A stretch of DNA of 64,000 nucleotides from Pseudomonadota bacterium. Lineage in GTDB: Bacteria; Pseudomonadota; Gammaproteobacteria; Xanthomonadales; SZUA-38. This document shows, piece after piece, positions 1-64,000 of the stretch (positions are counted from its first letter, which is position 1; every line of letters begins with the position of its first letter). The stretch lies in contig JBCCCR010000005.1 in NCBI GenBank assembly GCA_039033415.1, positions 124,001 through 188,000 of the forward strand, written 5' to 3'. The position numbers and the translations under genes are program-made. The notes beneath the pieces were generated by a model. That model was not told the DNA's origin, did not search any database, and saw nothing but the letters and a program-made list of their open reading frames with translations.

Positions 1-1390
1 AAAGGCCGGTGGTCTCGGCGCTGGTAACAGCGGGGGCTTCGAAAACGCCGGGAAACCAGAATCCGAGCACACCGTCATAAAAGCCGCCGGTGCTCTCGAC
101 GTCGATATCAATGCGGTTCGCTCCAACGGACCAATCCAGCCGGTCATTGAATGCGGTTCCCGCCAGCCGGCCCTCGAAACTGAAATCCTCGACCTTGCGA
201 CCACCCGTGGTAGTAAAGGCATGTCCTGGTGAACCTTCGAAATCCGTCATGACGAAAAACTCGTCCTCGTTGATCCCGGTGAGAAACTCCAACGTCATTC
301 CGTTGTTAAAAGCGTAACTGGCATCCGCCGCGACACGGTAGCCTTCGCGGACCATCCCGAATCCACCCAGATCGTCGAAATCCAGACCTAGGAATGTCGG
401 CGAACGCCCAGCGGCGTCGTTCAAAGCCGCTCCGGTTACGAGGTCGAAGATGTCCCGTCCGGTGTCCAGACCGATGGCACTGGCATCAGGAACCGGCACG
501 GTTCCGCGGAACGCCGTTTCCGTGAAACCGTCACCCAGGGGAAATCCGCCAAAGTTATGGTCGGCAAAACCGGCGCCGAGAACCACCGCAGCAGGTCCGT
601 CGTCGTCTTCATAGTAGTTGCCACGCAGCCGAAGGCGAAAATCGTCGTTTGGCTCGAAAACCAGCGTGCCGCTGATTGATGCGCTTTCCTCGTCACCCAG
701 ATCCTGACCAGGCACGATGGAATTGTTGTAGTGGCCGTCTTTGTTAGAAAAACTCGCGCTGACACGCCCAGTCCAGGTGTCTGAGAGGCTTCCCTCCGCG
801 CTGGCGCTGAACCGATATTCACCACGAGAAGCTCCCAGTACCGAGAGATTTCCTTGGAATTCTTCGCTGGGCAGCTTGGTTACGTAGTTGATCGCGCCGG
901 AAAACGTATTGCGGCCAAACAAGGCCGATTGCGGACCTTTGATGATCTCTACCCGCTCAAGCTCCTGCACGCCAATGCTCTGAATCCCGCCTGACACCAA
1001 GATGCCATCGATAAAGATGCTACCCGTTCGCTGCAGCGGACTCGTGCTTTCGAAGGTAACACCACGAAACCGAGGTGAGGCATCCACCCGGGCGGGAATG
1101 CTGTTGACGGTTTCGATAAATAGGCCTGGCGCGGCTCTCGAGACGTCGACAATGTTGTCGTGGGCTGCGGCCCGCAGCTCTTGGTTCCCGAATGCACTGA
1201 TCGCAATCGGCGTGTCCTGAATGCTCTCACTGCGCTTGCGCGCGGTCACAACAACCATTTCGAGGCTGCTGTCGTTCGATTCGTCGTTTTGCTGGGCAAC
1301 TCCCGTCCCAGGCGAAAACCCGATGGTCAGCGTAGCTGCCGACGCAAAGATAAACCGCTGAAAACCTACTGATTCACGCATTTCTCCCAT
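1..1390 (-). CDS. TonB-dependent outer-membrane receptor, N-terminal part (cut by left window edge)
   Basis: This open frame enters from the left edge and starts near 1390, so only the N-terminal ~463 codons are present. I read it by translating the reverse strand. A signal peptide (FIFASAATLTIGFSPGTGVAQ) is followed by the TonB-box-like stretch EMVVVTARKRSESIQD at about residues 44-59. A plug domain follows, with GIQSIGVQELERVEIIKGPQ and LFGRNTFSGAINY. These are hallmarks of gated receptors that import large scarce substrates across the outer membrane using TonB energy. Two in-frame ATGs compete (1390 and 1381). A GGAGG sits 2 nt before the first and 11 nt before the second, so the true start is undecided. 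The ligand cannot be told from what is visible, and the C-terminal barrel lies outside the window. Confidence 0.9.
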   Translation of the reverse strand, partial: MGEMRESVGFQRFIFASAATLTIGFSPGTGVAQQNDESNDSSLEMVVVTARKRSESIQDTPIAISAFGNQELRAAAHDNIVDVSRAAPGLFIETVNSIPARVDASPRFRGVTFESTSPLQRTGSIFIDGILVSGGIQSIGVQELERVEIIKGPQSALFGRNTFSGAINYVTKLPSEEFQGNLSVLGASRGEYRFSASAEGSLSDTWTGRVSASFSNKDGHYNNSIVPGQDLGDEESASISGTLVFEPNDDFRLRLRGNYYEDDDGPAAVVLGAGFADHNFGGFPLGDGFTETAFRGTVPVPDASAIGLDTGRDIFDLVTGAALNDAAGRSPTFLGLDFDDLGGFGMVREGYRVAADASYAFNNGMTLEFLTGINEDEFFVMTDFEGSPGHAFTTTGGRKVEDFSFEGRLAGTAFNDRLDWSVGANRIDIDVESTGGFYDGVLGFWFPGVFEAPAVTSAETTGL

Positions 1391-1867
1391 TCCCTCCAGT
1401 TGGCAGCCGACAAATAGGCCTGTGTCAAATGTTATATTATTATATCAATATGAGTTTTACGCCAAGTGCCCTGTGGCTAGGCTCATTTCATCCCCAAAGG
1501 GACTAAATCCGTATTTGGCTTGGCCAAGCCTGTCTTGGACACTCGAGCGACCACTCGCTTCCGAGAGCATTACCTCAGAGAACGTTGATCTGACAGCACT
1601 CCCCCAGCCTTTCTTTGATCGCTTTTCCTAAGCCAGGGGCTACGATTTCGTCACCCAACGTGGGCGCTGGCGTTGTCGATCTTTGGGGTCAGGACCAAGT
1701 GCCAGGGCCCGTCGGTTTGATTCGTAGATCTCGGGACCCAGGACGACGAGACGCTTACCCAATTCTGACGAGGCCCTGCAGGGGCAAGGTCAGCCAGTTT
1801 GTTCAAGCGGAAATGGGCGCTGGTCAATACGATGGTCTCCAACAAACCCCCTATTGGAGAACTGATC
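1391..1867. other. Non-coding or unassigned stretch with an AT-rich block
   Basis: About 480 bases lie between the left-edge receptor and the DoxX-like gene. Bases ~1428-1455 are strikingly AT-rich (repeats of TTATAT/ATATCAATAT) against a GC-rich background and sit ~40 bp upstream of the receptor start. They probably hold the receptor's promoter or operator. Open frames here have no recognisable protein character. I see no RNA gene. Confidence 0.45.
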
Positions 1868-2341
1868 ATGGCTCCCTTCTTTGCCCTGTTAGTCGCCTAC
1901 GCTGTCGCCCGTGCCTGGACCGGTGTTCGGTATCAATCGGACCCAGGCATACGTGCTGCCCGCGTCGCGCTGGCGGCGATGTTCGTCCTAACGGGCGTCG
2001 CCCACTTCGTTTCAACCGAGGCGATGGTGCAGATGCTGCCGCCGTTCATGCCGGGCCGCGTGACGGCGGTCTACGTGACGGGTGTGATCGAGCTCATCGC
2101 CGCCGCGCTCCTTCTGTCGCGTGTCGCTCGGCCCATGCCGTGGCTCGGTTGGGCCCTCGCCGCGTTTTTACTGGCGCTGCTGCCGGCAAACATCTACTCG
2201 GCAGTTGCCCAGGTTGGGCTGGGCGGTCATGGAACCGCGTACCTATGGTTTCGCGTCCCGCTCCAGCTTTTCTTCATCGGCTGGGCACTGATGGCGACCG
2301 GAGCCCTGCAGTCTCGAACCTCGGCCGTCGCCGTAGCCTGA
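1868..2341 (+). CDS. DoxX-like small integral membrane protein
   Basis: The 157-residue product is almost entirely hydrophobic, with about four membrane helices. Its pattern resembles DoxX/DUF417-type proteins: an early helix, an ARVALAAMFVLTGVAHF segment, then a VTGVIELIAAALLL helix. Those proteins are inner-membrane subunits or accessories linked to redox and detoxification, with no firm single function. I chose the ATG at 1868 because GGAG lies 8 bases upstream. The frame is open for 23 codons further up, but those look unlike the family. The AraC-type regulator gene begins 23 bp after the stop on the same strand, so the two are probably co-transcribed and functionally linked. A second DoxX-like gene lies at the right end of the window, beside what looks like another regulator start. 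Confidence 0.75.
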   Translation: MAPFFALLVAYAVARAWTGVRYQSDPGIRAARVALAAMFVLTGVAHFVSTEAMVQMLPPFMPGRVTAVYVTGVIELIAAALLLSRVARPMPWLGWALAAFLLALLPANIYSAVAQVGLGGHGTAYLWFRVPLQLFFIGWALMATGALQSRTSAVAVA

Positions 2342-2364
2342 CGCGCTCCTGCTATATTCTGAGC

Positions 2365-3108
2365 ATGCAGCTCCCCGACGCAGCGCCCTTTACGATCTGG
2401 CCCTCGCGCCTCGCGGCGCAGACGCCAGGCGACGAAAGCTCGCCACACGCGCACCACACGATGCACCTCTTGCTCGCGCGCAGTGGGGACATGCAGGTGG
2501 AGGTCGGGGACGACACGCACCACGCGCCCGGGGTCCTCACTGCGCCGGATGTCAGTCATGCGGTTAAAGCCGGCGGACTGGTTGTGGTGCTCGCTTTCTG
2601 GGACCCCGAGTCAGTCGACGGTGCCAGCCTGCGAGCAACGTTTGAGGGTAGCGCTCGGCTCATCTCGGATGGTGAACGCCGGACCTTGCTCGCGGGACTA
2701 CCCGACACGCCTGGGCGCGAGGACCTCGATGCGTTCATGGAACGCGCGCGGGACATGCTAGCCGCGCCTATGGCGCCTCCACACATGCATCCTCGCCTAC
2801 ACAGTTTGTTAAGCGCCCTGCGTGATGACGCGGAGATCGACACCTCACTCACAGCGCTCGCTGCCCGCGTAAGCCTCTCACCGGCACGCCTGATGCACGT
2901 CTTCACCGATTCGGTTGGGATTCCCCTTCGGCCCTATCTCCTTTGGCTGAAGCTGCAGCGCGCCGCGACATCGATCGTAAACGGTGTGGACCTCTCGGCG
3001 GCGGCGGTGGAAGCCGGCTTCTCGGACGCAGCCCATATGAGCCGGACTTTTAAGCGCATGTTTGGGATGACGCCCTCCGCGCTGCAGCAACGTAGTCGCC
3101 GAACCTAA
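2365..3108 (+). CDS. AraC-family transcriptional regulator with N-terminal cupin-like sensor
   Basis: The 247-residue product has an N-terminal cupin-like half (HAHHTMHLLLARSGDMQVEV at ~27-46) and a C-terminal pair of helix-turn-helix motifs. The latter run from SLTALAARVSLSPARLMHVF to AAAVEAGFSDAAHMSRTFKR and end in FGMTPSALQQRSR, the classic AraC/XylS signature. Such proteins bind DNA as activators or repressors in response to a small ligand held by the cupin half. The start at ATG 2365 gives a typical family length. The frame stays open 250 codons further upstream, but that part overlaps the DoxX-like gene in another frame and is rejected. No strong ribosome-binding site is visible, so coupling to the gene 23 bp upstream is plausible. 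The likely target is its own operon (inference). Confidence 0.85.
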   Translation: MQLPDAAPFTIWPSRLAAQTPGDESSPHAHHTMHLLLARSGDMQVEVGDDTHHAPGVLTAPDVSHAVKAGGLVVVLAFWDPESVDGASLRATFEGSARLISDGERRTLLAGLPDTPGREDLDAFMERARDMLAAPMAPPHMHPRLHSLLSALRDDAEIDTSLTALAARVSLSPARLMHVFTDSVGIPLRPYLLWLKLQRAATSIVNGVDLSAAAVEAGFSDAAHMSRTFKRMFGMTPSALQQRSRRT

Positions 3109-3238
3109 AGCGGAGACCCGTTGCCGAAAAGCCGGTTGCCATTGTCAAGTAAGGTCCGGACATCTATACCCTCACTATCAGCTTTTTGGGGCTCAAGCTT
3201 TGAGACGACAGGCAACCCAAATTCACCGACCGCCAGCG

Positions 3239-4303
3239 TCACCACTTGCCAGGCAAATCGCCAACCCGCGTGTATGCTTCGCCGATCAATACGCCGAGTT
3301 CGCGCTCTTCTTCACCGTTCAGGTGAATACCGGGACGTCCATGGGCGAAGCGGTAGTTGCACACGATCGCGACGTCGCCGACATTCCACTTGATCGGGAT
3401 ACCGAAGCGATCGTAGATGTCGACAAAAAGCGCCTTTTCCTCACGCGTCATTTCAGTCAGATCACCAAAAGTCAGTCGTAGCGGGCGCTGTTCATACGGC
3501 AGGTGCATCACCTTCGGCCAGGAGTCAAACCACATGCCGTCGTCCGCAATGCTGCTGTAGAGCACGTTTCGATCGAGCTGCGGAAAGTGCTCGAACGCGG
3601 AGATGTAATAGCGCGTTTTGAGGAGGCGATTGGGCCCCCACTCGACCTCCAGATTCCGAGACTTTGCCATGGCAATCGCCTCATCCGGATCGTCGGTGAG
3701 CATCGACTTTTGCCAGTGATTGTAGACGCCGATCTGCTCCGTGCCAGCAAAGTGATCCCGGTCGGTCAGGTCGCGATGGTAGCAGAGGCCAAGCTCCTTC
3801 AGCTTCTGTCCAAACTCGGTCTTGAGGATTGCGTCAGTGGCCTGCAGGTTGTCCGAGACAAAGGTGTAGCCCTTGTCCTGCACCGCCTTGTGGCAGAGGA
3901 ATCCGAGCATGCGCGTGCTGTGTGACACGTACGCCATCTCGTGGTGATAGTGGAGCCAAGCATTGAGCGGCGCACCGACGTCGTAAACGTTTGCTTCGAT
4001 GTTGTCACGAGGATTAGCGCCGCCTTTGTAATGCATCTCCTTGTCGACGATGAGTTTGGCGAAGCGCCGCATGTCCTGCAGTTCGGTCAGCCGGGTGTTG
4101 ACCAGGTGCACCAGCCCGACCTCGCTAAACGCCTGCTTCATACGCTGCGCCAGCTCACCCTCGGGTTCGAGCGTGGACTCGTCCATCGCGTAGGGCGAGC
4201 AGTCGATCGTAAACGACTCGACGGGCAAGGCCGGCTCGCCGGTCCACCAACGCGGCTCGATCACGTCGGGCAGCGGCTGCATTAGTTCTGCGGTCACACT
4301 CAT
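3239..4303 (-). CDS. TauD/TfdA-family Fe(II)/2-oxoglutarate-dependent dioxygenase
   Basis: The 354-residue protein carries the iron-binding facial triad of the TauD/TfdA family. HHE at residues 120-122 (in NAWLHYHHEMAY) supplies the HxE pair. The distal His is H321 and the 2-oxoglutarate-binding Arg is R323, in CNYRFAHGRPG. Family members hydroxylate or desaturate a small substrate while turning 2-oxoglutarate into succinate and CO2. Relatives include SyrP-like enzymes, taurine dioxygenase and gamma-butyrobetaine hydroxylase. The N-terminal zinc domain of the last is not evident here. The start ATG is preceded by GAGGT. It is the last gene of a leftward block after the thioesterase (39 bp gap) and BKACE, so it probably prepares or modifies the same substrate. 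A quaternary ammonium acid is a guess from these neighbours. Confidence 0.85.
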   Translation of the reverse strand: MSVTAELMQPLPDVIEPRWWTGEPALPVESFTIDCSPYAMDESTLEPEGELAQRMKQAFSEVGLVHLVNTRLTELQDMRRFAKLIVDKEMHYKGGANPRDNIEANVYDVGAPLNAWLHYHHEMAYVSHSTRMLGFLCHKAVQDKGYTFVSDNLQATDAILKTEFGQKLKELGLCYHRDLTDRDHFAGTEQIGVYNHWQKSMLTDDPDEAIAMAKSRNLEVEWGPNRLLKTRYYISAFEHFPQLDRNVLYSSIADDGMWFDSWPKVMHLPYEQRPLRLTFGDLTEMTREEKALFVDIYDRFGIPIKWNVGDVAIVCNYRFAHGRPGIHLNGEEERELGVLIGEAYTRVGDLPGKW

Positions 4304-4342
4304 AGTCTGTCGTACCTCTATTGTTGCCGCTCGACGACCACC

Positions 4343-4771
4343 TCAGGCGGACTCATCGCCGCCCGTCAGCGCGGCCGTCGCCTGAGCTCGCAGCTTGTCG
4401 TCGATCGGCACCGCTGTGCGCTCCTCAAGATCGAAAAGTACATAAACGGCATCCAGCGTCGCGGAGACCTCGCCGCATCGCAAGTTTTTCATTTGGTAGC
4501 TCGCTTTTATCGACTTGCCGCCGACTTTCGTGAGCTCAGCGCTAATTTCCAGCAAATCGCCGGCGCGTACCTCAACCTGATAGTTAATATTGTGGTTCAC
4601 GTCGACCCAGCCAAGCTTCCCGGCATCGTCGCTCGCACCAACCCATCCGAAGGTCTCATAAAGAAAATGATACGAAGCGTCGTCGAACATACTGACGTAG
4701 TATCTTGTGGTCAGGTGGCCCAGCACGTCGCACTGCCAAGGATGCGCGACGCCTCGGTGAACCGAAATCAT
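4343..4771 (-). CDS. Hotdog-fold acyl-CoA thioesterase (4HBT-like, possible betainyl-CoA thioesterase)
   Basis: The 142-residue protein fits a single hotdog domain. Its N-terminal motif [20 protein letters not shown] matches the catalytic-Asp region of the 4-hydroxybenzoyl-CoA thioesterase family (D-x-x-GH followed by a long helix). Its ATG overlaps the stop of the upstream BKACE gene as ATGA, so the two are translationally coupled. In known carnitine degradation, a BKACE converts 3-dehydrocarnitine plus acetyl-CoA to betainyl-CoA plus acetoacetate, and a partner thioesterase of this type releases glycine betaine. The same division of labour is the simplest reading here, but the specificity is inferred from context only. 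It could act on any small acyl-CoA formed by its partner. Confidence 0.8.
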
Positions 4772-5682
4772 CCGGCAGCCCCGATGTGCTGGTGTTCGAG
4801 CACCTTAAGCCCCAGCGACGCCCGCGCTTCCGCCGGTGCCTGCACCCGCGCGCCCATAGATTCCACGATGTCGACGGCGCGCTCAACCAACTGTGCATTG
4901 GAAGCGAGCACGCCCTTCTTAAGATAAAGATTATCTTCAAGACCCACGCGCACGTTGCCGCCCAATGCCACGGCCTGTGCAACCATCGGAAATTCCATGC
5001 GGCCGATCGCAAACCCCGCCCAGTTACAGTCGTCGGGCAGCTCGTTCACCATGCACTGAAAGACGTTGGTTGTTGCGGGTGCGCCCCAGGGAATGCCGAG
5101 GCAAATCTGAAAGAGCGGCGGCGCGTCGATCAGCCCCTGCTCAATCATGTGCTTGGCAAACCACAGCTGACCCGTGTCGAACACCTCCAGCTCCGGCTTA
5201 ACGCCGAGCTCCTGGCAGCGCTTGGCGCCCATCTCAACCATGTCCTGGGTGCCGACATAAACATAGTTGCCGCCGAGATAGTTAAACGATCCGCAGTCGA
5301 GCGTGCAGATTTCAGGCAGCGTCGCCTCAACATGAGCCATCCGCTCCATCTGCCCCACGCAGTCGGTCTCGTTGGCAAAGTTGAGCGGGGCGTCGTCCGG
5401 GCCCAGCCAAAGGTCACCCCCCATGCCGGTGGTGAGGTTGATGATTACGTCGGTTGCGCTGTCGCGGATGCGATCGACAACTTCAACATAGAGCTCCACT
5501 CGGCGGCTCGGAGCACCGGTGTCGGGCTCGCGAACATGTATGTGCGCGACTGCTGCGCCTGCCTTTGCTGCTTCGATAGCCGCATCGGCGATTTGCTTGG
5601 GTGATTTCGGCAGATCGGGATGCTTGTGTGCGGTGTCGCCGGAGCCGGTGACGGCGCAGGTAATGATGACGTCTTGGTTCAT
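4768..5682 (-). CDS. Beta-keto acid cleavage enzyme (BKACE, DUF849 family)
   Basis: The 304-residue length and motifs are typical of the BKACE/DUF849 family. These zinc-dependent Claisen-type enzymes exchange the acyl group of a beta-keto acid with acetyl-CoA, giving acetoacetate and a new acyl-Co[13 protein letters not shown] supplies the zinc-binding His pair (H47, H49), [10 protein letters not shown] the substrate loop, and [12 protein letters not shown] near residues 257-268 the conserved Glu. Family substrates include 3-keto-5-aminohexanoate and dehydrocarnitine. The coupled thioesterase downstream favours a dehydrocarnitine-like substrate by analogy with the Pseudomonas cdh genes, although no carnitine dehydrogenase of the usual 3-hydroxyacyl type is visible in this window. 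It sits 95 bp downstream of a LysR regulator on the same strand. Confidence 0.88.
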
Positions 5683-5777
5683 ATTTATTGTTTTCTTCGG
5701 ATCGTGCGTAACCGACGCGTTAGCTCAGGAATCTTTTTTCGCCGCGAATCATTGCAGGCCAAACGTTTAGACTCCGT

Positions 5778-6701
5778 CTATAAAGTTGTCCGGCTCATCA
5801 GCATTGACTCATCCAGTGCAACCTGGGTCAACAGCCACTCTCGTACGCTTGCCACATCAGACCGCTCGTATTTCTCGTCGCGACAAACCAGGTACCAGTC
5901 GTTGGGAGTGAAAATCCGCCGATCCGGATAGGGTTCGAGCAGCTGGTTGACGGCCATATCGCTATTGACAAACGGCTCCATCCCCAGCGCGACACCGATG
6001 CCCTGTTTGGCCGCATTCATGGCAAGATCGTAACTGTCAAACTGTTGACCTGCATCGGGATCAACGCCCTCTACGTCGTTTTGCTGCAGCCAGAACCACC
6101 AGTCCCGGCGCGACGGATAAACCTGTAGGATGGGCGCCTTGGCCAGCATTCGCGGGCTCTCCGCCAGCGAGTACGAATCCATCATCTCAGCACTGCAAAC
6201 CGGAAAAATGCGGGTGGAGAAGAGATAGTCATACCGCAGCGACGCGCTGGACCGCCGGCCGATCATCACGCACAGATCAACGTCCTCATGTTCGAAATCC
6301 ACGTCGGACTGAGACGTGTGGAGACGGATTCGCAGGTCGGGATGCTGACGACCCAGGTCGGGTAAGCGCGGTATCAGCCAACGAATGGCAAAGGTGGAAT
6401 AAACCTGCAAAGTGATCGTCGAATGCGACTTGGCGCTGAGGATGAAATCTGTTCCCTCAGCAATCCGGTCAAAGGCATCGCGTAAGACGGGGTACAGCGC
6501 ATGCCCCAGCCGCGTCAGCTCGACGGCGCGAGGCTTGCGCAGGAACAGCTCAACACCGAGCTCATGTTCCAGCTGTTTAATCTGGTGGCTCACGGCCGAG
6601 TGCGACACACACAGCTCATCCGCCGCAGCTTTGAAGCTCCCGGCTCTTGCAGCAGCCTCAAACGTACGCAGAGCGTTTAGGGACGGAATTCGTGAGCGCA
6701 T
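5778..6701 (-). CDS. LysR-family transcriptional regulator (GcvA-like)
   Basis: The 307-residue product starts with a winged helix-turn-helix typical of GcvA-like LysR proteins: SLNALRTFEAAARAGSFKAA, then ELCVSHSAVSHQIKQLEHEL. The rest is the two-lobed effector-binding domain. The ATG has GAGG 8 bases upstream. It precedes the BKACE gene on the same strand and faces the TPR-sulfotransferase gene across a 68-bp divergent gap. Both the BKACE block and the divergent gene are therefore candidates for its control. Known carnitine operons of Pseudomonas use a different regulator type, so this pairing does not by itself identify the substrate. Confidence 0.88.
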   Translation of the reverse strand: MRSRIPSLNALRTFEAAARAGSFKAAADELCVSHSAVSHQIKQLEHELGVELFLRKPRAVELTRLGHALYPVLRDAFDRIAEGTDFILSAKSHSTITLQVYSTFAIRWLIPRLPDLGRQHPDLRIRLHTSQSDVDFEHEDVDLCVMIGRRSSASLRYDYLFSTRIFPVCSAEMMDSYSLAESPRMLAKAPILQVYPSRRDWWFWLQQNDVEGVDPDAGQQFDSYDLAMNAAKQGIGVALGMEPFVNSDMAVNQLLEPYPDRRIFTPNDWYLVCRDEKYERSDVASVREWLLTQVALDESMLMSRTTL

Positions 6702-6769
6702 TGTGGAGGACCTCGCTCTTCGCCGACCGAGTTTGCTGCGTGGATTCTCCTCGTGTCAATATTCACACA

Positions 6770-8773
6770 ATGGACAGCGCACCGATGTCAGGACAGGAGC
6801 CCGTCAGCGATGTGGTGATCGCATTGCGACAGGCCTTCGAGCTCCTGCGAGATGATCCAGCCCAGGCCCAGCGTCGGGCTCTCGAAATTCTCAAGACCCA
6901 TCCCGCTGAAAAGAATGCCCGCCTGCTCGCCGCCATGGCGGCCCGACGCCAGGGCAGCGTTGATGAGGCAGTCCAGTCCCTGGATGGCCTGGTCGAGGAT
7001 GAACCGGGTTTTGCACCAGCTTTCGAAGAGCTTGGGCTGGCTCTGATGGCCGGTGGCCGCTGGGAAGATGCCGAGACCGCGCTGGAATCAGCGTTGGCCC
7101 TCGACGATCGCCTTGCCGGGGCTTGGAAAGCCCTCGGTGATGTTCGTATCGAACAGGGGGACGAAAGTGCAGGGCATGAAGCCTACCTGAAGCAGCTGAG
7201 TCTTACGGCACACAATCCAACGGTGGCGCGGGCGGGGGAGGCGCTACGTCGCGGCAAGCTTGCCGAAGCAGAGCAGCTGTGTCGCGAGCACCTGAAACAG
7301 CATCCGACAGACGTTTCAGCCATAAGGCTGCTCGCCGACGTCGGAATTCGAGTTGGTCGCCTGGACGACGCGGAGAAGCTGCTGCTTCGCTGCCTTGAGC
7401 TTGCGCCCGACTTTCACATGGCGCGACACAACTATGCCAACCTGCTTTTCAAGAAGTTTCGCTATGAAGACGCGCTCCATGAGCTCGACACGCTGATTGC
7501 AGCCGAGCCGCATCGGCCGACCCATCTCCTGCTGAAGGCCTCAATTCTCGCGCGCGTTCAGGAACCCACGCAGGCGATCGATATCTACCGCCAGGTTCTC
7601 AAGCTGTACCCCAGCCAACCGCGCACCCAGCTGAGCCTCGGCCACGTGCTTAAGACCGTCGGCCAGCAGGCCGATGCGGTCCGCGCCTATCGCGAGGCCA
7701 CAACGCTGGCGCCGTCGCTTGGGGAGGCCTACTGGAGCCTGGCGAATTTGAAGACCTTTGAGTTCGAGGATGCCGAAATCGAGGGCATGCAAAAGGTTCT
7801 GGCGGAAGGACCCCGTTCGGTCGAGGATCTGTTTCACCTGTCGTTTGCGCTGGGCAAGGCGCTGGAAGACAGAGGTCGCTACGACGAGTCTTTTGCTCAC
7901 TATCTTCGAGGCAACGCTGCTCGGCGCCGCACCGTTCGCTGGAACGCGGACGAGCACAGCAGCAACCTGCAGCAGAGCGCAGACTTTTTCTCGGCCAGTT
8001 TTTTGAGCAGCCAGGGCCCAGTCGGCGATCCTTCCGATTCACCGATCTTTATTGTTGGCCTGCCTCGCGCTGGATCCACGCTGCTGGAGCAGATTCTGGC
8101 CAGCCACAGTCTGGTCGAAGGCACGATGGAACTGCCGGACATCATTTCCATGGCGCGCCGGCTCAGCGGGAAGAAGTCGCGCGAAGATACGTCTGAATAC
8201 CCACACATTCTGGCCAGCCTAAGCGCCGGCGAGCTGGCCGCCCTGGGACGGGAGTATCTGGAACGAACCCAGGTTCACCGATCCGGCACGCCCTACTTCA
8301 TTGACAAAATGCCGAACAACTTTGCGCACGTCGGACTGATCCACGCCATTTTGCCGAACGCCAAGATCATCGATGCGCGCCGGCACCCCATGGCGTGCTG
8401 CTTCAGCGCGTTCAAGCAGCTCTTTGCCAGCGGCCAGAACTTCAGCTACAGCCTTCAGGAGGTTGGCCGGTACTACGCAGACTACGTCAAATTCATGGAG
8501 CACTGGGATCGCGTGCTGCCGGGGCACGTGCTGCGTGTCAACTATGAAAACGTCGTCGCCGACACCGAAGCAGAGACCCGGCGGCTCCTGGCCCATTGCG
8601 GGCTGGCGTTTGAGCCGCAGTGCCTGGAGTTCTACCGCACTGCGAGAGACGTACGCACCGCAAGCTCCGAACAGGTGCGACAGCCCATCTATCGCAAATC
8701 GGTGGAACAGTGGCGCCACTACGAAAACCACCTGGGGTCTCTTAAAGAGGCGCTGGGAGGCCTGTATAGTTGA
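6770..8773 (+). CDS. TPR-repeat sulfotransferase
   Basis: The 667-residue protein has two parts. Residues ~10-400 are tetratricopeptide repeats, with recurring units such as AFEELGLALMAGGRWEDAET and MARHNYANLLFKKFRYEDAL. The C-terminal ~270 residues form a sulfotransferase domain. The PAPS 5'-phosphosulfate loop is FIVGLPRAGSTLLEQ (~residues 426-440) and the 3'-phosphate site lies around DARRHPMACCFSAFK (~535-549). Such proteins transfer sulfate from PAPS to an unknown acceptor, and the TPR arm probably binds it. I chose ATG 6770 because it begins directly after the divergent LysR promoter gap. The frame is open 41 codons upstream, but that part overlaps the LysR gene. A TonB receptor gene follows 113 bp later. 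Acceptor unknown. Confidence 0.88.
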   Translation: MDSAPMSGQEPVSDVVIALRQAFELLRDDPAQAQRRALEILKTHPAEKNARLLAAMAARRQGSVDEAVQSLDGLVEDEPGFAPAFEELGLALMAGGRWEDAETALESALALDDRLAGAWKALGDVRIEQGDESAGHEAYLKQLSLTAHNPTVARAGEALRRGKLAEAEQLCREHLKQHPTDVSAIRLLADVGIRVGRLDDAEKLLLRCLELAPDFHMARHNYANLLFKKFRYEDALHELDTLIAAEPHRPTHLLLKASILARVQEPTQAIDIYRQVLKLYPSQPRTQLSLGHVLKTVGQQADAVRAYREATTLAPSLGEAYWSLANLKTFEFEDAEIEGMQKVLAEGPRSVEDLFHLSFALGKALEDRGRYDESFAHYLRGNAARRRTVRWNADEHSSNLQQSADFFSASFLSSQGPVGDPSDSPIFIVGLPRAGSTLLEQILASHSLVEGTMELPDIISMARRLSGKKSREDTSEYPHILASLSAGELAALGREYLERTQVHRSGTPYFIDKMPNNFAHVGLIHAILPNAKIIDARRHPMACCFSAFKQLFASGQNFSYSLQEVGRYYADYVKFMEHWDRVLPGHVLRVNYENVVADTEAETRRLLAHCGLAFEPQCLEFYRTARDVRTASSEQVRQPIYRKSVEQWRHYENHLGSLKEALGGLYS

Positions 8774-8886
8774 GAAAAACTAACGCTTGATTGACTTTAA
8801 TTCCTTTGTAGTAGGCTTTTCAGTTGATTTAAATTGACCATGCAGGCGTCTGAAGAGCGCCCCTTTTTAGCGATCGAGGTATTGCC

Positions 8887-11289
8887 ATGACCGTCCGTCG
8901 TAAGAGCCGTGATTCTGTTTTTCCGCAGCAACGCCCTATTGCCAGAGGCATCCGGTCCGCGTTAGCACCTTCATCTTGGGTTGCCTCCGTCGCCGCAGGC
9001 GCACTGCTTTTCAGCGCCGGCAACTCGCAGGCTCAGGTACTCGAAGAAGTTGTGGTCACGGCACAGAAGCGGGAGGAGAACCTGCAGGACGTTCCGGTGA
9101 GCGTCAACGTGCTGGGCGAGCAGCTGATCGAGCAGCTCAACATCACGGACTTCTCCGACTACTTTCAGTTCCTGCCCAGCGTGTCAGCGCAGCAGTTCGG
9201 GCCAGGCCAGGCGCAGATCTACATGCGTGGCGTTTCTGACGGCGGCGACGGGAATTTCTCGGGGACCACCCCGAGCGTCGCGCTGTATCTCGATGACCAG
9301 CCGGTTACCGCGATCGGGCGCAACCTCGACGTACACATTTACGACGTAGCGCGCATCGAAACGCTGCCGGGCCCCCAGGGCACGCTGTACGGCGCCAACT
9401 CCCAGGCCGGCGCCCTGCGAATCATCACCAATCGCCCCGACCCCAGTGAGTACGAAGCCGGTTTTGACCTCGGGGTATCGACCGTTAAAGACGGAGACCT
9501 GGGGTACTCAGCGGAAGGCTTTGCCAACATTCCCTTGTCCGACAACGTCGCGCTGCGTGTTGTTAGCTGGTATATCGAAGACGGCGGCTGGATCGACGTG
9601 GTGCCCTCGTCCCTGACCTTCTCTCAAAGCGGTCTTACGGTCTCCAACTTCGGCAATGCCAATCCCAACCTGAACACGGTGGAGGATGACTACAACTCGC
9701 TGACCAACGCCGGCGCGCGAGCGGCTCTCGGCATCGACCTGAACGAATCCTGGACCACCACAGTCACCGCGATGGCACAGTCGCAGGAGTCCGACGGCGT
9801 CTTCGCCGATCAGCCGGATGCGGGCGGGCCGGGCCAGGGGCGGGTCGAGCGATTTTTCCAGGATAACTATGAGGACCAGTGGGTACAGCTTGGGCTTTCC
9901 GTGCGCGGTGATCTCGGGTTTGCCGACCTGACGTTCTCAGGCTCTTACCTCGATCGAGAGGTCGACTACGACATCGACTACACGCAATACTCCGAGTACT
10001 CGACCTACATCGAGTACTACTACACCTGCGTTTACTACGACTTCGGCAACTGCACCGATCCACGCATCCAGTATGAGAACGACAGCACCTTTGAGCGCTC
10101 GTCTTTCGAACTTCGGCTGCAGTCCAAGGAAGACCAGCGCATCCGGTGGATCGCCGGCCTGTTTCACACAGACGATCAGCACGAGTACTTCAATCAGTGG
10201 GTGATTCCAACGATCCCTGAAGGCAACGATATTCCGCTGGATCGCAATGTTCAGGGGCGCGAAGACCTCTACTTTGCCACGAACCAGGTCCGTGACAACA
10301 AGGAGTTTGCGGCGTACGGCGAGCTGACGTTTGACATCACCGATCAGCTGTCGGCCACGCTCGGCGGGCGCTGGTTTGAGACCGACGACGTGCTCTCTGG
10401 GTTTGTGGGCTCGAGATTCAGCTGCTTCGACCCTGCCGACGGTAACCGCATCGGCAACGGCACCGGAACCAGCACCGATTGCGGCGGTGGACTGGAAGCC
10501 CAGCTGGATGACTTCACGTGGAAGGGCAACCTTACGTATCGATTCAACGACGACGTGATGGTCTATTTCACCTACTCCGAAGGATTCCGGCCCGGCGGCA
10601 TCAATCGAGAACCCAGCCCGGTGATTCCTCAGGTGTATGAGCCTGACTTCATCAAAAACTATGAGATCGGCTGGAAAACCACCTTTGCAGACGGCCGGGC
10701 CCGGTTTAACGGCGCGGCCTACATCATGGACTGGGACGCCCTCCAGCTAACGCGCTTCGACGTGGAGAGCTTTGGGTCGTTCCTCGGCCTGACCGCCAAC
10801 ACGGGCGGCGCCGACATCGCCGGCATTGAAGGTGATATTCAGTGGGCGGTCTCTGATAGCTGGACGTTGTCGGGCGGCTTCTCCTACAACCAAGCCGAGC
10901 TTGCCGAGGACTTTTTTGTCGGGTCAACGGACACCACGCCCGTGGCGCCGGACGGCACGGATCTGCCGTTTACTCCCGACCTCAAATACACCGCGATCTC
11001 GAGAAACGAGTTTACGTTCGGTGGGAACGACGCATATTTTCAGGCCGCGTGGAGCTGGACCGATGATTCGTTCAACGGCCTGTTCATCGCTGACCGCGTT
11101 GAGCAGGACAGCTACGGCATACTCAATCTTTCCGGCGGGGTGACGGTCGGCGATATGCAGTTCGATCTCTACATCAACAACGCGACGGACGAGAATGCTG
11201 AGCTCACTCGATACAACCGCGGCGGCGATCAACGGGTGGTGGCCAACCGGCCGCTGTCGGTTGGCCTGCGAATGAGCATGAGGTTCTGA
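8887..11289 (+). CDS. TonB-dependent outer-membrane receptor
   Basis: The 800-residue protein has a long signal region ending near ~residue 48. A TonB-box-like EEVVVTAQKREENLQD, a plug (VARIETLPGPQGTLYGANSQ), and a barrel ending in NRPLSVGLRMSMRF with terminal Phe follow. Within the barrel are the usual FTYSEGFRPGG and NYEIGWKTTF motifs. The ATG has GAGG 8 bases upstream. A short tyrosine-rich stretch near residues 358-385 (VDYDIDYTQYSEY onward) probably forms an extracellular loop. The SDR gene begins 9 bp after the stop, so this receptor leads a seven-gene run through the aconitase-X genes. That makes it the likely outer-membrane entry point for the substrate those enzymes handle. Confidence 0.93.
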   Translation: MTVRRKSRDSVFPQQRPIARGIRSALAPSSWVASVAAGALLFSAGNSQAQVLEEVVVTAQKREENLQDVPVSVNVLGEQLIEQLNITDFSDYFQFLPSVSAQQFGPGQAQIYMRGVSDGGDGNFSGTTPSVALYLDDQPVTAIGRNLDVHIYDVARIETLPGPQGTLYGANSQAGALRIITNRPDPSEYEAGFDLGVSTVKDGDLGYSAEGFANIPLSDNVALRVVSWYIEDGGWIDVVPSSLTFSQSGLTVSNFGNANPNLNTVEDDYNSLTNAGARAALGIDLNESWTTTVTAMAQSQESDGVFADQPDAGGPGQGRVERFFQDNYEDQWVQLGLSVRGDLGFADLTFSGSYLDREVDYDIDYTQYSEYSTYIEYYYTCVYYDFGNCTDPRIQYENDSTFERSSFELRLQSKEDQRIRWIAGLFHTDDQHEYFNQWVIPTIPEGNDIPLDRNVQGREDLYFATNQVRDNKEFAAYGELTFDITDQLSATLGGRWFETDDVLSGFVGSRFSCFDPADGNRIGNGTGTSTDCGGGLEAQLDDFTWKGNLTYRFNDDVMVYFTYSEGFRPGGINREPSPVIPQVYEPDFIKNYEIGWKTTFADGRARFNGAAYIMDWDALQLTRFDVESFGSFLGLTANTGGADIAGIEGDIQWAVSDSWTLSGGFSYNQAELAEDFFVGSTDTTPVAPDGTDLPFTPDLKYTAISRNEFTFGGNDAYFQAAWSWTDDSFNGLFIADRVEQDSYGILNLSGGVTVGDMQFDLYINNATDENAELTRYNRGGDQRVVANRPLSVGLRMSMRF

Positions 11290-11298
11290 CCTCGGCTG

Positions 11299-12087
11299 AT
11301 GGGGTATTCGGGCAATTCACCGGTGGTCCTCGTCACTGGGGGCGCAACCGGCATCGGGCGCGAAATGGCCAGGCGGTTCGCTGCTGACGGTCATCGAGTC
11401 CACGTTTGTGACGTCGATCTGGACGCCATTGCGGCGTTGCAGGCCGAGACCGATCAAATCACGGCATCAGCTGGCGATGTGGCAGACGTTGCGGACGTGG
11501 ACCGCGTTTTTGACGACATTGTCGAACGGTACGGCCAGCTCGATATTTTGGTAAACAACGCGGGGATTGCCGGCCCCACGGCACCGGCAGAAGACATCGA
11601 GCCAGCGGCGTGGGACCGGACGATCGCCGTCAGCTTAAGCGGACAGTTCTACTGCCTGCGCCGTGCTATTCCGATGATTCGAAAAAGCGCCAGTGGGTCC
11701 ATCATCTTCATCGCCTCAAATGCCGCTTATTTCGGGTTTCCTCTCCGCCTTGCCTATGCGGCGTCCAAGTGGGGCCTCGTGGGGATGACCAAAACGCTAG
11801 CGATGGAGCTGGGCGCCGAAGGCATACGCGTGAACGCCATTTGTCCGGGCAGCGTCTCCGGGCCCCGCATCGATGCCGTGATTGAGCGCGATGCAGCCGA
11901 GCGCGGCCAGACACCTGAAGAAATTCGCCGTATCTACGAGCGCCAGTCGTCCCTGCGTTGCTTCGTAGAGGCAGAAGACGTCGCCGCGCTAGCGAGCTTT
12001 CTCTGCTCCCGCGAAGGCGCCAAGATCTCTGGGCAGGCCATCGGGGTCGATGGACATACCGAGTCCTTGTCCAACTGGTTCGATTAG
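11299..12087 (+). CDS. Short-chain dehydrogenase/reductase (SDR)
   Basis: The 262-residue classical SDR has the NAD(P)-binding glycine motif TGGATGIG (~residues 13-20), NNAG (~90), catalytic Ser in FIASNAAY, and YAASK with the active Tyr and Lys near residues 155-159. The C-terminal GQAIGVDGH segment is usual for this class. It oxidises an alcohol to a ketone or the reverse. It starts 9 bp after the TonB receptor and is followed after 16 bp by the MDR gene. In this neighbourhood it could oxidise a beta-hydroxy acid to the keto acid that the nearby BKACE cleaves, which would replace a carnitine dehydrogenase. That role is conjecture. Confidence 0.9.
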   Translation: MGYSGNSPVVLVTGGATGIGREMARRFAADGHRVHVCDVDLDAIAALQAETDQITASAGDVADVADVDRVFDDIVERYGQLDILVNNAGIAGPTAPAEDIEPAAWDRTIAVSLSGQFYCLRRAIPMIRKSASGSIIFIASNAAYFGFPLRLAYAASKWGLVGMTKTLAMELGAEGIRVNAICPGSVSGPRIDAVIERDAAERGQTPEEIRRIYERQSSLRCFVEAEDVAALASFLCSREGAKISGQAIGVDGHTESLSNWFD

Positions 12088-12103
12088 TTTTTGGAAGGAG
12101 CCC

Positions 12104-13090
12104 ATGAAAGCAGCGTGGTTTGACCAGTTCGGCCCAGCGGCGAACGTCCTGACGATCGGTGACCAGGCCGACCCGACCCCCAATCCCGGCGAGGTGCTGG
12201 TGAAGATCAGCACCAGCGGGGTGAACCCATCGGACGTCAAGAAAAGGGCCGGCTCGTTCCCCAATCTTCTCGACGGCGGTTTCGTGATTCCTCACAGCGA
12301 CGGTGCGGGAATCATCACCGCTGTCGGCGATGGTGTTGACGGTAGCCGGATCGGCGAGCGGGTTTGGCTGTATCAGGCCCAGTACGGGCGACGCTTTGGC
12401 ACCGCTGCGGAATACCTGACAATCGAGGACTCGCGAGCCGTCAGGCTGCCCGATAGTGCCTCCTTTGAGGTCGGCGCGTGTCTGGGGATCCCCTGCATGA
12501 CGGCGCATCGCTGCGTTTTCGCCGATGGCGGCGTTGAGGGCCAGACTCTGTTGATCACCGGTGGTGCAGGCCGAGTCGGGCATTACGCCATCCAGTGGGC
12601 AAAGCAGGCGAACGCGCGCGTGATTGCCACCGCCAGCTCCGATGTCGATGCCGAAAGCTGTCGGCAGGCGGGCGCTCATGCGATCGTCAATCACCGTGAG
12701 TCCGGGTGGGCCGAGACGGTACTCAGCGTGAACGACGGAAAGCCGGTCGATCGCGTGATCGACGTAGAGTTTGGCGTTAACCTTCCTGAGGTGTTGAACT
12801 GCATCCGAACCAGTGGCGTGATCGCGACCTATTCATCGGTGCAGGACCCCGAGCCCAAGCTGCCTTTTTTCCAGATGCTTTACATGGATCTCGATATCGA
12901 AATCGTGATCGTTTACGCGATGCCTGAACCGGCCAAACAGCACGCTATCACCGACATCACTGCGGCGCTCGAGGCGAATTCGCTCACTCATCGTGTGTCA
13001 CATGTTGTGCCGCTCGAGGAAATCGCCAGGAGCCATGAGCTGATCGAAACCGGCGGCTTTCGCGGGTGTGTTGTTGTATCTCTCGATTAG
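12104..13090 (+). CDS. Zinc-independent MDR oxidoreductase (NADPH:quinone reductase-like)
   Basis: The 328-residue product begins MKAAWFDQFGPAANVL and shows the MDR fold. A GroES-like N-terminal half contains GVNPSDVKKRAG. The Rossmann half contains TLLITGGAGRVGHYAIQWAK, matching quinone oxidoreductases. The zinc-binding cysteines of classical alcohol dehydrogenases are absent. Such enzymes reduce quinones or activated C=C double bonds with NADPH. The start at ATG 12104 is supported by an excellent GGAAGGAG 5 bases upstream. The longer open frame reaching back to 12050 overlaps the SDR gene and is rejected. Because an aconitase-X dehydratase is encoded downstream, reduction of a double bond made by dehydration is one reasonable task. 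Confidence 0.88.
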   Translation: MKAAWFDQFGPAANVLTIGDQADPTPNPGEVLVKISTSGVNPSDVKKRAGSFPNLLDGGFVIPHSDGAGIITAVGDGVDGSRIGERVWLYQAQYGRRFGTAAEYLTIEDSRAVRLPDSASFEVGACLGIPCMTAHRCVFADGGVEGQTLLITGGAGRVGHYAIQWAKQANARVIATASSDVDAESCRQAGAHAIVNHRESGWAETVLSVNDGKPVDRVIDVEFGVNLPEVLNCIRTSGVIATYSSVQDPEPKLPFFQMLYMDLDIEIVIVYAMPEPAKQHAITDITAALEANSLTHRVSHVVPLEEIARSHELIETGGFRGCVVVSLD

Positions 13091-13117
13091 CCGGGCGCTT
13101 ATCGCGAGGAGCCTGCG

Positions 13118-14698
13118 GTGAGCCGGCCCGCCAGCCGGCTGAGCGCCATTGCATTCACCGCTATGATGTTCCTGACGCTTTGTGCATGTGAGAGTCAGGC
13201 TCCGGATCAGGGGAGAGCGAGCTTCGTTGAGGTGTTTGCGGGAGGGGAGCAGCTCCGTGGCGAAGCGCTGGTGGGTGGTGTCCATGCCTTTCGCGGCATC
13301 CCCTTTGCTGCCGCGCCAGTTGGCGCGCTGCGCTGGCAGCCCCCTCAACCCCACGTTTCCCGTAGCGGCGTCCAGGACGCGACCCGTTTCGGTTCAGCAT
13401 GCCCGCAGGGACAGGGCAATCCGCGATGGTATCGGCAGGTTGCCGCTGGCTTTGGCGCAACCGATGCGGTGATTCCGGAGCTCACAGACATTTCAGAGGA
13501 CTGTCTTTTCCTGAACGTCTGGACTAAAGACCCGTCTCGCCAAGCGTCCCGGCCCGTCATGCTCTGGATTCACGGCGGGTCCAACGTCAACGGGTTTTCC
13601 CATGAGCCGAATTACCTGGGCCATCAGCTTGCCAACCAGGACATCGTTGTTGTGAGCATCAACTACCGGCTCGGCGCACTCGGATTCATGGCCCATCCCG
13701 CGCTGTCAGAGGAAGATGAGGGCGGCGTTTCGGGTTATTACGGGCTCGCAGACCAGGTCGCCGCGCTGCGATGGGTGCAGCAAAATATTGCCGCTTTCGG
13801 CGGTGACCCGGACAACGTGACCGTGTTCGGAGAATCCGCCGGAGGCGGCAACATCTCCGCGCTCATGCGAATGCCGGCCGCGGTTGGGCTGTTTGACAGG
13901 GCCATCATTCAAAGCGGTGCGCTATTCCCCTATGACGCAATCAGTCTCGAAGCGGCGAGCGCTGCGGGTGAACAGCTGACCGCCAGCCTAGACGCCAACA
14001 CCGTCCATGACATGCGTAAGCTGGACTGGCAGTCGCTGGTTGAGCAAAGTGATCGGATGTCGAACGACTACTACTTTGGGCCCATCGCGGACGGGCGTCA
14101 CGTGCTCAAGTCAGACCGGGGCGCCGCCGTGCCCCTGTTGATCGGCACCAATGCGGATGAAATGCTCATGTATCTGCCGGATGACTCGCTGGCGGCCATG
14201 AACGAACAGCTCAGCCAGACGGCAAATGACCGACGCCGCGACGTCGAAGCCCACCTGGATCGATACGCGAGTACCGCCATGAAGGCCAATCGGCTGTCTA
14301 CCGCTGCCGAATTTTTTTGCCCGGCGCTGAGCCTGGCAGAAGAGGTTGGGCGGGCGGACAAGCCAACATTTTACTATTTGTTCACCAGAACGAGACCCGG
14401 GGGAGCCAAGCTTAGGGCCTACCACGGCGCGGAGATTCCTTACGTTTTCGACACGGCGGACGACTGGCTTCCGGCTGACGACAGTGACCGCCTGCTGACG
14501 AACACCATGCAAGCATACTGGACAAACTTCGCCCGCAGCGGCGACCCCAACAGCGAGGCGCTGCCGACGTGGCCCCGCTTTGACAACAACCGAACGATTC
14601 TTGAGCTGGGCGATAAGATTGGCCCGTTGGGTGACGGATCCGACCAGCTGTGCAAACTCCTCAGGACAGCAACACCGGCGGCAGCTGATGGACAGTAG
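13118..14698 (+). CDS. Type-B carboxylesterase, probable lipoprotein
   Basis: The 526-residue protein starts at GTG 13118 behind a GAGGAG. Its N-terminus has a hydrophobic stretch ending in the lipobox-like LCAC (Cys24), so it is probably lipid-anchored. Alpha/beta-hydrolase type-B signatures follow: SEDCLFLNVW at ~126-135, the oxyanion HGG at 152-154, and nucleophile Ser240 in VFGESAGGG. A conserved IGTNADE and the catalytic His region AYHGAEIPYVF come later. It hydrolyses ester bonds of small molecules, most likely in the periplasm given the leader. It lies between the MDR gene (27 bp) and the BCCT gene, which begins inside its last codons. It may release a charged acid or alcohol that the BCCT transporter then imports (inference). 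Confidence 0.9.
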   Translation: MSRPASRLSAIAFTAMMFLTLCACESQAPDQGRASFVEVFAGGEQLRGEALVGGVHAFRGIPFAAAPVGALRWQPPQPHVSRSGVQDATRFGSACPQGQGNPRWYRQVAAGFGATDAVIPELTDISEDCLFLNVWTKDPSRQASRPVMLWIHGGSNVNGFSHEPNYLGHQLANQDIVVVSINYRLGALGFMAHPALSEEDEGGVSGYYGLADQVAALRWVQQNIAAFGGDPDNVTVFGESAGGGNISALMRMPAAVGLFDRAIIQSGALFPYDAISLEAASAAGEQLTASLDANTVHDMRKLDWQSLVEQSDRMSNDYYFGPIADGRHVLKSDRGAAVPLLIGTNADEMLMYLPDDSLAAMNEQLSQTANDRRRDVEAHLDRYASTAMKANRLSTAAEFFCPALSLAEEVGRADKPTFYYLFTRTRPGGAKLRAYHGAEIPYVFDTADDWLPADDSDRLLTNTMQAYWTNFARSGDPNSEALPTWPRFDNNRTILELGDKIGPLGDGSDQLCKLLRTATPAAADGQ

Positions 14699-16220
14699 AA
14701 AGCTTGACGTCCCCATCTTTGTCACTGCGTTTCTGGTGGTTCTTTTTGTATGCGTTCCCATCATGGTTTGGCCGCAGCAGGCCGGTGGCCAGATACAGCA
14801 AACCTACGACTGGATCGCGGAGAATTTTGGGCTGCTTTACCAGTGGGTCGTGATCGGAATTGTCGGGTTTCTCGGCTGGATCGCGCTGAGCCGGCACGGT
14901 GAGATCCGCCTGGGCGATCCTGACGAGCGGCCCGAGTTTTCTCACTTTGGCTGGGTTTCCATGTTGTTTTGCGCCGGGGTTGGTGCGGGCCTGTTGTATT
15001 GGGCCACGATCGAGTGGGGCTATTACATGGTCACGCCGCCGTTTGGCACAGAGCCCAACTCGGAAGAGGCGATCGCCTGGGCAACCTCCTACGGGCTGTT
15101 TCACTGGGGCTATATCGCCTGGGCCATATACGCGCTGCCGACCGTCGCCATTGCCTTTCCGTACTATGTCAAAAAAGTGCCCTACCTGAGGCTGAGCACC
15201 AGCTGTCATTCGTTCTGGGGGGCCAAAGGCAAAGACGCGATCGGCGCGCGAATCGTCGATGGCGTTTTTATGCTTGCCCTGATCGGCGGCGCCGGAACGT
15301 CCATGGGCCTTGCTGTTCCCATGGTCTCAGCCAACCTCGCCGACGCGGTGGGTCTTGAACGCTCATTTATGCTGGACGTCGGCGTGGTTGCGGTCTGCGT
15401 AGCGCTGTTTGCCTTTTCTGTTTACGCAGGTCTCGAGAAGGGCATTAAGCGGCTTGCTGACCTCAACGTCTCCGCGGCGCTGATCTTCCTGTTGTTTGTC
15501 CTGCTGGCGGGGCCCACGCTGTTTATCCTCCGGGTGGGTACCGAGAGCATCGGGTTCATGCTCGACAACATGTTCCGCATGCTGACGTGGACCGACCCCA
15601 TCGCGCGGACACGCTTCGTGGAAGACTGGACCATCTTTTACTGGGCCTGGTGGATTGCCTTTGGGCCATTTGTCGGCGTATTTATCACCCGCATTTCGCG
15701 TGGGCGCACCCTCAGACAGCTCATCGGCTACATGGCCGTGTTCGGGAGTCTTGGGGCCTGGGCGTTCTACATCGTCCTGGGCAACTACGCGCTGTTCCTC
15801 GACCTCAATAACGTCGTTCCGGTCCGTGAAGTGCTCGCCAACGGTGACCCGGCCGCCGCGATTGCCAGCGTTATCGGCGAACTGCCGCTGGGACCGATCG
15901 CTCAGGTGGTCTTTGCTTCGATCAGCATCATTTTTATTGCCACCACCTACGATTCAGCTTCCTACGCGCTGGCCTCGGCCGCATCGGCACAGATGGGCGT
16001 GGGTGATGATCCGGCCCGGTGGAATCGCCTGTTCTGGGCTTTGGTGCTCGGGCTACTCCCAGTTGCGCTCATGGCGGTAGACGGCGGCGTCAAGGTCATC
16101 ATGTCGGCGGTGCTGGTCGCGTCCCTACCCCTGATTATTGTTGCCATCATGATGTGCGTGAATCTCGGGCGATCGGTCGGGAGCCCAGCGACCGTTTCCA
16201 GTGAGCAGAAACGCGCTTAG
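14688..16220 (+). CDS. BCCT-family betaine/carnitine/choline transporter
   Basis: The 510-residue product has about 12 membrane helices. The BCCT signature lies around FYWAWWIAFGPFVGVFITRI, the Trp-rich helix that binds trimethylammonium groups, and GGAGTSMGLAVPM and RGRTLRQLIG nearby match the family. These inner-membrane carriers import quaternary ammonium compounds such as glycine betaine, carnitine or proline betaine by sodium or proton symport or by exchange. I chose ATG 14688, which overlaps the esterase end by 11 bases. Thirty-six more codons are open upstream but lie within the esterase gene. The aconitase-X large subunit starts 20 bases before its stop. The gene gives the strongest clue that this operon handles a betaine-like substrate. 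Confidence 0.93.
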   Translation: MDSRKLDVPIFVTAFLVVLFVCVPIMVWPQQAGGQIQQTYDWIAENFGLLYQWVVIGIVGFLGWIALSRHGEIRLGDPDERPEFSHFGWVSMLFCAGVGAGLLYWATIEWGYYMVTPPFGTEPNSEEAIAWATSYGLFHWGYIAWAIYALPTVAIAFPYYVKKVPYLRLSTSCHSFWGAKGKDAIGARIVDGVFMLALIGGAGTSMGLAVPMVSANLADAVGLERSFMLDVGVVAVCVALFAFSVYAGLEKGIKRLADLNVSAALIFLLFVLLAGPTLFILRVGTESIGFMLDNMFRMLTWTDPIARTRFVEDWTIFYWAWWIAFGPFVGVFITRISRGRTLRQLIGYMAVFGSLGAWAFYIVLGNYALFLDLNNVVPVREVLANGDPAAAIASVIGELPLGPIAQVVFASISIIFIATTYDSASYALASAASAQMGVGDDPARWNRLFWALVLGLLPVALMAVDGGVKVIMSAVLVASLPLIIVAIMMCVNLGRSVGSPATVSSEQKRA

Positions 16221-17472
16221 GCTGACCGCAGCCGAGCAGGCCGACCTCAACGGCGAACAAGGTCCGGCCGCGCAATGGGCCATGGATCTAGTCGTTTCTG
16301 TTGGCCAATGCCTGCAGGCCTCCAAACTGGTTCCTATCAAGCAGGCCCATCTTGTTGGCGCTTACCACTCGGGCGCGGCCAACCTCGCGTTTCTGGAGAA
16401 GCTGGCTGACTGGGGCGCGCAGGTTCGCGTTCCGACCACGCTGAACGCCAGCTCAGCGGACTTGACCACCGACGGCGAGCCTTGTTTCCAGCTTTCCGAG
16501 CGTCGGAAGGCGGCAGGCGTTGTCGGTCTGCTTCAGCAAATGGGGTGTACCGCATCCCTCACGTGCGCCCCTTATTTCCTTTCCGACAGTCCCCGCTTTG
16601 GAGACTACTTGGCCTGGGCGGAGTCGAACGCGGTGCTGTACGCCAATTCGGTGATTGGTGCGCGCACCCTGAAGTGCCCACAGTATTTCGACATGGCTTG
16701 CGCGCTGACCGGCCGAGCCCCGTTGGTGCGGGCGATGACCGACCAAGGACGCAAACCGCATGTGGTCATCAACGTTGAGCGCCTGTCTGACCGCTGGTTT
16801 GAAGACCGAATTGGCGCACAGCTGGTTGGCTATGCCGCAGGAACAATCGCGGGGGGTCAGGTTGCCCTGATTCGAGGAGTACCCGTGCAGCTGGGCAAAC
16901 CCGTCCTGCAGGGACTTTGCGCGGCGGCCGGCGTATCGGGCTCGATGGAGATGCTCCACGTGGAAGGCTCCACGCCAGAGTCGGAAACACTAGGGGCGGA
17001 CAGCGGAGACAGCGAGATATTTTTTCTCGCGGAAGACGATATTCAGGCGCTGGCGAACGCGTGGCGTCCAGCGAACGTTCATGATCCGGTGGCCGTCTGC
17101 ATCGGCACACCCCACGCTGGGCCGGAGGAGATCAAGGAACTCTTGGGACGCCTAAACGCATGCGCGGGCCCGACTAGGCTACCGGTCTACCTTTCCATGG
17201 GAAGGTCGGTATATGACATGCCGCAGCTGGGCCGGGTGCTTGAGTCGCTGCAAACCAAGGGTGTGACGATCATCAGAGACACCTGCACGTACTACGGCTC
17301 ACTGATGAGTGCACGGCAGGGCTTGGTCCTCACAAACTCCGTGAAGTGGGCGGCCTACGCAACGTCCGGGCTTGGCTGCACGCCGTTTCTCGCAACGCTG
17401 GCCGAGTGTGCAGATTCAGCTCTGGCGGGCGCCATGGTTACCGACAGGAGCTACTGGCGTGTTGGGCCATAG
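16201..17472 (+). CDS. Aconitase-X large subunit (AcnX catalytic domain)
   Basis: The 423-residue product matches the DUF521/AcnX catalytic domain. Its start LRLTAAEQADLNGEQGPA resembles the usual AcnX beginning, followed by SGAANLAFLEKLADWGA. IGTPHAGPEE (~301-310) and DTCTYYGS (~360-367) are further family landmarks. Cysteines at 122, 300, 362 and 393 are candidates for the iron-sulfur site. AcnX enzymes are hydro-lyases. Characterised members dehydrate cis-3-hydroxy-L-proline in bacteria and mevalonate 5-phosphate in archaea. The start is GTG 16201, inside the end of the BCCT gene. The small subunit is encoded immediately after, with overlap, as usual for the split form. The substrate here is unknown. 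A hydroxyproline-type or beta-hydroxy betaine is possible. Confidence 0.85.
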   Translation: MSRNALRLTAAEQADLNGEQGPAAQWAMDLVVSVGQCLQASKLVPIKQAHLVGAYHSGAANLAFLEKLADWGAQVRVPTTLNASSADLTTDGEPCFQLSERRKAAGVVGLLQQMGCTASLTCAPYFLSDSPRFGDYLAWAESNAVLYANSVIGARTLKCPQYFDMACALTGRAPLVRAMTDQGRKPHVVINVERLSDRWFEDRIGAQLVGYAAGTIAGGQVALIRGVPVQLGKPVLQGLCAAAGVSGSMEMLHVEGSTPESETLGADSGDSEIFFLAEDDIQALANAWRPANVHDPVAVCIGTPHAGPEEIKELLGRLNACAGPTRLPVYLSMGRSVYDMPQLGRVLESLQTKGVTIIRDTCTYYGSLMSARQGLVLTNSVKWAAYATSGLGCTPFLATLAECADSALAGAMVTDRSYWRVGP

Positions 17473-17905
17473 TATCAAGGTAGATTTCTTGATCCCCGGT
17501 ACGGCAACCGGCCCGCTGCTTCATATCGAAGACGCCGTCAGCATTTGGGGCGGCATCGATATCGCTAGCGGTCGATTGATCGAAGCGGGACACCCAGATT
17601 ATGGCGCCACTCTTGCTGGCAAGCTGCTGGTAGGCGGTAAAACCAAGGGAAGTACCGCCGGCCCTGGTGCGCTGTTGGAGCTGATGCACAAAGGCTGCGG
17701 ACCCGCGGGGTTCTTGACCTTCGGTCCCGACCCGGTGCTGCTAGCCGCAGCGAAGGCCATGAACCTCTTGGACCGGAAGCCAGCGCCTATCGCTATTGTC
17801 ACCCAGGAGTATTGGCGGGAGGTCTTGCGCTGGTGTCGAGAATGTCCGGAATGGCTTCTGACGCTGGATGCCGACGCGTGCACAGCCAGCGTTGCGAAAC
17901 CATGA
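17459..17905 (+). CDS. Aconitase-X small (swivel) subunit, DUF126
   Basis: The 148-residue product is the AcnX swivel domain. IPGTATGPLLHIEDAVSIWG and GKTKGSTAGPGALLELM hold the family's conserved residues, including the Ser of KGSTAGP. It pairs with the large subunit to form the dehydratase. I place the start at GTG 17459, overlapping the large subunit by 14 bases, because a strong AGGAG lies 8 bases upstream. The alternative upstream start at 17372 adds residues that do not look like the family. The protein ends at 17905, where a minus-strand serine hydrolase gene converges. The residues after ~115 (EYWREVLRWC onward) are less typical. Confidence 0.83.
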   Translation: MLGHSIKVDFLIPGTATGPLLHIEDAVSIWGGIDIASGRLIEAGHPDYGATLAGKLLVGGKTKGSTAGPGALLELMHKGCGPAGFLTFGPDPVLLAAAKAMNLLDRKPAPIAIVTQEYWREVLRWCRECPEWLLTLDADACTASVAKP

Positions 17906-17977
17906 GTCGTTACATGACCCGCCAGCGATCCGACGGCGCGTTTGCCACCTGTGTTGCGCTCAAGCTCCTGGACAAGG

Positions 17978-19129
17978 TTATGGGACCGCCGTTGCCGCGG
18001 AAGCAGACGATCCACTCATCGATGCTTTAGTTATTGCTGGCAGGATGTACTGTTCGGTGAGCTGAAAAGGCCGCTCCATCTCGGGAAATTTACCGTAGTT
18101 TTCTCCGGTCCACGCAACCACCAGTTCAAGCTCCGGCCAGACCATAATGAACTGACCGCCGTTTCCCCAGGCTTCGAACGAGCGCAGCGGCTTCCCATCG
18201 ATTTCCCGATCGATCATGCGCCACAGATAGCCGAAATCTTCGCCATACAGGTCACTGGTGGCATGTTTTCTTGTCGATTCTGCAACCCATTCTTCTGACA
18301 GCAGCCTCTGCCCATTCCATCGCCCTTTGTTGAGGTACAGAAGGCCAAACTTGGCCATGTCTCGCGGGGTGAGATGCAGACCACCACCTGTCATGGCCAG
18401 ACCCTGATTGCCTCGGGAGTTGGTAATCGGCCATCGATACTTCTTGATGCCCATCGGCTCGAAGAGGTACTTGTCGGCAAAGGCGGGAATTCGGAGCTTG
18501 GATGCACGTGTCACAACATTCCCGATGGTGACAATGCCGCTGGTTGCGTAGGAGAACTTTTCACCCGGGTCGGCAGCCAGAGGCTGGTCCCAATAGAACT
18601 TGATCCAGTCTTCGGTGGGGTACATGTTGTCTTCGTTGTTTCGCACCCCGGACGTCATCGACAGCACGTGACCGATCGTGATGTCGTTTTTGCGCTCGTC
18701 CCAGTTCTCAATCGTGCCTTCGTATTCCGGAAAAAACGGCAGGACTGTTTGATCCACGCTCTCCAGGAAACCCTGATCGATCGCGACGCCGACAAGCGCG
18801 GAGGTGATGGCCTTCGCCGCTGATCTTGTCGAGTGGATATCTTTTCGATCCCACTTGCCGAAATAATCTTCGAAGACCAAAGCGCCCTTGTAGACAATCA
18901 CAACGCCATCGATCCCGATGTCTGATTCATCTTCGATCAGGTTGACCATCGCCTCGAACGGTTCACGATCGATCCCCTCCGCCTCCAACGACGAGATTCT
19001 CCATTGGTGCTCACCCGGACCCAGTTCGGCGGCGGGCACTTGAGCGCCGGCATCATGATTGTCGACGTCGCAACCGCAGATGCCGAACGTCAATACGAAA
19101 ACTAGCCAGTTGCGCGGTGCAAGATTCAA
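17978..19129 (-). CDS. Serine hydrolase of the beta-lactamase class C/esterase family, lipoprotein
   Basis: The 383-residue protein begins with a lipoprotein-like leader (FGICGC, Cys20). It has the penicillin-binding-protein fold markers: S103-A-A-K106 in STRSAAKAI, the YxN-equivalent Y194 in KFSYATSG, and a C-terminal GNGGQ in place of the usual K/H-T-G. Such proteins are esterases, D-aminopeptidases or amidases more often than true beta-lactamases. The leader points to attachment at the membrane facing the periplasm. Its stop converges on the aconitase-X operon with 72 bases between. The upstream 261 bases separate it from the divergent GMC oxidoreductase. The natural substrate cannot be inferred. 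Confidence 0.85.
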   Translation of the reverse strand: MNLAPRNWLVFVLTFGICGCDVDNHDAGAQVPAAELGPGEHQWRISSLEAEGIDREPFEAMVNLIEDESDIGIDGVVIVYKGALVFEDYFGKWDRKDIHSTRSAAKAITSALVGVAIDQGFLESVDQTVLPFFPEYEGTIENWDERKNDITIGHVLSMTSGVRNNEDNMYPTEDWIKFYWDQPLAADPGEKFSYATSGIVTIGNVVTRASKLRIPAFADKYLFEPMGIKKYRWPITNSRGNQGLAMTGGGLHLTPRDMAKFGLLYLNKGRWNGQRLLSEEWVAESTRKHATSDLYGEDFGYLWRMIDREIDGKPLRSFEAWGNGGQFIMVWPELELVVAWTGENYGKFPEMERPFQLTEQYILPAITKASMSGSSASAATAVP

Positions 19130-19390
19130 TGGATTATTTTCCTTTGCTGTGGCTTCGGGAGGTCGCGAGGGGTTGCCGGAGCATGGTCTGCTTCAGTTTT
19201 TCGAAGGCACATCTTGCATCGGCAGGGGCGCTTCCGCATCCCCGAAAAGTATGGCCTATACCCCTCATCTCAGCCGAAGAATCCTGCGATCGACGGACAC
19301 CAACGCTGGACCGCTAGGCTTCGCTAGCAGGGCGATCGGCTTTCCTGTAGCTTGGGCTGATGCATTGGCCTCGCGCGACTAGTTAGAGCC

Positions 19391-20971
19391 TTGAAGCTGA
19401 CACGACGTGAACTGCTCGGCGTTACGGCGACGGCCGCGGCAACCTCATGCTCATCACATCTGGCCAAACGGTCTTCGGCGAATTCGGACTACGACGTTTT
19501 GGTTGTCGGGGGCGGCTCCGCTGGCGCGGTTGTAGCGGCTAGACTCAGCGAAAACCCGAACCGTAGAGTCATGCTTCTTGAGGCTGGCGGTGAGGCGAAA
19601 GATCCCCTCATCGACCAGCCGCTCCAGTGGTTTCGACTACTGGGCTCCGAGCTGGTCTTTCCAGACGAAACCTCGCAACAACGCTATGTCGGAGCGAAAA
19701 CCCTCTTCGCCGGCCACGGCAGAGTGCTTGGCGGATCCAGCGCGATTAACGCCATGATTCATCATCGGCCCATGCCGCTGGACATCAACGACTGGGGGAT
19801 TGACGGCTGGCGCTGGGAAGATCTGGAGCCGATGCTCCGGCTATCAGAAACTTTCCTCGGAGACCGTCAGGAAGGACGAGGCACAGCGGGGCCTATCGGC
19901 GTCAGCCTCATCCCGGATCCACCACCGCTGGCAGATGCGGCTCTGGCGGCCGCAGACCGTCTGGGCCTGGGCGCGACTACAGATATCAACACGGGTACTC
20001 AACTTGGCGCTGCCATTAATCAGTTGGCCTTCGCTCAGGGCAGACGCCAGCATACCGGACTCGCATATCTGACAACCGCCCGTGGCCGAGACAACCTCAC
20101 AATCCGCACTAATGCCCAGGTCGATTCACTATCCATTGAGGGTGATCGAGTAACCGGACTCAGCTATCGACACCGGGGTGAAAAACGGCTCGCTGGAGGT
20201 GCACATGTTGTGCTTTGTTCTGGCGCACTCAGGACACCACAGCTGCTGATGCTGTCGGGTTTGGGTCCTGCCGACATGCTCCGTAAGCACGGAATCCATG
20301 TGGTGGTGGACGCGCCTGAAGTCGGCGCCAATCTCCATGATCACCTGCTGATCTCGGGCAACAATTTCGCCACCCCGGAACCGATCGAGGCTTCCGGCAC
20401 GCACGGATCGGTAGCCGTCGTTTACGCCTCATCAACACCCAACGGGCCCAGAGATCTGCTGCTCAATGTTTCCACTAACGCTAACGTGATTCCGCCACTC
20501 ACAGGTGCGGCCGCTGGCTTCAAGAGCTCCTTCAGCTTCATGCGGCCTCGCAGCCGCGGTCAGCTCTCGCTCACCAGCAATGATCCAACGATTCAGCCTG
20601 CCATAGACGTTAACTATCTGGCCGATGAACGCGATCGCGAGGGGATGCTTAATGCGCTTTCTCTCAGCAGGGAGCTGCTCTCCGCTCGCGAGTTCAGTCA
20701 ATTTGGGGGCGTCGAACAAAACGGCGATTACTTTCGGGACGCTGCCTCATCACTGAAATTTCTACACGACGGAGCCACGCCATTTGGGCACTACTGTGGC
20801 ACATGCCGGATGGGCACCGACAAAAACGCACCGGTTGCCAGCTCGCTGGCTTTTCGCGGTATCTCCGGCCTGAGTGTCGTTGATGCATCCGTGATACCAG
20901 CGATACCCTCATGTCCAACCAATCCCCTGGTCGTGGCGATTGCGGAACTATTTGCTCAGCGTTTCGGCTAG
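19391..20971 (+). CDS. GMC-family FAD oxidoreductase, probably Tat-exported
   Basis: The 526-residue product appears to start at TTG 19391, since the frame is closed immediately upstream. The N-terminus KLTRRELLGV...AATSC combines a twin-arginine-like motif with a possible lipobox Cys near residue 20, suggesting folded export with FAD. The FAD site is YDVLVVGGGSAGAVVAARLS, followed by LLEAGG and GHGRVLGGSSAINAM, the GMC signature 1 region. Near the C-terminus, HYCGTCRMG and IPSCPTNPLV carry the catalytic His and Asn. GMC enzymes oxidise alcohols such as choline, glucose or long-chain alcohols. It is a single gene here, and choline dehydrogenase activity should not be assumed. Confidence 0.88.
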   Translation: MKLTRRELLGVTATAAATSCSSHLAKRSSANSDYDVLVVGGGSAGAVVAARLSENPNRRVMLLEAGGEAKDPLIDQPLQWFRLLGSELVFPDETSQQRYVGAKTLFAGHGRVLGGSSAINAMIHHRPMPLDINDWGIDGWRWEDLEPMLRLSETFLGDRQEGRGTAGPIGVSLIPDPPPLADAALAAADRLGLGATTDINTGTQLGAAINQLAFAQGRRQHTGLAYLTTARGRDNLTIRTNAQVDSLSIEGDRVTGLSYRHRGEKRLAGGAHVVLCSGALRTPQLLMLSGLGPADMLRKHGIHVVVDAPEVGANLHDHLLISGNNFATPEPIEASGTHGSVAVVYASSTPNGPRDLLLNVSTNANVIPPLTGAAAGFKSSFSFMRPRSRGQLSLTSNDPTIQPAIDVNYLADERDREGMLNALSLSRELLSAREFSQFGGVEQNGDYFRDAASSLKFLHDGATPFGHYCGTCRMGTDKNAPVASSLAFRGISGLSVVDASVIPAIPSCPTNPLVVAIAELFAQRFG

Positions 20972-21129
20972 TAGATCAGGCAGGATCGCGCCGCTTACAC
21001 GCCCAGGCGCGAAAAATTCTTCGTGGCCGCTAGCGCGTCGGTATCGCGGCTAGGCCTTTGGAAGAACGACACTACTCATCGCCGTAAGCGATGGCTTAAG
21101 CCCAGAGGAAGCACAGTCGGGTACGCGAG

Positions 21130-22041
21130 TCAGTCAGCGTAGTGCCAGCGCCGCTCATCCTGTAACGCAAAGCCGAGGTCCTCCGGCACTTCGCCCGCCT
21201 CGAGGCGTGACAACCTTGCCTCAGCGGCAGCCGCTTCGCCGAGGCGTCGCTCGACCTGCGCCAGACGGAACTCCGCCCAGCCCGAGTCCGGGTCTTCGGG
21301 GCTCGGATCGTAGTCCAGATAACGCTTCAGGCCGGCACGACCCGCCTCCAGAGCCTGTCCCGAGACGGCGGCAAATTTGCCTCGCTGGTAGTCAATGAGG
21401 CGCAGCGCTCGTACGTCCTCAGGCGTATGGCGGCGAACGTTCTGTTCAGCCTCATCGAGCACCGCTTCAGCCACCGGAAGCTGGTTGTGTACTCCCTGGA
21501 TCACCAGCGTGTACTGCTGCGCCCAGACCCAGGTCCCCGCGGCCAGCGCCTGGCGATCGTAGGCAATCGCCGCCTCCACGTTTTCTTCCTGCCACTCGAT
21601 GTCGGCCTTGAGTCGAAGCGCCGCGGCCTTGTCGAGCTTCATCAGCGCGTCAGCCTGCGCTCGCGCCTGCTTTTTTGAACCGCCGGCTATCGCAGGCGCC
21701 TGAAGGTAGTACTGCCCTAGCGAATTTCGGGCCTCAACGTGCGCAGGGTCCAGCTCCAAGGCCGCTAGCAGATGCTTTTTGCCATTGCGAGCCAGGCCGA
21801 GTTTCCGAAAGGTTGATGCGGCGTCAACCTGCGCCAGCTGGCCTGTCGCCAACCAATAGTGCGCCTCCGCAGTCTCGGGCCCATTCTTCAGGCGCGACTC
21901 CATGCGGCTTACCACTTGCTTGGCCTCGCCGTTGTCGATCAAGGCCTGCAGCGCTGCGTCGTCGATGTCGTTCGCGCCAACCACGCTCTGCGCCGTTGCC
22001 AGTGCGACGACGAGGGTTGTCCATGCCAAGACGTTTTTCAT
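21130..22041 (-). CDS. Exported TPR-repeat protein
   Basis: The 303-residue protein starts at ATG 22041 with GGAG upstream. A signal peptide (MKNVLAWTTLVVALATAQSV) is followed by TPR-like helical repeats, for example AHYWLATGQLAQVDAASTF, KKHLLAALELDPAHVEARNS and EFRLAQVERRLGEAAAAEAR. It probably acts in the periplasm as a scaffold. Its ATG overlaps the stop of the upstream membrane-protein gene as ATGA, so the two are made together and may work together. A frame open 115 codons further upstream only shadows that membrane-protein gene. No enzymatic domain is seen. Confidence 0.78.
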   Translation of the reverse strand: MKNVLAWTTLVVALATAQSVVGANDIDDAALQALIDNGEAKQVVSRMESRLKNGPETAEAHYWLATGQLAQVDAASTFRKLGLARNGKKHLLAALELDPAHVEARNSLGQYYLQAPAIAGGSKKQARAQADALMKLDKAAALRLKADIEWQEENVEAAIAYDRQALAAGTWVWAQQYTLVIQGVHNQLPVAEAVLDEAEQNVRRHTPEDVRALRLIDYQRGKFAAVSGQALEAGRAGLKRYLDYDPSPEDPDSGWAEFRLAQVERRLGEAAAAEARLSRLEAGEVPEDLGFALQDERRWHYAD

Positions 22042-22799
22042 TGGGAAAGCTCCATGCCCATGGGCTGGTTTGTGGTCACTCGATCGCCAGGCGACTCTTT
22101 TCGGCGAAGAATGCGTGTCCAGATCATCGTCGCGGGAACGCCGATCAGCGTGGGCGCGAGCCAGACCCACACCGAGCTGCCGAGCGAGGAGTGGATGAAC
22201 CGGCTGGATCCGAAGACCAGAAAAGCCGTGTGAGCGGCGATGCCGGCGCCCAGCATGGACGACATATGCTGGTATTTCCATTCCAGCCCGCGGTTCGGAA
22301 CCGACAGGATGCGACGCATGGTTCCCGGTGCGCCAAGCAGGCCGATGGCACTGAGGCTCATCATCAGGACCGAATCCAGATACCACCCGGTTACCAGCAC
22401 CGCTCCGGCGAGCACGAAACTTGAGCCATGTATGAGTAGTTCTACCTGGCTCCGGTGTCCGCCCCAGGCGCGCTTCATGCGAACCGCTCGAAGGCCGGCA
22501 AACGCTGCTGCGAATGTGATCGCAGACAGGTAGAGCAGCATTAGGCCGTTGACGGCTCGCAGGTTGACCGCATAGCGCGATGACGTCTCGGGGTGTGTTG
22601 CCAGCGGATCAATCAGCGTTAGCAGCGCTGCAACCGCCGCGCTCGCGGCCGTCACCATCATCGCATAGGCAAAAACCTTGCCTGCCTGGGTGTGCAGCCC
22701 CCGGCGCTTGCGCGCAAAAACCGGGAGCCAGAAACTGGCCAGGCCGATACTACCGACCACGATGTGCACCAGCACAACGGCTTTGAATAGTAGTTCCAT
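22038..22799 (-). CDS. Integral membrane protein resembling DUF2306, unknown function
   Basis: The 253-residue protein has about seven hydrophobic segments. It starts FKAVVLVHIVVGSIGLASFW and has KYQHMSSMLGAGIAAHTAF late. The layout of conserved His residues in helices (VVLVHIVVG, KYQHMSSM, AAHTAFL) and a predicted ~7-TM topology resemble DUF2306-type membrane proteins. This is a loose match, not a firm family call. It is coupled by ATGA overlap to the exported TPR protein. Its start is separated by 136 bases from the divergent sensor-kinase gene, with a perfect palindrome in between, so the two-component system may control it. Confidence 0.65.
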   Translation of the reverse strand: MELLFKAVVLVHIVVGSIGLASFWLPVFARKRRGLHTQAGKVFAYAMMVTAASAAVAALLTLIDPLATHPETSSRYAVNLRAVNGLMLLYLSAITFAAAFAGLRAVRMKRAWGGHRSQVELLIHGSSFVLAGAVLVTGWYLDSVLMMSLSAIGLLGAPGTMRRILSVPNRGLEWKYQHMSSMLGAGIAAHTAFLVFGSSRFIHSSLGSSVWVWLAPTLIGVPATMIWTRILRRKESPGDRVTTNQPMGMELSQ

Positions 22800-22882
22800 G
22801 GTGTCACCTTTGCTTCTGAGCTCAATGGCACTCAGGTTCGCTTAAAATAGAGGGTATTGGCGACCCTCCGGTGTCATGACCC

Positions 22883-22902
22883 AAAGTGACCGAAGTCACT
22901 TT
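22883..22902. promoter_or_regulatory. Perfect 8-bp inverted repeat in a divergent promoter region
   Basis: AAAGTGAC-CGAA-GTCACTTT is perfect over two 8-base arms and lies between the divergent membrane-protein gene and the sensor-kinase gene, 34 bp before the latter. NarL/LuxR-type response regulators often bind such short-spaced palindromes, so it may be the binding site for the regulator encoded at 24084. Alternatively, followed by TTTCT, it could fold as an intrinsic terminator on the plus strand, but no plus-strand gene precedes it. Confidence 0.45.
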
Positions 22903-22935
22903 TTTCTGACGGTGGATTGTTGACGCACGGATTCT

Positions 22936-24087
22936 GTGCAGAATCAGGGGATGGAAGTCGGCCGGAAGCCAAGAAACAGCGACGCCCTGCCCTCTCTGAC
23001 CTGGGCCGGCTGCTTGACGGTGGGCCTGGTTTGGTTTGTCGCTGCCCGGGGGCTGCCTGACAGCCTGCCCTGGATCGATGATCGGATTGTGCTGCATGTC
23101 GCTGCGGCTTCGTTTCTTGGGCTGGCGTTGCTATTGGGCCGCCAGCGGAGTAGATCGGGGAAAATCGTCAATCTGATGCTCCAGGCCGTCTGCGCGGCCG
23201 CAGTCATCGCCGTGGATTTGTCGTCCAGTGCGCCGATACTCAATATCATCGTGGTCGCACAGATACCCTACGTGCTGGGCATCAGGCTGGCCATCGTGGC
23301 GGCGCTGATCGTCAATGCGGCGCACTTTGTGGTGCTGCTGGTTTTTCATGACGCGACCGCCCTTTCGGCTTTTTTGAACATGGCGCTCTATGCGTGTTTT
23401 CAGCTTTTCTCACTTCTAATTGGGCACTTTGCCGTGCAGGTGACCGAGGCCCGGAACCAGCTGGCGGCCACCAACGCGGAACTGCTGGCCACCCGTTCGC
23501 TGCTGGAATCGTCGGCCCGTGATCGGGAGCGGCTGCGGGTCTCCCGGGAACTGCACGACACGGCTGGCCACACGCTCACAGCACTAAAACTCAACCTGCG
23601 CCAGCTTCGCGACCGAAGCGCCCCTCAGGATCGCGATGCCTTGAGCGAGTGCCTGAACCTGTCTTCTGATCTGCTGGACGACATCCGTGATCTCGTAGGC
23701 AATATGCGCGAGGTCAATCCGCTGGATCTCGACAAGGCCCTGACCGAGCTGACCCGGCCCTTTGCTAAGCCTGAGTTTTCGATCGACGTGGCGCCGGACG
23801 TGGTCATCGAAGATCTGACGGTCGCGGAAAGTTTGCTGGCCGTGGCCCGCGAATCCATTACCAACGTTGTGCGTCACGCGGAAGCGAGCCGGTGCACCAT
23901 TTCTGTCCACCGAGATCAGGGGCGTGTGTGCCTGACGGTGGAAGACAACGGCGTAGGCGCTGACGGCGCTGAAGGATTCGGCATCCGTGGCATGCGCGAA
24001 CGAATCAGCGATGCGCACGCTGAACTCGACATCTCACCCAACACGCCTACGGGGACCCGCGTGACCGCGGCTTGGGCCGTCGCATGA
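22936..24087 (+). CDS. Membrane-bound sensor histidine kinase (NarL/DesK type, HisKA_3)
   Basis: The 383-residue protein has about five to six N-terminal membrane helices (residues ~20-168) and no large periplasmic sensor domain. A coiled linker (~168-198) and a HisKA_3 dimerisation domain follow, with phosphorylatable His207 in RVSRELHDTAGH. The ATPase domain has N-box ARESITNVVRHA and G-boxes VEDNGVGADG and GFGIRGMRERI. DesK-like kinases of this layout often sense membrane state. The start may be GTG 22936 or ATG 22951. Neither has a convincing ribosome-binding site. The stop overlaps the response-regulator ATG (ATGA), giving a classic coupled pair. Confidence 0.9.
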   Translation: MQNQGMEVGRKPRNSDALPSLTWAGCLTVGLVWFVAARGLPDSLPWIDDRIVLHVAAASFLGLALLLGRQRSRSGKIVNLMLQAVCAAAVIAVDLSSSAPILNIIVVAQIPYVLGIRLAIVAALIVNAAHFVVLLVFHDATALSAFLNMALYACFQLFSLLIGHFAVQVTEARNQLAATNAELLATRSLLESSARDRERLRVSRELHDTAGHTLTALKLNLRQLRDRSAPQDRDALSECLNLSSDLLDDIRDLVGNMREVNPLDLDKALTELTRPFAKPEFSIDVAPDVVIEDLTVAESLLAVARESITNVVRHAEASRCTISVHRDQGRVCLTVEDNGVGADGAEGFGIRGMRERISDAHAELDISPNTPTGTRVTAAWAVA

Positions 24088-24725
24088 GTGAGACTGCGGT
24101 CCGCGTTGGCCTGGTCGACGACCAGGCCCTGGTTCGCAAAGGGCTCCGAGCCATCCTTGACGCTCATTCAGGCCTGACGGTAGCCTTTGAAGCCGAAGAT
24201 GGCGCGGTGGCGCTAGAGCAGTTGATGCAAGTTGAGGTGGATATCCTGCTTTGCGATATCCGCATGCCCGTGGTTGACGGCATTGAGGTCGTAGAGCGGC
24301 TTCGGCAAGGGGCTAATCGCCTGCCTGTGTTGCTGCTGACCACCTTTGAGGACGAGGAACTTCTGCTGAAGGCAACGCGGGCCGGAGCTAATGGCTATGT
24401 CCTGAAAGACATTGAGCCGGCGGAGCTATTCACGACCATCGACGCCATTTTGGATGGCGCAACGGTGCTCGATCCGCAGTCTCGGCAGCGAGCTCGAGGC
24501 CACGATTCGCTGCCCCAGCCCGAGACTCTGCTGGCCGAACTCGACGAAAAAGAGCGTGCCGTGCTTCGATTGATGTCAGCGGGCTTAAGCAATCAGCAGA
24601 TCGCCGAGCAGCTCCACAAAGCCGAAGGCACTATCAAAAACCGGGTTTCGGTCATTCTTCAGAAGCTCAACGCGCGAGACCGAACTCAGGCGGTTCTCAA
24701 GGCCATCACCAACGGCATCATCTGA
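24084..24725 (+). CDS. NarL/FixJ-family response regulator
   Basis: The 213-residue product has a receiver domain with acidic pair D12-D13 in VGLVDDQALVRKG and phosphoacceptor Asp58 in ILLCDIRMPVVDG. Thr and Lys switch residues lie in LLTTFEDEE and YVLKDIEP. A C-terminal LuxR-type helix-turn-helix includes LSNQQIAEQLHKAEGTIKNR and KLNARDRTQAV. It is the partner of the kinase it overlaps by 4 bases. Likely targets are its own promoter and the divergent membrane/TPR genes through the palindrome at 22883-22902. Confidence 0.92.
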   Translation: MSETAVRVGLVDDQALVRKGLRAILDAHSGLTVAFEAEDGAVALEQLMQVEVDILLCDIRMPVVDGIEVVERLRQGANRLPVLLLTTFEDEELLLKATRAGANGYVLKDIEPAELFTTIDAILDGATVLDPQSRQRARGHDSLPQPETLLAELDEKERAVLRLMSAGLSNQQIAEQLHKAEGTIKNRVSVILQKLNARDRTQAVLKAITNGII

Positions 24726-24733
24726 GCGTTCTC

Positions 24734-24762
24734 CTCGGGGTCATACCGCCGGTTGCCCCGAG
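24734..24762. terminator. Stem-loop between convergent genes
   Basis: CTCGGGG and CCCCGAG form a 7-bp GC-rich stem with a 15-base loop, 9 bases past the response-regulator stop and before the convergent deacylase stop. There is no U-tract, so it is at best a weak or factor-assisted terminator. Confidence 0.3.
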
Positions 24763-24773
24763 CACAGAAACGT

Positions 24774-25739
24774 TTATCCAGAACCTAGACGATCCGAACG
24801 GTTGGCGAGATAGAACCACTCCTGGTCCACCTGTGCGTTTGGATTGGGAAAGACGATCCATCCATCCTGGTCCGAAAGCAGCTCTGTGCCGTCGTGCCGC
24901 CTGGCAATTACTTCGCCGCGAGAGATCTTTTCGAAGCTGCGCCAATCCCTGGCAAAACTGTCTTCCACATGAAGCCGATCCCATACTTTGTACAGCCGGA
25001 TCACCTCTGGCTCGCTGGCCGGCGGCGGCACCTCTTCTGCGGTTGTCATTCCCAGATGAGCCAACGTCGCGCGGATCGCATGATAGGCAAGCCCCGGTGC
25101 CTGTTCATCATCGTGTTGACCACATTCAAGCGTGATTCCCATGCCGCCGAAACGGCGGATGGTTTCGGTTGTTCCGACCCCGTAGTCAACGTCAGCCTCG
25201 ACACCGCGCGCGAGGCGATCGCGGACGCCCCGGGCGTAAGTATCCAGCCAGCCCTCCACAAATCGATCGACGCCGAGGCGCAAGGCCAGCGCCTCCTCCT
25301 CTTGCGCCTTTGAAAATGGTTCTAGGTCGCCGCGGTTGTTGTCGGGGCCAATCAGCGCAAACGGTATACCCGGCGTGTGGAAAGAATGGAGATCGAGCAA
25401 GACATCGTGCGCCTCCAGCAACGGACAAAGCTGGTTGGCCACCGAATCCTCAAAGTCGAGCGGCCGATCGGTCACCCGCATGTTTCGATTCAGGTTGCGA
25501 TCCCCGTGCCGACGCTTGAGCTGATACGCCAACGGATTGGTGATGGGAACCATCGTGAGGGATCCGCGTTCGATGCGAAGCGCACCGCCCGAGATTTCCT
25601 GCTGTATGCGCTGGATAGCCTTGGTCCCGCAGGTCTCATTGCCGTGCACGGCGCCGAGAACCAGCAGTTTTGGACCGGGCTGCAGGCCCAGGAATTGATA
25701 GACGGAAAGACCGGTTGGAGGGGACATCTTGTCCATCAC
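24774..25739 (-). CDS. Zinc-dependent succinylglutamate desuccinylase/aspartoacylase-family deacylase
   Basis: The 321-residue protein carries the M14-like zinc site: HGNETCG provides the H-x-x-E ligands (~residues 33-39) and DLHSF the third His (~116). TLECGQH holds the probable catalytic Glu near residue 200. Family members remove acyl groups from N-acyl amino acids or act as carboxypeptidase-like deacylases. The ~100 residues after ~225 (VIRLYKVWD onward) form a C-terminal beta-rich extension also seen in AstE/AspA relatives. It is divergent from an M17 aminopeptidase gene across 174 bases, and both could act in amino-acid or peptide salvage. The specific acyl substrate is not evident. Confidence 0.85.
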   Translation of the reverse strand: MMDKMSPPTGLSVYQFLGLQPGPKLLVLGAVHGNETCGTKAIQRIQQEISGGALRIERGSLTMVPITNPLAYQLKRRHGDRNLNRNMRVTDRPLDFEDSVANQLCPLLEAHDVLLDLHSFHTPGIPFALIGPDNNRGDLEPFSKAQEEEALALRLGVDRFVEGWLDTYARGVRDRLARGVEADVDYGVGTTETIRRFGGMGITLECGQHDDEQAPGLAYHAIRATLAHLGMTTAEEVPPPASEPEVIRLYKVWDRLHVEDSFARDWRSFEKISRGEVIARRHDGTELLSDQDGWIVFPNPNAQVDQEWFYLANRSDRLGSG

Positions 25740-25913
25740 TGGGTTTCACTCATCGTTGCTTGTCGTTTCAGGCGTCCGCGCACAGAAATCAAATTTGCTA
25801 TTTACCTGGTCGGATCGCGCCGGTAATGGTCGTCTCTGCAGCCCCGCATGCAGGTCAACCTCTGCTTTCGAGTAACCTATACCGATCCGAATATCCACGA
25901 GCCTAGATTATCC

Positions 25914-27467
25914 ATGACACACCCCACCCTTCGCACCTCCAAAGACACCGGTCTTCTTCTTGCGGGCAACCATAACGATGCTGTCATCCTGGTCAGCAGT
26001 GCTGCCGGCTGCGAATGCAGCCCGGAAGTCGATGCGGCTCTCCAACGGACCGCTGCAGTCGACCAACGTCTGGGAAAGGTCGGGCTACTCATTCACGCTC
26101 GCGAGCTCGCGGGCGGACGCCTGGTGCACGCACCAACGGGTCCGCTCGATCGCGATTACGATGACGTACGCCGCTTCTTCGATGCGGCTGCCAAGGGCAT
26201 TGTTCGGGCTCGGGACGCCGGCGCAACCAATCCGATCATCATCGTCGAGGGCGCCCCAGCGGGGTCTGACTTTGAGCATGCTGCCGAAGTGACGTATCTG
26301 GGAGCATGTCAGGGTCTCTGGGAGCCGCTGGAAGCCCGTGAAAGCCTGGGCGAAGAAAATGTTGAGCCGGTAGAGTCCATCACCATTTTCGACGCATCAG
26401 AATCGCTTGCTGTCGATTTTCTTGCTGCGCTGGAGTCCGGCCGTCGCCTCGCCCGCGATCTGGCGGGCACCGAGCCCGAACGGATGGCGCCGCCGCGATT
26501 TGCTGACACCTGCGTCGAGGCTCTCCAGGGAATCGCCGTTTCGGTGGAAGTTGTCGACGACCAGGACAAAATCACAGCGCAGTACCCGCTGCTGGCTGCG
26601 GTGGCCCGCGCGTCCAAGACGGTTCCGCGCCATCATCCGCGGGTCATTAAGATGAGCTATGAGGGCGAAGGTCCTGTCGAAAAGACCCTGTTCCTAGTGG
26701 GTAAAGCAGTGACCTTTGATACCGGTGGCGCGGATATCAAAACCGGCGGTCACATGGCCGGCATGAGCCGCGATAAGGGCGGTGGTGCTGCGGTCGCAGG
26801 ATTTATGAAAACCGTTTCACTACTGAAACCCAAAGGGCTGAAGGTCGTGGCCTATCTGGCCGCCGTTCGGAACAGCGTGGGCCCGGAAGGGCTCGTCTCT
26901 GATGAAATCATCGTTAGCCACGCAGGGGTTCGCGTACGTATCGCCAATACGGATGCGGAAGGCCGGTTGGCCATGACTGACGCCCTTTCGCATTGCCGGG
27001 AGCTTGCAAAAGATGCGGTGTCTCCGGAACTGATGACCGTTGCCACCTTAACGGGTCACGCGGCGCTCTCGGTAGGCCCTTACACTTCGCTGGTAGAAAA
27101 CGGCACCGCCAGAGCGCAGGGCACCGCGCAAGGTTTGGCCGACGCGGGCGAAACGTGGGGCGACTGTATGGAAATCAACCGTCCTCGTCGCGAGGACTGG
27201 CATACCAACCGCGCCCGGTCGCAGGCAGACGATGTGCTCTCCGCCAACAACGGGCCGTCCGTCGCGGTGGCTCGCGGCCACCAGTTCCCCATGGCCTATC
27301 TGTCAACGGCGTCGGGTTTGGACGAGCATAGATACCGGTCCGAGCACCCGCTGGCCTACATGCACATCGATATCGCCGGCAGCTCCGTGGAAGGCGGTGA
27401 CTGGCAGCACGGCAAACCCACGGCCGCACCGGTCGTTGCGCTCGCCGCCCGGTATCTAAGAAGCTAG
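25914..27467 (+). CDS. M17-family leucyl aminopeptidase-like protein
   Basis: The 517-residue protein has an N-terminal alpha/beta domain and the M17 catalytic domain. VGKAVTFDTGGADIK holds the metal-binding Lys and Asp and SRDKGGGAAVAG the second Asp. The family signature NTDAEGRLAM holds the last Asp and Glu. All expected metal ligands are therefore present, and it should be an active di-metal exopeptidase that removes N-terminal residues in the cytoplasm. The start is ATG 25914. A longer frame reaching back to 25848 has no family similarity. Several segments (GADIKTGGHMAGM, TATAQGLADAG-like region) differ from classical PepA, suggesting a divergent subfamily. Confidence 0.87.
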   Translation: MTHPTLRTSKDTGLLLAGNHNDAVILVSSAAGCECSPEVDAALQRTAAVDQRLGKVGLLIHARELAGGRLVHAPTGPLDRDYDDVRRFFDAAAKGIVRARDAGATNPIIIVEGAPAGSDFEHAAEVTYLGACQGLWEPLEARESLGEENVEPVESITIFDASESLAVDFLAALESGRRLARDLAGTEPERMAPPRFADTCVEALQGIAVSVEVVDDQDKITAQYPLLAAVARASKTVPRHHPRVIKMSYEGEGPVEKTLFLVGKAVTFDTGGADIKTGGHMAGMSRDKGGGAAVAGFMKTVSLLKPKGLKVVAYLAAVRNSVGPEGLVSDEIIVSHAGVRVRIANTDAEGRLAMTDALSHCRELAKDAVSPELMTVATLTGHAALSVGPYTSLVENGTARAQGTAQGLADAGETWGDCMEINRPRREDWHTNRARSQADDVLSANNGPSVAVARGHQFPMAYLSTASGLDEHRYRSEHPLAYMHIDIAGSSVEGGDWQHGKPTAAPVVALAARYLRS

Positions 27468-27471
27468 TGTC

Positions 27472-28554
27472 CTAAACGCGCGTCTTCATGTTCAGCTTGA
27501 GCGTATCCACAATCGCGCGGCAGACGGCGATTTCCTTATCGAACTGTTTTGTCAGCCCCGATTCTTCCACCGGCTTGCTGACGTCCGGGATCTCGAAATG
27601 GTGAAGCTTGTTGAGGCTCACCCCGACACGCTTGGACAACGGCCGATTTTTCCGAGTGTCCAGCGTCAGGAGCATGTGGCGATCAAAAAATCCTGCTCGC
27701 AGCCGCGTTTTTGGGCCAAGGATCTTTTGTACTTCTACCAGTCGCTCCATGAGCGCAGGCGTTAGCAGGTAACGCGCCTCGACCTGGTCGGTTGATAACA
27801 CCTCGAACTGCTTCTCAAAAGCGGCGTCTTCCAGCTTCACCCGCTCCAGCGGAAGGTCGTTGCCGGTTGTATGCAGCTTGTTGAGCATGCCTTTGTCACT
27901 CATCACGCGGGTGGTCCCGGAAAAGCGCTTAGGAAAACTTAACCTCATACAAAGGCCGTGGAAAATCAGTTTGGTCGTGGTGCTCTCCTTGGACCGGCTG
28001 ATGCTTTCCCGTTCCGCCTCAAACAGCATAAAGTCGACATCCGAGATTTTCCCCATGAAGAGGTCTTCGCTCTTACCTCCGTTGGTACTCGAACCAAAGA
28101 GGTTCTGCCCTTCGAAAGCGTCCATGATGTCCCCCGGCACACTTTCCATCTGATACTGCAGACCCTGCTGGACTGCGAGTGCGGACAGGACGCTGTGCTT
28201 GGCGGTCTTGCGGAAGAGCCAGAAGCCAACGTCAGCGATAAGGTGCACCAGCAATCCGCCGACCACTGCGGCGATGACACCCCAGAGCACGGAGTCGGTG
28301 GAGTCCGTTTCCATCCACAGGTTCAATAGATAGACCAGCAATCCGAGCATTAGCGCACTGGGGATACCCAGCACCAGAACGCGGGAACGATGTTGCTTGG
28401 CAGCCAGGCGCTGCTGCTCCAGCGATTCAAAGGTGCCGTCTTTAATGGTCTGCGCACCGGTGAGGCGCAGTGAACGTGTCGCGGTCTGGACCTCGGCGGG
28501 CGCCAGGTCCCGCACTTCTCGGATGGGCTCTAGCAGCCAGTTGACGATTCCCAT
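27472..28554 (-). CDS. DUF3137-domain membrane protein
   Basis: The 360-residue product has two adjacent membrane helices near residues 42-95 (VLVLGIPSALMLGLLVYLLN and a second) followed by a soluble C-terminal domain. The C-terminal region contains DLFMGKISDVDFMLFEAERE and VLSTDQVEARYLLTPALMER, matching DUF3137 proteins. These commonly sit next to LemA-family genes, as here: LemA ends 7 bases upstream. I start at ATG 28554. The TTG 18 bases earlier is less likely. The function of the pair is unknown, though LemA/DUF3137 neighbours are linked with envelope processes. Confidence 0.82.
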   Translation of the reverse strand: MGIVNWLLEPIREVRDLAPAEVQTATRSLRLTGAQTIKDGTFESLEQQRLAAKQHRSRVLVLGIPSALMLGLLVYLLNLWMETDSTDSVLWGVIAAVVGGLLVHLIADVGFWLFRKTAKHSVLSALAVQQGLQYQMESVPGDIMDAFEGQNLFGSSTNGGKSEDLFMGKISDVDFMLFEAERESISRSKESTTTKLIFHGLCMRLSFPKRFSGTTRVMSDKGMLNKLHTTGNDLPLERVKLEDAAFEKQFEVLSTDQVEARYLLTPALMERLVEVQKILGPKTRLRAGFFDRHMLLTLDTRKNRPLSKRVGVSLNKLHHFEIPDVSKPVEESGLTKQFDKEIAVCRAIVDTLKLNMKTRV

Positions 28555-28561
28555 TGGCCGC

Positions 28562-29143
28562 TCAGCTCGCAAAGACGTCAGCCGCTTGAATCGGCTCTCG
28601 TTCAGCGGGCTCCATCTCGAAGAACGGAAGCGCCTTAACGCTCAGCATGCTGGCGATGGCGCTGGAGGGCCAGATCTGGACGACGTTGCGCAGCTGCTCT
28701 ACGGCTGAGTTGTAAAACCGCCGCGAGGCGGCGATATGGCCCTCGACCTCTTCATAGGTGGCCTGAGCCTTGGTCATGGCGGCGACAAACTGAGCCTCGG
28801 GATAAGCTTCGGCCAGCGCAAACAGCCGATGCATGTTTTCTCCCAGAACGTTCTCGACTTTCAGATGCTCAGAAACTGCGTCAGGATCACCTGGGTCCGC
28901 TTCGACGCCCGCCTGCTTGCGCAACGCGGTAACCCGCTCGATCAGCCCAATCTCCTGACGCATGGTCTCTTTCGCGATGGCCAGCACGTTGCCGATCAGG
29001 TCGCGCCGTTTTTTCAGCTGCACGTCGACGGTCGACAGCGCGTTCAGCGCCGCGTTCCGGGTTTTGATCACCCGAACGTACAGGCCGTAAACCAAGAAGA
29101 TGATCGCCAGCAACACGCCGGCTACAATCCATAGTTCCTGCAT
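28562..29143 (-). CDS. LemA-family protein
   Basis: The 193-residue protein begins with one membrane helix (IVAGVLLAIIFLVYGLYVRV). The LemA helical domain follows, with RNAALNALSTVDVQLKKRRD, LIGNVLAIAKETM, and AEAYPEAQFVAAMTKAQATY near residues 128-147. LemA proteins are N-anchored, extracytoplasmic helical bundles of unclear biochemistry. The start at ATG 29143 is backed by AGGAG 7 bases upstream. Sixteen more codons are open upstream but are not LemA-like. It forms a two-gene unit with the DUF3137 gene. Confidence 0.9.
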   Translation of the reverse strand: MQELWIVAGVLLAIIFLVYGLYVRVIKTRNAALNALSTVDVQLKKRRDLIGNVLAIAKETMRQEIGLIERVTALRKQAGVEADPGDPDAVSEHLKVENVLGENMHRLFALAEAYPEAQFVAAMTKAQATYEEVEGHIAASRRFYNSAVEQLRNVVQIWPSSAIASMLSVKALPFFEMEPAEREPIQAADVFAS

Positions 29144-29313
29144 TTTTTTGCTCCTTTTTGGTTTCCAATGCCAAAAAGCTCCAAACCGCACAGAGTTTTC
29201 GCTGAAAAAAAAGGGCTTGGCGTCAGATCGACGAGAAAATTCGTAGTTTCGCTAGACCCCTTCAACCAACTGTGCGAGAGTCAGGCGGAACTTGAAGCTC
29301 TTTGGGATGGGTC

Positions 29314-29595
29314 ATGAACAGCAGAACCGCTTGGGTATTGATTTCGGCATTGGTGCTCAGTGCATGCGCGAGCGGTCAGCCTAAAAGAGTCGATGGGAAA
29401 CCGGTCGATCACATGGCCGCGGTAAGCGGCGGCAAGGTCTGTCGCGCAGAGCCCAGTTTACGAACCCGAATTCGCAAGGTCCGCTGCGTTGACAGAAGCT
29501 CTCAGTCCCAGATGGCCAAAGCTTCAATTGCCTGTGCCAGCGGCACCGGAATTTGCGGGACCGTCGACGGGCTGATGGAAGACGATAACCGCTAA
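29314..29595 (+). CDS. Small lipoprotein, unknown function
   Basis: The 93-residue product has a clear lipoprotein leader (AWVLISALVLSACASGQ; lipid Cys ~residue 17). A short basic, cysteine-containing mature part follows, with four Cys (VCRAEP, VRCVD, IACASG, GICGTV) that could form two disulfides. The family is not recognised. An in-frame TTG lies 12 bases upstream, but the ATG at 29314 fits the leader better. It converges on the exported-protein gene that ends 8 bases away. Confidence 0.6.
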   Translation: MNSRTAWVLISALVLSACASGQPKRVDGKPVDHMAAVSGGKVCRAEPSLRTRIRKVRCVDRSSQSQMAKASIACASGTGICGTVDGLMEDDNR

Positions 29596-29602
29596 GCGCT
29601 GG

Positions 29603-30949
29603 TCAGTAGGCTGAGTTTTGGGGTATCGGCCTCGGCCGTTCAGGGATTGAACGCACAATTCGCTGTGTGATTCTCATCCCGTAGTTCGACAATACCTGGT
29701 TGCCAAAGTTATCCACGAGGGAACGGTTCTGGACAACCGTCAGGGTCACCGGGATCAGCGGCAGCCCTTTCACCAGCCAGCCGCCTTCCGACACCGCTTC
29801 AAAGGCATCGAGGTTCAGGCGGAATTGGCCACTTTTGGCGACGTCTCGAACTGGCAGCGGTATAAGGTTGGCGCACAAGCTCACGCCCCGCACCGACGCT
29901 GGCTCCGTATCGCTGGTTGGGACGATAGACGCTCTACCGAAGGACAGGTTTAGCTGAGGCTCACTTATTACGGCCCCGACCGGAAGGCTGGGTCGAGCGG
30001 GGCTACATTTCACTGTCGACAATCCGAGCACATCGCCACTGCGATCAAATGCATCCAGCATCACGCGCTGGCCCTGCTCTACCCGACGCGGATCCGTGTT
30101 GACAAGGAATGGTGCTCGATCGGTCGCGTCATAAAACGGCCGGGTCGGGAGCGTGACCACCAGGTCGGAACGCGCATCGATTGCGGGTTCGACGTTGAAA
30201 GGGGCCTCGACAGCTCGAACCGCCAGCACCGCGCTAACGGCATCAATACCGTTAGCCCAGCGGGTAACGATCCCGCTGATCCTAGCAACGGGCTGTGCGT
30301 GAGACAGGTTTGGCCGATCTACACTCAGGGGCGCTACCTCCGCAGGAAATCCGAGATCCATCAGCGCCGTCGGCGCTACCGACGTATTGAAGCCCTCGAA
30401 GACCGAAACCAGCTGGCTGTCGCCACTCAAGCGGTTGTCAGCCGGATCAAGTGAGACTCGGCTGAGATCGAGAAAATCGCCACAGGATCCTGGCGCTGCA
30501 AGACGCGAAAGGTCCCGCGGCAGCGCGCCAAGCTCAAAGACTTCCAGCCAGGCCTGCCCTGAGGGCGCGACGGGTCTGAACGCTCTAGCGCTAAAAAACT
30601 CGATATCGACGGGTTCACGGCCAGCCACGCAGCTGTCGTCAAAATCCAGCATCAGCGGACCGTCTGCATAACCACCAGCCCAGGTGCCTACCCAGGTGTC
30701 CCGCGGCCTAAACAGGATTCTCAGCGTAAGCGTCGCCTGTCCTGTCACGCCGTCTCGAACGACCGCCCGAACAACCACCGCATCGTCGCTCACGTTGTGA
30801 ACGTTGATCAGCGTGTCCAGCCCGTTTTCTGCCGAAAGCACCGGAAAGATCAGCACGCTGCCGGTGCCGTCGGCTGAGAGCTCCACCGCCTCTGCGTCAG
30901 CAAGGAACGCCACCCACAACAGAGAAAAAATCAGCCGTAATGCTTTCAT
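29603..30949 (-). CDS. Exported protein of unknown function with an N-terminal beta-sandwich-like region
   Basis: The 448-residue product has a signal peptide (MKALRLIFSLLWVAFLADAEA). VELSADGTGSVLIFPVLSAE then leads into DTLINVHNVSDDAVVVRAVV and FRPRDTWVGTW. That N-terminal pattern recurs in exported proteobacterial proteins that lack an assigned function. The rest is beta-rich with few cysteines. Unlike most large exported proteins nearby, it does not end in the FE tail; its last residues are RPIPQNSAY. ATG 30949 is preferred over two in-frame starts upstream because it directly begins the signal peptide. Nothing enzymatic can be recognised. Confidence 0.65.
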   Translation of the reverse strand: MKALRLIFSLLWVAFLADAEAVELSADGTGSVLIFPVLSAENGLDTLINVHNVSDDAVVVRAVVRDGVTGQATLTLRILFRPRDTWVGTWAGGYADGPLMLDFDDSCVAGREPVDIEFFSARAFRPVAPSGQAWLEVFELGALPRDLSRLAAPGSCGDFLDLSRVSLDPADNRLSGDSQLVSVFEGFNTSVAPTALMDLGFPAEVAPLSVDRPNLSHAQPVARISGIVTRWANGIDAVSAVLAVRAVEAPFNVEPAIDARSDLVVTLPTRPFYDATDRAPFLVNTDPRRVEQGQRVMLDAFDRSGDVLGLSTVKCSPARPSLPVGAVISEPQLNLSFGRASIVPTSDTEPASVRGVSLCANLIPLPVRDVAKSGQFRLNLDAFEAVSEGGWLVKGLPLIPVTLTVVQNRSLVDNFGNQVLSNYGMRITQRIVRSIPERPRPIPQNSAY

Positions 30950-31101
30950 GGCGGAACCCATCGGATGGTTGCTTTTAGATGGGAATGGAACGCTCCGGAC
31001 TGAAACTACCCCCAAAAGGGGATTGAATCGCCAGGGTCACTTCAGATGATGCGGGTGCCCCGCAGACCTAATGGGCTGCACATCGCGGCCTTAAAGGCTG
31101 C

Positions 31102-33552
31102 TTAGTCCTCAAAGCCGCTGAGAAAGATCTGGCGCGGATTTGTCACGAAGATCACCGCTCCGGCGGCACCCTCAGATTCAGGAGCCCCGATCAACAGCCG
31201 CTGACCCGATACCGCCAGCGCTTCACCAAACCCCAGCTGCATAGCGCGGGCAGATCGCCGTCGCACCGGTTGCGCAGAAGCAGCGTTAAGTTCGAAACGA
31301 TAAATTGCGCCCACCGGGACGTTCGCCACCAGCGCTCCTGGCGACCCGACAGCCAGCGTGCGGTCGCTCACCGCCACCGCAGTTCCAAACCGTCCATCAG
31401 GCACCGGGTCATCCGGCAGAAGCTGTCCGAGCGGCGCCCCTGCGCTGGAAAAAAGGTAGGCCGTCCCTTCGTTGTCTCCGCCCGCGCCGCCAGCGCCCGG
31501 TGCACCCGCCACCACAACTGCCGCACCAGACACCGCTACCGAAAAACCGACCTGTTCGCCCTGCTGAGGCCCCGAAGGCTCAGCCACGGCTAACAACGTC
31601 AGTCCAGCAGGGCCCGCCGCATAGATACCTGCGACACCGGAAACCGTCCCGCCAACTGCGGACGCGCCCGGTGCACCCACGGCTGCAACACCGTTGTTTA
31701 ACGCAACCGACGTGCCAAAGCTAGAACCGCCGGCCGCCCCGGCCAGTTTTACTTTGTTGACCAGCTCGAAGTCCTCGCCTGGGCCACTGCGCGCATAGAG
31801 GTAAGCCGCACCGCTGGCCGTAGCCGTAGCCTCTCCCTCGGCATCTTCGGGCGCACCAATCAGCAGCAGCGAACGGTCGATCGCGACCGCTGCCCCAAAG
31901 GCTGTACCGGGAACGGGGGCGGACAGCGCCTGGTGGAATACCCATTGGCCGGCGGCGCGCTCATACACCGCAACCTCGAGTCGCTCGCCTGGCCCCTTCA
32001 TGCTTACCGACTGCGAGGCGCCCACTACCATGAGGTCACCACTGATCGAAACCGCTGCTCCAAAACCTGAGGCCGAGAAACCGATCGGCACCTCCAGCGT
32101 GGGCTGCGGCTGTGCGCGACCTTCGACAATGCGGTAAATCGCCACCGCACCCTGGTCGGTTGACGACCCAGGAAGACCGCTAGCAAGATCAGACCCGCGA
32201 ACGGCAACGGATGCGCCCAGCCGATCTCCGGCCGCCAGCGAGAGCGGTGGAACCACGGATTCAGCCACGGCGTCGGGCGTCGGAATCCGCTGGGTCACGC
32301 CCGTATCGCGATCGTGGACAAAAACGTTACAGGCCAGAGAGCCGGCACACTCCTCAGCGCCGTCAGCCAGGTCGAGACTGGCCGAGCGCAGCAGCACCCA
32401 GCGGCCGTCAGCCGAGAGGCCCGCGAGCTCGGTGACCGCATCCACTTCCCCACCCGCCGTGGTCACCGACACCCGTCGTGTCGTCGCGGCTCCGCGGTCC
32501 CGGACAAAAACGTCCTGGACGCCGTTGGTGTCGTCCGCCACCAGGTTGCTTGCAGTGGATTCGAAGGCGATCAGGTTGCCATTGTCAGAGACCCGCGAAT
32601 CCGTCGCGGCACCATCTCCCTCAGCGCCCGCCGCTCCCAGAGACACTCGCTCGGTGATTCCCAGGGTGAGGTCTCGTAGATACACGTCACTTTCGCCGTT
32701 CGCGTCGGCGGCAACCGCCGCGCCGTTGGTCTGGAAGGTCAGCCAGCGCCCGTCTGCAGACAGGTCGCCGATCAGCGTCTGGCTGGCGGTCAGCGTTTGC
32801 CCCAGATCATCTCGGCTTGCAATCACGCTTGTTCCCGCCTGGGTGTCAGCCACCCGCAGCACGTTGCCCTGGCCGGCACCGGGGAACTCCTCAAACGCGA
32901 CGAATCGGCCGTCCGCGCTGATGCGCGGATCGGTGGCCGGAGCTGCAAGCTGGGCGCCCGTCTCATCCAGCGACACCAGCCGGGTTTCGCTCGTGCTGAG
33001 GTTATGCAAAAAGATATCGTGGCCGCCACCGTCGTTGTCCGCCGGTTCGAGATTGCTCGCCACGGTCTGAAACGCGACCCATTGACCGTCGTCAGAAACC
33101 ACGGGAAGCTGGCCGCCGGCACTGCTTTGTTCTCCCGCGGTGCTGCGCGACACCAGCCGGGTATCGGGCACGGTCACCAGTCTCACGTAGGCATCCGCCG
33201 TACCGTTCCCGTCCGGATTGCTGAGATCGAGGTCGGCGAAGGAGGCCAGCGCCACCACTTCTCCATTGGCAGACAGGGACGGCGTCCCGCTGACGTCGAA
33301 ATTGCCTGGCGGGTTGCCGGCCGAGTTCAGATGAACCTGAGTCACGGTTCCGTCCTGGCGATTGAAAACTAGCGCCTCGTTGCCGCCGGTCGCGCCACCA
33401 CCGGAGGATACGAGCAGCACAACGGCCGTGCCGTCCGCGGACAGTTCCGCCGCAGCAAACTGTCGCGCCTGGCTGCCGGACTGGCTGACGGCCTGAAAAG
33501 TTGCCAGCGCTCCCGCAAACCCCGCCAGCGCAACCGTCAGGTTAATCTTCAT
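31102..33552 (-). CDS. Exported double-propeller protein (PD40/TolB-like plus FG-GAP-like repeats), FE-tail
   Basis: The 816-residue protein has a signal peptide (VALAGFAGALATFQAVSQ). The first half (~35-440) contains TolB-like PD40 repeats such as SDDGQWVAFQTVASNLEPAD and ISADGRFVAFEE. The second half (~450-790) has FG-GAP/integrin-like units such as FGAAVSISGDLMVVGAS, FGTSVALNNGVAAVGAPG and FGTAVAVSDRTLAVGSPG. It therefore probably folds as two beta-propellers. The last residues are QIFLSGFED, the tail shared by several exported proteins here. Its ATG overlaps the stop of the giant gene upstream (ATGA), so the two are translationally coupled. Such repeat proteins often bind partners or the envelope; no catalytic motif is seen. 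Confidence 0.82.
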   Translation of the reverse strand: MKINLTVALAGFAGALATFQAVSQSGSQARQFAAAELSADGTAVVLLVSSGGGATGGNEALVFNRQDGTVTQVHLNSAGNPPGNFDVSGTPSLSANGEVVALASFADLDLSNPDGNGTADAYVRLVTVPDTRLVSRSTAGEQSSAGGQLPVVSDDGQWVAFQTVASNLEPADNDGGGHDIFLHNLSTSETRLVSLDETGAQLAAPATDPRISADGRFVAFEEFPGAGQGNVLRVADTQAGTSVIASRDDLGQTLTASQTLIGDLSADGRWLTFQTNGAAVAADANGESDVYLRDLTLGITERVSLGAAGAEGDGAATDSRVSDNGNLIAFESTASNLVADDTNGVQDVFVRDRGAATTRRVSVTTAGGEVDAVTELAGLSADGRWVLLRSASLDLADGAEECAGSLACNVFVHDRDTGVTQRIPTPDAVAESVVPPLSLAAGDRLGASVAVRGSDLASGLPGSSTDQGAVAIYRIVEGRAQPQPTLEVPIGFSASGFGAAVSISGDLMVVGASQSVSMKGPGERLEVAVYERAAGQWVFHQALSAPVPGTAFGAAVAIDRSLLLIGAPEDAEGEATATASGAAYLYARSGPGEDFELVNKVKLAGAAGGSSFGTSVALNNGVAAVGAPGASAVGGTVSGVAGIYAAGPAGLTLLAVAEPSGPQQGEQVGFSVAVSGAAVVVAGAPGAGGAGGDNEGTAYLFSSAGAPLGQLLPDDPVPDGRFGTAVAVSDRTLAVGSPGALVANVPVGAIYRFELNAASAQPVRRRSARAMQLGFGEALAVSGQRLLIGAPESEGAAGAVIFVTNPRQIFLSGFED

Positions 33553-36500
33553 GGCTGCTGCTCCGCGGTAGAATCCTGAATTTCCTCGAACCCGTTTTCG
33601 AAGACTCTCGATTCACAGAAGTCGAGAACGCGCTCCAGAACGTCCTGCCGATCTGCCGGGCTGGCCAGCGCCGCCAGGTCAAAGCCGAAATACACGCCGT
33701 CGCCGCTTTCACTGCGGCGAAGCACCGCAGCCCCGCCGCCGTTGCCGTCGAAGATGACGTTCGCATCGCTTTGCGGTTCGAGCACGTCAGCCTGCGGCGC
33801 GGAAAGATCGTAGGGCCCGAGCCCCTCAAAAGCCGGCGCCTGTCCGGTCAGGCTCACGGGATTGACGTCCGACAGGGCGCTGGCCACACCGAGGCTCCTC
33901 ATCAGCGGCGTTGGCGTATCACTTCCCTGGCCACGAGCGTTGAGCCAACCTTCGGAGCTTATGGCGAAACACCCGCCCGCGTCGAGGAAGGACTGGATGG
34001 CCGTTTCGGCGGCGCTGGCCGGGCCAGTGAACACATCGCTCGCCTGACCCGTGGCCCACAGTACGACGTCAAATCCCTGCAGGTCGTCGGCCGCGGGCTC
34101 GTCAGCGTCCCCGTTGGTAACCAGCACCTGTGCCGTAACACCCAGCGCAGCCAGGTCGTTTGTCAGAGTCTGCGCCACGTCCGGCGCGTTATTGTCGTCA
34201 TCCACGAGCAGCAGGTTCACGTCGCGGGGACAAACGGTGGTCTCAAAGGACCGGTCGAAGCCCACCCGTTGCCCCTGGGCGTTGGTGGCGCGAACCCGGA
34301 AGCGATATTCGGTGCCACACACAAGGCCGGAGATGTTGGCACTGACGGGAACCTGTCCACCCGCTGCGTTGACGCCGACCAGCAGCACCACGTTGCCGTA
34401 CGCCGTGGTCAGGCCAAAGTCGAACTGCACGTCCACTACGCCCCCGTTGCCGTCCACCAGCGCGTTGAGCCTGGCTGATGTCTCGGTGATCTGGTCGGCT
34501 GATCCGGTAGTGACCTCCGGAATACCCGCCACACAGCTTTCGGTGGTGAGGCTCGCCACGGTGGACAAGGTCTCACCGCCGGTGTTGGTCGCGCGGAACT
34601 GGAAGTCGAACACCGTTTCGCAGATCAGGTTGTCGAGATCTACGGTCACCTGTACACCCGTGCCCGCAACGTTGCCTGCCGAGAGGAAATCGCCAAACTC
34701 TTGACCGGCGGGCCGCAGCCGATACACCACCTGCGCGGTCTCGCTCGAGTCCACGTCGATCTGAATCCGGGCGCTCTGGTCAGACACGTTGTCAAAGCCG
34801 ATATTGCTCAGCACCGGCGGGTCGACGCACTCGAGCGTGTCAAAAACCAGCGGGCCGTCGGTCACTGAGCCGCTCGAGTTGCTGGCGCTAGCCTCGAACT
34901 CGAAGCTCGAGCTGCAGTCCAGACCATCCACCTGACGACCGACCAGCAGTGGCGTTGAGACCGACGAAGCACTTAGCTCAGGGCCAAACTCACCACCCAC
35001 CGGCCGTAGTCGGAATATCACGTCCGTCAGGTCGCCCTGAGGGTCAACGTCCGCGAGCAGCGTGGCACTGGCGGTGGTTACGTCGATGGGCGCGCGCAAC
35101 TGAAGCGCCGGCGAGCCGGCGGTGGCCGAGACTAAGCCAAACACCCTGGTGGTGGTCTCGCGTGCGGCCAGAGCGTAGGTATCGGTGAGCGGCTGAAACG
35201 TGTTCGCGAGGATATCCAGGGAATAACTGTTGGGGCTGTTGGCCAGGATGAACTCACCCACCTGGTTGCTGAATACAGTCAGGCCGCCGCTGGTAATTAC
35301 CGCACCGGGTATCGGGGCACCGCTGCTACCGTCCACCACACGACCCTCGAGGACGCCCACGTTGTCGCCCAGCGGCTGGAATGCGCGCAGCGTGTAGAAT
35401 GCGCCTGCCCCGCCGCCGCTCAGCGCGGTGACGCGCAGAAAATACTCCTCGTCCTCGGGCAGCGTATTGACGAGCCCAGGGCCGACGGAGAGGCCAACGT
35501 CGCCTCCGGCAAGACCCTGGCTAGTGAACAGTACGGTGTCCTGATCGGACCGCAGCTCCAACCGCAGCTGCAGCTGATCACTTGCATCCTGGTTTACCAC
35601 GCTGAACTCGTAGGTCGCATCCGCGCGCCCAAAGAATCGCACCCAATCCTCGTCCGCTGGAACGTGCAGCGAGTGAAACTGGGCCTGATCGGCGTCGATA
35701 AACAGCACCGAAGCCTGGGCCGCGGTGTCGTCCACCTCATAACCGTCGGGCGCATCCAGCCGTACTACGCTCAGCTCCTGCTGCACCGAGATGTTTTCGT
35801 CATCATCCACCGCAAACAGCGCGACCTGGTACCGGCCGCCCAGATCAAAGCCATCAAAAGACGCCTCGTAAACGCTGCCGCCGACCGGCTGAAGGTCCAC
35901 AAATTGCTGGGGCGCAAACGGGCTCGGCGGCGAGATGGCGGCGAAGACGTTCATCACCGGCGACTGCTGAGTGCTGCTCACGTCAGTCGCCCGCAGGACG
36001 GTGGTGTCGGTACCATCCAGCTCGATGTCGTCGGAAACGCCCCCGATCAGCGGCGCGTTGCCCGCCTGGCGAACGCCGGGACCGATGTTGTAAGCGCGGG
36101 CCACCAGGCCGTCCATGGGGCCATTGGCGCGGCCGTCGTTTTCTCCAGCCACGCCGCCACCGTCGTCGAGCATCGGCATCTGAGTGGTAGACAGGGCCGC
36201 AACCGCGCGAGCGGCAATGTCGAACGATTCCCCGGCGCTTGCGCCGTTGGCCACACCCGTCCAGTAATGGCGCGTAAACAGCGGGTCGGTGTCAGCAAAC
36301 AGCATCGCGTTTTCGGCAAGTCCGGTGCTGGAGAGAATGATGCGCGGCCTGCCGGGGATACCCGCCAGGTCTGGCAGTAGCTGACCCGCCGTGTTGCCTT
36401 CAAACATCGCGAGCAGCGTACCGGTGAGCACCGGCTCAAGTCCCTCCTGCAGGTCGTCGAACCACGCGTCCATATCGCGTGCGGTCAGCAGATCTCCCGC

Positions 36501-39500
36501 GCCCAGGAAAAAGCTGCTGCCCTGGGTGCGACCCACAAAGTAAACGGTGAGATCCTTAAGCCCTTCCGTTGCCCACTGGGTAAAAGTGAACTCCAGCGCC
36601 GAGCGCGAGAGCTGCTGGTCAACGCCCGGAATACCGCTGCTGCCAGCGCTCAAGAAACGAATATCCTCGATCCCGTTGGGATCGTCCTGATAGCCCTGCT
36701 GTAGGAGCGCACGGTAGACGAACGCGGCGGCGTTCTCGATCCGCTGCTGCTCCGTCGGGTTGTCAGAAAAGCCGGCGACCACCACGGCCCGCCGGCGCGG
36801 CGGGTTGGTGATGTTGGCGGTCAAAGGCACCTCGAAACGGGTGAGATAGCCGGACGTGTCGCGCAGCAGAACCTCCACCGAGTACATGCCCTCGGCGACG
36901 AATCCATCGAAGATGCCGCTGAAGGTGCAGGTTGACGCAAAGCCGCAACCGGACAGCGGCGGGGACAGCTCAACCTCAGGCAGCCCGATTACCGGGTTGT
37001 CGCTGGCCCCGGTAGTGAGCATCGGTGGCCTGACCACTGCAAATGCGCGTGCCACGTCTTGCGGGTTGGACACCACCACGTCGAGCGCTCCAGAGAGCTG
37101 CAGGCTGGCGTTTTCGATTCCAGGTGAGTCGTTCACCGCCGCCGTGTCGCCGCCGATAAAGTAGTTCAGCTGACCCAGGTCGCCACCATTGCTGATGCCG
37201 TTGACGTCGACCTGCGGATCCTGGTCAATGGTCTGGTTACCCACCGCCGCCGAAGCCGCCTCGAACGCTTCCCCGACGCTGCCGCCGTCAAAGATCTCCG
37301 ACCAGAACTGGGCCGAGAACGACAGATAGCCCTGGGAGATAAACTTCGCATCCTGACCCGTATTGGTGGTGGTGATCACCACCCGCGCTGGGCTTGGGCT
37401 CTCGAGGTTGTCCAGGAATGACCCGGACTCGCAGGCCTCATAGATCACGGTGAGCTGACCGGGCGCGCCGCTGGTATCCAGGTTGTCTAGCCAGCTTCCA
37501 AGGGTGGTCGAATCCAGCGTCTCGGGCGCGATACCCAGGCTCGGGATGGCCAGCCCGTTAACCCGGAAACGTTCGGTGTCGCCATGATCCGCCAGGTATA
37601 CCACCGCCTCGTCGGCGCCGGCCAGGCTCATGATCGCGCTTTCGATCGCCGTAACCGTGGGAAAGCCGTCGATATCGTCAGCCACACCATCGGAGTCGAT
37701 ATCGGCGTTGTTCAGGTCATCGGCGCTCAGATAGATGATGTCTTCCTTGCGATAACCTCGGAACAGCAGCGTCCGGTAGGCAAGATTAGCGTTCACCTGA
37801 GTCGCGTCCCAGAGATTATTCCCGGCATACGGGCCACCGCCCGCGACGACGACAGCGCGCCGATCAAAGGTCGCAGTTGTTGCCTCAACCACCTGGAGCC
37901 GACCAAGGCGGGCATCGAGCACGGCAAATCGCTGGGCATCCAGCCGCCTTATGGCGCCAACCTCAGCAACACCGAGGGGACCGGTGCCCGGGCCGGCCGG
38001 CTGATCGATTTCGGTGCCCAGCAGCGAAACCCTCACAACACGCGAATCGTTAGGTCCGTTGTCGAAATCGTCTTCGGCCACCGCCAGGGTTTCGTCGGCC
38101 AGCAGCTCAAGCGCTACCGCGTTCGTGGCCAAAGAACCGGTCAGTGGGGTGGTCGCAACGACGGCACTGATCAGATCAACCTGGAACAGGAAGCGAGTGC
38201 CGCCACCGTCGACCGCCAGGCCCAGCAGCTGCGGCTGTCCCATTACGTTCCCCACGGAGAGATCCAGCACGCTGCTCGTACCCGGCACCACCACCAGGGG
38301 TGTCGGTACACCGGCCGCCGGCATCCGGTACAGCAGGCCGGCCGGGCAATCGAAGATCAGATCTCCGTTTGCCTCAGCTACCAGGTGGGACGGGCTGCAC
38401 GGCAGCGGAGCGTCGTTTAGCAGCGCCGCGCTGGGCGTGCCCGGCGCGTACTCCAGCAGGCGGTCGTCTTCGATAATAAAGAAGTTGCCGCCTGTCGGGT
38501 CAGCCGCCACATCGGCGGGGATGGCCGGCATACCCTGTCGATTGAGGTTCTGAACGGACAGCAGCTGGCCGCTGACGTCGTCGAAAAACTGCACCCGGGC
38601 ATTGTTGGTGTCGGCAACAATCAGGTCTCCCGCCGCAGTCACGTCCAGGCCCAGGGGCCGGTCGAAGCGGCCGGGCGTAGTGCCGGAAAACCCGACCTCT
38701 TCGACTAGCTGCCCAAACAGCGTATAGCGGGCAAAGCGCCCGGGAACGCCGATCAACAGGTTGCCGAAGCGATCAAAGATCAGCCCGTTGCTCTCGAGCA
38801 GGCCCGCAAGATCCACGCCGGTGATCTGTGTACCGACCTCACTGAACACCGCGAGGTTGACCCGGTTGGTGTCGTTGGTCAGCAGTGCTACCCGCCCTTC
38901 GCCGGCACTGACGCCAAACTTGAGGTTGTAGCTGTCGCCGCTGCTCACCGTGCCAGGGAAGGAGCCGAGAAAGGTCCCCATGGCGGTGTATCGATCGATG
39001 GTCAGGCTCGCGCCGGCGGTCAGGGTGTAGATCACGCCGTCTGCGCCGGCGGCGATATCCAGCAGCGAGCTGCCCACGGGCTCGGGAATTTCCAGCCGTT
39101 GATAGGTGAGGTCCAGGCCGAGCCGGTGCACGCCCCGATCACCGGAGCCGGCAATCAGCAGCAGGGTCCCGTCGGGGGCAAACTCAAGATCGCGGATAGC
39201 CGACAGGCTGACGCCTGCGGGCAGCCCGGCACAGCCTCCGCTGCCGGCGGCGTTGAGGCAGCCCAGCTCCTGACCGTCGCTGGTATAGCGGGTGAGCGTG
39301 AAGGGCCCGCCGCCGATGGTGACCGAGTAGACGTTGCGCTCGCCATCGACCGCCAGCCGCGCACCCACGCCGGCGCCAGCACCGGTGTCTTCAAACGAAC
39401 CGACCAGCTGAGCGCTGGGGCTCAGCTTGAAAATACGCCCGAGATCGCGATCGCGCACGTAGACAAACCCGAGATTGTCCACCACAAAGCTGTCGGGATT

Positions 39501-42500
39501 GCGGAACGGAATCGGATACGGCGTGTTGGGCCAAAACTTGTTTAGCGTATAGGCGCTGGCCTGGAAGACCGACAGCATGACCGTGGCGGTATCTGAACGA
39601 ACCTGCCCGGTGGCGTCCTCGGTTCGCGTCAGCCCGTAGCTGAAGCTGTCCATGCCCACAAAGCCCGACGGGGGGGTGTAGAGGAAGGTGCCGTCACCGT
39701 TGTACTGCACGGTCCCGCCCTGAGCGCTGACGGTGTCGGTCAGCCCCGGGTCGACATCGCTCAGGGGTGCCGGCGTGCTGCCCCCAGATTCGTCGTTCGC
39801 CAGCACGTTCGGCGTCGTGAAGCCGCTGTCACCCAGCACGTCGAATACGCCGTCGTCCCGAGCGTCGGGCACCGCCCGCACCAGCACCGAGACGGTCGCT
39901 GAACTGGTGTCACCGTTTTCATCGGCAATCCGGTAGACAAACGAGTCAGGCTCGAAAAACGAGGCGCTGAAAAAATCTGCGTTGGGTCGGTAGGTGATCT
40001 CCCCCGTTTCGGGGTCGACCTCGGTGGTGCCGTTTTCGGGCGGGTCGATCACCTGCACAGTGCTCAGATCCAGGGGGCTGGCGCAGGCGCTGGCACCGCG
40101 CAGATCATAAACAACGGCCGCGTCCTCATCGACGAAGTCGAAGTCATCCTGCGTTTGCGGTGACCCGTCCAGCGTCAGCAGAAACAGCTGGCTATCGCTG
40201 AGCTCCACGCCGCCGTTGGCGGTGCCGCCGCTGTCGCGAAGCTGCACGGTAACCTGCATCAGACCCGCAGCCTGGCCCACGTAGCTCAAGGTGCCGGTGA
40301 GCGGATCGATGGCCGGCAACTCGGAAAACAGATCACCGGCAACCGCGCCCGCCGGCTGACTGACCACAATCGAGAGTTCGGTGGTGAGCGTCTGGTCGGA
40401 TTCGTTGGGCGGGCCGGCGCTGATCTGCGGCATAAAGCCCGGCACCAGCGTTTGGGGTTCGCAGGCCGCTCCGGCTTCGAACGGTGGCAAGTTGCCGAAG
40501 CTCGGCTGATCGTTGACCGGGGTGATGGTGAGGTCGACGGTAGCCACTCCGACGTCTCCATTATCGTCCGTGACCTGGTATTGGAAGCTGTCCGGGCCGA
40601 AGTAGTTGTCGTTTGAGTCGTACGTGAAGTCACCGTTGTCCTGCAGCAAGAGCGTGCCGTTGGTGACGTCGGTGACGAGCGTGATGCCGTTCGCTTGCCC
40701 GGCAGCGTCGTCGCCACGGTCGTCGACACCGTTGCCGTTATCCACATCTACGTTGCCGGTAAACGCCACGCCGTCTTCCAGCGCCAGTGCAGGCGCGATC
40801 GGCAATACGTCGTTGGTGGGATCGGGTACCGGGTCGATCGTGATGTCGACTCGAACCGGGGCACTGACATCGGGCGTCGCGCCGACATCGGTGATGGTGT
40901 ATTCGAAAAAGACCGGGGTCACATCATTTAGGGCCGGGTCATAGCTGAAGGTGCCGGAATCCGGGTCGAGCTGCAGCACGCCAAGCGCCGGTGCGGTGGC
41001 TACCTGGAAGCTGCCGGCGCCGACGCCGTCACCCAGATCGTCAACGCCACCGCCGTTGTCGGCGGTCACGTCACCCGTCAGTCTGGTGTCCTCGTCGACG
41101 ATAAAGGCATCAGCCCGGCCGTCCGGAACCGGGTCGATATCGATGTTTACGGTGGCGCCAGGACCGGTGTCGCCGTTGGTATCAGTGACGGTGTAGCTGA
41201 AGCTGTCGGCGCCGTCGAAATCGGCGTTGGGGCTGTAGTTGAAGGACCCGTCGGGGTTCAGCGCCAGCGAGCCATTGGCAACATCCACCGTCAGGTTTAT
41301 CGTGGCCAGCCCCGTGCCCAGATCGTCGACGCCGGCGCCGTTATCGGCGGTGACGTCACCGGACAGGCTGGCGTCTTCGTCAACGACAAAGGCGTCATCA
41401 ACCGGATCCGGGACCGCGTCGATGTTGAACGTGACAGTAGCCGCCGGACCTACGTCGCCGTTAGCGTCCGTAACGAGATAGGTGAATCCGTCGGTGCCGT
41501 CAAAGTTCTCAGGGTAGGTGTAGGTAAAGCTGCCGTCGGATGCGAGCGCCAGCGAACCGGTGGTGACGTCGTTCTGAACGCTGATACTTCCGAGGCCGTC
41601 TCCCAGATCGTCAGCACCGGCGCCGTTGTCTGCCGTGACGGTGCCGCTGAACGTCAGCGCGTCTTCTTTTGGAGCAAAAGTATCGTCGACGGGGTCAGGA
41701 ATCGGGTCCACGTTGATGACCACCGTCGTCAGCGACCCGGTGTCCCCGTTGGCGTCGGTTGCGGTGTACGTGAAGCTGTCGACGCCGTCGAAATCTGCTG
41801 GATACAAATAGCTGAAGGTGCCGTCGCTGTTCAGCAGGAGCGTTCCGCTGCTCACGTCGGTCACCAGGTTGATGCTGCCCAGCCCGTCGCCCAGGTCATC
41901 AGCGCCGCTGCCGTTATCGACGACAACGTTCCCAAGCAGCGGTGAGGCATCTTCTTTGGGTTCGAACAGATCGTCCTCGGTGTCGGGAATCGGATCGACA
42001 TTAATCGTGACAGTGGCAGGCGGCCCGGTATCGCCGTTGGCGTCGGTCACGCTGTAGACGAAGGTATCGGTACCGTCAAAGTCCGCGGGATAGGTAAAAG
42101 TAAAGTCGCCGTTGGCGGACAGCGCCAGCGTGCCTGTGCTGACATCGCTGACCAGATCCACCGTTCCCAGGCCGCTACCCAGATCGTCGATGCCGCCGCC
42201 GTTGTCCACGGTCACGTTGCCCGTCAGGGGAGAAGCGTCCTCCTTGGGCGAAAAGCTGTCGGCTGTTGGGTCCGGCGCTGGATCGATCGCGATGGTGACG
42301 CTTGCCGGCGGGCCGGTGTCTCCGTCCGTATCGGTAATGGTGTAGGTAAAGCTGTCGCTGCCGTTGAAGTTGGCGTCCGGGGAATAGCTGAAGGCACCGC
42401 TGGCGTTGAGGTTGAGCGTTCCATTACTGACGTCGCTGCCCAGGTTGACCGTTCCCAGGCCGTCCCCAAGATCATCAGTGCCATTGCCGTTGTCCGCCAG

Positions 42501-44090
42501 CACGTTGCCGTTGAGCGTACCGTCTTCAACTATAGCAAAGCCGTCGTCAACCGGGTCGGGGATCGAGTTGATATTGATCGATACCGTTGCGCTGGTGCTC
42601 ACGTCACCACTGGCGTCGGTTACCGAGTAGGTGAAGCTGTCGCTGCCGTCAAAATCCGTGGCATAGGTGTAGGTGAAACTTCCATCGCTGTTCAGTACCA
42701 GCGCGCCGCTGCTGACGTCAACCACCAGGTTGACGGTGCCCAGACCGTCGCCCAGATCGTCAGCACCATTTCCGTTGTCTGCGGTCACGTTGCCCGTCAG
42801 CGGTGATGAACCTTCATCGGGGGTAAAGCTGTCAGGCTGCAGGTCCGGGATAGGGTTGACGTTGATCGAGACTGTCGCGGTTGGCCCAGTATCGCCGTTG
42901 CTGTCCGTCACGCTGTAGATAAAGCTGTCGCTGCCGTCAAAATCCGTGGCATAGGTATAGGTGAAGTCGCCGTTGGCGGACAGGCTCAGACTGCCGTTGC
43001 TGACGTCGGTGACCAGGTTTACCGAGCCCAGCCCGCTGCCGAGGTCGTCCGCGCCGCTGCCATTGTCCACCGTCACGTTGCCCGTCAAAGGCGATCCGTC
43101 TTCGTCGGGGGTAAACGTATCGTTCACGGGGTCTGGCACCGGATCCACGATCACGGTTACCAGCGCCGTATCGCTGTCCCCGTTGGTGTCGGTCACCCGG
43201 TAGGCAAAGGTGTCGGTTCCGCTAAAGTCAGCAGGCGGCGTATAGTCGAAGATGCCGCTGGTCTGAAGATTAACGGTGCCAAGAGGCGTCGGCGAAGGCT
43301 CCTGGGTAACCGCGGACAGCCCATCGCCCAGGTCATCAGCGCCGCTGCCGTTGTCGCTCAATACATTATTGATTTCACCGGTAGAGTCCTCCGGTACGGT
43401 GACGTTGTCGGCGCGCGCGTCCGGCACCGCGTCGATATCGATCGTGACCGTCGCGGTATTTCCGAGATCACCGTCTGCGTCGAGAACCTGGTAGGTAAAC
43501 GAGTCGCTGCCGTCGAAGTCTGCCGGGTAGGTGTAGGTGAAGCTGCCGTCGCTGTTGAGGAGCAGCGTCCCCGTGGATACGTCGGTGACAAGATTCACCG
43601 AGCCCAGGCCGTCTCCCAGGTCGTCCGCGCCGCTGCCGTTGTCCGCGGTGACGTTCCCGGCCAGGGGAGAGGCATCCTCCTTGGGTGTGAACAAATCATC
43701 GAACGAATCCGGTACGCGGTCGATGACAATCGTGACCGTAGCCGGTGCGCTGGTGTTCGGCGTCGAATCCGTGATGGTGTAGGTAAAGCTGTCGGACCCG
43801 TCAAAGTCGGCCGGATAGGTGTAGGTAAAGGTGCCGTCGGAATTGAGACTTAGGGTACCGCTGCTGACGTCGGTGACCAGGTCGAACGTGCTGGGCGTTA
43901 CGCCCGGATCGTCAGGGCCGTTACCGTTATCAGCAGCCACGTCGCCAGCCAGCGGCGAATTGTCCTCGGGCGCAACGAAGTCGTCGTCAACGGCAATCGG
44001 CTGAGCATGCGCAACCGCGCCGGCCAGCAGCAGCAGCGCAATGGCAGCGGAACGCAATCGTCCACGGAACGTTATAAACCTACCGATCAC
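33549..44090 (-). CDS. Giant exported multidomain protein: cadherin-like repeats, NHL-like propeller, legumain-like peptidase pair, FN3, FE-tail
   Basis: About 3,513 residues from GTG 44090, which has AAGGAG 10 bases upstream. The frame is open 69 codons further, but the signal peptide (SAAIALLLLAGAVAHAQ) begins near the GTG. The order is: 12 cadherin/Big-like repeats of ~97 residues (~31-1193); three divergent Ig-like domains (to ~1508); an NHL-like propeller (~1509-2075); a C13/legumain-like domain (~2076-2313) with His2169 in YLADHGD and Cys2220 in IYEACESGSF; a second copy (~2430-2668) lacking both residues; a PPC-like domain (~2780-2900); a carboxypeptidase-regulatory-like domain (~2913-2990); three FN3 domains (~2993-3290); and a GATase-like domain (~3290-3490). 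It ends RVFENGFE plus 14 residues. It is probably a cell-surface or secreted adhesin/peptidase, with function unproven. The downstream gene is ATGA-coupled. Confidence 0.85.
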   Translation of the reverse strand: MIGRFITFRGRLRSAAIALLLLAGAVAHAQPIAVDDDFVAPEDNSPLAGDVAADNGNGPDDPGVTPSTFDLVTDVSSGTLSLNSDGTFTYTYPADFDGSDSFTYTITDSTPNTSAPATVTIVIDRVPDSFDDLFTPKEDASPLAGNVTADNGSGADDLGDGLGSVNLVTDVSTGTLLLNSDGSFTYTYPADFDGSDSFTYQVLDADGDLGNTATVTIDIDAVPDARADNVTVPEDSTGEINNVLSDNGSGADDLGDGLSAVTQEPSPTPLGTVNLQTSGIFDYTPPADFSGTDTFAYRVTDTNGDSDTALVTVIVDPVPDPVNDTFTPDEDGSPLTGNVTVDNGSGADDLGSGLGSVNLVTDVSNGSLSLSANGDFTYTYATDFDGSDSFIYSVTDSNGDTGPTATVSINVNPIPDLQPDSFTPDEGSSPLTGNVTADNGNGADDLGDGLGTVNLVVDVSSGALVLNSDGSFTYTYATDFDGSDSFTYSVTDASGDVSTSATVSININSIPDPVDDGFAIVEDGTLNGNVLADNGNGTDDLGDGLGTVNLGSDVSNGTLNLNASGAFSYSPDANFNGSDSFTYTITDTDGDTGPPASVTIAIDPAPDPTADSFSPKEDASPLTGNVTVDNGGGIDDLGSGLGTVDLVSDVSTGTLALSANGDFTFTYPADFDGTDTFVYSVTDANGDTGPPATVTINVDPIPDTEDDLFEPKEDASPLLGNVVVDNGSGADDLGDGLGSINLVTDVSSGTLLLNSDGTFSYLYPADFDGVDSFTYTATDANGDTGSLTTVVINVDPIPDPVDDTFAPKEDALTFSGTVTADNGAGADDLGDGLGSISVQNDVTTGSLALASDGSFTYTYPENFDGTDGFTYLVTDANGDVGPAATVTFNIDAVPDPVDDAFVVDEDASLSGDVTADNGAGVDDLGTGLATINLTVDVANGSLALNPDGSFNYSPNADFDGADSFSYTVTDTNGDTGPGATVNIDIDPVPDGRADAFIVDEDTRLTGDVTADNGGGVDDLGDGVGAGSFQVATAPALGVLQLDPDSGTFSYDPALNDVTPVFFEYTITDVGATPDVSAPVRVDITIDPVPDPTNDVLPIAPALALEDGVAFTGNVDVDNGNGVDDRGDDAAGQANGITLVTDVTNGTLLLQDNGDFTYDSNDNYFGPDSFQYQVTDDNGDVGVATVDLTITPVNDQPSFGNLPPFEAGAACEPQTLVPGFMPQISAGPPNESDQTLTTELSIVVSQPAGAVAGDLFSELPAIDPLTGTLSYVGQAAGLMQVTVQLRDSGGTANGGVELSDSQLFLLTLDGSPQTQDDFDFVDEDAAVVYDLRGASACASPLDLSTVQVIDPPENGTTEVDPETGEITYRPNADFFSASFFEPDSFVYRIADENGDTSSATVSVLVRAVPDARDDGVFDVLGDSGFTTPNVLANDESGGSTPAPLSDVDPGLTDTVSAQGGTVQYNGDGTFLYTPPSGFVGMDSFSYGLTRTEDATGQVRSDTATVMLSVFQASAYTLNKFWPNTPYPIPFRNPDSFVVDNLGFVYVRDRDLGRIFKLSPSAQLVGSFEDTGAGAGVGARLAVDGERNVYSVTIGGGPFTLTRYTSDGQELGCLNAAGSGGCAGLPAGVSLSAIRDLEFAPDGTLLLIAGSGDRGVHRLGLDLTYQRLEIPEPVGSSLLDIAAGADGVIYTLTAGASLTIDRYTAMGTFLGSFPGTVSSGDSYNLKFGVSAGEGRVALLTNDTNRVNLAVFSEVGTQITGVDLAGLLESNGLIFDRFGNLLIGVPGRFARYTLFGQLVEEVGFSGTTPGRFDRPLGLDVTAAGDLIVADTNNARVQFFDDVSGQLLSVQNLNRQGMPAIPADVAADPTGGNFFIIEDDRLLEYAPGTPSAALLNDAPLPCSPSHLVAEANGDLIFDCPAGLLYRMPAAGVPTPLVVVPGTSSVLDLSVGNVMGQPQLLGLAVDGGGTRFLFQVDLISAVVATTPLTGSLATNAVALELLADETLAVAEDDFDNGPNDSRVVRVSLLGTEIDQPAGPGTGPLGVAEVGAIRRLDAQRFAVLDARLGRLQVVEATTATFDRRAVVVAGGGPYAGNNLWDATQVNANLAYRTLLFRGYRKEDIIYLSADDLNNADIDSDGVADDIDGFPTVTAIESAIMSLAGADEAVVYLADHGDTERFRVNGLAIPSLGIAPETLDSTTLGSWLDNLDTSGAPGQLTVIYEACESGSFLDNLESPSPARVVITTTNTGQDAKFISQGYLSFSAQFWSEIFDGGSVGEAFEAASAAVGNQTIDQDPQVDVNGISNGGDLGQLNYFIGGDTAAVNDSPGIENASLQLSGALDVVVSNPQDVARAFAVVRPPMLTTGASDNPVIGLPEVELSPPLSGCGFASTCTFSGIFDGFVAEGMYSVEVLLRDTSGYLTRFEVPLTANITNPPRRRAVVVAGFSDNPTEQQRIENAAAFVYRALLQQGYQDDPNGIEDIRFLSAGSSGIPGVDQQLSRSALEFTFTQWATEGLKDLTVYFVGRTQGSSFFLGAGDLLTARDMDAWFDDLQEGLEPVLTGTLLAMFEGNTAGQLLPDLAGIPGRPRIILSSTGLAENAMLFADTDPLFTRHYWTGVANGASAGESFDIAARAVAALSTTQMPMLDDGGGVAGENDGRANGPMDGLVARAYNIGPGVRQAGNAPLIGGVSDDIELDGTDTTVLRATDVSSTQQSPVMNVFAAISPPSPFAPQQFVDLQPVGGSVYEASFDGFDLGGRYQVALFAVDDDENISVQQELSVVRLDAPDGYEVDDTAAQASVLFIDADQAQFHSLHVPADEDWVRFFGRADATYEFSVVNQDASDQLQLRLELRSDQDTVLFTSQGLAGGDVGLSVGPGLVNTLPEDEEYFLRVTALSGGGAGAFYTLRAFQPLGDNVGVLEGRVVDGSSGAPIPGAVITSGGLTVFSNQVGEFILANSPNSYSLDILANTFQPLTDTYALAARETTTRVFGLVSATAGSPALQLRAPIDVTTASATLLADVDPQGDLTDVIFRLRPVGGEFGPELSASSVSTPLLVGRQVDGLDCSSSFEFEASASNSSGSVTDGPLVFDTLECVDPPVLSNIGFDNVSDQSARIQIDVDSSETAQVVYRLRPAGQEFGDFLSAGNVAGTGVQVTVDLDNLICETVFDFQFRATNTGGETLSTVASLTTESCVAGIPEVTTGSADQITETSARLNALVDGNGGVVDVQFDFGLTTAYGNVVLLVGVNAAGGQVPVSANISGLVCGTEYRFRVRATNAQGQRVGFDRSFETTVCPRDVNLLLVDDDNNAPDVAQTLTNDLAALGVTAQVLVTNGDADEPAADDLQGFDVVLWATGQASDVFTGPASAAETAIQSFLDAGGCFAISSEGWLNARGQGSDTPTPLMRSLGVASALSDVNPVSLTGQAPAFEGLGPYDLSAPQADVLEPQSDANVIFDGNGGGAAVLRRSESGDGVYFGFDLAALASPADRQDVLERVLDFCESRVFENGFEEIQDSTAEQQP
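40510..44000 (-). repeat. Twelve tandem ~290-bp coding repeats (cadherin/Big-like domains)
   Basis: Within the giant gene, units of about 94-100 codons recur. Each has an ED-[AG]SPL..NVT.DNG.G.DDLG core, then TFTYTYPADFDGSDSF and a closing I-D-x-[IV]-PD segment. The DADGD/DTNGD loops are typical calcium-site acidic turns. Unit similarity is high enough in places (e.g. units 2, 4, 5, 7 and 8) for recombination between copies. The most divergent units are 1, 3, 11 and 12. Confidence 0.85.
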
Positions 44091-44411
44091 AGCATGGCGA
44101 CTCCTTGTAACCGTGCCCGCGCCGGGCTTGCTGTACGGTCGAGACAGCGCCACGCTTAGACCCATCCTGAGTCTCAACCGGCGATGCTCCCACACCCCTA
44201 GAGCCTTGAAATCATACGTGATGGGTGGAAAGCGGTCTAATCCCGGGATGCTTTCCGCTTCCGGTGTGGCTGGGTGAGATGGCCTCCACAGCAGCACTCG
44301 GAATTCCTTTCATGGCAATTTGCCCTTGACCAGCACGGGAATCGAGACGGAAAACTCTCACGATTCGTCTATACCTGGAAGAAACCCCGGTCTTGAGAAG
44401 GCGATTGTGGA

Positions 44412-45236
44412 ATGAAGGCATTTGGACACGCGCTGCTGCTTTTCTTGGCGCTGTTGTGGGCTTCGAAGGGCAGTGCACAGCCCAACGACGTGATTTTCAT
44501 CGGCGACTTCGAGCCCCGAGACTTCGTGTACCAGCCCAATGAGCCCCTGGACGTCCTGTTTTTCTGCGAGCTGTTCTACACCGATGACAGCACGCTTTCG
44601 CAGAATCGCTACTACTTCGATTTCGCGTTTGACGGCGCGGTTCAGGGCGGTTTCCAAGTCGATACGGGGGATTTTGTGACGGTCAATGGCAACTACACCA
44701 TCACCAACGGCCAGATCACCTTTGACGCAACCAATGGCTTTGGCGCCGATTTTGCGATGACCACCAACACAATCACTCCCAGGCTGGGCATTCCCGGCTT
44801 CTTCGGGGCGACCGGCAACGGGCTAGGACGGCCTGCGCAGCTTGCGTGTATCGCCATCGGGCATGGCTACGATACGGCGACCGAAGTGTACGAACGCTAC
44901 GAGTGTCAGGACCAGCTGACCGCTGCCGGCACCTACAGCAACGTGATCGAGCTCAACGCGTTTGATTCAACAATCAATCTGTTTGTACCGGGCGCCGCGT
45001 TTCGGCAGCGCGACTTTTTTGCCTCGGGCACCACAACGGGCGACCCAACGCTGATCGAGCGCAACGACTTTGGCATCTACCGACGCGACGGGAACCGCGT
45101 GTTTCTGGATTTCACGCTGGGCCCGCTGCCGCTAAGCTTCAGCGATTGGAACACCGCCACAGCGGACGCCGTGAACAACTCGCTGGCGATCGGCGAGTTT
45201 GATCCACCGCTGCCACCCTGTCAGCGGGTGGACTAG
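44412..45236 (+). CDS. Exported protein of unknown function with an N-terminal FE-like motif
   Basis: The 274-residue product has a signal peptide (HALLLFLALLWASKGSAQ). The mature chain opens with DVIFIGDFEPRD, which matches the tail pattern seen at the C-termini of neighbouring exported proteins but is placed at the other end. Five cysteines lie in the mature chain (FFCELF, ACIAIG, YECQDQ, PPCQRV among them), allowing disulfides. The gene is divergent from the giant gene, 321 bases from its start, so they may share a regulatory region. No family is recognised, and no catalytic motif is seen. Confidence 0.6.
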   Translation: MKAFGHALLLFLALLWASKGSAQPNDVIFIGDFEPRDFVYQPNEPLDVLFFCELFYTDDSTLSQNRYYFDFAFDGAVQGGFQVDTGDFVTVNGNYTITNGQITFDATNGFGADFAMTTNTITPRLGIPGFFGATGNGLGRPAQLACIAIGHGYDTATEVYERYECQDQLTAAGTYSNVIELNAFDSTINLFVPGAAFRQRDFFASGTTTGDPTLIERNDFGIYRRDGNRVFLDFTLGPLPLSFSDWNTATADAVNNSLAIGEFDPPLPPCQRVD

Positions 45237-45262
45237 CGTCGCCGCCGAAGGGGAAGTCGCTG

Positions 45263-47494
45263 CTACGGAACTTCAAACCCGCTGGAAAAGACGACATCGC
45301 CGGTGAACAGCGCGACGTTGCCCGCATAGACAGGGCCTGTCTGGTCGAATGTGCCGCCGATGTAGAGCCCTTCTGATGTCGAGAGGAGGCTGGTGCCAAC
45401 GCCGGGCACAACACTTCCCGAGCCGAGCGCCGGGAATGGCGTCTGGATCGTACCGCCATTGAGTCCGATCCAGCTGCTGCCATCCCATGCGGCGATACCA
45501 CGGCTGGTAACACCTCCTGCGTCATCAAAGTCACCGGTGATGTAAATCAGTCCGTCGTGTAGCCGGATATCCTGAACGCTGGTCGCGGCAGCGCCGCCGT
45601 CAAGGCCGGTACCCAGAGCAAAGAGATTGCTTCCGTCCCAACGGCCAATCCGATTCAGCCGGCCAGGCGCATTGTCGACGACGGTAAAACGGCCACCGAA
45701 ATACAGATCACCGTCAATGTTGGCCAGCGCGAGAGCACCCACGCCCGAGCTGAAGCGGATGATCACGTCCCACGTGCCGTTATCGAGCAGCGCAATCACG
45801 TCACGCCGCGTACCGTTTTCAAACCGGAAGTTGCCGGCGGCCGCGATCTGCCCGTTGTATTCCCCGATAGCAGACAACGAGATCGGTTCCGGAAAGCCGC
45901 TGCTCGCGTCCTCGATAGTGCTGCCATTAAACCGACAGACCCGGGGGAGCACGGACCCGCAGCCGCCGCCAACGCCAGAGAAATAGAGGGCGTTTTCAAG
46001 GACGTAAAGGTTGTCAGCAAAAACGTCGGAACCGCCGGCATCGCGCCAGCTGCTGCCGTTCCAGGCTACCAAACCGCCGGTCGCCGAACCGCCGGCTCCA
46101 CTGACGTTGCCGGCGGCATAAAGCTCGCCTTGAAACACCGCCAGGGAAAAAATATCGCCGGTGACACCGTTCCCGACGGCCGACCAGCGGGCGCCGTCCC
46201 AGCGTGCAATCACCGGTGCATTAACGTCATCGCCGGCAGAAAGAAAGCCGCCTCCGGCATAAACCTCACCATTGTATTCTTCAAGCACCTGGGCGGCGCC
46301 CTCAATCCCCTGACTGGTACCCCGCCAGAGCCCGTCAGGCTCTCCCTTACAGACAACAAATGGACTGAAGATCTCAGTCCCCGATATGCCAAAGTGAAGC
46401 AGACAGATGTCATTGTTCGGCTGCGTAATGACTTGCGTCGCTGTTAAAGCAGAACCCAGATCCAGCGCCGTGGTGTCAACCGCCTCCCAGGCAAACCCGT
46501 CCCAGCGCGCCAGCCCGTTCGCCCCTGGCAAATCCGGCCAGGGTCCGGTCACGTAAAGGAAGCTGGAGTTGGTGGCCATGCTCGGTACGGTAAAGCCAGG
46601 GCCCTGACTCCCGTCGTCCAGTGTTCGCCAGCTAGGTCCTGAGGCGACCGGGGACACGGCGATTCCCGGCACGGGCTCGCTGTCGATTTTGTCGAAGGCT
46701 CCTGTCGCGATCACTTCGTTGTTAAAAAAGGCCAGATCGCTGACGGTCCCGAACGATGTATTTCTTTCGGTCTGCCCAAATGGTGTCCAGGTAGTATTGG
46801 TCAAGTTGTAGCGGAATACGCCGCTGCCGCTGGCGACAAACACAAAACCTTCGAAGGTACGCACCACTTGGACCGGGGCCACAACGCCGTTGGTGGCACC
46901 ACCGTTTCCGATCAGCGGCTCCCATTCTGCGCCGCTGGTTCGCGCCACTCGGCTGGCCGTGATCGGCGCCCCCTGGTTGTCCCGCACTTCGGTAAAGCTA
47001 CCGCCGATGTAGAGGTAGATGCCACCATCGAACCAAACCGAATTGACCGCATTGTTCGGCCCGTTGCCTGTGCCGCCCGGCTGATACCAGCTGTCTTCAG
47101 CGGTGCTGTAGCAGGCGATGAAGTTGAACCCACCGGGGCTGAAGTTGGTGAAGTTTCCGCCGACGCAGTAATCATTGCGAAACGGGGTCACCGAGGTGAT
47201 CGAGCCGCTGAAAATCCCGAAGTCGATGGCGCCGCCGGTGCGCCAGCGACCATTTTCAAAGAATCGAAGTACATGAAACTCGACCTCACCCGCGGCATTC
47301 ACGAACTGCAGCGGCTGACCCGCGCCGACAAACCCTTCAGGCGTCTCGGCGATGGCCGTTAAGGCGAGCTCTGGAGCACGAGCAAACTGATCGCTCCACT
47401 GACCCGCCACAGGACCTGCCGCCAGCAACAGCAAAACCCCCAAGAGAACCACCATCGGGCTGCCGCAGCGGTCTGTGTATCGTTCGTTCACCAT
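45263..47494 (-). CDS. Exported kelch/Rax2-like beta-propeller protein, FE-tail
   Basis: The 743-residue protein has a signal peptide (MVVLLGVLLLLAAGPVAGQ). It repeats a unit of the form [LI]Y[IV]GG[SN]F... then R-W-D-G plus a small sequence, as in GIYLYIGGSFTEVRD, LYFGGRFTVVDNA and GLYIGGTFDQTG. This resembles galactose-oxidase/kelch or Rax2-type propellers. The C-terminus is VVFSSGFEVP, the shared tail. AGGGA lies 8 bases before the ATG. It precedes nothing in an overlapping fashion, and 98 bases separate it from the paralogous TolB-like genes upstream. The function is unknown and it lacks known catalytic residues. Confidence 0.75.
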   Translation of the reverse strand: MVNERYTDRCGSPMVVLLGVLLLLAAGPVAGQWSDQFARAPELALTAIAETPEGFVGAGQPLQFVNAAGEVEFHVLRFFENGRWRTGGAIDFGIFSGSITSVTPFRNDYCVGGNFTNFSPGGFNFIACYSTAEDSWYQPGGTGNGPNNAVNSVWFDGGIYLYIGGSFTEVRDNQGAPITASRVARTSGAEWEPLIGNGGATNGVVAPVQVVRTFEGFVFVASGSGVFRYNLTNTTWTPFGQTERNTSFGTVSDLAFFNNEVIATGAFDKIDSEPVPGIAVSPVASGPSWRTLDDGSQGPGFTVPSMATNSSFLYVTGPWPDLPGANGLARWDGFAWEAVDTTALDLGSALTATQVITQPNNDICLLHFGISGTEIFSPFVVCKGEPDGLWRGTSQGIEGAAQVLEEYNGEVYAGGGFLSAGDDVNAPVIARWDGARWSAVGNGVTGDIFSLAVFQGELYAAGNVSGAGGSATGGLVAWNGSSWRDAGGSDVFADNLYVLENALYFSGVGGGCGSVLPRVCRFNGSTIEDASSGFPEPISLSAIGEYNGQIAAAGNFRFENGTRRDVIALLDNGTWDVIIRFSSGVGALALANIDGDLYFGGRFTVVDNAPGRLNRIGRWDGSNLFALGTGLDGGAAATSVQDIRLHDGLIYITGDFDDAGGVTSRGIAAWDGSSWIGLNGGTIQTPFPALGSGSVVPGVGTSLLSTSEGLYIGGTFDQTGPVYAGNVALFTGDVVFSSGFEVP

Positions 47495-47593
47495 TGTCGT
47501 TCCCTACCGTTGAGCGTGCGGCACTTGCCGCTCCTTAACTAGCAGGGCGAAAAAACGATCTTGAGTCCGCCAGGACCTCCAGAAAAGTTGCGT

Positions 47594-49288
47594 TTACGGT
47601 GCTTCTTCGAAGCCGTCGAAGAACACAGGATCGGGCAGCCCGATGCTGCCCCTCGGTGCGCTGAACAGCTCCACGACTCCGTCGGCAAGCTGATCGGCAC
47701 GATAGATGATCCGAGATCCGTCTGGACTCACGTCAAAGAACTCTACGCTGCCGCCGCTGACCAGCGGTGGGTTGACTTTCTGGATAGCGCCACCTTCGAT
47801 CGACACGATGAACAGCTCGCTGACGCCTTGCGTATCCCGGTCTGCGAGAAACAGAACGGCCCGGCCGTCCGGGGTGATGACATAGCGGGTGATGCCGGTG
47901 CCCGCGGGAAACCCGTCAACCAGCGTCGTTACCGGTCCACCGCCAAACGGGACGCTGAACAATGCGTTGACGGGCGGTTGGCCTTTCGTGGCAACGCCAC
48001 CGTCTTTGCTCGCCTGGTCAGGGACTGTAGCGTACACGACGGCCCTGACCTCATCGGATATCTCGAAGGTACTGACGATGTCACGGTTCGGCAATGGGGT
48101 ATTCAGTTTGGTCGAAATGCCGCCGCCCGGCGGTACGCTGAATAGCTCAGTGCGATTATTGGAAGCCTGGTAAAAGACCGAGCTGCCGTCAGCGCTGAGG
48201 GCGAATGGCCCGACGCGACCCAGGGTAGGATCGCTCAATTTGACGCCCCCACCACCGCCGATGAGAACGCTGTACAGTTCAAGAAGGTTGTCCGTGTCCT
48301 GATCCGCAACGTAGAGGACCCGCAACCCGTCTGGGCTGATCTGGAACCGGAATACCCGCCCGCCGCTGACGAGCGGACTGTTGAGTGTCGTTATGGGGCC
48401 GCCATCAATGGGGACGCTGAATAACTCATCGGTTCCAAGCTGGTTCACGGCGGCCAGGTAGAGCACGGTCGAGCCGTCGGGATGGATTCGAAAGCCGGAT
48501 CCGTTCACGTCGCCATTCGCGGATAGCGGCTGGTTGAGCTTGGTCACGATACCTCCGGCCGCAGGTACGCTGTAGAACTCCTGCACACGGTTAGTGTCCT
48601 GATCTGCAACGTAGACCACGGTGCCGCCGTCCGGACTGAAGATCGGATCAAAAATGATTTGCCCGCCGCTGACCAGGTCATCGTTGAGCTTCGTCACCGC
48701 GCCCCCGGATGCGGGAACGCTGTAAAGTTCGATCACGCCGTTCCTCGTCTGGTCGCCCGTATAGATGACTCTTTCCATATTGGGGCCAAAGAAGAATTCT
48801 CTGATATCTCCTCCCGCCGGCAGCGGGTCATTGAGTTTCTCCACGTTGCCGCCCTCGATCGGGACGGTGAACAGCTCGAAGACGTCCTCGGAGTCTTGAG
48901 AGGCGACAAAAAGGGCTTTGGTGCCGTCCGGGCTCAGGAGAAAGCCGTTAAACCGAACGTCGCGCCCCCCTTCCAGCGGTTCATTCAGCTTGGTCGGCGC
49001 GCCGCCGACGATGGACACACTGTAAAGCTCATCCACCTCATCGATGTCCTCGTCGGCCAGATAAACAACCTTGGCGCCGTCGGCGCTGATGGCGAAGCTA
49101 AGGATCTCACCTCCCTCGACCAGCGGACCGTTCAGTTTCACCGGTTCAACCTGCGCAAGCGCCGATACCAGGATCACGAAAAGCAAGATGAACCACGCCA
49201 GGACCAGCCAGATGACTGGAATGGGCTTCTGGCTGGATGGGTCGGCTTTCGAGGTCGCGCGGAGCATGGCTAACCGGTCAGTGTTCAT
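47594..49288 (-). CDS. TolB-like PD40 beta-propeller protein, FE-tail (paralogue 1)
   Basis: The 564-residue protein has an N-terminal hydrophobic leader (IWLVLAWFILLFVILVSALA). Around ten ~50-residue repeats follow, of the form LFSVPxxGGxxTKLNxPL...ISPDGxxVVYxADQDTD. Such repeats form TolB/DPP-like propellers. The C-terminus is PVFFDGFEEAP. I place the start at ATG 49288, which shares one base with the paralogue's TGA (TGATG) and has GAGGAAG 7 bases upstream; a GTG three bases earlier is an alternative. Full repeat-by-repeat similarity to the neighbouring gene shows tandem duplication. The protein may bind peptide or polymer ligands, but no catalytic motif is visible. Confidence 0.82.
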   Translation of the reverse strand: MNTDRLAMLRATSKADPSSQKPIPVIWLVLAWFILLFVILVSALAQVEPVKLNGPLVEGGEILSFAISADGAKVVYLADEDIDEVDELYSVSIVGGAPTKLNEPLEGGRDVRFNGFLLSPDGTKALFVASQDSEDVFELFTVPIEGGNVEKLNDPLPAGGDIREFFFGPNMERVIYTGDQTRNGVIELYSVPASGGAVTKLNDDLVSGGQIIFDPIFSPDGGTVVYVADQDTNRVQEFYSVPAAGGIVTKLNQPLSANGDVNGSGFRIHPDGSTVLYLAAVNQLGTDELFSVPIDGGPITTLNSPLVSGGRVFRFQISPDGLRVLYVADQDTDNLLELYSVLIGGGGGVKLSDPTLGRVGPFALSADGSSVFYQASNNRTELFSVPPGGGISTKLNTPLPNRDIVSTFEISDEVRAVVYATVPDQASKDGGVATKGQPPVNALFSVPFGGGPVTTLVDGFPAGTGITRYVITPDGRAVLFLADRDTQGVSELFIVSIEGGAIQKVNPPLVSGGSVEFFDVSPDGSRIIYRADQLADGVVELFSAPRGSIGLPDPVFFDGFEEAP

Positions 49289-50964
49289 CACGGTGCTTCC
49301 TCGAAACCGTCCGAAAACAGAGGATCCAGAACCCCGATAGCGTTTCTGGAGACGCTGAACAGCTCAACGACTCCCGCAACGTTTTGCTCAGCCTCATAGA
49401 GAACATGTGTGCCGTTGGGCGCAAAACTGAATGAAAGGACTCTTCCGCCATTCACCAGAGGCGCGTTGATTTTCTCTACGGCACCACCGCCGAGTGAAAC
49501 GGCGAATAGTTCGAACAACCCTGCCGTATCCCGGTCCGCGATAAAAAAGACCGATCCACTGTCTGGGAAAATGGCACTGCTCCGAATGCCACTGCCGTCC
49601 GGAAACCTCTCCAGGATTTGCGTAACCGGACCACCGGTTAACGGAACGCTGAAAAGCGCATTCAGCGGCGGCCCACCCTTTGCGGCCGTCTTGCCAACGG
49701 CGTTAACAATCGTACTGAACGAGGAATACACCACGCTGCTGGCGTCGGGCGAGATTTGAAATCCGCCGATACGATCCGTCGCTGGGAGTACCGCGCTGAG
49801 TCTTGTCGGAGTACCTCCGTCCACAGGTACGCTGAAGATCTCACCAAATTCGTCAGAGGGCCGGTACACCACCATGGCGCCGTCAGAACTTAGGGAGAAA
49901 CTGGAAAATACGTTTCCGACTTCGGGATCACTTAGCTTCACCGCCACGCCACCACCGATGGGGGCGCTGAAGAGCTCAACGAGGTCATCCGTATCCTGAT
50001 CAGCCAGATAAACCACCCGGGAGCTATCGGACGTAATTTCAGCCCTGTTGACGTTACCACCGCTCACCAGGGGCCCGTTGAGCTGTGTTGCTGCCCCTCC
50101 GTTAATGGGCACGCTAAACAGCGCCTGACCATCCGAGGAGCTTTGGTTTGCCCGAAAGACCACGGTAGTACTGTCAGCACTGATTCGAAGATTGAGGCCA
50201 TCGACGTCACCCGTCGAAGAGAGCGGTGGGTTGAGCTTGGTCACGGCACCCCCGGCCGAAGACACGCTGAACAGCTCGCGTACATTGTCCGTTTCTCCAT
50301 CCGCGAGATAAACCACGGTGCTCCCATCGGGACTGACCCGGGGCGAAAACAGCACATCCCCTCCCGGGGTCAGGGCGTCGTTGAGTTTCGCCACCGTGCC
50401 GCCGGCGGCGGGCACACGGAAAAGTTCGATCACGTCGTTGGTTATTTGATCTGCCACGTAAAAGACGGTCTCGCTGTCGGGGCTAACCAGAGCAAGAGTG
50501 ACGTCTGCCCCACCAGGAAGCGGATCATTGAGTTTTGTTACGACGCCGCCCTCTATCGGCACACTGAAGAGCTCAAAGACTCCCACCGTATCTTGAGAAG
50601 CTCTATAGATAATTCTGCGGCCGTCCGGAGTTACTGTGAAGCTGGTGCTAACGTCCCGCTGGCCGTCCAGAGGCTCGTTTAACTTGACCGGTACACCGCC
50701 ATCGATCGATACGCTGTAAAGCTCGAACACTTCGTCGATATCCTGATCGGCGGCATACACCACGGTCGCCCCGTCCGGGCTGATTATTGAACGGCGAATA
50801 TCGCCCCCCTCTACCAGCAAACCATTCAGCCTAACTGGCCCACCCTGCGCGAACGCGGAGAACGACAGCAGATTCAGTACCGCCAACAATGCCAGTACCA
50901 GCCAGACCACGGGCCGAATTGCCAGCCCTGGCGTTTCCAAGGAAAACTCCGTTTTGCTTTGCAT
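49288..50964 (-). CDS. TolB-like PD40 beta-propeller protein, FE-tail (paralogue 2)
   Basis: The 558-residue protein starts best at ATG 50964, immediately before the leader (VVWLVLALLAVLNLLSFSAFA). Seventy-two codons are open upstream but lack protein character. It repeats the same PD40 unit as its neighbour, with recurring VVYLADQDTDDLVELFS and KLNDPLPGGADV. It ends PLFSDGFEEAP. The two genes are translationally coupled at a TGATG junction. Differences between them are spread along the whole length, so the duplication is not recent. Confidence 0.82.
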   Translation of the reverse strand: MQSKTEFSLETPGLAIRPVVWLVLALLAVLNLLSFSAFAQGGPVRLNGLLVEGGDIRRSIISPDGATVVYAADQDIDEVFELYSVSIDGGVPVKLNEPLDGQRDVSTSFTVTPDGRRIIYRASQDTVGVFELFSVPIEGGVVTKLNDPLPGGADVTLALVSPDSETVFYVADQITNDVIELFRVPAAGGTVAKLNDALTPGGDVLFSPRVSPDGSTVVYLADGETDNVRELFSVSSAGGAVTKLNPPLSSTGDVDGLNLRISADSTTVVFRANQSSSDGQALFSVPINGGAATQLNGPLVSGGNVNRAEITSDSSRVVYLADQDTDDLVELFSAPIGGGVAVKLSDPEVGNVFSSFSLSSDGAMVVYRPSDEFGEIFSVPVDGGTPTRLSAVLPATDRIGGFQISPDASSVVYSSFSTIVNAVGKTAAKGGPPLNALFSVPLTGGPVTQILERFPDGSGIRSSAIFPDSGSVFFIADRDTAGLFELFAVSLGGGAVEKINAPLVNGGRVLSFSFAPNGTHVLYEAEQNVAGVVELFSVSRNAIGVLDPLFSDGFEEAP

Positions 50965-51272
50965 ATAACTGTTCCGCGATAGCCCAATAATTAACGTACC
51001 GACCGAAGCTCGGCAGGGCCGAGACGGATAGTTGTCCAGCATAAGCATGCATTGCGAGCGTTTGAGCGACCGTGGTAACCAGCGTTGAATCGGTGGGTGA
51101 ACGGCCTTGCGTGTGGCGGCGACTTTCGTGGAGCGTTCTAAGTGTTTCGGCAGGTGCTTAGTCGCAGGAAAATGCAGCAACAGGCCAACCGATCGGTCGT
51201 TTTGCCTTCAAACAGAGGACAGCAAAAAAGACGCGGCTTTCGGTGACTCGGTGACCGGTTACAAAAAAATTC
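50965..51272. other. Intergenic stretch upstream of the TolB-like pair
   Basis: About 300 bases between the start of the TolB-like pair and the end of the iron operon. It probably holds the promoter of the pair. I recognise no gene, clear repeat or strong terminator here. Confidence 0.4.
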
Positions 51273-52886
51273 TCACCCGTCCTCGGCAAGGACCTGCTGG
51301 CGTCGATCCGGTTCAGGATGATTTTTCGGTTGCGCCCAAACGCTGTTGGGATCCCCGTACTGGGATCGCTGGTGCACCGCACGACCCATGCGCCAAAACG
51401 CCGCCGTGCCGATCAATGCCAGCAGGTTTACCAGCAGCAGTCCCCACTGGCCGGTTGCTGCGCTGCGCCACAGCGGCATGTCTACCACGATGGCGTCGGC
51501 CAGCGGGATAGCTGCGCTTAACGCTGCCGCAAGGTAAAGCAAATCCCTTGCACCGGCTGCCACCGAGCGAACAAAGCACCAGCCGATCGCTGCAAAAAAC
51601 ACCACAAAATAAGCCAGCTCAGTCAGCTCGGTTTGATTAGGCAGCTCAACGGCTACTCGACTCATGAGAAACGCGGTCGAGATGCCGGCCATGCAGCCGA
51701 TGCACACGCCGCTATTCAGCTTAGCCAGAAAGCGGGCGTCCCTTCGCTGCTGCGGCTGCCTCCGCTTGCGCCGGGTCTCCACCCACAACAGGTTGCCGGA
51801 ATAAAACAGGAACGCGCCGGCGAGGCCAAGGAAAAAGTACACCCACTTCAACGGGTAGCCGCCGAAGGTCGCAAAGTGCAGCGAGATCAGGCCATTGAAC
51901 AGGTCTGCGCCGAGGGTGGCGGTGGCAGGATCATTGAGCGCCAGCGATTTTCCGGTCACTGCAGATAGCATCACCATCGCATTCGGCGCTAACGTTGTGC
52001 CCCCTTCGATAGTTCCAGACACCTGTACCGCGCTACCAAGATCACCGGCGTGAGTGAAGCTCAGCTCTCCCACCATCAGCCCGGGAAGCTGCGCTTGGGC
52101 CTTGGCAACCAGCTCGGTCACCGTCAACAGTGCAGCCGGTGTGCCGGTTGGGCTTGGCGGCTGAACCAACCCAAGCTCAGGGGCCAGCAGCGCAAACAGG
52201 TTCTCTTGCTGAAAAACCAGCGACTGGAACGGTGCCAGCAGCAGCACGCCAAACGCCAGCAGCACGCTGCTCCAAACAAACATGAAGTGCCACGGCAGCG
52301 AAATCACCCCCACCACGTTGTGCGTGTCCAGCCAGAAGCGTTTCAGGTTCTTCGTGGAGCGGATGATCAACAGGTTTTTCAGAAAGTCCGGCAGGAAGAT
52401 GATCAGGCCAGAGATCAGCGCCAGGCCATAAATTAGGCAGACCACACCCAGCACGTAGAGCCCCCAGCTGCTGGGGAGACCCGCAGTGTAATGCAACCGA
52501 TAGATAAACTCGCCTAGCGCCGCATTGCTCTCTACGTCGCGCAGGACGCCGTTCTCGGCAAGCTCGTAACCGTGGCTCTCGAACGTCCCGTCGTCCAGTC
52601 CTTCGAACCAGTACAGCTGGTGGCCGTGTCCGTGCGCATCGCCCAGGTGCAGATGGAAGTTCACTGCCGCGTCAGGATCTACCGCCAGCACCTGGTCGAT
52701 GAGCTGCTGGGCCTGGCCGAGGTCCTGTGTCACCGAGGGAACGCCCGTGTAGCTGTCCCACGACTCCAGCTCATGGAAAAACACGGTTAGCGCGCCGGCA
52801 TAAAACGCGATAAACAGCGCCATACCCGTACCCAGCCCAGCCCAGGTATGCAGACTCGTGAAGGTCTTCAGCGTCGACGACTTCAC
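51273..52886 (-). CDS. PepSY-associated transmembrane protein (siderophore-uptake reductase-like)
   Basis: The 537-residue product starts at GTG 52886, overlapping the upstream small gene by 4 bases (GTGA). It has a first membrane helix after the start (TSLHTWAGLGTGMALFIAF), a periplasmic PepSY-type region, and further helices with His-rich turns such as FRLHYTAG-like IYRLHYTAGLPSSW and DTHNVVGVISLPWHFMF. A C-terminal multi-helix part follows. PepSY_TM proteins are inner-membrane, haem-carrying or reductase-like partners of ferric-siderophore receptors. Here it closes an operon of ECF sigma, FecR, TonB receptor and two small membrane proteins, which supports periplasmic iron handling or iron-siderophore reduction. 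The exact reaction is not proven. Confidence 0.85.
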   Translation of the reverse strand: MKSSTLKTFTSLHTWAGLGTGMALFIAFYAGALTVFFHELESWDSYTGVPSVTQDLGQAQQLIDQVLAVDPDAAVNFHLHLGDAHGHGHQLYWFEGLDDGTFESHGYELAENGVLRDVESNAALGEFIYRLHYTAGLPSSWGLYVLGVVCLIYGLALISGLIIFLPDFLKNLLIIRSTKNLKRFWLDTHNVVGVISLPWHFMFVWSSVLLAFGVLLLAPFQSLVFQQENLFALLAPELGLVQPPSPTGTPAALLTVTELVAKAQAQLPGLMVGELSFTHAGDLGSAVQVSGTIEGGTTLAPNAMVMLSAVTGKSLALNDPATATLGADLFNGLISLHFATFGGYPLKWVYFFLGLAGAFLFYSGNLLWVETRRKRRQPQQRRDARFLAKLNSGVCIGCMAGISTAFLMSRVAVELPNQTELTELAYFVVFFAAIGWCFVRSVAAGARDLLYLAAALSAAIPLADAIVVDMPLWRSAATGQWGLLLVNLLALIGTAAFWRMGRAVHQRSQYGDPNSVWAQPKNHPEPDRRQQVLAEDG

Positions 52887-53146
52887 GCGCCGCCGATCCC
52901 AAGCTTTGCCAGCAGCTCGATCAATCCATAGCCGCCCAGCGACACCGCCAGCAAAACAACAGCGGCCATCCAGGCCTTTGGAATCAGAAAGCTGGCTGTT
53001 GCCACCGCCACCCACAGCGGAATCAACATCAGCAGCGTGGGCACCCGGAGCGACGGCAACGGCGGGGTAGCCGCCAGAATAAGTGCAATCAGGATCACGC
53101 TCGCAGGAATCGACAGCAGCACACCGACAAAAGACCTAGCGATCAT
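52883..53146 (-). CDS. Small membrane protein of the iron operon
   Basis: The 87-residue protein has three hydrophobic segments (VGVLLSIPASVILIALIL; PTLLMLIPLWVAVATASFL; AAVVLLAVSLGGYGLIELL). Small proteins of this size and position, between TonB receptors and PepSY_TM proteins, occur widely in siderophore-uptake operons (DUF3649-like), but I cannot confirm the family. It overlaps its upstream neighbour by 11 bases and its downstream neighbour by 4, so it is tightly co-translated. A helper role for the PepSY protein is likely. Confidence 0.65.
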   Translation of the reverse strand: MIARSFVGVLLSIPASVILIALILAATPPLPSLRVPTLLMLIPLWVAVATASFLIPKAWMAAVVLLAVSLGGYGLIELLAKLGIGGA

Positions 53147-53390
53147 GCTTTGCTATCCGCAAATAGCTGACCCACGGGGTGATGACCGTGGTCAGAAAGT
53201 ACACCGACAGTAGCGTGTAGAAACCTGGCCAGAAACCTCCCAGCGCCTCACCGAACCAGAATCCCACGCTGATTGCCGCCAGCGCGGCGGCGAGGAAGGC
53301 AGACCTTACACGACTAGCCGCGTGACGGACGCCTAAGTGAGTAAAGACCGCTGAAGCCACCGCCAAGGCAATGCTCATTCCCGCAATCAC
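53136..53390 (-). CDS. Small membrane protein of the iron operon
   Basis: The 84-residue product has two to three hydrophobic segments (MSIALAVASAVFTHLG; AAALAAISVGFWFG; TLLSVYFLTTVITPWVSYL). It resembles DUF3325-like small membrane proteins found in comparable operons, though the match is by size and context. It starts 37 bases after the TonB receptor stop and overlaps the next gene by 11 bases. Confidence 0.6.
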   Translation of the reverse strand: MIAGMSIALAVASAVFTHLGVRHAASRVRSAFLAAALAAISVGFWFGEALGGFWPGFYTLLSVYFLTTVITPWVSYLRIAKHDR

Positions 53391-53427
53391 GTACTGAATT
53401 TTCCTTGCAATACCTCGCCGCTAGACA

Positions 53428-55896
53428 TCAGAAGTCGTAACGAACAAACGCACCTACGGTGCGGGGCTCGCCGAGACGGGTTTGAATAGGTGGCCCAAGA
53501 AACGACGGAAACCCATCACCAATGGGCAAATACTCTTCGTCGAGGAGGTTGCGTACGTAGACACTCAGCGTGTAGTTCTTGTACTGGTAGCCCAAGTCAG
53601 CGTAGAGCACCCAGCGATCGTCAACCGGTATGAAATTCTCGGGATCCGTGAAGTGCGAACCCGTGTAAGCCGCAGACGCCTCAAACCGAAGGCCATTTTC
53701 CCAGGCATAAGAGCCGCCCAAATAGGCGGTAATCTCGGGCGAAAACGCGAATTCGTTGCCTGCAAAGTCTTGGGCGTTGTCAGTGTTTGCGTTTTCGACG
53801 AAAGTCGTGAACTCCGAGTTGACGTAGGCGACCGTACCAAACAACGAAAACTGTGCGGACAAGTCGGCCTCAACGCTTAGCTCACCACCAAACAATCGAG
53901 ACTCGCCGGCATTGACCGTTGTGGGCTGCTCTAACTCGTTGCCGCCGATTTCGAGGATTGTGGTCGCGGTCACCTGCTGATCGGTCCAATCGGTGTGAAA
54001 AGCGTTGGCCCGAACACGAATGCGATCGTCAAGAAACGAACCCCGATAGGCTAGCTCTATATTGTCCGTGGACTCTGCATCAAAGGCGACGCTGCCGCCA
54101 AGGACTGTAGAGACGCCGCCGCCGCGGTAGCCCTGCTGATACACAAGACTGAATGACTGGTCCTGCGTGTAGTCATAGGTCAGGCCGACCTTCGGCAGGA
54201 ACGCATCATAAGACGTGCTGCCGCCACCCGCTTCGTCTTGAAACGCGGCGGCCAAAAAACTCGCCTCTGGGGGAATGTCGTACATGATCCCGACATCAAG
54301 ATCGAAGTCTTCATCGTCGTAACGTGCACCGAGAGTCAGACTTAGGTCTGGTGATAACCAGTCCAATCGCACATCGACCTCACCGAAAACTGCGAGGTTT
54401 TGTACGTTACTGCGGTCGGTAGAGTTCTGTGAGACGGTAACACCGGCGAGCGGCGGAATACCCGTCAGAGCCCCGGCATCAATCGAGAAAATAAACCGAT
54501 TGTCAGGTTTGATCTCGCTATAGAACATGCCCACCGTGCCAACGACTTTCTCGTATTCAAAAGCCAGCTGGAAGTCCTGTTCAACAACCCGTGAGCCGAT
54601 ATCCTGTGCATCGTTGAACAAGCGAGCAGGCGTGAAGTCCAGATCGCGAGAAGTAACCTGATCGAAGCTAAAATAATTGGTCTGGGATGTAAACGTCAGG
54701 CGATCGCTCAGCACGTAATCGAGCTCCAAGCGGACGATGGTGTTCTCCGCGTCTTCTCCTCCATCGTTATCAAACGCCACATCAAACGAGCTTGGGAAAC
54801 TCGGACCAATGACCAGATCGACGCCACGGACCGTATTGGAGTAGGAAGCTGACAAGACCGCGTCGAGCCTGTCGTTCGGAGACCAGCGCAAAGCAGCTCT
54901 AAAATAGTCGTTCTCGCGCTCGTCGGCTTCCTCGTCCCGAAAGGTATTAAAGGGTAATCCGGTTTCGCGAAGCACGTCGGCACTAACTCTTAAGGCCAGC
55001 TCGTCGTCCAGTAGCGGCACGTTAGCCATTGCCGAATAGCGTTGAAAATCTCTTGATGCAAACTCCGCTCGACCAGCGAACTCCTGGTCAAAGGTGGGGT
55101 CGTTGGGATTAATGATGATCGCACCGGCAAGCGCGTTTCGACCTTGCTGGGTCGATTGCGGCCCCAGCAACACTTCAACCTGATTGATGTCCCACATCGA
55201 ATACGTGCCGTTCCGCGTAGAGTTGAAGTTGGGGAGCGCTACACCATCGATCTGAGTGGAAACCGTCAAGCCAGAACCGGCAAAACCGACACCGTTGTAG
55301 GGGATTCCGCGAACGGAAAACCCTTCGCCATTCGGCACAACCCCCGGCGTCCGGTCCAGCACCTCAATGAGACTGTTATCGCTTCGTCGCTTCAGTTCCT
55401 CCGCGGTAATCACGATCGCGCTGGTCCGGGTGACCTGCAGCGTTCGCTCGCGAAGCTCACCGGTTACCGTCACCGACTCCAGCTCCAAAGGGCCCCGTTC
55501 CTCCTCCTGGGAAGCATTGCCGCTTTGACCAGCGTCCGTTGACTCATCGATCATGGATTCGGTAATCGTAAAATCACCTCGAGATGTTCTTGTCGCAATG
55601 AGGCCAGAGTCCTGGAGCGCGCGTTGGAGCGCAACGGCAGCGGTATAACGCCCGCGAACGGCTGGTGACGATTGCCCAGCAATCAATGATTCGGGGGCGA
55701 TGATGTTAACGCCAAGGGCGTCCCCTAACTCGATTAGCGTTTCGGCAAGCGGACCCGCTGGTAGGTCGATATCGGTGGGCGCAGTCCCAGCGCTTGTGCT
55801 CTGGGCGCTTGCGCCCGTGCTCCCGAACCCTGTCGCGAATAGCGCCGTAATCAGAACGACGACCGCTGACGAGCTTTTTGTTGTGCGTTTCCCCAC
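53428..55896 (-). CDS. TonB-dependent siderophore receptor with N-terminal STN signalling domain (FecA-type)
   Basis: The 822-residue protein starts at GTG 55896 behind GGGGTGA. A signal peptide ending in ...GASAQ is followed by an STN domain (~40-110; LPAGPLAETLIELGDALGVN), the part that talks to FecR in the periplasm. A TonB-box-like LESVTVTGELRERTLQVTR, a plug (INQVEVLLGPQSTQQGRNAL), and a barrel ending in TVGAFVRYDF follow. With an ECF sigma factor and FecR upstream, it should import a ferric complex and signal its presence. The barrel carries no siderophore-specific clue I can read. FecR lies 122 bases upstream. Confidence 0.93.
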   Translation of the reverse strand: MGKRTTKSSSAVVVLITALFATGFGSTGASAQSTSAGTAPTDIDLPAGPLAETLIELGDALGVNIIAPESLIAGQSSPAVRGRYTAAVALQRALQDSGLIATRTSRGDFTITESMIDESTDAGQSGNASQEEERGPLELESVTVTGELRERTLQVTRTSAIVITAEELKRRSDNSLIEVLDRTPGVVPNGEGFSVRGIPYNGVGFAGSGLTVSTQIDGVALPNFNSTRNGTYSMWDINQVEVLLGPQSTQQGRNALAGAIIINPNDPTFDQEFAGRAEFASRDFQRYSAMANVPLLDDELALRVSADVLRETGLPFNTFRDEEADERENDYFRAALRWSPNDRLDAVLSASYSNTVRGVDLVIGPSFPSSFDVAFDNDGGEDAENTIVRLELDYVLSDRLTFTSQTNYFSFDQVTSRDLDFTPARLFNDAQDIGSRVVEQDFQLAFEYEKVVGTVGMFYSEIKPDNRFIFSIDAGALTGIPPLAGVTVSQNSTDRSNVQNLAVFGEVDVRLDWLSPDLSLTLGARYDDEDFDLDVGIMYDIPPEASFLAAAFQDEAGGGSTSYDAFLPKVGLTYDYTQDQSFSLVYQQGYRGGGVSTVLGGSVAFDAESTDNIELAYRGSFLDDRIRVRANAFHTDWTDQQVTATTILEIGGNELEQPTTVNAGESRLFGGELSVEADLSAQFSLFGTVAYVNSEFTTFVENANTDNAQDFAGNEFAFSPEITAYLGGSYAWENGLRFEASAAYTGSHFTDPENFIPVDDRWVLYADLGYQYKNYTLSVYVRNLLDEEYLPIGDGFPSFLGPPIQTRLGEPRTVGAFVRYDF

Positions 55897-56018
55897 GAAT
55901 CACCCCTTTTGCAATGCCTCATCGCGACTGCCTCTCAATCGCAACTACATTCATAAGACTCATGGGGTGCCAAAATCAGTACCCGCAACCCAAAAAATCT
56001 CGCGCGCATGACTCGTGA

Positions 56019-57080
56019 CTAACGCTCCGCTTTGCCGCGGATCAATATCTGGCCTTCCTTTCCCTCGGTAACCTCGACAGCGAACATATGAGGTAACGTT
56101 GCAAGCAAGCCATCGATGTCCTCGCCACTGAAAGAAACCGCAACCTTTTCATTGGCAAGCTCGTCAGGAAGGCCGTCGAGGACAATTTCACGCGTTGAGT
56201 AGCGGTTGGCGTCACCGATCAATTCCCTAAGCGTTGCCCCGGCGTATTTCAATCGATCCGATCGCCACAACGCAAAATCTTCTGGCGGAAAGGAGGCAAT
56301 TGTTGACAGTCCCTGCTCCCTGGAGGCTGACAGCTGCTGACCGACCGTCATTTCCCGAGTAGCCATCATGTCGGAATGGGTGCCCGAAATGACGATCGGG
56401 TGCAAAGCTTCAACCGTTCCCTCCGCCACCGATACGCGGACCACACCTCCGTTATTACGTACGTCGAACACCGTTCCTATCACACGAACGGTCAGCGACT
56501 CTGCAACAACCAGAAAGGGTCGCTCGGGGTCTGCGGCAACGTCGAAGACCGCTGCGCCGCCGAGTAGCTCGACGCGGCGTTCAGCCTCAGACATTGAAAC
56601 CCGCAGTTTGGTAGAAGCACCAAGCACTATCTCGGTAGCGTCTGAAAGCGTCACGCTCCTGGTCTGACCTTTAGCGGTTTCATGAGCCGTCACCATCGCT
56701 GCCGAGCCAGCGTCTTGCGGGTTGCCAGACCCAATTATCAGGGCCAACATGAATACAGCTATGGCGGCCACAGCCGCAGGAAAGATCAAACCTGGGGAGG
56801 GGAATCGAGGTGCTTTCAAGAAGCCGAGGGCTCGACGGGCAAGTCCAGCTTCAGACCCTTCAAACAGCGCGACGTCGAGATTGTCTCGCCGGATAGTCCC
56901 AAGCGCATCCCAGGTGTCGGCCGCGTGCTGATAGGCCTCTACGTGTCGTGGGTCTTTTGCAAGCCACTCGTCGAAGTCCTCCTGCTCTTCCGGGGATAGC
57001 TCACCGTCAAGTACCAACAGCCGCCATTCAACAGCTGCCGCCTTCGTTGCTTGATGATACCGTGCCTTTAGCGCTGCCAT
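56019..57080 (-). CDS. FecR-family anti-sigma factor
   Basis: The 353-residue protein has an N-terminal DUF4880-like cytoplasmic segment (AAVEWRLLVLDGELSPEEQE; WLAKDPRHVEAY), a membrane helix (~96-118), and a periplasmic FecR domain (SDATEIVLGASTKLRV; VELLGGAAVFDVA; VIGTVFDVRN). A C-terminal STN-like part (~270-350) probably contacts the receptor's STN domain. It holds or activates the ECF sigma factor depending on receptor state. Its ATG shares one base with the sigma stop (TAATG), the usual coupled arrangement. Confidence 0.93.
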   Translation of the reverse strand: MAALKARYHQATKAAAVEWRLLVLDGELSPEEQEDFDEWLAKDPRHVEAYQHAADTWDALGTIRRDNLDVALFEGSEAGLARRALGFLKAPRFPSPGLIFPAAVAAIAVFMLALIIGSGNPQDAGSAAMVTAHETAKGQTRSVTLSDATEIVLGASTKLRVSMSEAERRVELLGGAAVFDVAADPERPFLVVAESLTVRVIGTVFDVRNNGGVVRVSVAEGTVEALHPIVISGTHSDMMATREMTVGQQLSASREQGLSTIASFPPEDFALWRSDRLKYAGATLRELIGDANRYSTREIVLDGLPDELANEKVAVSFSGEDIDGLLATLPHMFAVEVTEGKEGQILIRGKAER

Positions 57081-57688
57081 TAACCGTTAGAGCCTTGCTG
57101 CCCATCAAAGGCAGCCTCGATGTCGAGCACAGCGCGCGCAACGTGCTTGACGGCCGCGCGCCGCGTGATGCCCAATTCCCTACCGACGGCAGCCAGATTG
57201 AGGTTCTCGATCCGATGGAGCAGGAAAGCTCTCCGGCGCCGCGGCGGCATCTGTTTCAGGGCTGCCGAAACCAATTTCAGCTGCTCCTGCACTTCTGAGA
57301 CCCTTTCCGGGTCCGATTCGGTACCCTCGCCACCAAAATAAAGGTGCTTTATCTCAAACTCATAGCGGGAACGGGTACGCGAATTACGCTTTTCAGTGAG
57401 GGTCAGGTTGCGCGCCGTGCGCCACAAATAGGCCTTCAAGTTGTTAATAGATGACGGGTCTCGGACCTCAGCCAGCCGACGAAACGCTTCCTGCGCCATA
57501 TCTTCGGGGTCCGGGGGGCCGTCTCCAAAGGTCTTTCTGAGATACCCAGACAGCTCAGAGGCATGAGCGGCGAAAAGGGTATCGATGGCGGAGGGGGCCA
57601 CACTTGCCTTGGCTGAGGCCAGCAAAGCGGGTTCAGGTGCCGGAGTGCCTAAGGAGCGCTTGGGCGATGACGCTGCAGGTTTCGTCAC
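57080..57688 (-). CDS. FecI-like ECF sigma factor
   Basis: The 202-residue product has region 2 (LFAAHASELSGYLRKTF; DMAQEAFRRLAEV; NLKAYLWRTARNLTLTEKR) and region 4 (MPPRRRRAFLLHRIENLNLA; RELGITRRAAVKHVARAVLD). It directs transcription of the receptor operon, probably from a promoter upstream of the FecA-type gene. The N-terminus is ~30 residues longer than typical and starts at GTG with no good ribosome-binding site, so a later start is possible. A Fur-like box lies ~105 bp upstream, fitting iron repression. Confidence 0.9.
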   Translation of the reverse strand: MTKPAASSPKRSLGTPAPEPALLASAKASVAPSAIDTLFAAHASELSGYLRKTFGDGPPDPEDMAQEAFRRLAEVRDPSSINNLKAYLWRTARNLTLTEKRNSRTRSRYEFEIKHLYFGGEGTESDPERVSEVQEQLKLVSAALKQMPPRRRRAFLLHRIENLNLAAVGRELGITRRAAVKHVARAVLDIEAAFDGQQGSNG

Positions 57689-57790
57689 GATAAACGGAAG
57701 AAGATCCAGCCAACGCTCGCGCTAGTTGCGGCTGAGGTTTCTAGGCCAGATCAAGTACTGCTGAACCTGGATTGAGCCGAGGCACCTCAA

Positions 57791-57814
57791 CTGAGAAATG
57801 GGAATCATTCTCAG
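57791..57814. promoter_or_regulatory. Fur-like box upstream of the ECF sigma gene
   Basis: The core TGGGAATCATTCTCA (57799-57813) differs at one position from TGAGAATNATTCTCA, the classical 7-1-7 Fur motif. CTGAGAA/TTCTCAG arms extend the symmetry. It lies ~105 bp upstream of the sigma gene, in the position expected for Fe2+-Fur repression of the operon. Confidence 0.7.
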
Positions 57815-57851
57815 AAGGATATCGTGGACGTGAGTGCAGTTCAACAAGGTT

Positions 57852-57878
57852 TCGGGGGGCTTACTCCCCCCGATTTTT
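57852..57878 (+). terminator. Rho-independent terminator (plus-strand orientation)
   Basis: TCGGGGGG-CTTACT-CCCCCCGA, an 8-bp stem, is followed by TTTTT. The U-tract is on the plus-strand side, yet no plus-strand gene is annotated before it; both flanking genes are on the minus strand. On the minus strand the hairpin has no U-tract and would be a weak end for the gene at 57909. Confidence 0.65.
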
Positions 57879-57908
57879 CTTACGCGATTCGCCCCGGTCT
57901 AGCGGTTT

Positions 57909-60725
57909 TTAATCTGCTCCTTCGAAGCTGCTGTTGAAGATCGTGTCGACCGAGATGTCGTAGAGCGTAGTCGTGAAGCTCACCTCGTTGGCGATGCCAA
58001 CCATCGGCTTGCCTTCGGGGCCTGTGAACACAACGATGCCCTCAGGTGCCAGATCTCTTGCCAGCGTAGGATCGAGTTCCAGAGCGTCTTCGTCGAAGGT
58101 CTGCGTGAAGTCTCGATTGTTGACGTACTGAAGGAACGTCACGTTGCGAGGGTCGGTCACGTCGTACGCGGCCACACCGCCGATCCGCTCCAGGCCGACA
58201 TAAGCCACCACACGGCCATCCGGCAGTGTGGACACAGCCAGCGCTTCCGGCTCGGGGCCCTTGTTATCACTGCGGCTTTCCAGACTCGGGCCTTCATCGT
58301 TGTTGGAGTTGAAGTGATCCGGAAAGGCGGCGGCGGTTCGCTGCTCGAGATCGTCACCGCTGTCGTATACCAGGTTGCCGAACCGATCCCAGATGGTGAA
58401 CGAGCGCGCACCATATACCTGCAGCCGCTCAAGCTCCGGGTCATCGTCCAGGTTGCCGTCGACCGTCGAGGCACCCAGCCGGCCTAGCTGCTCGTTCTGC
58501 TGTAGGTCCGTGGCGTTGGGGAACACGGCCGCGTCCAGCGTCAGATCGCCGATCCGCTCGTCCTCACCGCGATCGTCACCCTCGTTGGCGGTGACAAAGT
58601 AGGTATTGCCGTCAGCGTCGGCGTAGGTCGCGATCGTGTCGGGCATGAACATACCCCAGACCGGCCAGTTGGTGATATTGATGGCGTTATCGCGATCGGA
58701 AGCGTCCAGACCAGCCGGCTGCGTGAAATCGATCAGACCCAGCACAACCGGGGTCGGCTCCGGGTTGAGCGGCACGCTGCCGTCGACCGGGATCGGGGTG
58801 TCGAGCAGGCCAAAGTCGTTGTCGTTGAGCACCGCGAGACGACCGTCCGGCAGGAGCGCCAGACCTTCAGGCTTGTCGCCAGCCTGATAACCGATCGATG
58901 GCAGGTTGGTGATTTTGACTTTGTCGACCGGCCGGATGCCGAGCGCTGCCAGATCATCCGGCGTGTGTTGCTCAAGCGTCAGGCCGGCGTTAAGCGCCGG
59001 TGCGCTGGGGTCACGCAGGTTGGTGGCCCCCAGCAGGCTGATCTTGGAGATCGGCTTCTTCGCTGTGGCGCTGACCGCCGAGTCGCGTTCGATGACGTAT
59101 AACTCGTTGTTACCCGCGTAGACCGCATCACCGATTTTGTCCACATTGCCTTCCCGGAAAGCGGGCTTGTTCAGCACGTAGACGTATTCGGCGACCACCG
59201 AGCCGTCAGCCGGATCGATGCCAAGCATGCGAATGATGCGAGAGGCGTCGCCAGCGACGCGATCGGGGTTGGACAGCGGCGTCTGGATAAACGCGTAGAG
59301 AATGCCCGCATCGGTATCCAGGGCCATCGCCTCAAAGCCGCGGTTGCGGCGGCGGTTGGCGTATTCCGCCGGCAGCGTTTCGGCGCCATAAGTGCCAACG
59401 GGCTGCCCGGCGGCGGCCGCGGTGCCTTCCGGGATGTAGCGATTCAGCAGCTGACCGGCCGGATCGAACTGATAGATCGCCGGACGGTACTCGTCCACCA
59501 TCCAGTAGTTGCCAGCCCCGTCGATCACCACGCCTTCGAGGTCCGCACCGAACTCATCGAGCGGCAGCGCGTTGCCGTTCAGATCCACCGGCTCTTCGTC
59601 AGCCCCATCGATATTCGGCAGCCCGGTGATCGGCGTCGTGCCGTCCGCACGGGTCAGCAGCAGCGTGTCGGTGATGCTGATCGTGTTGTCGGTCGCCAGC
59701 TCGAAGCGGACAACGCGTGCCTGGTAGTCCGGCAGCACAAACGGGCGCTCCACCGCGCCGTCGTTGTCAACGTCCGTGGGTTCACCGTTCGGCCCACGAT
59801 CGGGGACCGTCACAAACTGCAGCGCGCCCGACGTGGCGTCCATGCCTTCGTACCAAAGACCCGAGAATCCACCCAGCAGAATCTCCTGGCCTGCGGGCGT
59901 GATGCCTAGTACCGGCAGCGTGGGAAATTCGATACTCGTAGCGGCCGGCAGACCCCGCGAGTGGTCTTTCAGACCGAGGGGCAGCACGTCCAGAACCGTT
60001 GCCGTGGCGAGGTCAACAACGCCGACGGCGTTAGCCTCTTGCAGCGTCACGTAGGCGACGTCGCCTGCCGGCGAAACAGCCACGTACTCAGGCTCCAGGT
60101 CGCGGCCCGCAACCGTGCCGTCAAAGATGCGGATTCCGCGAGCCCGCAGGGTTGCCTCCTGGCCGTCAAAGGCTGAGAAGTCCGCCAGCTGCGCAGTCGC
60201 TTTATCCAAACCTTCGGTCAGATCGATGACCGTCACCGAGCCGCGCGGGTCGGTGCCGTTCGGTTCGCCTTCGTTGGCTGACAAGATGTAATTGCCGTCC
60301 GGGCTGAAAACCACGTTATCGGGCAGGACGCCGGCACCAAAAATCCGCAGCAGATTGCCGTCGGGATCGAATACGGCGATCACACCCGGCGTCGTGGCGC
60401 TGGCGCTTTCGATGGCGGCAGCAATCAGGCCGTCGTTAGCGGCGACGCTGGTCACTCCAGCACCGTAAGGGGATACATCGATCTGCAGCAACAGCACCGG
60501 CGTATCCGGATCGCTGATGTCGATGACGTCCACCGTGTTGTCGTTGGAGTTGGTTACGAACACCCTGCCCGTGCTGGAGTCGTGACTTAAGATCTCAGCG
60601 CCGTTGCCGGCGAAGCTGCCGCGTAGGTCGAGCTGGAAATCGGGTGTGCCTGCGGTTGCAGTCATGGTGGCGGTGGCCAGGGCAATAGCCGCCGCCAGAG
60701 TTCGAAAACGGGGTTTATGGGTCAT
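57909..60725 (-). CDS. Choice-of-anchor I protein with inserted esterase-like phytase-type domain, FE-tail
   Basis: The 938-residue protein has a signal peptide (MTHKPRF, then AAAIALATATMTATA). N-terminal residues ~28-180 match choice-of-anchor I proteins (TGRVFVTNSNDNTVDVIDIS; SPDGNYILSANEGEPNG). Residues ~265-640 carry the esterase-like phytase-type region (FGADLEGVVIDGAGNYWMVD; NRGFEAMALDTDAG; DKPEGLALLPDGRLAVLND). The choice-of-anchor fold then resumes (MPDTIATYADADGNTYFVTA; RSDNKGPEPEAL). The C-terminus is DTIFNSSFEGAD. Choice-of-anchor families take their name from variable C-terminal sorting signals, so this tail sits exactly where an anchor is expected. It is separated by 220 bases from the iron operon. 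Confidence 0.83.
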   Translation of the reverse strand: MTHKPRFRTLAAAIALATATMTATAGTPDFQLDLRGSFAGNGAEILSHDSSTGRVFVTNSNDNTVDVIDISDPDTPVLLLQIDVSPYGAGVTSVAANDGLIAAAIESASATTPGVIAVFDPDGNLLRIFGAGVLPDNVVFSPDGNYILSANEGEPNGTDPRGSVTVIDLTEGLDKATAQLADFSAFDGQEATLRARGIRIFDGTVAGRDLEPEYVAVSPAGDVAYVTLQEANAVGVVDLATATVLDVLPLGLKDHSRGLPAATSIEFPTLPVLGITPAGQEILLGGFSGLWYEGMDATSGALQFVTVPDRGPNGEPTDVDNDGAVERPFVLPDYQARVVRFELATDNTISITDTLLLTRADGTTPITGLPNIDGADEEPVDLNGNALPLDEFGADLEGVVIDGAGNYWMVDEYRPAIYQFDPAGQLLNRYIPEGTAAAAGQPVGTYGAETLPAEYANRRRNRGFEAMALDTDAGILYAFIQTPLSNPDRVAGDASRIIRMLGIDPADGSVVAEYVYVLNKPAFREGNVDKIGDAVYAGNNELYVIERDSAVSATAKKPISKISLLGATNLRDPSAPALNAGLTLEQHTPDDLAALGIRPVDKVKITNLPSIGYQAGDKPEGLALLPDGRLAVLNDNDFGLLDTPIPVDGSVPLNPEPTPVVLGLIDFTQPAGLDASDRDNAINITNWPVWGMFMPDTIATYADADGNTYFVTANEGDDRGEDERIGDLTLDAAVFPNATDLQQNEQLGRLGASTVDGNLDDDPELERLQVYGARSFTIWDRFGNLVYDSGDDLEQRTAAAFPDHFNSNNDEGPSLESRSDNKGPEPEALAVSTLPDGRVVAYVGLERIGGVAAYDVTDPRNVTFLQYVNNRDFTQTFDEDALELDPTLARDLAPEGIVVFTGPEGKPMVGIANEVSFTTTLYDISVDTIFNSSFEGAD

Positions 60726-60994
60726 GTGCGCGCCTTTGATGACGTTTTAGTTAGCGGGGGAGCCGCAAGTAGACGGGACACGCTTTGCAAAACCGTTGCG
60801 GTTTTATGACAGAGATATTGCAGGCTCGACATACCCCCGGCGGGATGGTTCGTTTATGTAGTCAGCCTAGCGATTGGGCTCCTGTAACAAGTCGCTTGGG
60901 CGCTCGTATCTAGCGTGAAAGGAGCGATCAAAGCGTTCAGCTTCGATGGACCAAACCCGAGACCAAAACCAGACATTTGGAATTAGCGAGACCT

Positions 60995-61828
60995 ATGCGC
61001 GCCGAAACGACCCACCAGCAAAGCCCCAGGTTTCAACCCTGGCAACGCAACCTGATTGTGATCCTGGTCTTCCTCATCGCTGACCAGCTGGCGTTTCCGC
61101 TCTACCAATCTCTGGAAGTAGAGATGAATTGGGATTCGCTGACCGAGCGGCTTTTACTGAATCACAGCTGGCAACTCCTCCCCCCGCTGGCGATCGCTGC
61201 GCTGTTTTTCGGTTTTCGCCGGGCGCCCTGGGCGCTGGGACTGCAGGCCAACCTTTGGACCGGTTTGGCCGTTGGGGTGTTTTGTACCCTCCCTATGCTG
61301 ATTGGCTACGCCCTCTTCGGCTCCTTCAGCCCGGGCGAGCGGCCGCTATGGAGCCAAACAGCGTACTCGCTGTTCCCTGGCGTGTTCGAAGAGATCTTTT
61401 TTCGGGGATTCTTGTTTGGGCTGCTGTTTCGCTTCGGCGGCTGGGGCTTTCTGCCGGCCAGCCTTCTTGGCGCGGTGTTCTTCGGGGCAGGCCATATGTG
61501 GCAGGGTGCGGATCTCGCTGAGACCGTGGGTGTTGTCGCCATCACCGCCACCGGCGCGGTGTGGTTTGCGTATCTCTACGCCGAGTGGGACGACAACCTG
61601 TGGGTGCCGATCACCTTCCACGTGCTGATGAACGCCTGGTGGGGGCTGTTTGCGATCAGCGACACGGCCCTCGGGGGCGCCGTGGGCAACATCTTTCGGT
61701 TTGCGACAATTGCGCTGTCCATTGCCGTCACCGTTGGGATGGTGAGGCGACGAGGCTCAGGCTCCCGGCTCCATGGGCGCTGGCTCGTGCAGCGCGCGAT
61801 GCCGGAGCCCCTCAAGTCGGCGGCTTGA
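60995..61828 (+). CDS. CPBP-family intramembrane glutamic endopeptidase
   Basis: The 277-residue protein has about eight hydrophobic helices and the ABI/CAAX-type motifs: E132-E133...R137 in FEEIFFRGF, the second motif FGAGH (H167), and FHVLMN with H209 and N213. Family members cut proteins within membranes, and some (for example myxosortase-type enzymes) process C-terminal sorting signals. I chose ATG 60995; the in-frame TTG 18 bases earlier is an alternative. It is divergent from the choice-of-anchor gene with ~270 bases between. Any link to the FE tails is speculative because those tails lack a hydrophobic helix. Confidence 0.88.
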   Translation: MRAETTHQQSPRFQPWQRNLIVILVFLIADQLAFPLYQSLEVEMNWDSLTERLLLNHSWQLLPPLAIAALFFGFRRAPWALGLQANLWTGLAVGVFCTLPMLIGYALFGSFSPGERPLWSQTAYSLFPGVFEEIFFRGFLFGLLFRFGGWGFLPASLLGAVFFGAGHMWQGADLAETVGVVAITATGAVWFAYLYAEWDDNLWVPITFHVLMNAWWGLFAISDTALGGAVGNIFRFATIALSIAVTVGMVRRRGSGSRLHGRWLVQRAMPEPLKSAA

Positions 61829-61881
61829 GGTCAGTACCCGTCGAGAGGCTATGATGTCACTGCCCACGCAAAACGTCTCCT

Positions 61882-62637
61882 ATGAAACCTAAGAAATCCA
61901 GCAAGGTGTTAGTCCTTGGCCTCACGCTTTTTGCGCTGCAGGCCGTGGCGCAGCAGACCGATCATCAGGGCTTCGCTGTCGAGGCCAACGGGAAGCGCCT
62001 GGTCGTTCGCCCGCAAACACCTGCCGAGGCCTACGAATATCTGCAGCAAACCCTGAGTCAGATGAGTTTCTTCGACGCCAATGGCTATGACGTGTCCCTG
62101 CCCGACCACCAGGGCTTCGACGAGGAAGGAGAAACCGGGAGCCTCAGCACGTTTGCCGATGAGGTTTATCGCGAGACAGATTTTGCTTCCGCCATGGCGG
62201 TACTTCATGAACGCAAGCCCATGCTTCAGCAGGCCCTGAAGTGGTTCTCGACACTCGACGACTCGTTATCGTTTTACGTGCCGAAGGAGTACACGGTTGT
62301 CCTGACGCTCTATGGCCCCGGTGGCTCCTACAACCCGGAATCAGCGACCATAACCATGCTGACGACGCCGGATGGGCGTTTCAAAGGCGGCGGGGGCGCT
62401 CACACGATTGTTCACGAGATGATGCACATCGCGGTTGAAGAGGCGCTGGTGCAGCGATTTGATCTGTCGCACTGGGAAAAAGAACGTCTGGTTGACGTCC
62501 TATGTCAGCGCGAGCTGGGCTCGCTACTGACAGACTATCGGCAACAGCCGCTCGGCGATGTACGGTTCGGTGAGGCTGTAGCTGACGTGCCGCTGGCTGG
62601 GCTCGCTGCAGCGCTAAGGGCCTACAAGAACCGCTGA
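61882..62637 (+). CDS. Small exported HExxH zinc metallopeptidase-like protein
   Basis: The 251-residue protein has a signal peptide (VLVLGLTLFALQAVAQ) and a single HEMMH motif (H178, E179, H182) followed by E199/E201 in HWEKERLVDVL, a possible third ligand as in gluzincins. That would place it as a periplasmic or secreted metallopeptidase. The family is not recognised, and its length is short. The gene follows the CPBP gene by 53 bases and may be co-transcribed. A perfect 10-bp stem-loop lies ~70 bases after the stop. Confidence 0.7.
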   Translation: MKPKKSSKVLVLGLTLFALQAVAQQTDHQGFAVEANGKRLVVRPQTPAEAYEYLQQTLSQMSFFDANGYDVSLPDHQGFDEEGETGSLSTFADEVYRETDFASAMAVLHERKPMLQQALKWFSTLDDSLSFYVPKEYTVVLTLYGPGGSYNPESATITMLTTPDGRFKGGGGAHTIVHEMMHIAVEEALVQRFDLSHWEKERLVDVLCQRELGSLLTDYRQQPLGDVRFGEAVADVPLAGLAAALRAYKNR

Positions 62638-62707
62638 TCGAAATATGCCTGGATTCCAGCGACTTGCGGCAGTCCCGGGCGGGGTTAGTTTTGAACTGCG
62701 GTATGTC

Positions 62708-62731
62708 GCCGTCAGCGTCTGCGCTGACGGC
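62708..62731. terminator. Perfect 10-bp stem-loop between convergent genes
   Basis: GCCGTCAGCG-TCTG-CGCTGACGGC forms a perfect stem with a four-base loop between the metallopeptidase and CBS genes. It has no U-tract. It may terminate or insulate both convergent transcripts. Confidence 0.45.
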
Positions 62732-62762
62732 TAGGAGCGAGGGCCCTAGGTTTGCCGCGTTA

Positions 62763-62782
62763 GCTCGGCACACCTGCCGAGC
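62763..62782. terminator. Perfect 8-bp stem-loop just after the CBS gene
   Basis: GCTCGGCA-CACC-TGCCGAGC lies three bases beyond the CBS stop, reading leftward. Its position suits an RNA-stabilising or terminating hairpin of the minus-strand transcript, but a U-tract is missing. Confidence 0.4.
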
Positions 62783-62785
62783 GGA

Positions 62786-63232
62786 TCATCGATACGCGAA
62801 GTTCCCGTTGATGTAGGTGGTGAGGTTTTGAATCTCGTCTTCTTTGGCCCGCATCTTGTGCGTGACCAGCTCGCCGATTCCCAAGACACCGACCACTTTT
62901 CGACCGTGAACAACCGGAAGGTGACGGATGTTTTGCTGGCCCATGACCCTGAGGCACTCGTCCAGCGTATGCTGTTCGCTCACCGTCACGACATCAGCGG
63001 TCATAATCTCCGAAACGGGAGTATCCGCTGATGCTTTGCGCTGCAGAATAATCTTCCGCGCGTAGTCGCGTTCAGAAATCACACCTGACAAATGGTCGAG
63101 ATCGTCCAGCACAACCAGAGCACCGCAGTCTTTTTCCGCCATTAATTCAACGGCTTTAAACACGGGTGCGTCTTGATGAACGCTAAAGACGTTGCGACCT
63201 TTTTCGTCGAGAAATTGGCTGACTGTCGACAT
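62786..63232 (-). CDS. CBS-domain pair protein
   Basis: The 148-residue product is two CBS domains (~8-68 and ~72-135), with VVLDDLDHLSGVISERDYAR and VVHGRKVVGVLGIGELVTHK holding the typical strand-turn-helix pattern and Asp/Arg ligands. CBS pairs bind adenine nucleotides and regulate partner proteins. It stands alone here, with GAGATAAGCC before the ATG. No partner can be named. Confidence 0.9.
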   Translation of the reverse strand: MSTVSQFLDEKGRNVFSVHQDAPVFKAVELMAEKDCGALVVLDDLDHLSGVISERDYARKIILQRKASADTPVSEIMTADVVTVSEQHTLDECLRVMGQQNIRHLPVVHGRKVVGVLGIGELVTHKMRAKEDEIQNLTTYINGNFAYR

Positions 63233-63412
63233 GGCTTATCTCAAACACTGATTTACGGCATCTCACGGTGCACCATGGCGAGTGAAGAACATGTGGAAAG
63301 ACCGAAACCCGGCATCGAATATGCAAACAAAGCCAAGGGGAGCGATTGCGCCAGCGCGGGGCAATCGATGAGGCAGCAAAGGAGTTAGCGCCCTCGGTCT
63401 TGAACCGATTGA

Positions 63413-63847
63413 CTATCCATCATTATCGTCAACTTGCGTGACGGGGCTGTGCGTAACACCCAGTTGGGTGATCAGAAGCGCAGCCCCGATCAAGGCAAAA
63501 CCCTTAACGAATGACGCCTGCTGAATCACCCGCCACGCCTCGTCGGTGGCGTTCAGCATTTCATAACCGTGCACCAAAATGGTGACGGGAAGCAGAAAAA
63601 TGATCAGCAGCCAGCCGCCAAGCCGCGGCCGCCAGTTAAACAGTATCATTCCGGCTCCGGCTAACTCCACGACACCTGACGTCAGCACCCAGAATTCTCG
63701 ATAAGGGACACCTTCATGCATCAAAGCCACGTAGCCGGGGATGTTGGTGAAGTGCGTAACGCCCGACAGCAGGAACAGCAGCGTGAACAAAAGCCGGCCC
63801 ACCAGCGTAATAGCAAGGTGATTGGGTAGTTGCTTTTCGGAAAACAT
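63413..63847 (-). CDS. DoxX-like small integral membrane protein
   Basis: The 144-residue protein has four hydrophobic segments with DoxX-type features: LVGRLLFTLLFLLSGVTHF, FWVLTSGVVELAGAGMILF and WLLIIFLLPVTILVHGYEM. ATG 63847 is preferred because GAGGG lies 9 bases upstream; the ATG 27 bases earlier lacks one. The region ahead of it contains a spaced inverted repeat, and a probable regulator starts divergently beyond it. Genes of this type are commonly switched on by TetR-like repressors that respond to reactive or toxic compounds. Confidence 0.75.
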   Translation of the reverse strand: MFSEKQLPNHLAITLVGRLLFTLLFLLSGVTHFTNIPGYVALMHEGVPYREFWVLTSGVVELAGAGMILFNWRPRLGGWLLIIFLLPVTILVHGYEMLNATDEAWRVIQQASFVKGFALIGAALLITQLGVTHSPVTQVDDNDG

Positions 63848-63877
63848 CGACGCGTGCCCTCGGTTTGCTGGCATTTA

Positions 63878-63935
63878 CGTACCATTCGGTATTTAATTTA
63901 CACTAGATCAACCAAATATTGAACCGTTTGGTACG
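63878..63935. promoter_or_regulatory. Spaced inverted repeat in a divergent promoter region
   Basis: CGTACCATTCGGT (63878-63890) and ACCGTTTGGTACG (63923-63935) are inverted copies matching at 11 of 13 positions, 32 bases apart. They flank the AT-rich promoter gap between the DoxX-like gene and the divergent start at 63967. They are candidate binding sites for a local repressor. Confidence 0.5.
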
Positions 63936-63966
63936 ATATTGGTGACTTTTCGCCTGTTCCAAATCG

Positions 63967-64000
63967 ATGACCACCCCGATGACTAACAAAACCGGCCGCG
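63967..64000 (+). CDS. Start of a probable regulator gene, cut by right window edge
   Basis: ATG at 63967 (or 63979) opens a frame MTTPMTNKTGR that runs off the edge. A short basic start like this, divergent from a DoxX-like gene and preceded by a spaced palindrome, suggests a TetR-type repressor, but only 11 codons are visible. Confidence 0.3.
   Translation, partial: MTTPMTNKTGR

Follow-up and report, generated by a model that had tools for sequence, protein, structure and literature searches.

A candidate unit for the uptake and degradation of carnitine-type hydroxy-betaines that includes an aconitase-X with an altered pocket

We have analyzed a stretch of 64,000 nucleotides of gammaproteobacterial DNA (the window), in which the genes at positions 3239-17905 probably act together in the catabolism of quaternary ammonium beta-hydroxy acids of the carnitine type and, probably, of their O-acyl esters. 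The best reading of these genes is a route for the uptake of carnitine-type hydroxy-betaines, probably as esters, and their aerobic degradation to glycine betaine, for which we infer the substrate, the order of reactions and the activity of an aconitase-X (AcnX). Carnitine, an ordinary compound, is the substrate that fits best. If true, this would be a further route by which environmental bacteria convert carnitine-type compounds to glycine betaine. More tentatively, and with the balance somewhat against it, the AcnX could represent a third functional type that works without CoA as a carnitine dehydratase or crotonobetaine hydratase, with the trimethylammonium group gripped by the retained Trp of the small subunit on one side and the new Tyr55 on the other. 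The cluster could then be a new aerobic carnitine/acylcarnitine route, with an SDR replacing the classical carnitine dehydrogenase and AcnX-MDR replacing the CoA-bound CaiB/C/D/A steps.

Open reading frames, translations and a Pfam scan, which covered genes of the window at 1.6-27.5 kb, confirmed seven tightly packed plus-strand genes at 8887-17905. They encode a TonB-dependent outer-membrane receptor (8887-11289; PF07715/PF00593), an SDR dehydrogenase that is a candidate carnitine-type hydroxy-acid dehydrogenase (11299-12087; PF13561), an MDR reductase of the quinone reductase/enoate reductase type (12104-13090; PF08240/PF00107, searched from 12107), a type-B carboxylesterase with a lipoprotein-like signal (13118-14698; PF00135), a DddT/CaiT-like BCCT carrier (14688-16220; PF02028), and the large subunit, with a Val/Tyr pocket (16201-17472; PF04412, 335.7 bits), and small (swivel) subunit (about 17459-17905; PF01989 and alignment to 7cnp) of the AcnX. 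The MDR start was placed at the ATG at 12104, with an open frame back to 12050, and the BCCT start at the ATG at 14688 in a frame open from 14580. An earlier note on this DNA had described seven genes no more than 27 bases apart, four of them overlapping, which agrees with gaps of 9 (TonB-SDR), 16 (SDR-MDR) and 27 (MDR-esterase) bases and overlaps of 11 (esterase-BCCT), 20 (BCCT-AcnX large subunit) and 14 (AcnX large-small) bases.

The unit exceeds these seven genes. A TPR-sulfotransferase on the plus strand (6770-8773, ATG at 6770; PF13469 and TPR models, searched on the longer frame 6647-8773) is probably its first gene, and a LysR-family regulator (5778-6701; PF00126/PF03466) lies divergently on the minus strand. 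Also on the minus strand are a beta-keto acid cleavage enzyme (BKACE) of putative dehydrocarnitine-cleavage type (4768-5682; PF05853), a betainyl-CoA thioesterase-like hotdog protein (4343-4771; 4HBT_2, PF13279) and a TauD/TfdA-family dioxygenase of 354 amino acids (3239-4303; PF02668). Scans for promoters and terminators gave no excess over shuffled sequence (4 matches versus 4.6, and 12 versus 14.8, respectively).

Two genomes of one genus in a different order (G920 and G932) carry the LysR, TPR-sulfotransferase, TonB, SDR, MDR, esterase, BCCT, both AcnX subunits, BKACE and thioesterase genes in one cluster, with 46-76% identity to the window's proteins and with all genes co-directional except the divergent LysR. 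The conserved-neighbourhood check suggested previously thus found the identical seven genes in identical order in two further genomes, which argues that the arrangement is not due to chance. At loci L175 and L176, identities are 75-76% for the TonB receptor, 71-73% for the SDR and 74-75% for the divergent LysR; a further LysR copy (64%) is divergent from the SDR gene at L182. Copies of the TPR-sulfotransferase (64%) precede the TonB gene at L175 and L176. This gene was absent from the account in the earlier note and is common to both other cluster-bearing genomes. No TauD gene was found at L175 or L176. The thioesterase gene adjoins that of BKACE at L175, L176 and L121.

The order of events that we propose is as follows. 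Judged from gene content, the TonB receptor would take up an acyl ester through the outer membrane, and the lipoprotein esterase would cleave it in the periplasm; the GESAG motif and a lipobox-like Cys (judged by eye) occur in the window esterase and in four aligned homologues. The released betaine would be imported by the BCCT carrier, whose class is given by its sequence and whose predicted substrate is a carnitine-type betaine. The SDR would take the part usually played by a 3HCDH-type enzyme and oxidize the 3-hydroxyl to give 3-dehydrocarnitine. Sequence similarity and context suggest that BKACE would then convert this product and acetyl-CoA to betainyl-CoA and acetoacetate, the thioesterase would yield glycine betaine from betainyl-CoA, and TauD may, on slighter grounds, start glycine betaine demethylation. 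AcnX would carry out a CoA-free dehydration of a free carnitine-type beta-hydroxy acid, or the hydration of crotonobetaine, and the MDR would reduce the double bond left by AcnX. LysR would control the unit. The nearest solved structure of the MDR, a quinone oxidoreductase, tells little.

The betaine end of this route is suggested by BKACE, which shares 64%, 60% and 57% identity with BKACEs whose genes neighbor annotated carnitine dehydrogenase genes in Caballeronia, Novosphingobium and Rhizobium. Three annotated plasmid regions were inspected in this comparison, and a fourth, H1, carries no annotation. These identities to the BKACEs of the annotated regions agree with BKACE being a CdhC ortholog. 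The earlier proposal of a single route for a quaternary ammonium hydroxy acid, encoded jointly by the operon and the divergent block with BKACE, is upheld by this resemblance and by L175 and L176, where BKACE and thioesterase genes lie immediately 3' of AcnX in the same direction. The thioesterase is tentatively assigned by its 4HBT_2 family and gene position; it has a weak match (31 bits) to the C-terminal part of the carnitine 3-dehydrogenase model NF005716 and 27% identity, a weak likeness, to the fused carnitine-enzyme domain, and its nearest solved structure, ybaW, tells little. Solved structures are likewise uninformative for TauD, a possible glycine betaine or carnitine-related oxygenase. 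Copies of TauD (70-72%) occur in genome G225, one behind a thioesterase-BKACE pair matching the window's and the other adjoining sarcosine-oxidase-alpha and dimethylglycine-dehydrogenase-like genes.

A route of like kind might instead serve another onium hydroxy acid, such as gonyol, a hydroxylated proline betaine or a betaine-lipid head group, with BKACE releasing another betaine-CoA. We regard this as unlikely, though it deserves serious attention. In favor of such an acid, the solved chain nearest to the BCCT carrier is DddT, a DMSP carrier, with CaiT next. For the carnitine reading, residue alignment shows that the aromatic box (Trp140, Trp321 and Trp322) and the carboxylate-binding Ser205 (window numbering) are kept as in DddT, whereas Tyr324 and Ala99 of DddT are replaced by Phe and Gly. 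Gonyol is a beta-hydroxy acid. Also in favor of another acid, gonyol is known from phytoplankton, as the title of PMC7221440 indicates, and the AcnX relatives at L012 and L053 adjoin a homocysteine S-methyltransferase gene. Against another onium acid stand the resemblance of BKACE to enzymes beside carnitine dehydrogenases and the canonical carnitine genes at 3 of 56 loci that share the SDR. These three loci carry genes like the carnitine dehydrogenase, CaiD, ACAD and CoA ligase genes of the R. leguminosarum carnitine cluster, and 3HCDH domains were confirmed in two of their carnitine dehydrogenase-like proteins.

The 56 loci were collected with the SDR as bait in the order of G920 and G932, and neighbors within 9 kb were recorded at identities of at least 45% for BCCT, 35% for esterase, 50% for BKACE and 38% for TonB. 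The MDR gene is directly downstream of the SDR gene in 49 of them; BCCT occurs in 34, esterase in 24 and BKACE in 8. AcnX, at any identity, was near the SDR at only two, and its reaction is therefore not essential to the module.

For carnitine oxidation itself, the genome (98.67% complete) yielded no 3HCDH-type carnitine 3-dehydrogenase (CdhA) above the cut-off. The best match reached 172.7 of 592 bits and is 29-33% identical to three annotated carnitine dehydrogenases, which share 48-59% among themselves. The SDR is without a paralogue in the genome at E<=1e-40. It could nonetheless be an ordinary 3-hydroxybutyrate/acetoacetate dehydrogenase or keto-acyl reductase, acting for example on acetoacetate released by BKACE, with carnitine oxidized by an unrecognized enzyme elsewhere; this, too, seems improbable to us without being negligible. 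Among the 25 NCBIfam families shown, the SDR passes one, a generic FabG subfamily, with 238 bits at a cut-off of 222; its near families also include models for 3-hydroxybutyrate dehydrogenase, where it scores 201 bits and 307 are required, and its best solved relative is named 3-ketoacyl-ACP reductase. CdhA-like genes lie within 9 kb of the SDR at 5 of the 56 loci, so the SDR need not replace CdhA. However, MDR and BCCT are much commoner companions of the SDR than BKACE is, which suggests that the SDR acts on the transported compound, and at L059 the SDR gene is placed between those of the thioesterase and BKACE.

It is very improbable that these are merely neighboring transcription units with no pathway in common. 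For that view, most of the 56 loci lack AcnX, TonB (at least 38%) or BKACE (at least 50%) within 9 kb, and in G225 three contigs separately carry the BKACE block, the SDR, MDR and BCCT genes, and AcnX; against it, the complete cluster is conserved in two genomes of another order.

The AcnX has two subunits, like types IIa and IIb, and keeps the catalytic core of characterized enzymes, namely the general-base Ser (small-subunit Ser65, within Ser-Thr-Ala), Glu-Ser-Asn (Glu141 and Ser142), Lys382, Tyr386 and two Cys ligands (Cys122 and Cys362), in a residue mapping that is gap-free around the pocket. Like type IIa, it lacks the third Cys found in types I and IIb; Thr303 is aligned with Cys283, the third cluster ligand of mevalonate 5-phosphate dehydratase (AcnX IIb; PMC8184944), where L015 has Cys. 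Unlike characterized AcnX, the window protein has Val52 in place of the Asp (Asp203 equivalent) that binds the amine of cis-3-hydroxyproline (PMC8184944), which 82 of 87 aligned AcnX sequences retain, and Tyr55 at the Ile/Leu position (Ile206 equivalent) within the pocket of Val52. The alpha-amine contact would thus be lost and an aromatic residue gained. Val52, Tyr55 and the small-subunit Ser-Thr-Ala and Trp are identical in the window, L175, L176 and L019; at L019 the MDR gene is directly upstream of AcnX. At the second amine contact, Thr72, 86 sequences have 60 Ser, 17 Thr, 7 Gly and 2 Ala (the window and L019), and this Ala weighs little because most Asp-keeping sequences have Ser or Gly there. 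To judge by these residues, the pocket differs from both characterized kinds and the reaction may be new to the family.

A cis-3-hydroxyproline dehydratase is the nearest solved structure (218 bits), and the corresponding family is the sole NCBIfam match (303 bits, with a cut-off of 700 set for a fused 555-residue protein), but that activity is highly improbable here given Val and Tyr at the Asp203 and Ile206 equivalents, since type IIa dehydratases conserve the type I binding sites completely (PMC8184944). The earlier note had counted residues matching these dehydratases against its own reading, and at the key Asp the opposite was found. The AcnX at L059, beside SDR, BKACE and thioesterase genes, keeps the Asp and adjoins an OCD/mu-crystallin-family gene, suggesting an amino-acid substrate there. 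Two AcnX activities have been described, cis-3-hydroxy-L-proline (C3LHyp) and mevalonate 5-phosphate dehydratases, while types IIc to IIf have none of the landmark residues of these two and are yet to be characterized (PMC8184944). For an AcnX that lacks the C3LHyp landmark, the cluster supplies a gene context together with a prediction at the level of single residues. In quick trees, the window, L175 and L176 sequences group with a support of 100. All Asp-less sequences formed one clade with all sequences included (support 99 and 95) or without the window (98), and this support was lost when L019 was left out; separate losses of the Asp are possible.

Our preferred route to glycine betaine via 3-dehydrocarnitine resembles that of the Pseudomonas aeruginosa caiX-cdhCAB-hocS operon and its relatives, in which BKACE (CdhC) and further enzymes convert carnitine, and which also encodes a short-chain acylcarnitine hydrolase, as described in PMC5806209 and PMC12482172. 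The window differs in having an SDR and MDR with no 3HCDH-type carnitine dehydrogenase over cut-off, a BCCT carrier and TonB receptor versus an ABC system, a LysR regulator versus CdhR, and an added AcnX. The medium- and long-chain acylcarnitine hydrolases of P. aeruginosa are stated to be unidentified in PMC5806209, and the cluster offers candidates for this hydrolysis. Like the cai route (CoA ligase, CaiD and ACAD), the window's enzymes would interconvert carnitine, crotonobetaine and gamma-butyrobetaine; unlike it, AcnX and MDR would work on free acids. No cai genes were found among the Pfam-scanned genes of the window or near the L175/L176 cluster.

The GC content of 3239-17905 (0.599) is like that of its surroundings (0.595 and 0.602), and composition therefore gives no sign of recent transfer. 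AcnX was found at E<=1e-60 in 4 of 369 genomes of the class and at E<=1e-66 in 2 of 398 of the order (own genome included), and BCCT at E<=1e-100 in the own genome only among 61 relatives. A scan of genome contigs for close AcnX relatives gave seven stretches matching a pattern, none confirmed. BKACE was present in one of the three genomes of L019, L059 and L053, at four places in that of L059; the L059 type was matched in 2 of 149 genomes, that of L059 itself and L129, the latter giving no match to either the SDR or the AcnX of the window. On plasmids, the two inspected regions with MDR relatives (48% and 46%) had no annotated betaine gene, TauD reached at most 24.5% identity among the best 20 of 28 matches, and the best identities among the matches listed were about 41% for BCCT and about 38% for AcnX.

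The window carries all seven genes of the operon proposed in an earlier note, namely those for a TonB receptor (8887-11289), an SDR, an MDR (a quinone/enoate-type reductase), a type-B carboxylesterase, a BCCT carrier, and the large and small subunits of aconitase-X (AcnX), in a run (8887-17905) in which no intergenic gap exceeds 27 bases and three neighbouring pairs overlap. The esterase carries a GESAG motif and a lipobox-like Cys, the latter judged by eye, and both are retained in four aligned homologues. Upstream of the TonB gene, 113 bases away, is a TPR-sulfotransferase gene (6770-8773); a LysR gene (5778-6701) diverges from it, and beyond LysR the minus strand encodes a beta-keto acid cleavage enzyme (BKACE), a thioesterase and TauD, in that order. 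Elsewhere in the window, 33549-44297 encodes a protein of 3582 residues with bacterial Ig and cadherin-like repeats.

Very few genomes carry a close AcnX relative: four of 369 from the class at E<=1e-60 and two of 398 from the order at E<=1e-66, own genome counted in both. The SDR is a better probe for related loci; its own genome contains no paralogue at E<=1e-40, and it was found at E<=1e-65 in 56 of 396 genomes in the order of genome G225. The surroundings of all 56 SDR loci were fetched (using G427 for G1225, a match with identical contig coordinates), and neighbours were counted within 9 kb of the SDR on either strand, or directly downstream for the MDR. An MDR (at least 40% identity) immediately follows the SDR in 49 loci, and a BCCT gene (at least 45%) is nearby in 34, an esterase (at least 35%) in 24, a BKACE (at least 50%) in eight and a LysR (at least 55%) in five; these counts are lower bounds because many contigs end inside the fetched stretch, and the loci are not independent because the genomes are related.

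Two loci from one genus, L175 (G920) and L176 (G932), hold the complete gene set except TauD, which is absent from both. Identities to the window are 74-75% for the divergent LysR, 64% for the TPR-sulfotransferase, 75-76% for TonB, 71-73% for the SDR, 71-74% for the MDR, 59-60% for the esterase, 75% for the BCCT carrier, 56% and 46-51% for the large and small AcnX subunits, 67% for the BKACE and 55-56% for the thioesterase. The proposal that the operon and the BKACE block form one route is borne out to the extent that both blocks share one cluster here. In these loci the BKACE and thioesterase genes stand co-directionally behind AcnX; in the window both lie beyond LysR on its other side. Such conservation argues strongly for a shared purpose of the two blocks. 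A beta-lactamase-family protein and a GMC oxidoreductase adjoining the window's cluster (17978-20971) had no BLAST match at E<=1e-8 among ORFs picked in L175 and L176.

Partial clusters elsewhere also favour a single unit. In L019, a 3.4-kb contig from an Ekhidna metagenome bin, an MDR (45% identity over the 168 residues present) immediately precedes the two AcnX subunit genes. L059, from a Sphingopyxis bin, has in a row (6907-11685) a thioesterase (35%), SDR (43%), BKACE (46%), an OCD/mu-crystallin-family gene, AcnX and the small subunit. G225 carries a TauD-thioesterase-BKACE block (72, 65 and 78%) on one contig, SDR-MDR-BCCT (56, 64 and 51%) on a second and an AcnX on a third. The TPR-sulfotransferase gene repeatedly adjoins the TonB gene (window, L175, L176, L177, L132 and L124); L132, a G225 contig, has the order TonB, TPR-sulfotransferase, BCCT, with gamma-butyrobetaine hydroxylase-like and MTTB-family methyltransferase genes nearby (1412-16500). 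Two G225 TauD genes (L121:9101-10156 and L122:9479-10579) are 70-72% identical to that of the window, one behind thioesterase-BKACE and the other beside sarcosine-oxidase-alpha and dimethylglycine-dehydrogenase-like genes; TauD of this type is possibly a 2-oxoglutarate-dependent glycine betaine demethylase.

BKACE-mediated carnitine breakdown is already known. The top match of the window's BKACE (64.7%, Burkholderia) lies in a region without annotation in its record. Relatives with annotated neighbours are a Caballeronia plasmid BKACE (63.7%), followed by genes annotated as L-carnitine dehydrogenase and thioesterase, and those of Novosphingobium (59.5%) and Rhizobium leguminosarum (57%), each adjoining an annotated carnitine 3-dehydrogenase. 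The closest solved chains to the BCCT carrier are DddT (DMSP) and then CaiT. Compared with the DddT key residues named in passages of PMC13270143 (window numbering counted from the start at 14688), the carrier retains Trp140, Trp321, Trp322, Ser205, Gly101, Trp105, Tyr112, Trp314, Phe317 and Tyr318, but has Phe for DddT Tyr324 and Gly for DddT Ala99. These residues suit a zwitterion that bears both an onium group and a carboxylate, without telling which one.

The window's own genome (98.67% complete) shows no usual-type carnitine dehydrogenase; the best match scores 172.7 bits against a cut-off of 592 and is 29-33% identical to three annotated carnitine dehydrogenases that share 48-59% among themselves. 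G225 and G427 likewise have none over the cut-off. Since no such enzyme passes the cut-off in the own genome, the SDR is the candidate dehydrogenase in the window. Against its simple replacement of the usual enzyme, five of the 56 loci have genes like CdhA (3HCDH-type carnitine dehydrogenase) no more than 9 kb from the SDR, and family models place the SDR as just a generic FabG-type protein (238 bits over 222); it scores below the cut-off of 3-hydroxybutyrate dehydrogenase models.

Three of the 56 loci (L180, L181 and L194) also have genes resembling those for carnitine dehydrogenase, CaiD, ACAD and CoA ligase in the R. leguminosarum cluster, 3HCDH domains being confirmed for two of the dehydrogenases. 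These loci contain no AcnX, while neither the fetched L175 and L176 stretches nor the Pfam-scanned genes of window 1.6-27.5 kb included a CaiD-, CoA-ligase- or ACAD-like gene. The distribution, three loci versus two plus the window, is compatible with AcnX and the CoA-route genes replacing each other. A sarcosine oxidase alpha gene (at least 50% identity) occurs in three of the 56 loci.

Carnitine is a free beta-hydroxy acid, as are both known AcnX substrates. In the cis-3-hydroxyproline dehydratase, PMC8184944 describes Ser293, Lys530 and Glu292 as holding the carboxylate and 3-hydroxyl, Thr72 and Asp203 as binding the nitrogen, and Trp35 and Ile206 as contacting ring C4 and C5. Residues were mapped via printed alignments, with a chain numbering offset of 10 confirmed by the S70A mutant chain. 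The window's AcnX retains Ser70, Cys273, Glu292, Ser293, Asn294, Asn233, Cys508, Lys530, Tyr534 and Trp35, with Cys71 replaced by Thr, Thr72 by Ala and Ile206 by Tyr. The match to cis-3-hydroxyproline dehydratases that the earlier note had named as weighing against its reading breaks down at the key Asp203, which is Val; because this Asp is lost, the sequence argues against cis-3-hydroxyproline as substrate. Asp203 is kept in 82 of 87 AcnX rows; the window, L019, L012, L053 and L015, a more distant sequence, depart from this, and only the first four have Tyr in place of Ile206. Unlike Asp203, the Thr72 place is no landmark: Ser stands there in 60 of 86 rows, Thr in 17, Gly in 7 and Ala in 2 (the window and L019). 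L175 and L176, found after the 87-row set, have Val, Tyr and Ser-Thr-Ala as in the window. The end of a carnitine molecule would occupy the part of the pocket that accommodates ring C4 and C5, and the Trp and new Tyr situated there could form an aromatic cage, as in other betaine sites. AcnX tied to carnitine-type compounds was not found in print, in a coverage mostly outside subscription journals, so novelty is unproven; a main-text passage of PMC5144071, a paper that mentions both aconitase X and betaine, deals with enzymes for hydroxyproline betaine and proline betaine.

Sequence and conservation together show one conserved unit with a betaine-type carrier, a BKACE of the carnitine-dehydrogenase-adjacent kind and an Asp-less AcnX. 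In such a unit, presumably controlled by LysR, an ester would be taken up and then cleaved, the SDR would carry out the oxidation and glycine betaine would be released, while AcnX and the MDR may perform dehydration and reduction without CoA. Counting against this reading, AcnX at any identity accompanies the SDR in just two of the 56 loci, and therefore the module works without it; the L059 AcnX, beside the OCD-family gene, retains the amine-binding Asp; the clade uniting all Asp-less rows hinges on L019; and neither L175 nor L176 carries TauD.

Other AcnX contexts were also observed. In two genomes, an AcnX with an Ala/Tyr pocket is followed by a homocysteine S-methyltransferase gene (L012:8738-11252 and L053:4629-7066), with SSF-symporter, MTHFR- and DAO-family genes farther on in L053 and a Rieske oxygenase gene in L012. 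G001, of the same genus as the window, has a very dissimilar AcnX (24%) that carries Cys within a GCPH motif and lies near a TonB receptor gene (L015:8329-10043).

Follow-up and report, generated by a model that had tools for sequence, protein, structure and literature searches.

A predicted bacterial legumain-type peptidase joined in one chain to a catalytically dead copy of itself

In a 64,000-nucleotide stretch of DNA (the window) from a gammaproteobacterium of the Xanthomonadales (GenBank assembly GCA_039033415.1, contig JBCCCR010000005.1), one gene encodes a very large protein with two domains that are predicted to have the fold of legumain (peptidase family C13). The first domain has kept the catalytic His and Cys, and the second has lost both. 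The same pair of live and dead domains is found in several phyla, which suggests that the dead domain serves a function of its own. We lean towards the view that these are secreted proteins in which an active C13 peptidase has a pseudopeptidase as its in-chain partner, be it a regulatory, a stabilizing, or a substrate-aiming one.

Domain architecture of the protein

The features of the gene and its product (P0001) are:

33549..44297, minus strand: gene for the 3582-aa multidomain protein P0001 (one open frame in the ORF list)
39560..44000 (borders approximate), minus strand: tandem-95 / cadherin-like / Big_9 repeats (Pfam and NCBIfam)
37881..39530 (borders approximate), minus strand: NHL-type beta-propeller region ahead of the peptidase pair (NHL match at residues 1878-1903)
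37131..37871, minus strand: copy 1, predicted C13/legumain-fold peptidase domain with intact dyad, residues ~2143-2389 (PF01650, model, and legumain fold match)
37668..37703, minus strand: candidate Ca2+-binding loop of copy 1, DIDSDGVADDID, residues 2199-2210 (DxDx[DN]G-type pattern; putative metal site)
37584..37586, minus strand: predicted catalytic His2238 (invariant column in 23 and in 48 sequences; aligns with the legumain His)
37431..37433, minus strand: predicted catalytic Cys2289 (invariant column in 23 and in 48 sequences; aligns with the legumain Cys)
36810..37121, minus strand: Ig-like beta-sandwich 1 (model strands 254-357; homologous to sandwich 2)
36060..36803, minus strand: copy 2, predicted legumain-fold pseudopeptidase, residues ~2499-2746 (legumain fold match, Z 24.0; dyad lost)
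36528..36530, minus strand: Arg2590, at the position of the catalytic His (alignment)
36393..36395, minus strand: Asn2635, at the position of the catalytic Cys (alignment)
35757..36050, minus strand: Ig-like beta-sandwich 2 (strands 255-351 of the copy 2 model)
33582..33605, minus strand: C-terminal VFENGFEE, a variant of the FxxGFE tail that is common in the window's genome

The start of P0001 as listed is a GTG, and the true start may be downstream, before the signal-peptide-like stretch RSAAIALLLLAGAVAHA of the N-terminus. The N-terminal region has about 14 tandem-95/cadherin-like repeats and resembles giant adhesins of the Tandem-95 or BapA type. Besides the repeats, the propeller, and the two copies, there are weak matches to CarboxypepD_reg and fn3. 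Each copy forms a unit with the Ig-like sandwich that follows it (unit 1 is residues ~2143-2496 and unit 2 is ~2499-2847). The stop of the giant's gene and the start of the following gene (31102-33552, minus strand, 816 aa) share 4 bases, 33549-33552, so the two are probably co-translated. The product of that next gene has a tail of the same kind as the giant's.

A live copy and a dead copy

A first-pass annotation of this DNA, whose residue numbers are those of P0001 minus 69 (its His2169 and Cys2220 are H2238 and C2289), had pointed out a His/Cys pair in copy 1 and the loss of both residues from copy 2. We see the same: copy 1 has YLADHGD and YEACESGSF, and copy 2 has YFVGRTQG (R2590) and FEGNTAG (N2635). 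It had placed the pair at 36070-37870, which is the right place but with the wrong limits; the paired unit extends from about 35750 to 37880, and the second sandwich ends near nucleotide 35757. It had also proposed that a unit of peptidase and sandwich was duplicated within a cadherin-repeat giant. The unit was indeed duplicated: copy 1 and copy 2 can be aligned over their full length, together with their sandwiches (BLASTP E 2e-18, 26% identity), and their likeness is not due to chance, because the Smith-Waterman score is 209, as compared to at most 79 in 1000 shuffles. It was not within this giant that the duplication took place, however: this is an old unit with 11 loci in the genome and members in several phyla.

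Copy 1 is matched by PF01650 (Peptidase_C13) at 33.0 bits, with a gathering score of 22.8, and so are 23 of 23 paralogs. The similarity to solved legumains is clear in profile searches, and the profile alignment puts the catalytic His-Gly and Cys of copy 1 in register with theirs. (If copy 1 alone is compared to PDB sequences with phmmer, then the legumain matches are weak and are mixed with antibody chains.) An AlphaFold2 model of the pair, built with 48 sequences from the window and its relatives, has a pLDDT of 90.2 and a pTM of 0.88, and its first half matches legumain 6azt with a VIA-align Z of 24.5 (220 residues, 2.5 A). GPI-anchor transamidase and asparaginyl ligases are also among the fold and profile matches of copy 1. 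In the profile alignment, the Arg of legumain's RHQAD stretch falls on an Ala in copy 1, so we would not assume the Asn/Asp specificity of legumain, and the cleavage specificity of copy 1 may differ.

The Pfam C13 profile does not match the window's copy 2, and Pfam misses the dead copy in 20 of the 23 paralogs. Proteins with the pair are therefore likely to carry the annotation of an ordinary C13 peptidase or of an adhesin. Modelled alone, copy 2 has a pLDDT of 92.4 and matches legumain with a Z of 24.0 over 217 residues (2.3 A, 12% identity). On these models, copy 2 is predicted to be a true pseudopeptidase, with the legumain fold and without the dyad. The expectation that both copies would have a clan CD fold is borne out by AlphaFold2 (Z of 24.5 and 24.0 to legumain), and we saw neither a fold unlike clan CD nor a misplaced dyad, since by profile the dyad is in the legumain register.

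In the model, the tandem forms a compact unit, which would be consistent with a fixed arrangement of the two copies. This matters for the idea that copy 2 acts as an inhibitory zymogen segment and that self-processing removes it to activate copy 1. The first-pass annotation had raised self-processing as a possibility, alongside a regulated cleavage of surface proteins. There is a precedent among clan CD enzymes such as legumain and gingipain, which become fully active only after a cut outside the central sheet (PMC4357240). Nevertheless, the compact model speaks against a removable part, as do the further domains that follow the pair in several paralogs, and we consider this scenario improbable.

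Occurrence of the pair

Intact pairs are present 11 times in the window's genome, 9 times in a genome of the same genus, and 3 times in a genome of the same family, while the other 98 genomes that were searched together with these three gave no match. A scan of named genomes added 77 loci, from Desulfobacterales, Hydrogenedentota, Nitrospirota, several Gammaproteobacteria, one metagenome-assembled genome (MAG) labelled Bacteroides, and one Anaerolineae. Many of the scanned genomes are MAGs, so single phylum labels need care. Pairs are also found in other Gammaproteobacteria, Thermodesulfobacteriota, Hydrogenedentota, and other phyla, and the domain occurs in both single and paired forms. When 96 genomes from the order of Desulfonema magnum were sampled, the domain was present in 17 of them, at up to 22 matches per genome (counting both copy types). 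Because Desulfonema magnum and Desulfamplus magnetovallimortis are among the named relatives, it should be possible to do tests outside of MAGs. The viral contigs that we searched had no relatives, so as far as we have seen, the pair is not phage-borne.

The pair usually has an NHL propeller in front of it (for example, NHL repeats also precede the pair in L031, L052, L053, and L061). Most of the paralogs are short (about 1270-1650 aa) and do not have the long N-terminal part of the giant, so its tandem-95/cadherin-like repeats look like an addition to the peptidase pair. Two fragments were also noticed. The end of a further copy-2 domain lies at a contig edge in the window's genome (G000:C21:1-210) and is probably from a twelfth pair, and two short frames that retain traces of the domain lie on the contig of a giant homologue, L048 (G001:C53:52910-54129), and are probably a broken copy.

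Ancestry and selection

Across 61 non-identical pairs, the first copy always has both the His and the Cys (61/61). In the second copies, the His is absent from 61 of 61 (in one case this is an alignment gap) and the Cys from 57 of 61. Where the Cys was lost, Asp is the commonest residue of the second copies (32/61). We did not see two live copies in one protein among the loci that we analysed. One protein of Desulfonema magnum (L095:7906-10305) has two domains of the copy-1 type, the first of which is dead by a change of Cys to Ser. Because the order of dead and live domains is reversed, this suggests an inactivation that was independent of the other pairs. A genome of the same class but outside of the order (G316, locus L135) likewise has a second copy, with Asn and Pro at the two catalytic positions.

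In a careful tree of 64 rows, from which long rows were left out and in which the catalytic columns were masked, all 25 of the second copies are on one side of a branch with bootstrap 100 (though the bootstrap had not fully settled) and SH-aLRT 99. A quick tree of 142 rows explains copy type by one change, but because of the long rows, the exact second-copy branch is without support. Since the second copies group together even without the catalytic columns, a single old duplication appears to be the origin of the pair. Furthermore, the distances between first copies are correlated with those between second copies (Mantel r of 0.87 in the family and 0.62 overall; 0 of 1000 permutations), so the pair is inherited whole and travels as a unit, whether vertically or by transfer.

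In paralogs of the window gene, the dead copy is under purifying selection: when five of them were compared with their orthologs in the genome of the same genus, dN/dS was 0.033-0.099 in copy 2, similar to the 0.035-0.059 in copy 1. For the window gene, the relatives offer no close ortholog (the best is 44% identical), and its copy 2 is among the more diverged second copies. With one old duplication and with selection to keep it in relatives, copy 2 very probably does something. Could it instead be a functionless leftover of the duplication that is decaying? Both of its catalytic residues are gone, but a single old clade across phyla and dN/dS of 0.03-0.10 contradict neutral decay, which we reject for the family. 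It could remain only for the window's own copy, and we give it almost no credence.

How the dead copy might act

We return to our preferred reading, in which copy 2 is a partner of the enzyme. The working core of the apparently secreted protein would be an NHL propeller, the active C13 peptidase, an Ig domain, the pseudo-C13 domain, and a second Ig domain. Copy 1 would most likely be an active cysteine peptidase of clan CD that uses His2238 and Cys2289, and copy 2 would most likely be a permanent in-chain partner that stabilizes, gates, or aims it, much like subdomain A, which is inactive, next to the active subdomain B of gingipain. The propeller, Ig, and cadherin-like modules may hold the enzyme at the cell surface or on its substrate. 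The partner is not required by all members of the family, because there are 47 single-domain relatives without a dead copy.

Alternatively, copy 2 could be an exosite that binds a substrate or a ligand: its old cleft would deliver a peptide or a surface partner to copy 1, or would add adhesion, without controlling catalysis. In favour of this idea, copy 2 has kept the fold and has conserved positions of its own while its catalytic positions vary freely, the copies sit among many binding modules, and the single-domain relatives manage without copy 2. On the other hand, copy 2 has been retained one-to-one next to an active copy in 61 pairs, which fits a joint function somewhat better, so we think that a pure exosite is rather unlikely.

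If copy 2 does regulate copy 1, then Ca2+ is a candidate for the signal. A loop of the DxDx[DN]G type lies ahead of the His in 62 of 67 first copies of pairs, as compared to 20 of 47 single domains and 1 of 64 second copies. A longer form of the loop, with a further Asp pair, is present in 44/67, 11/47, and 0/64, respectively (0.2% in shuffles). Because the loop is almost confined to the active copy of pairs, it suggests that this copy depends on Ca2+ outside of the cell, if the loop does bind metal. There are other Ca2+-linked enzymes in clan CD, namely the metacaspases and gingipain (PMC4357240).

More tentatively, these proteins may represent a class of extracellular peptidases of bacteria that has yet to be described, with members in several phyla and with numerous copies in a genome. 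In each of them, a legumain-type enzyme would be permanently fused to its own pseudopeptidase, the product of a single ancient inactivation, and this dead partner would work as a switch within the chain, with Ca2+ as a possible signal. We would not insist on all of this. NCBIfam has no model for the pair, and among the open-access papers that we searched, we found none on live/dead pairs of C13 domains from bacteria.

Comparison to known systems

Pseudoenzymes have mostly been studied as separate proteins or as recent losses. Here, the dead peptidase and its live twin have remained together ever since a single old event, across many paralogs and phyla, and this makes them a clean system for asking what a dead fold contributes to a live one. 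The pairing of an active peptidase with a catalytically dead homologue is familiar from caspase-8 and the pseudo-caspase c-FLIP, and a structure of that complex (3h11) is among the fold matches of both of our copies. However, caspase-8 and c-FLIP are two separate proteins of family C14, and here both partners are in one chain and belong to family C13.

Family C13 itself, which includes legumain (asparaginyl endopeptidase) and GPI8, shares the fold, the HG and AC[EQ]SGS active-site motifs, and PF01650 with our proteins. Unlike legumain, the unit described here is bacterial and apparently secreted, and it has a dead second copy, Ig sandwiches, propellers, a Ca2+-like loop, and Ala in place of the RHQAD Arg. 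Legumain is active as a monomer (PMC4357240).

The nearest described case is gingipain. Gingipain R (family C25) combines an active subdomain B, an inactive subdomain A, and an IgSF domain in one chain, much as active, dead, and Ig domains are combined here, and its inactivated domain and its active one form a covalently linked, caspase-like dimer (PMC4626109). The inactive part of gingipain comes first. Our proteins start the pair with the active copy, they have an Ig domain for each copy, and their family is C13. Pfam's C25 (gingipain) profile does not match the window's member at E 0.01, and just one of 23 members matches, with E of 0.009.

C-terminal tails

Six proteins of the window, all on the minus strand, end in or near [FI]xx[GS]FE: those encoded within 31102-33612, 33549-44309 (the giant), 45263-47503, 47594-49363, 49288-51207, and 57909-60746. 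In the whole genome, the strict pattern FxxGFE followed by the stop occurs 27 times, as compared to 1 for a reversed control pattern. Other genomes of the order have as many as 46 or as few as zero. FxxGFE looks like an undescribed C-terminal sorting tail.

It might be suggested that copy 1 is mainly a transpeptidase or sorting enzyme, like its C13 relatives GPI transamidase and the plant asparaginyl ligases, and that it attaches or trims surface proteins. That such enzymes are among its fold and profile matches, and that so many proteins of the genome carry the tail, would fit. But genomes of the order that do not have the peptidase (e.g., G006, G010, G013, and G017) show the tail just as often, and in other phyla, the peptidase unit carries other tails, so this seems highly improbable. 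On the same grounds of tail frequency, we reject the peptidase as the general processor of the FxxGFE tail.

In the Desulfobacteraceae (L052, L062, L086, L090, L092, and L098), the peptidase pair ends in a GCFI-type tail, and single-domain relatives often end in a dockerin-like stretch, so the unit has been joined to different anchoring ends.
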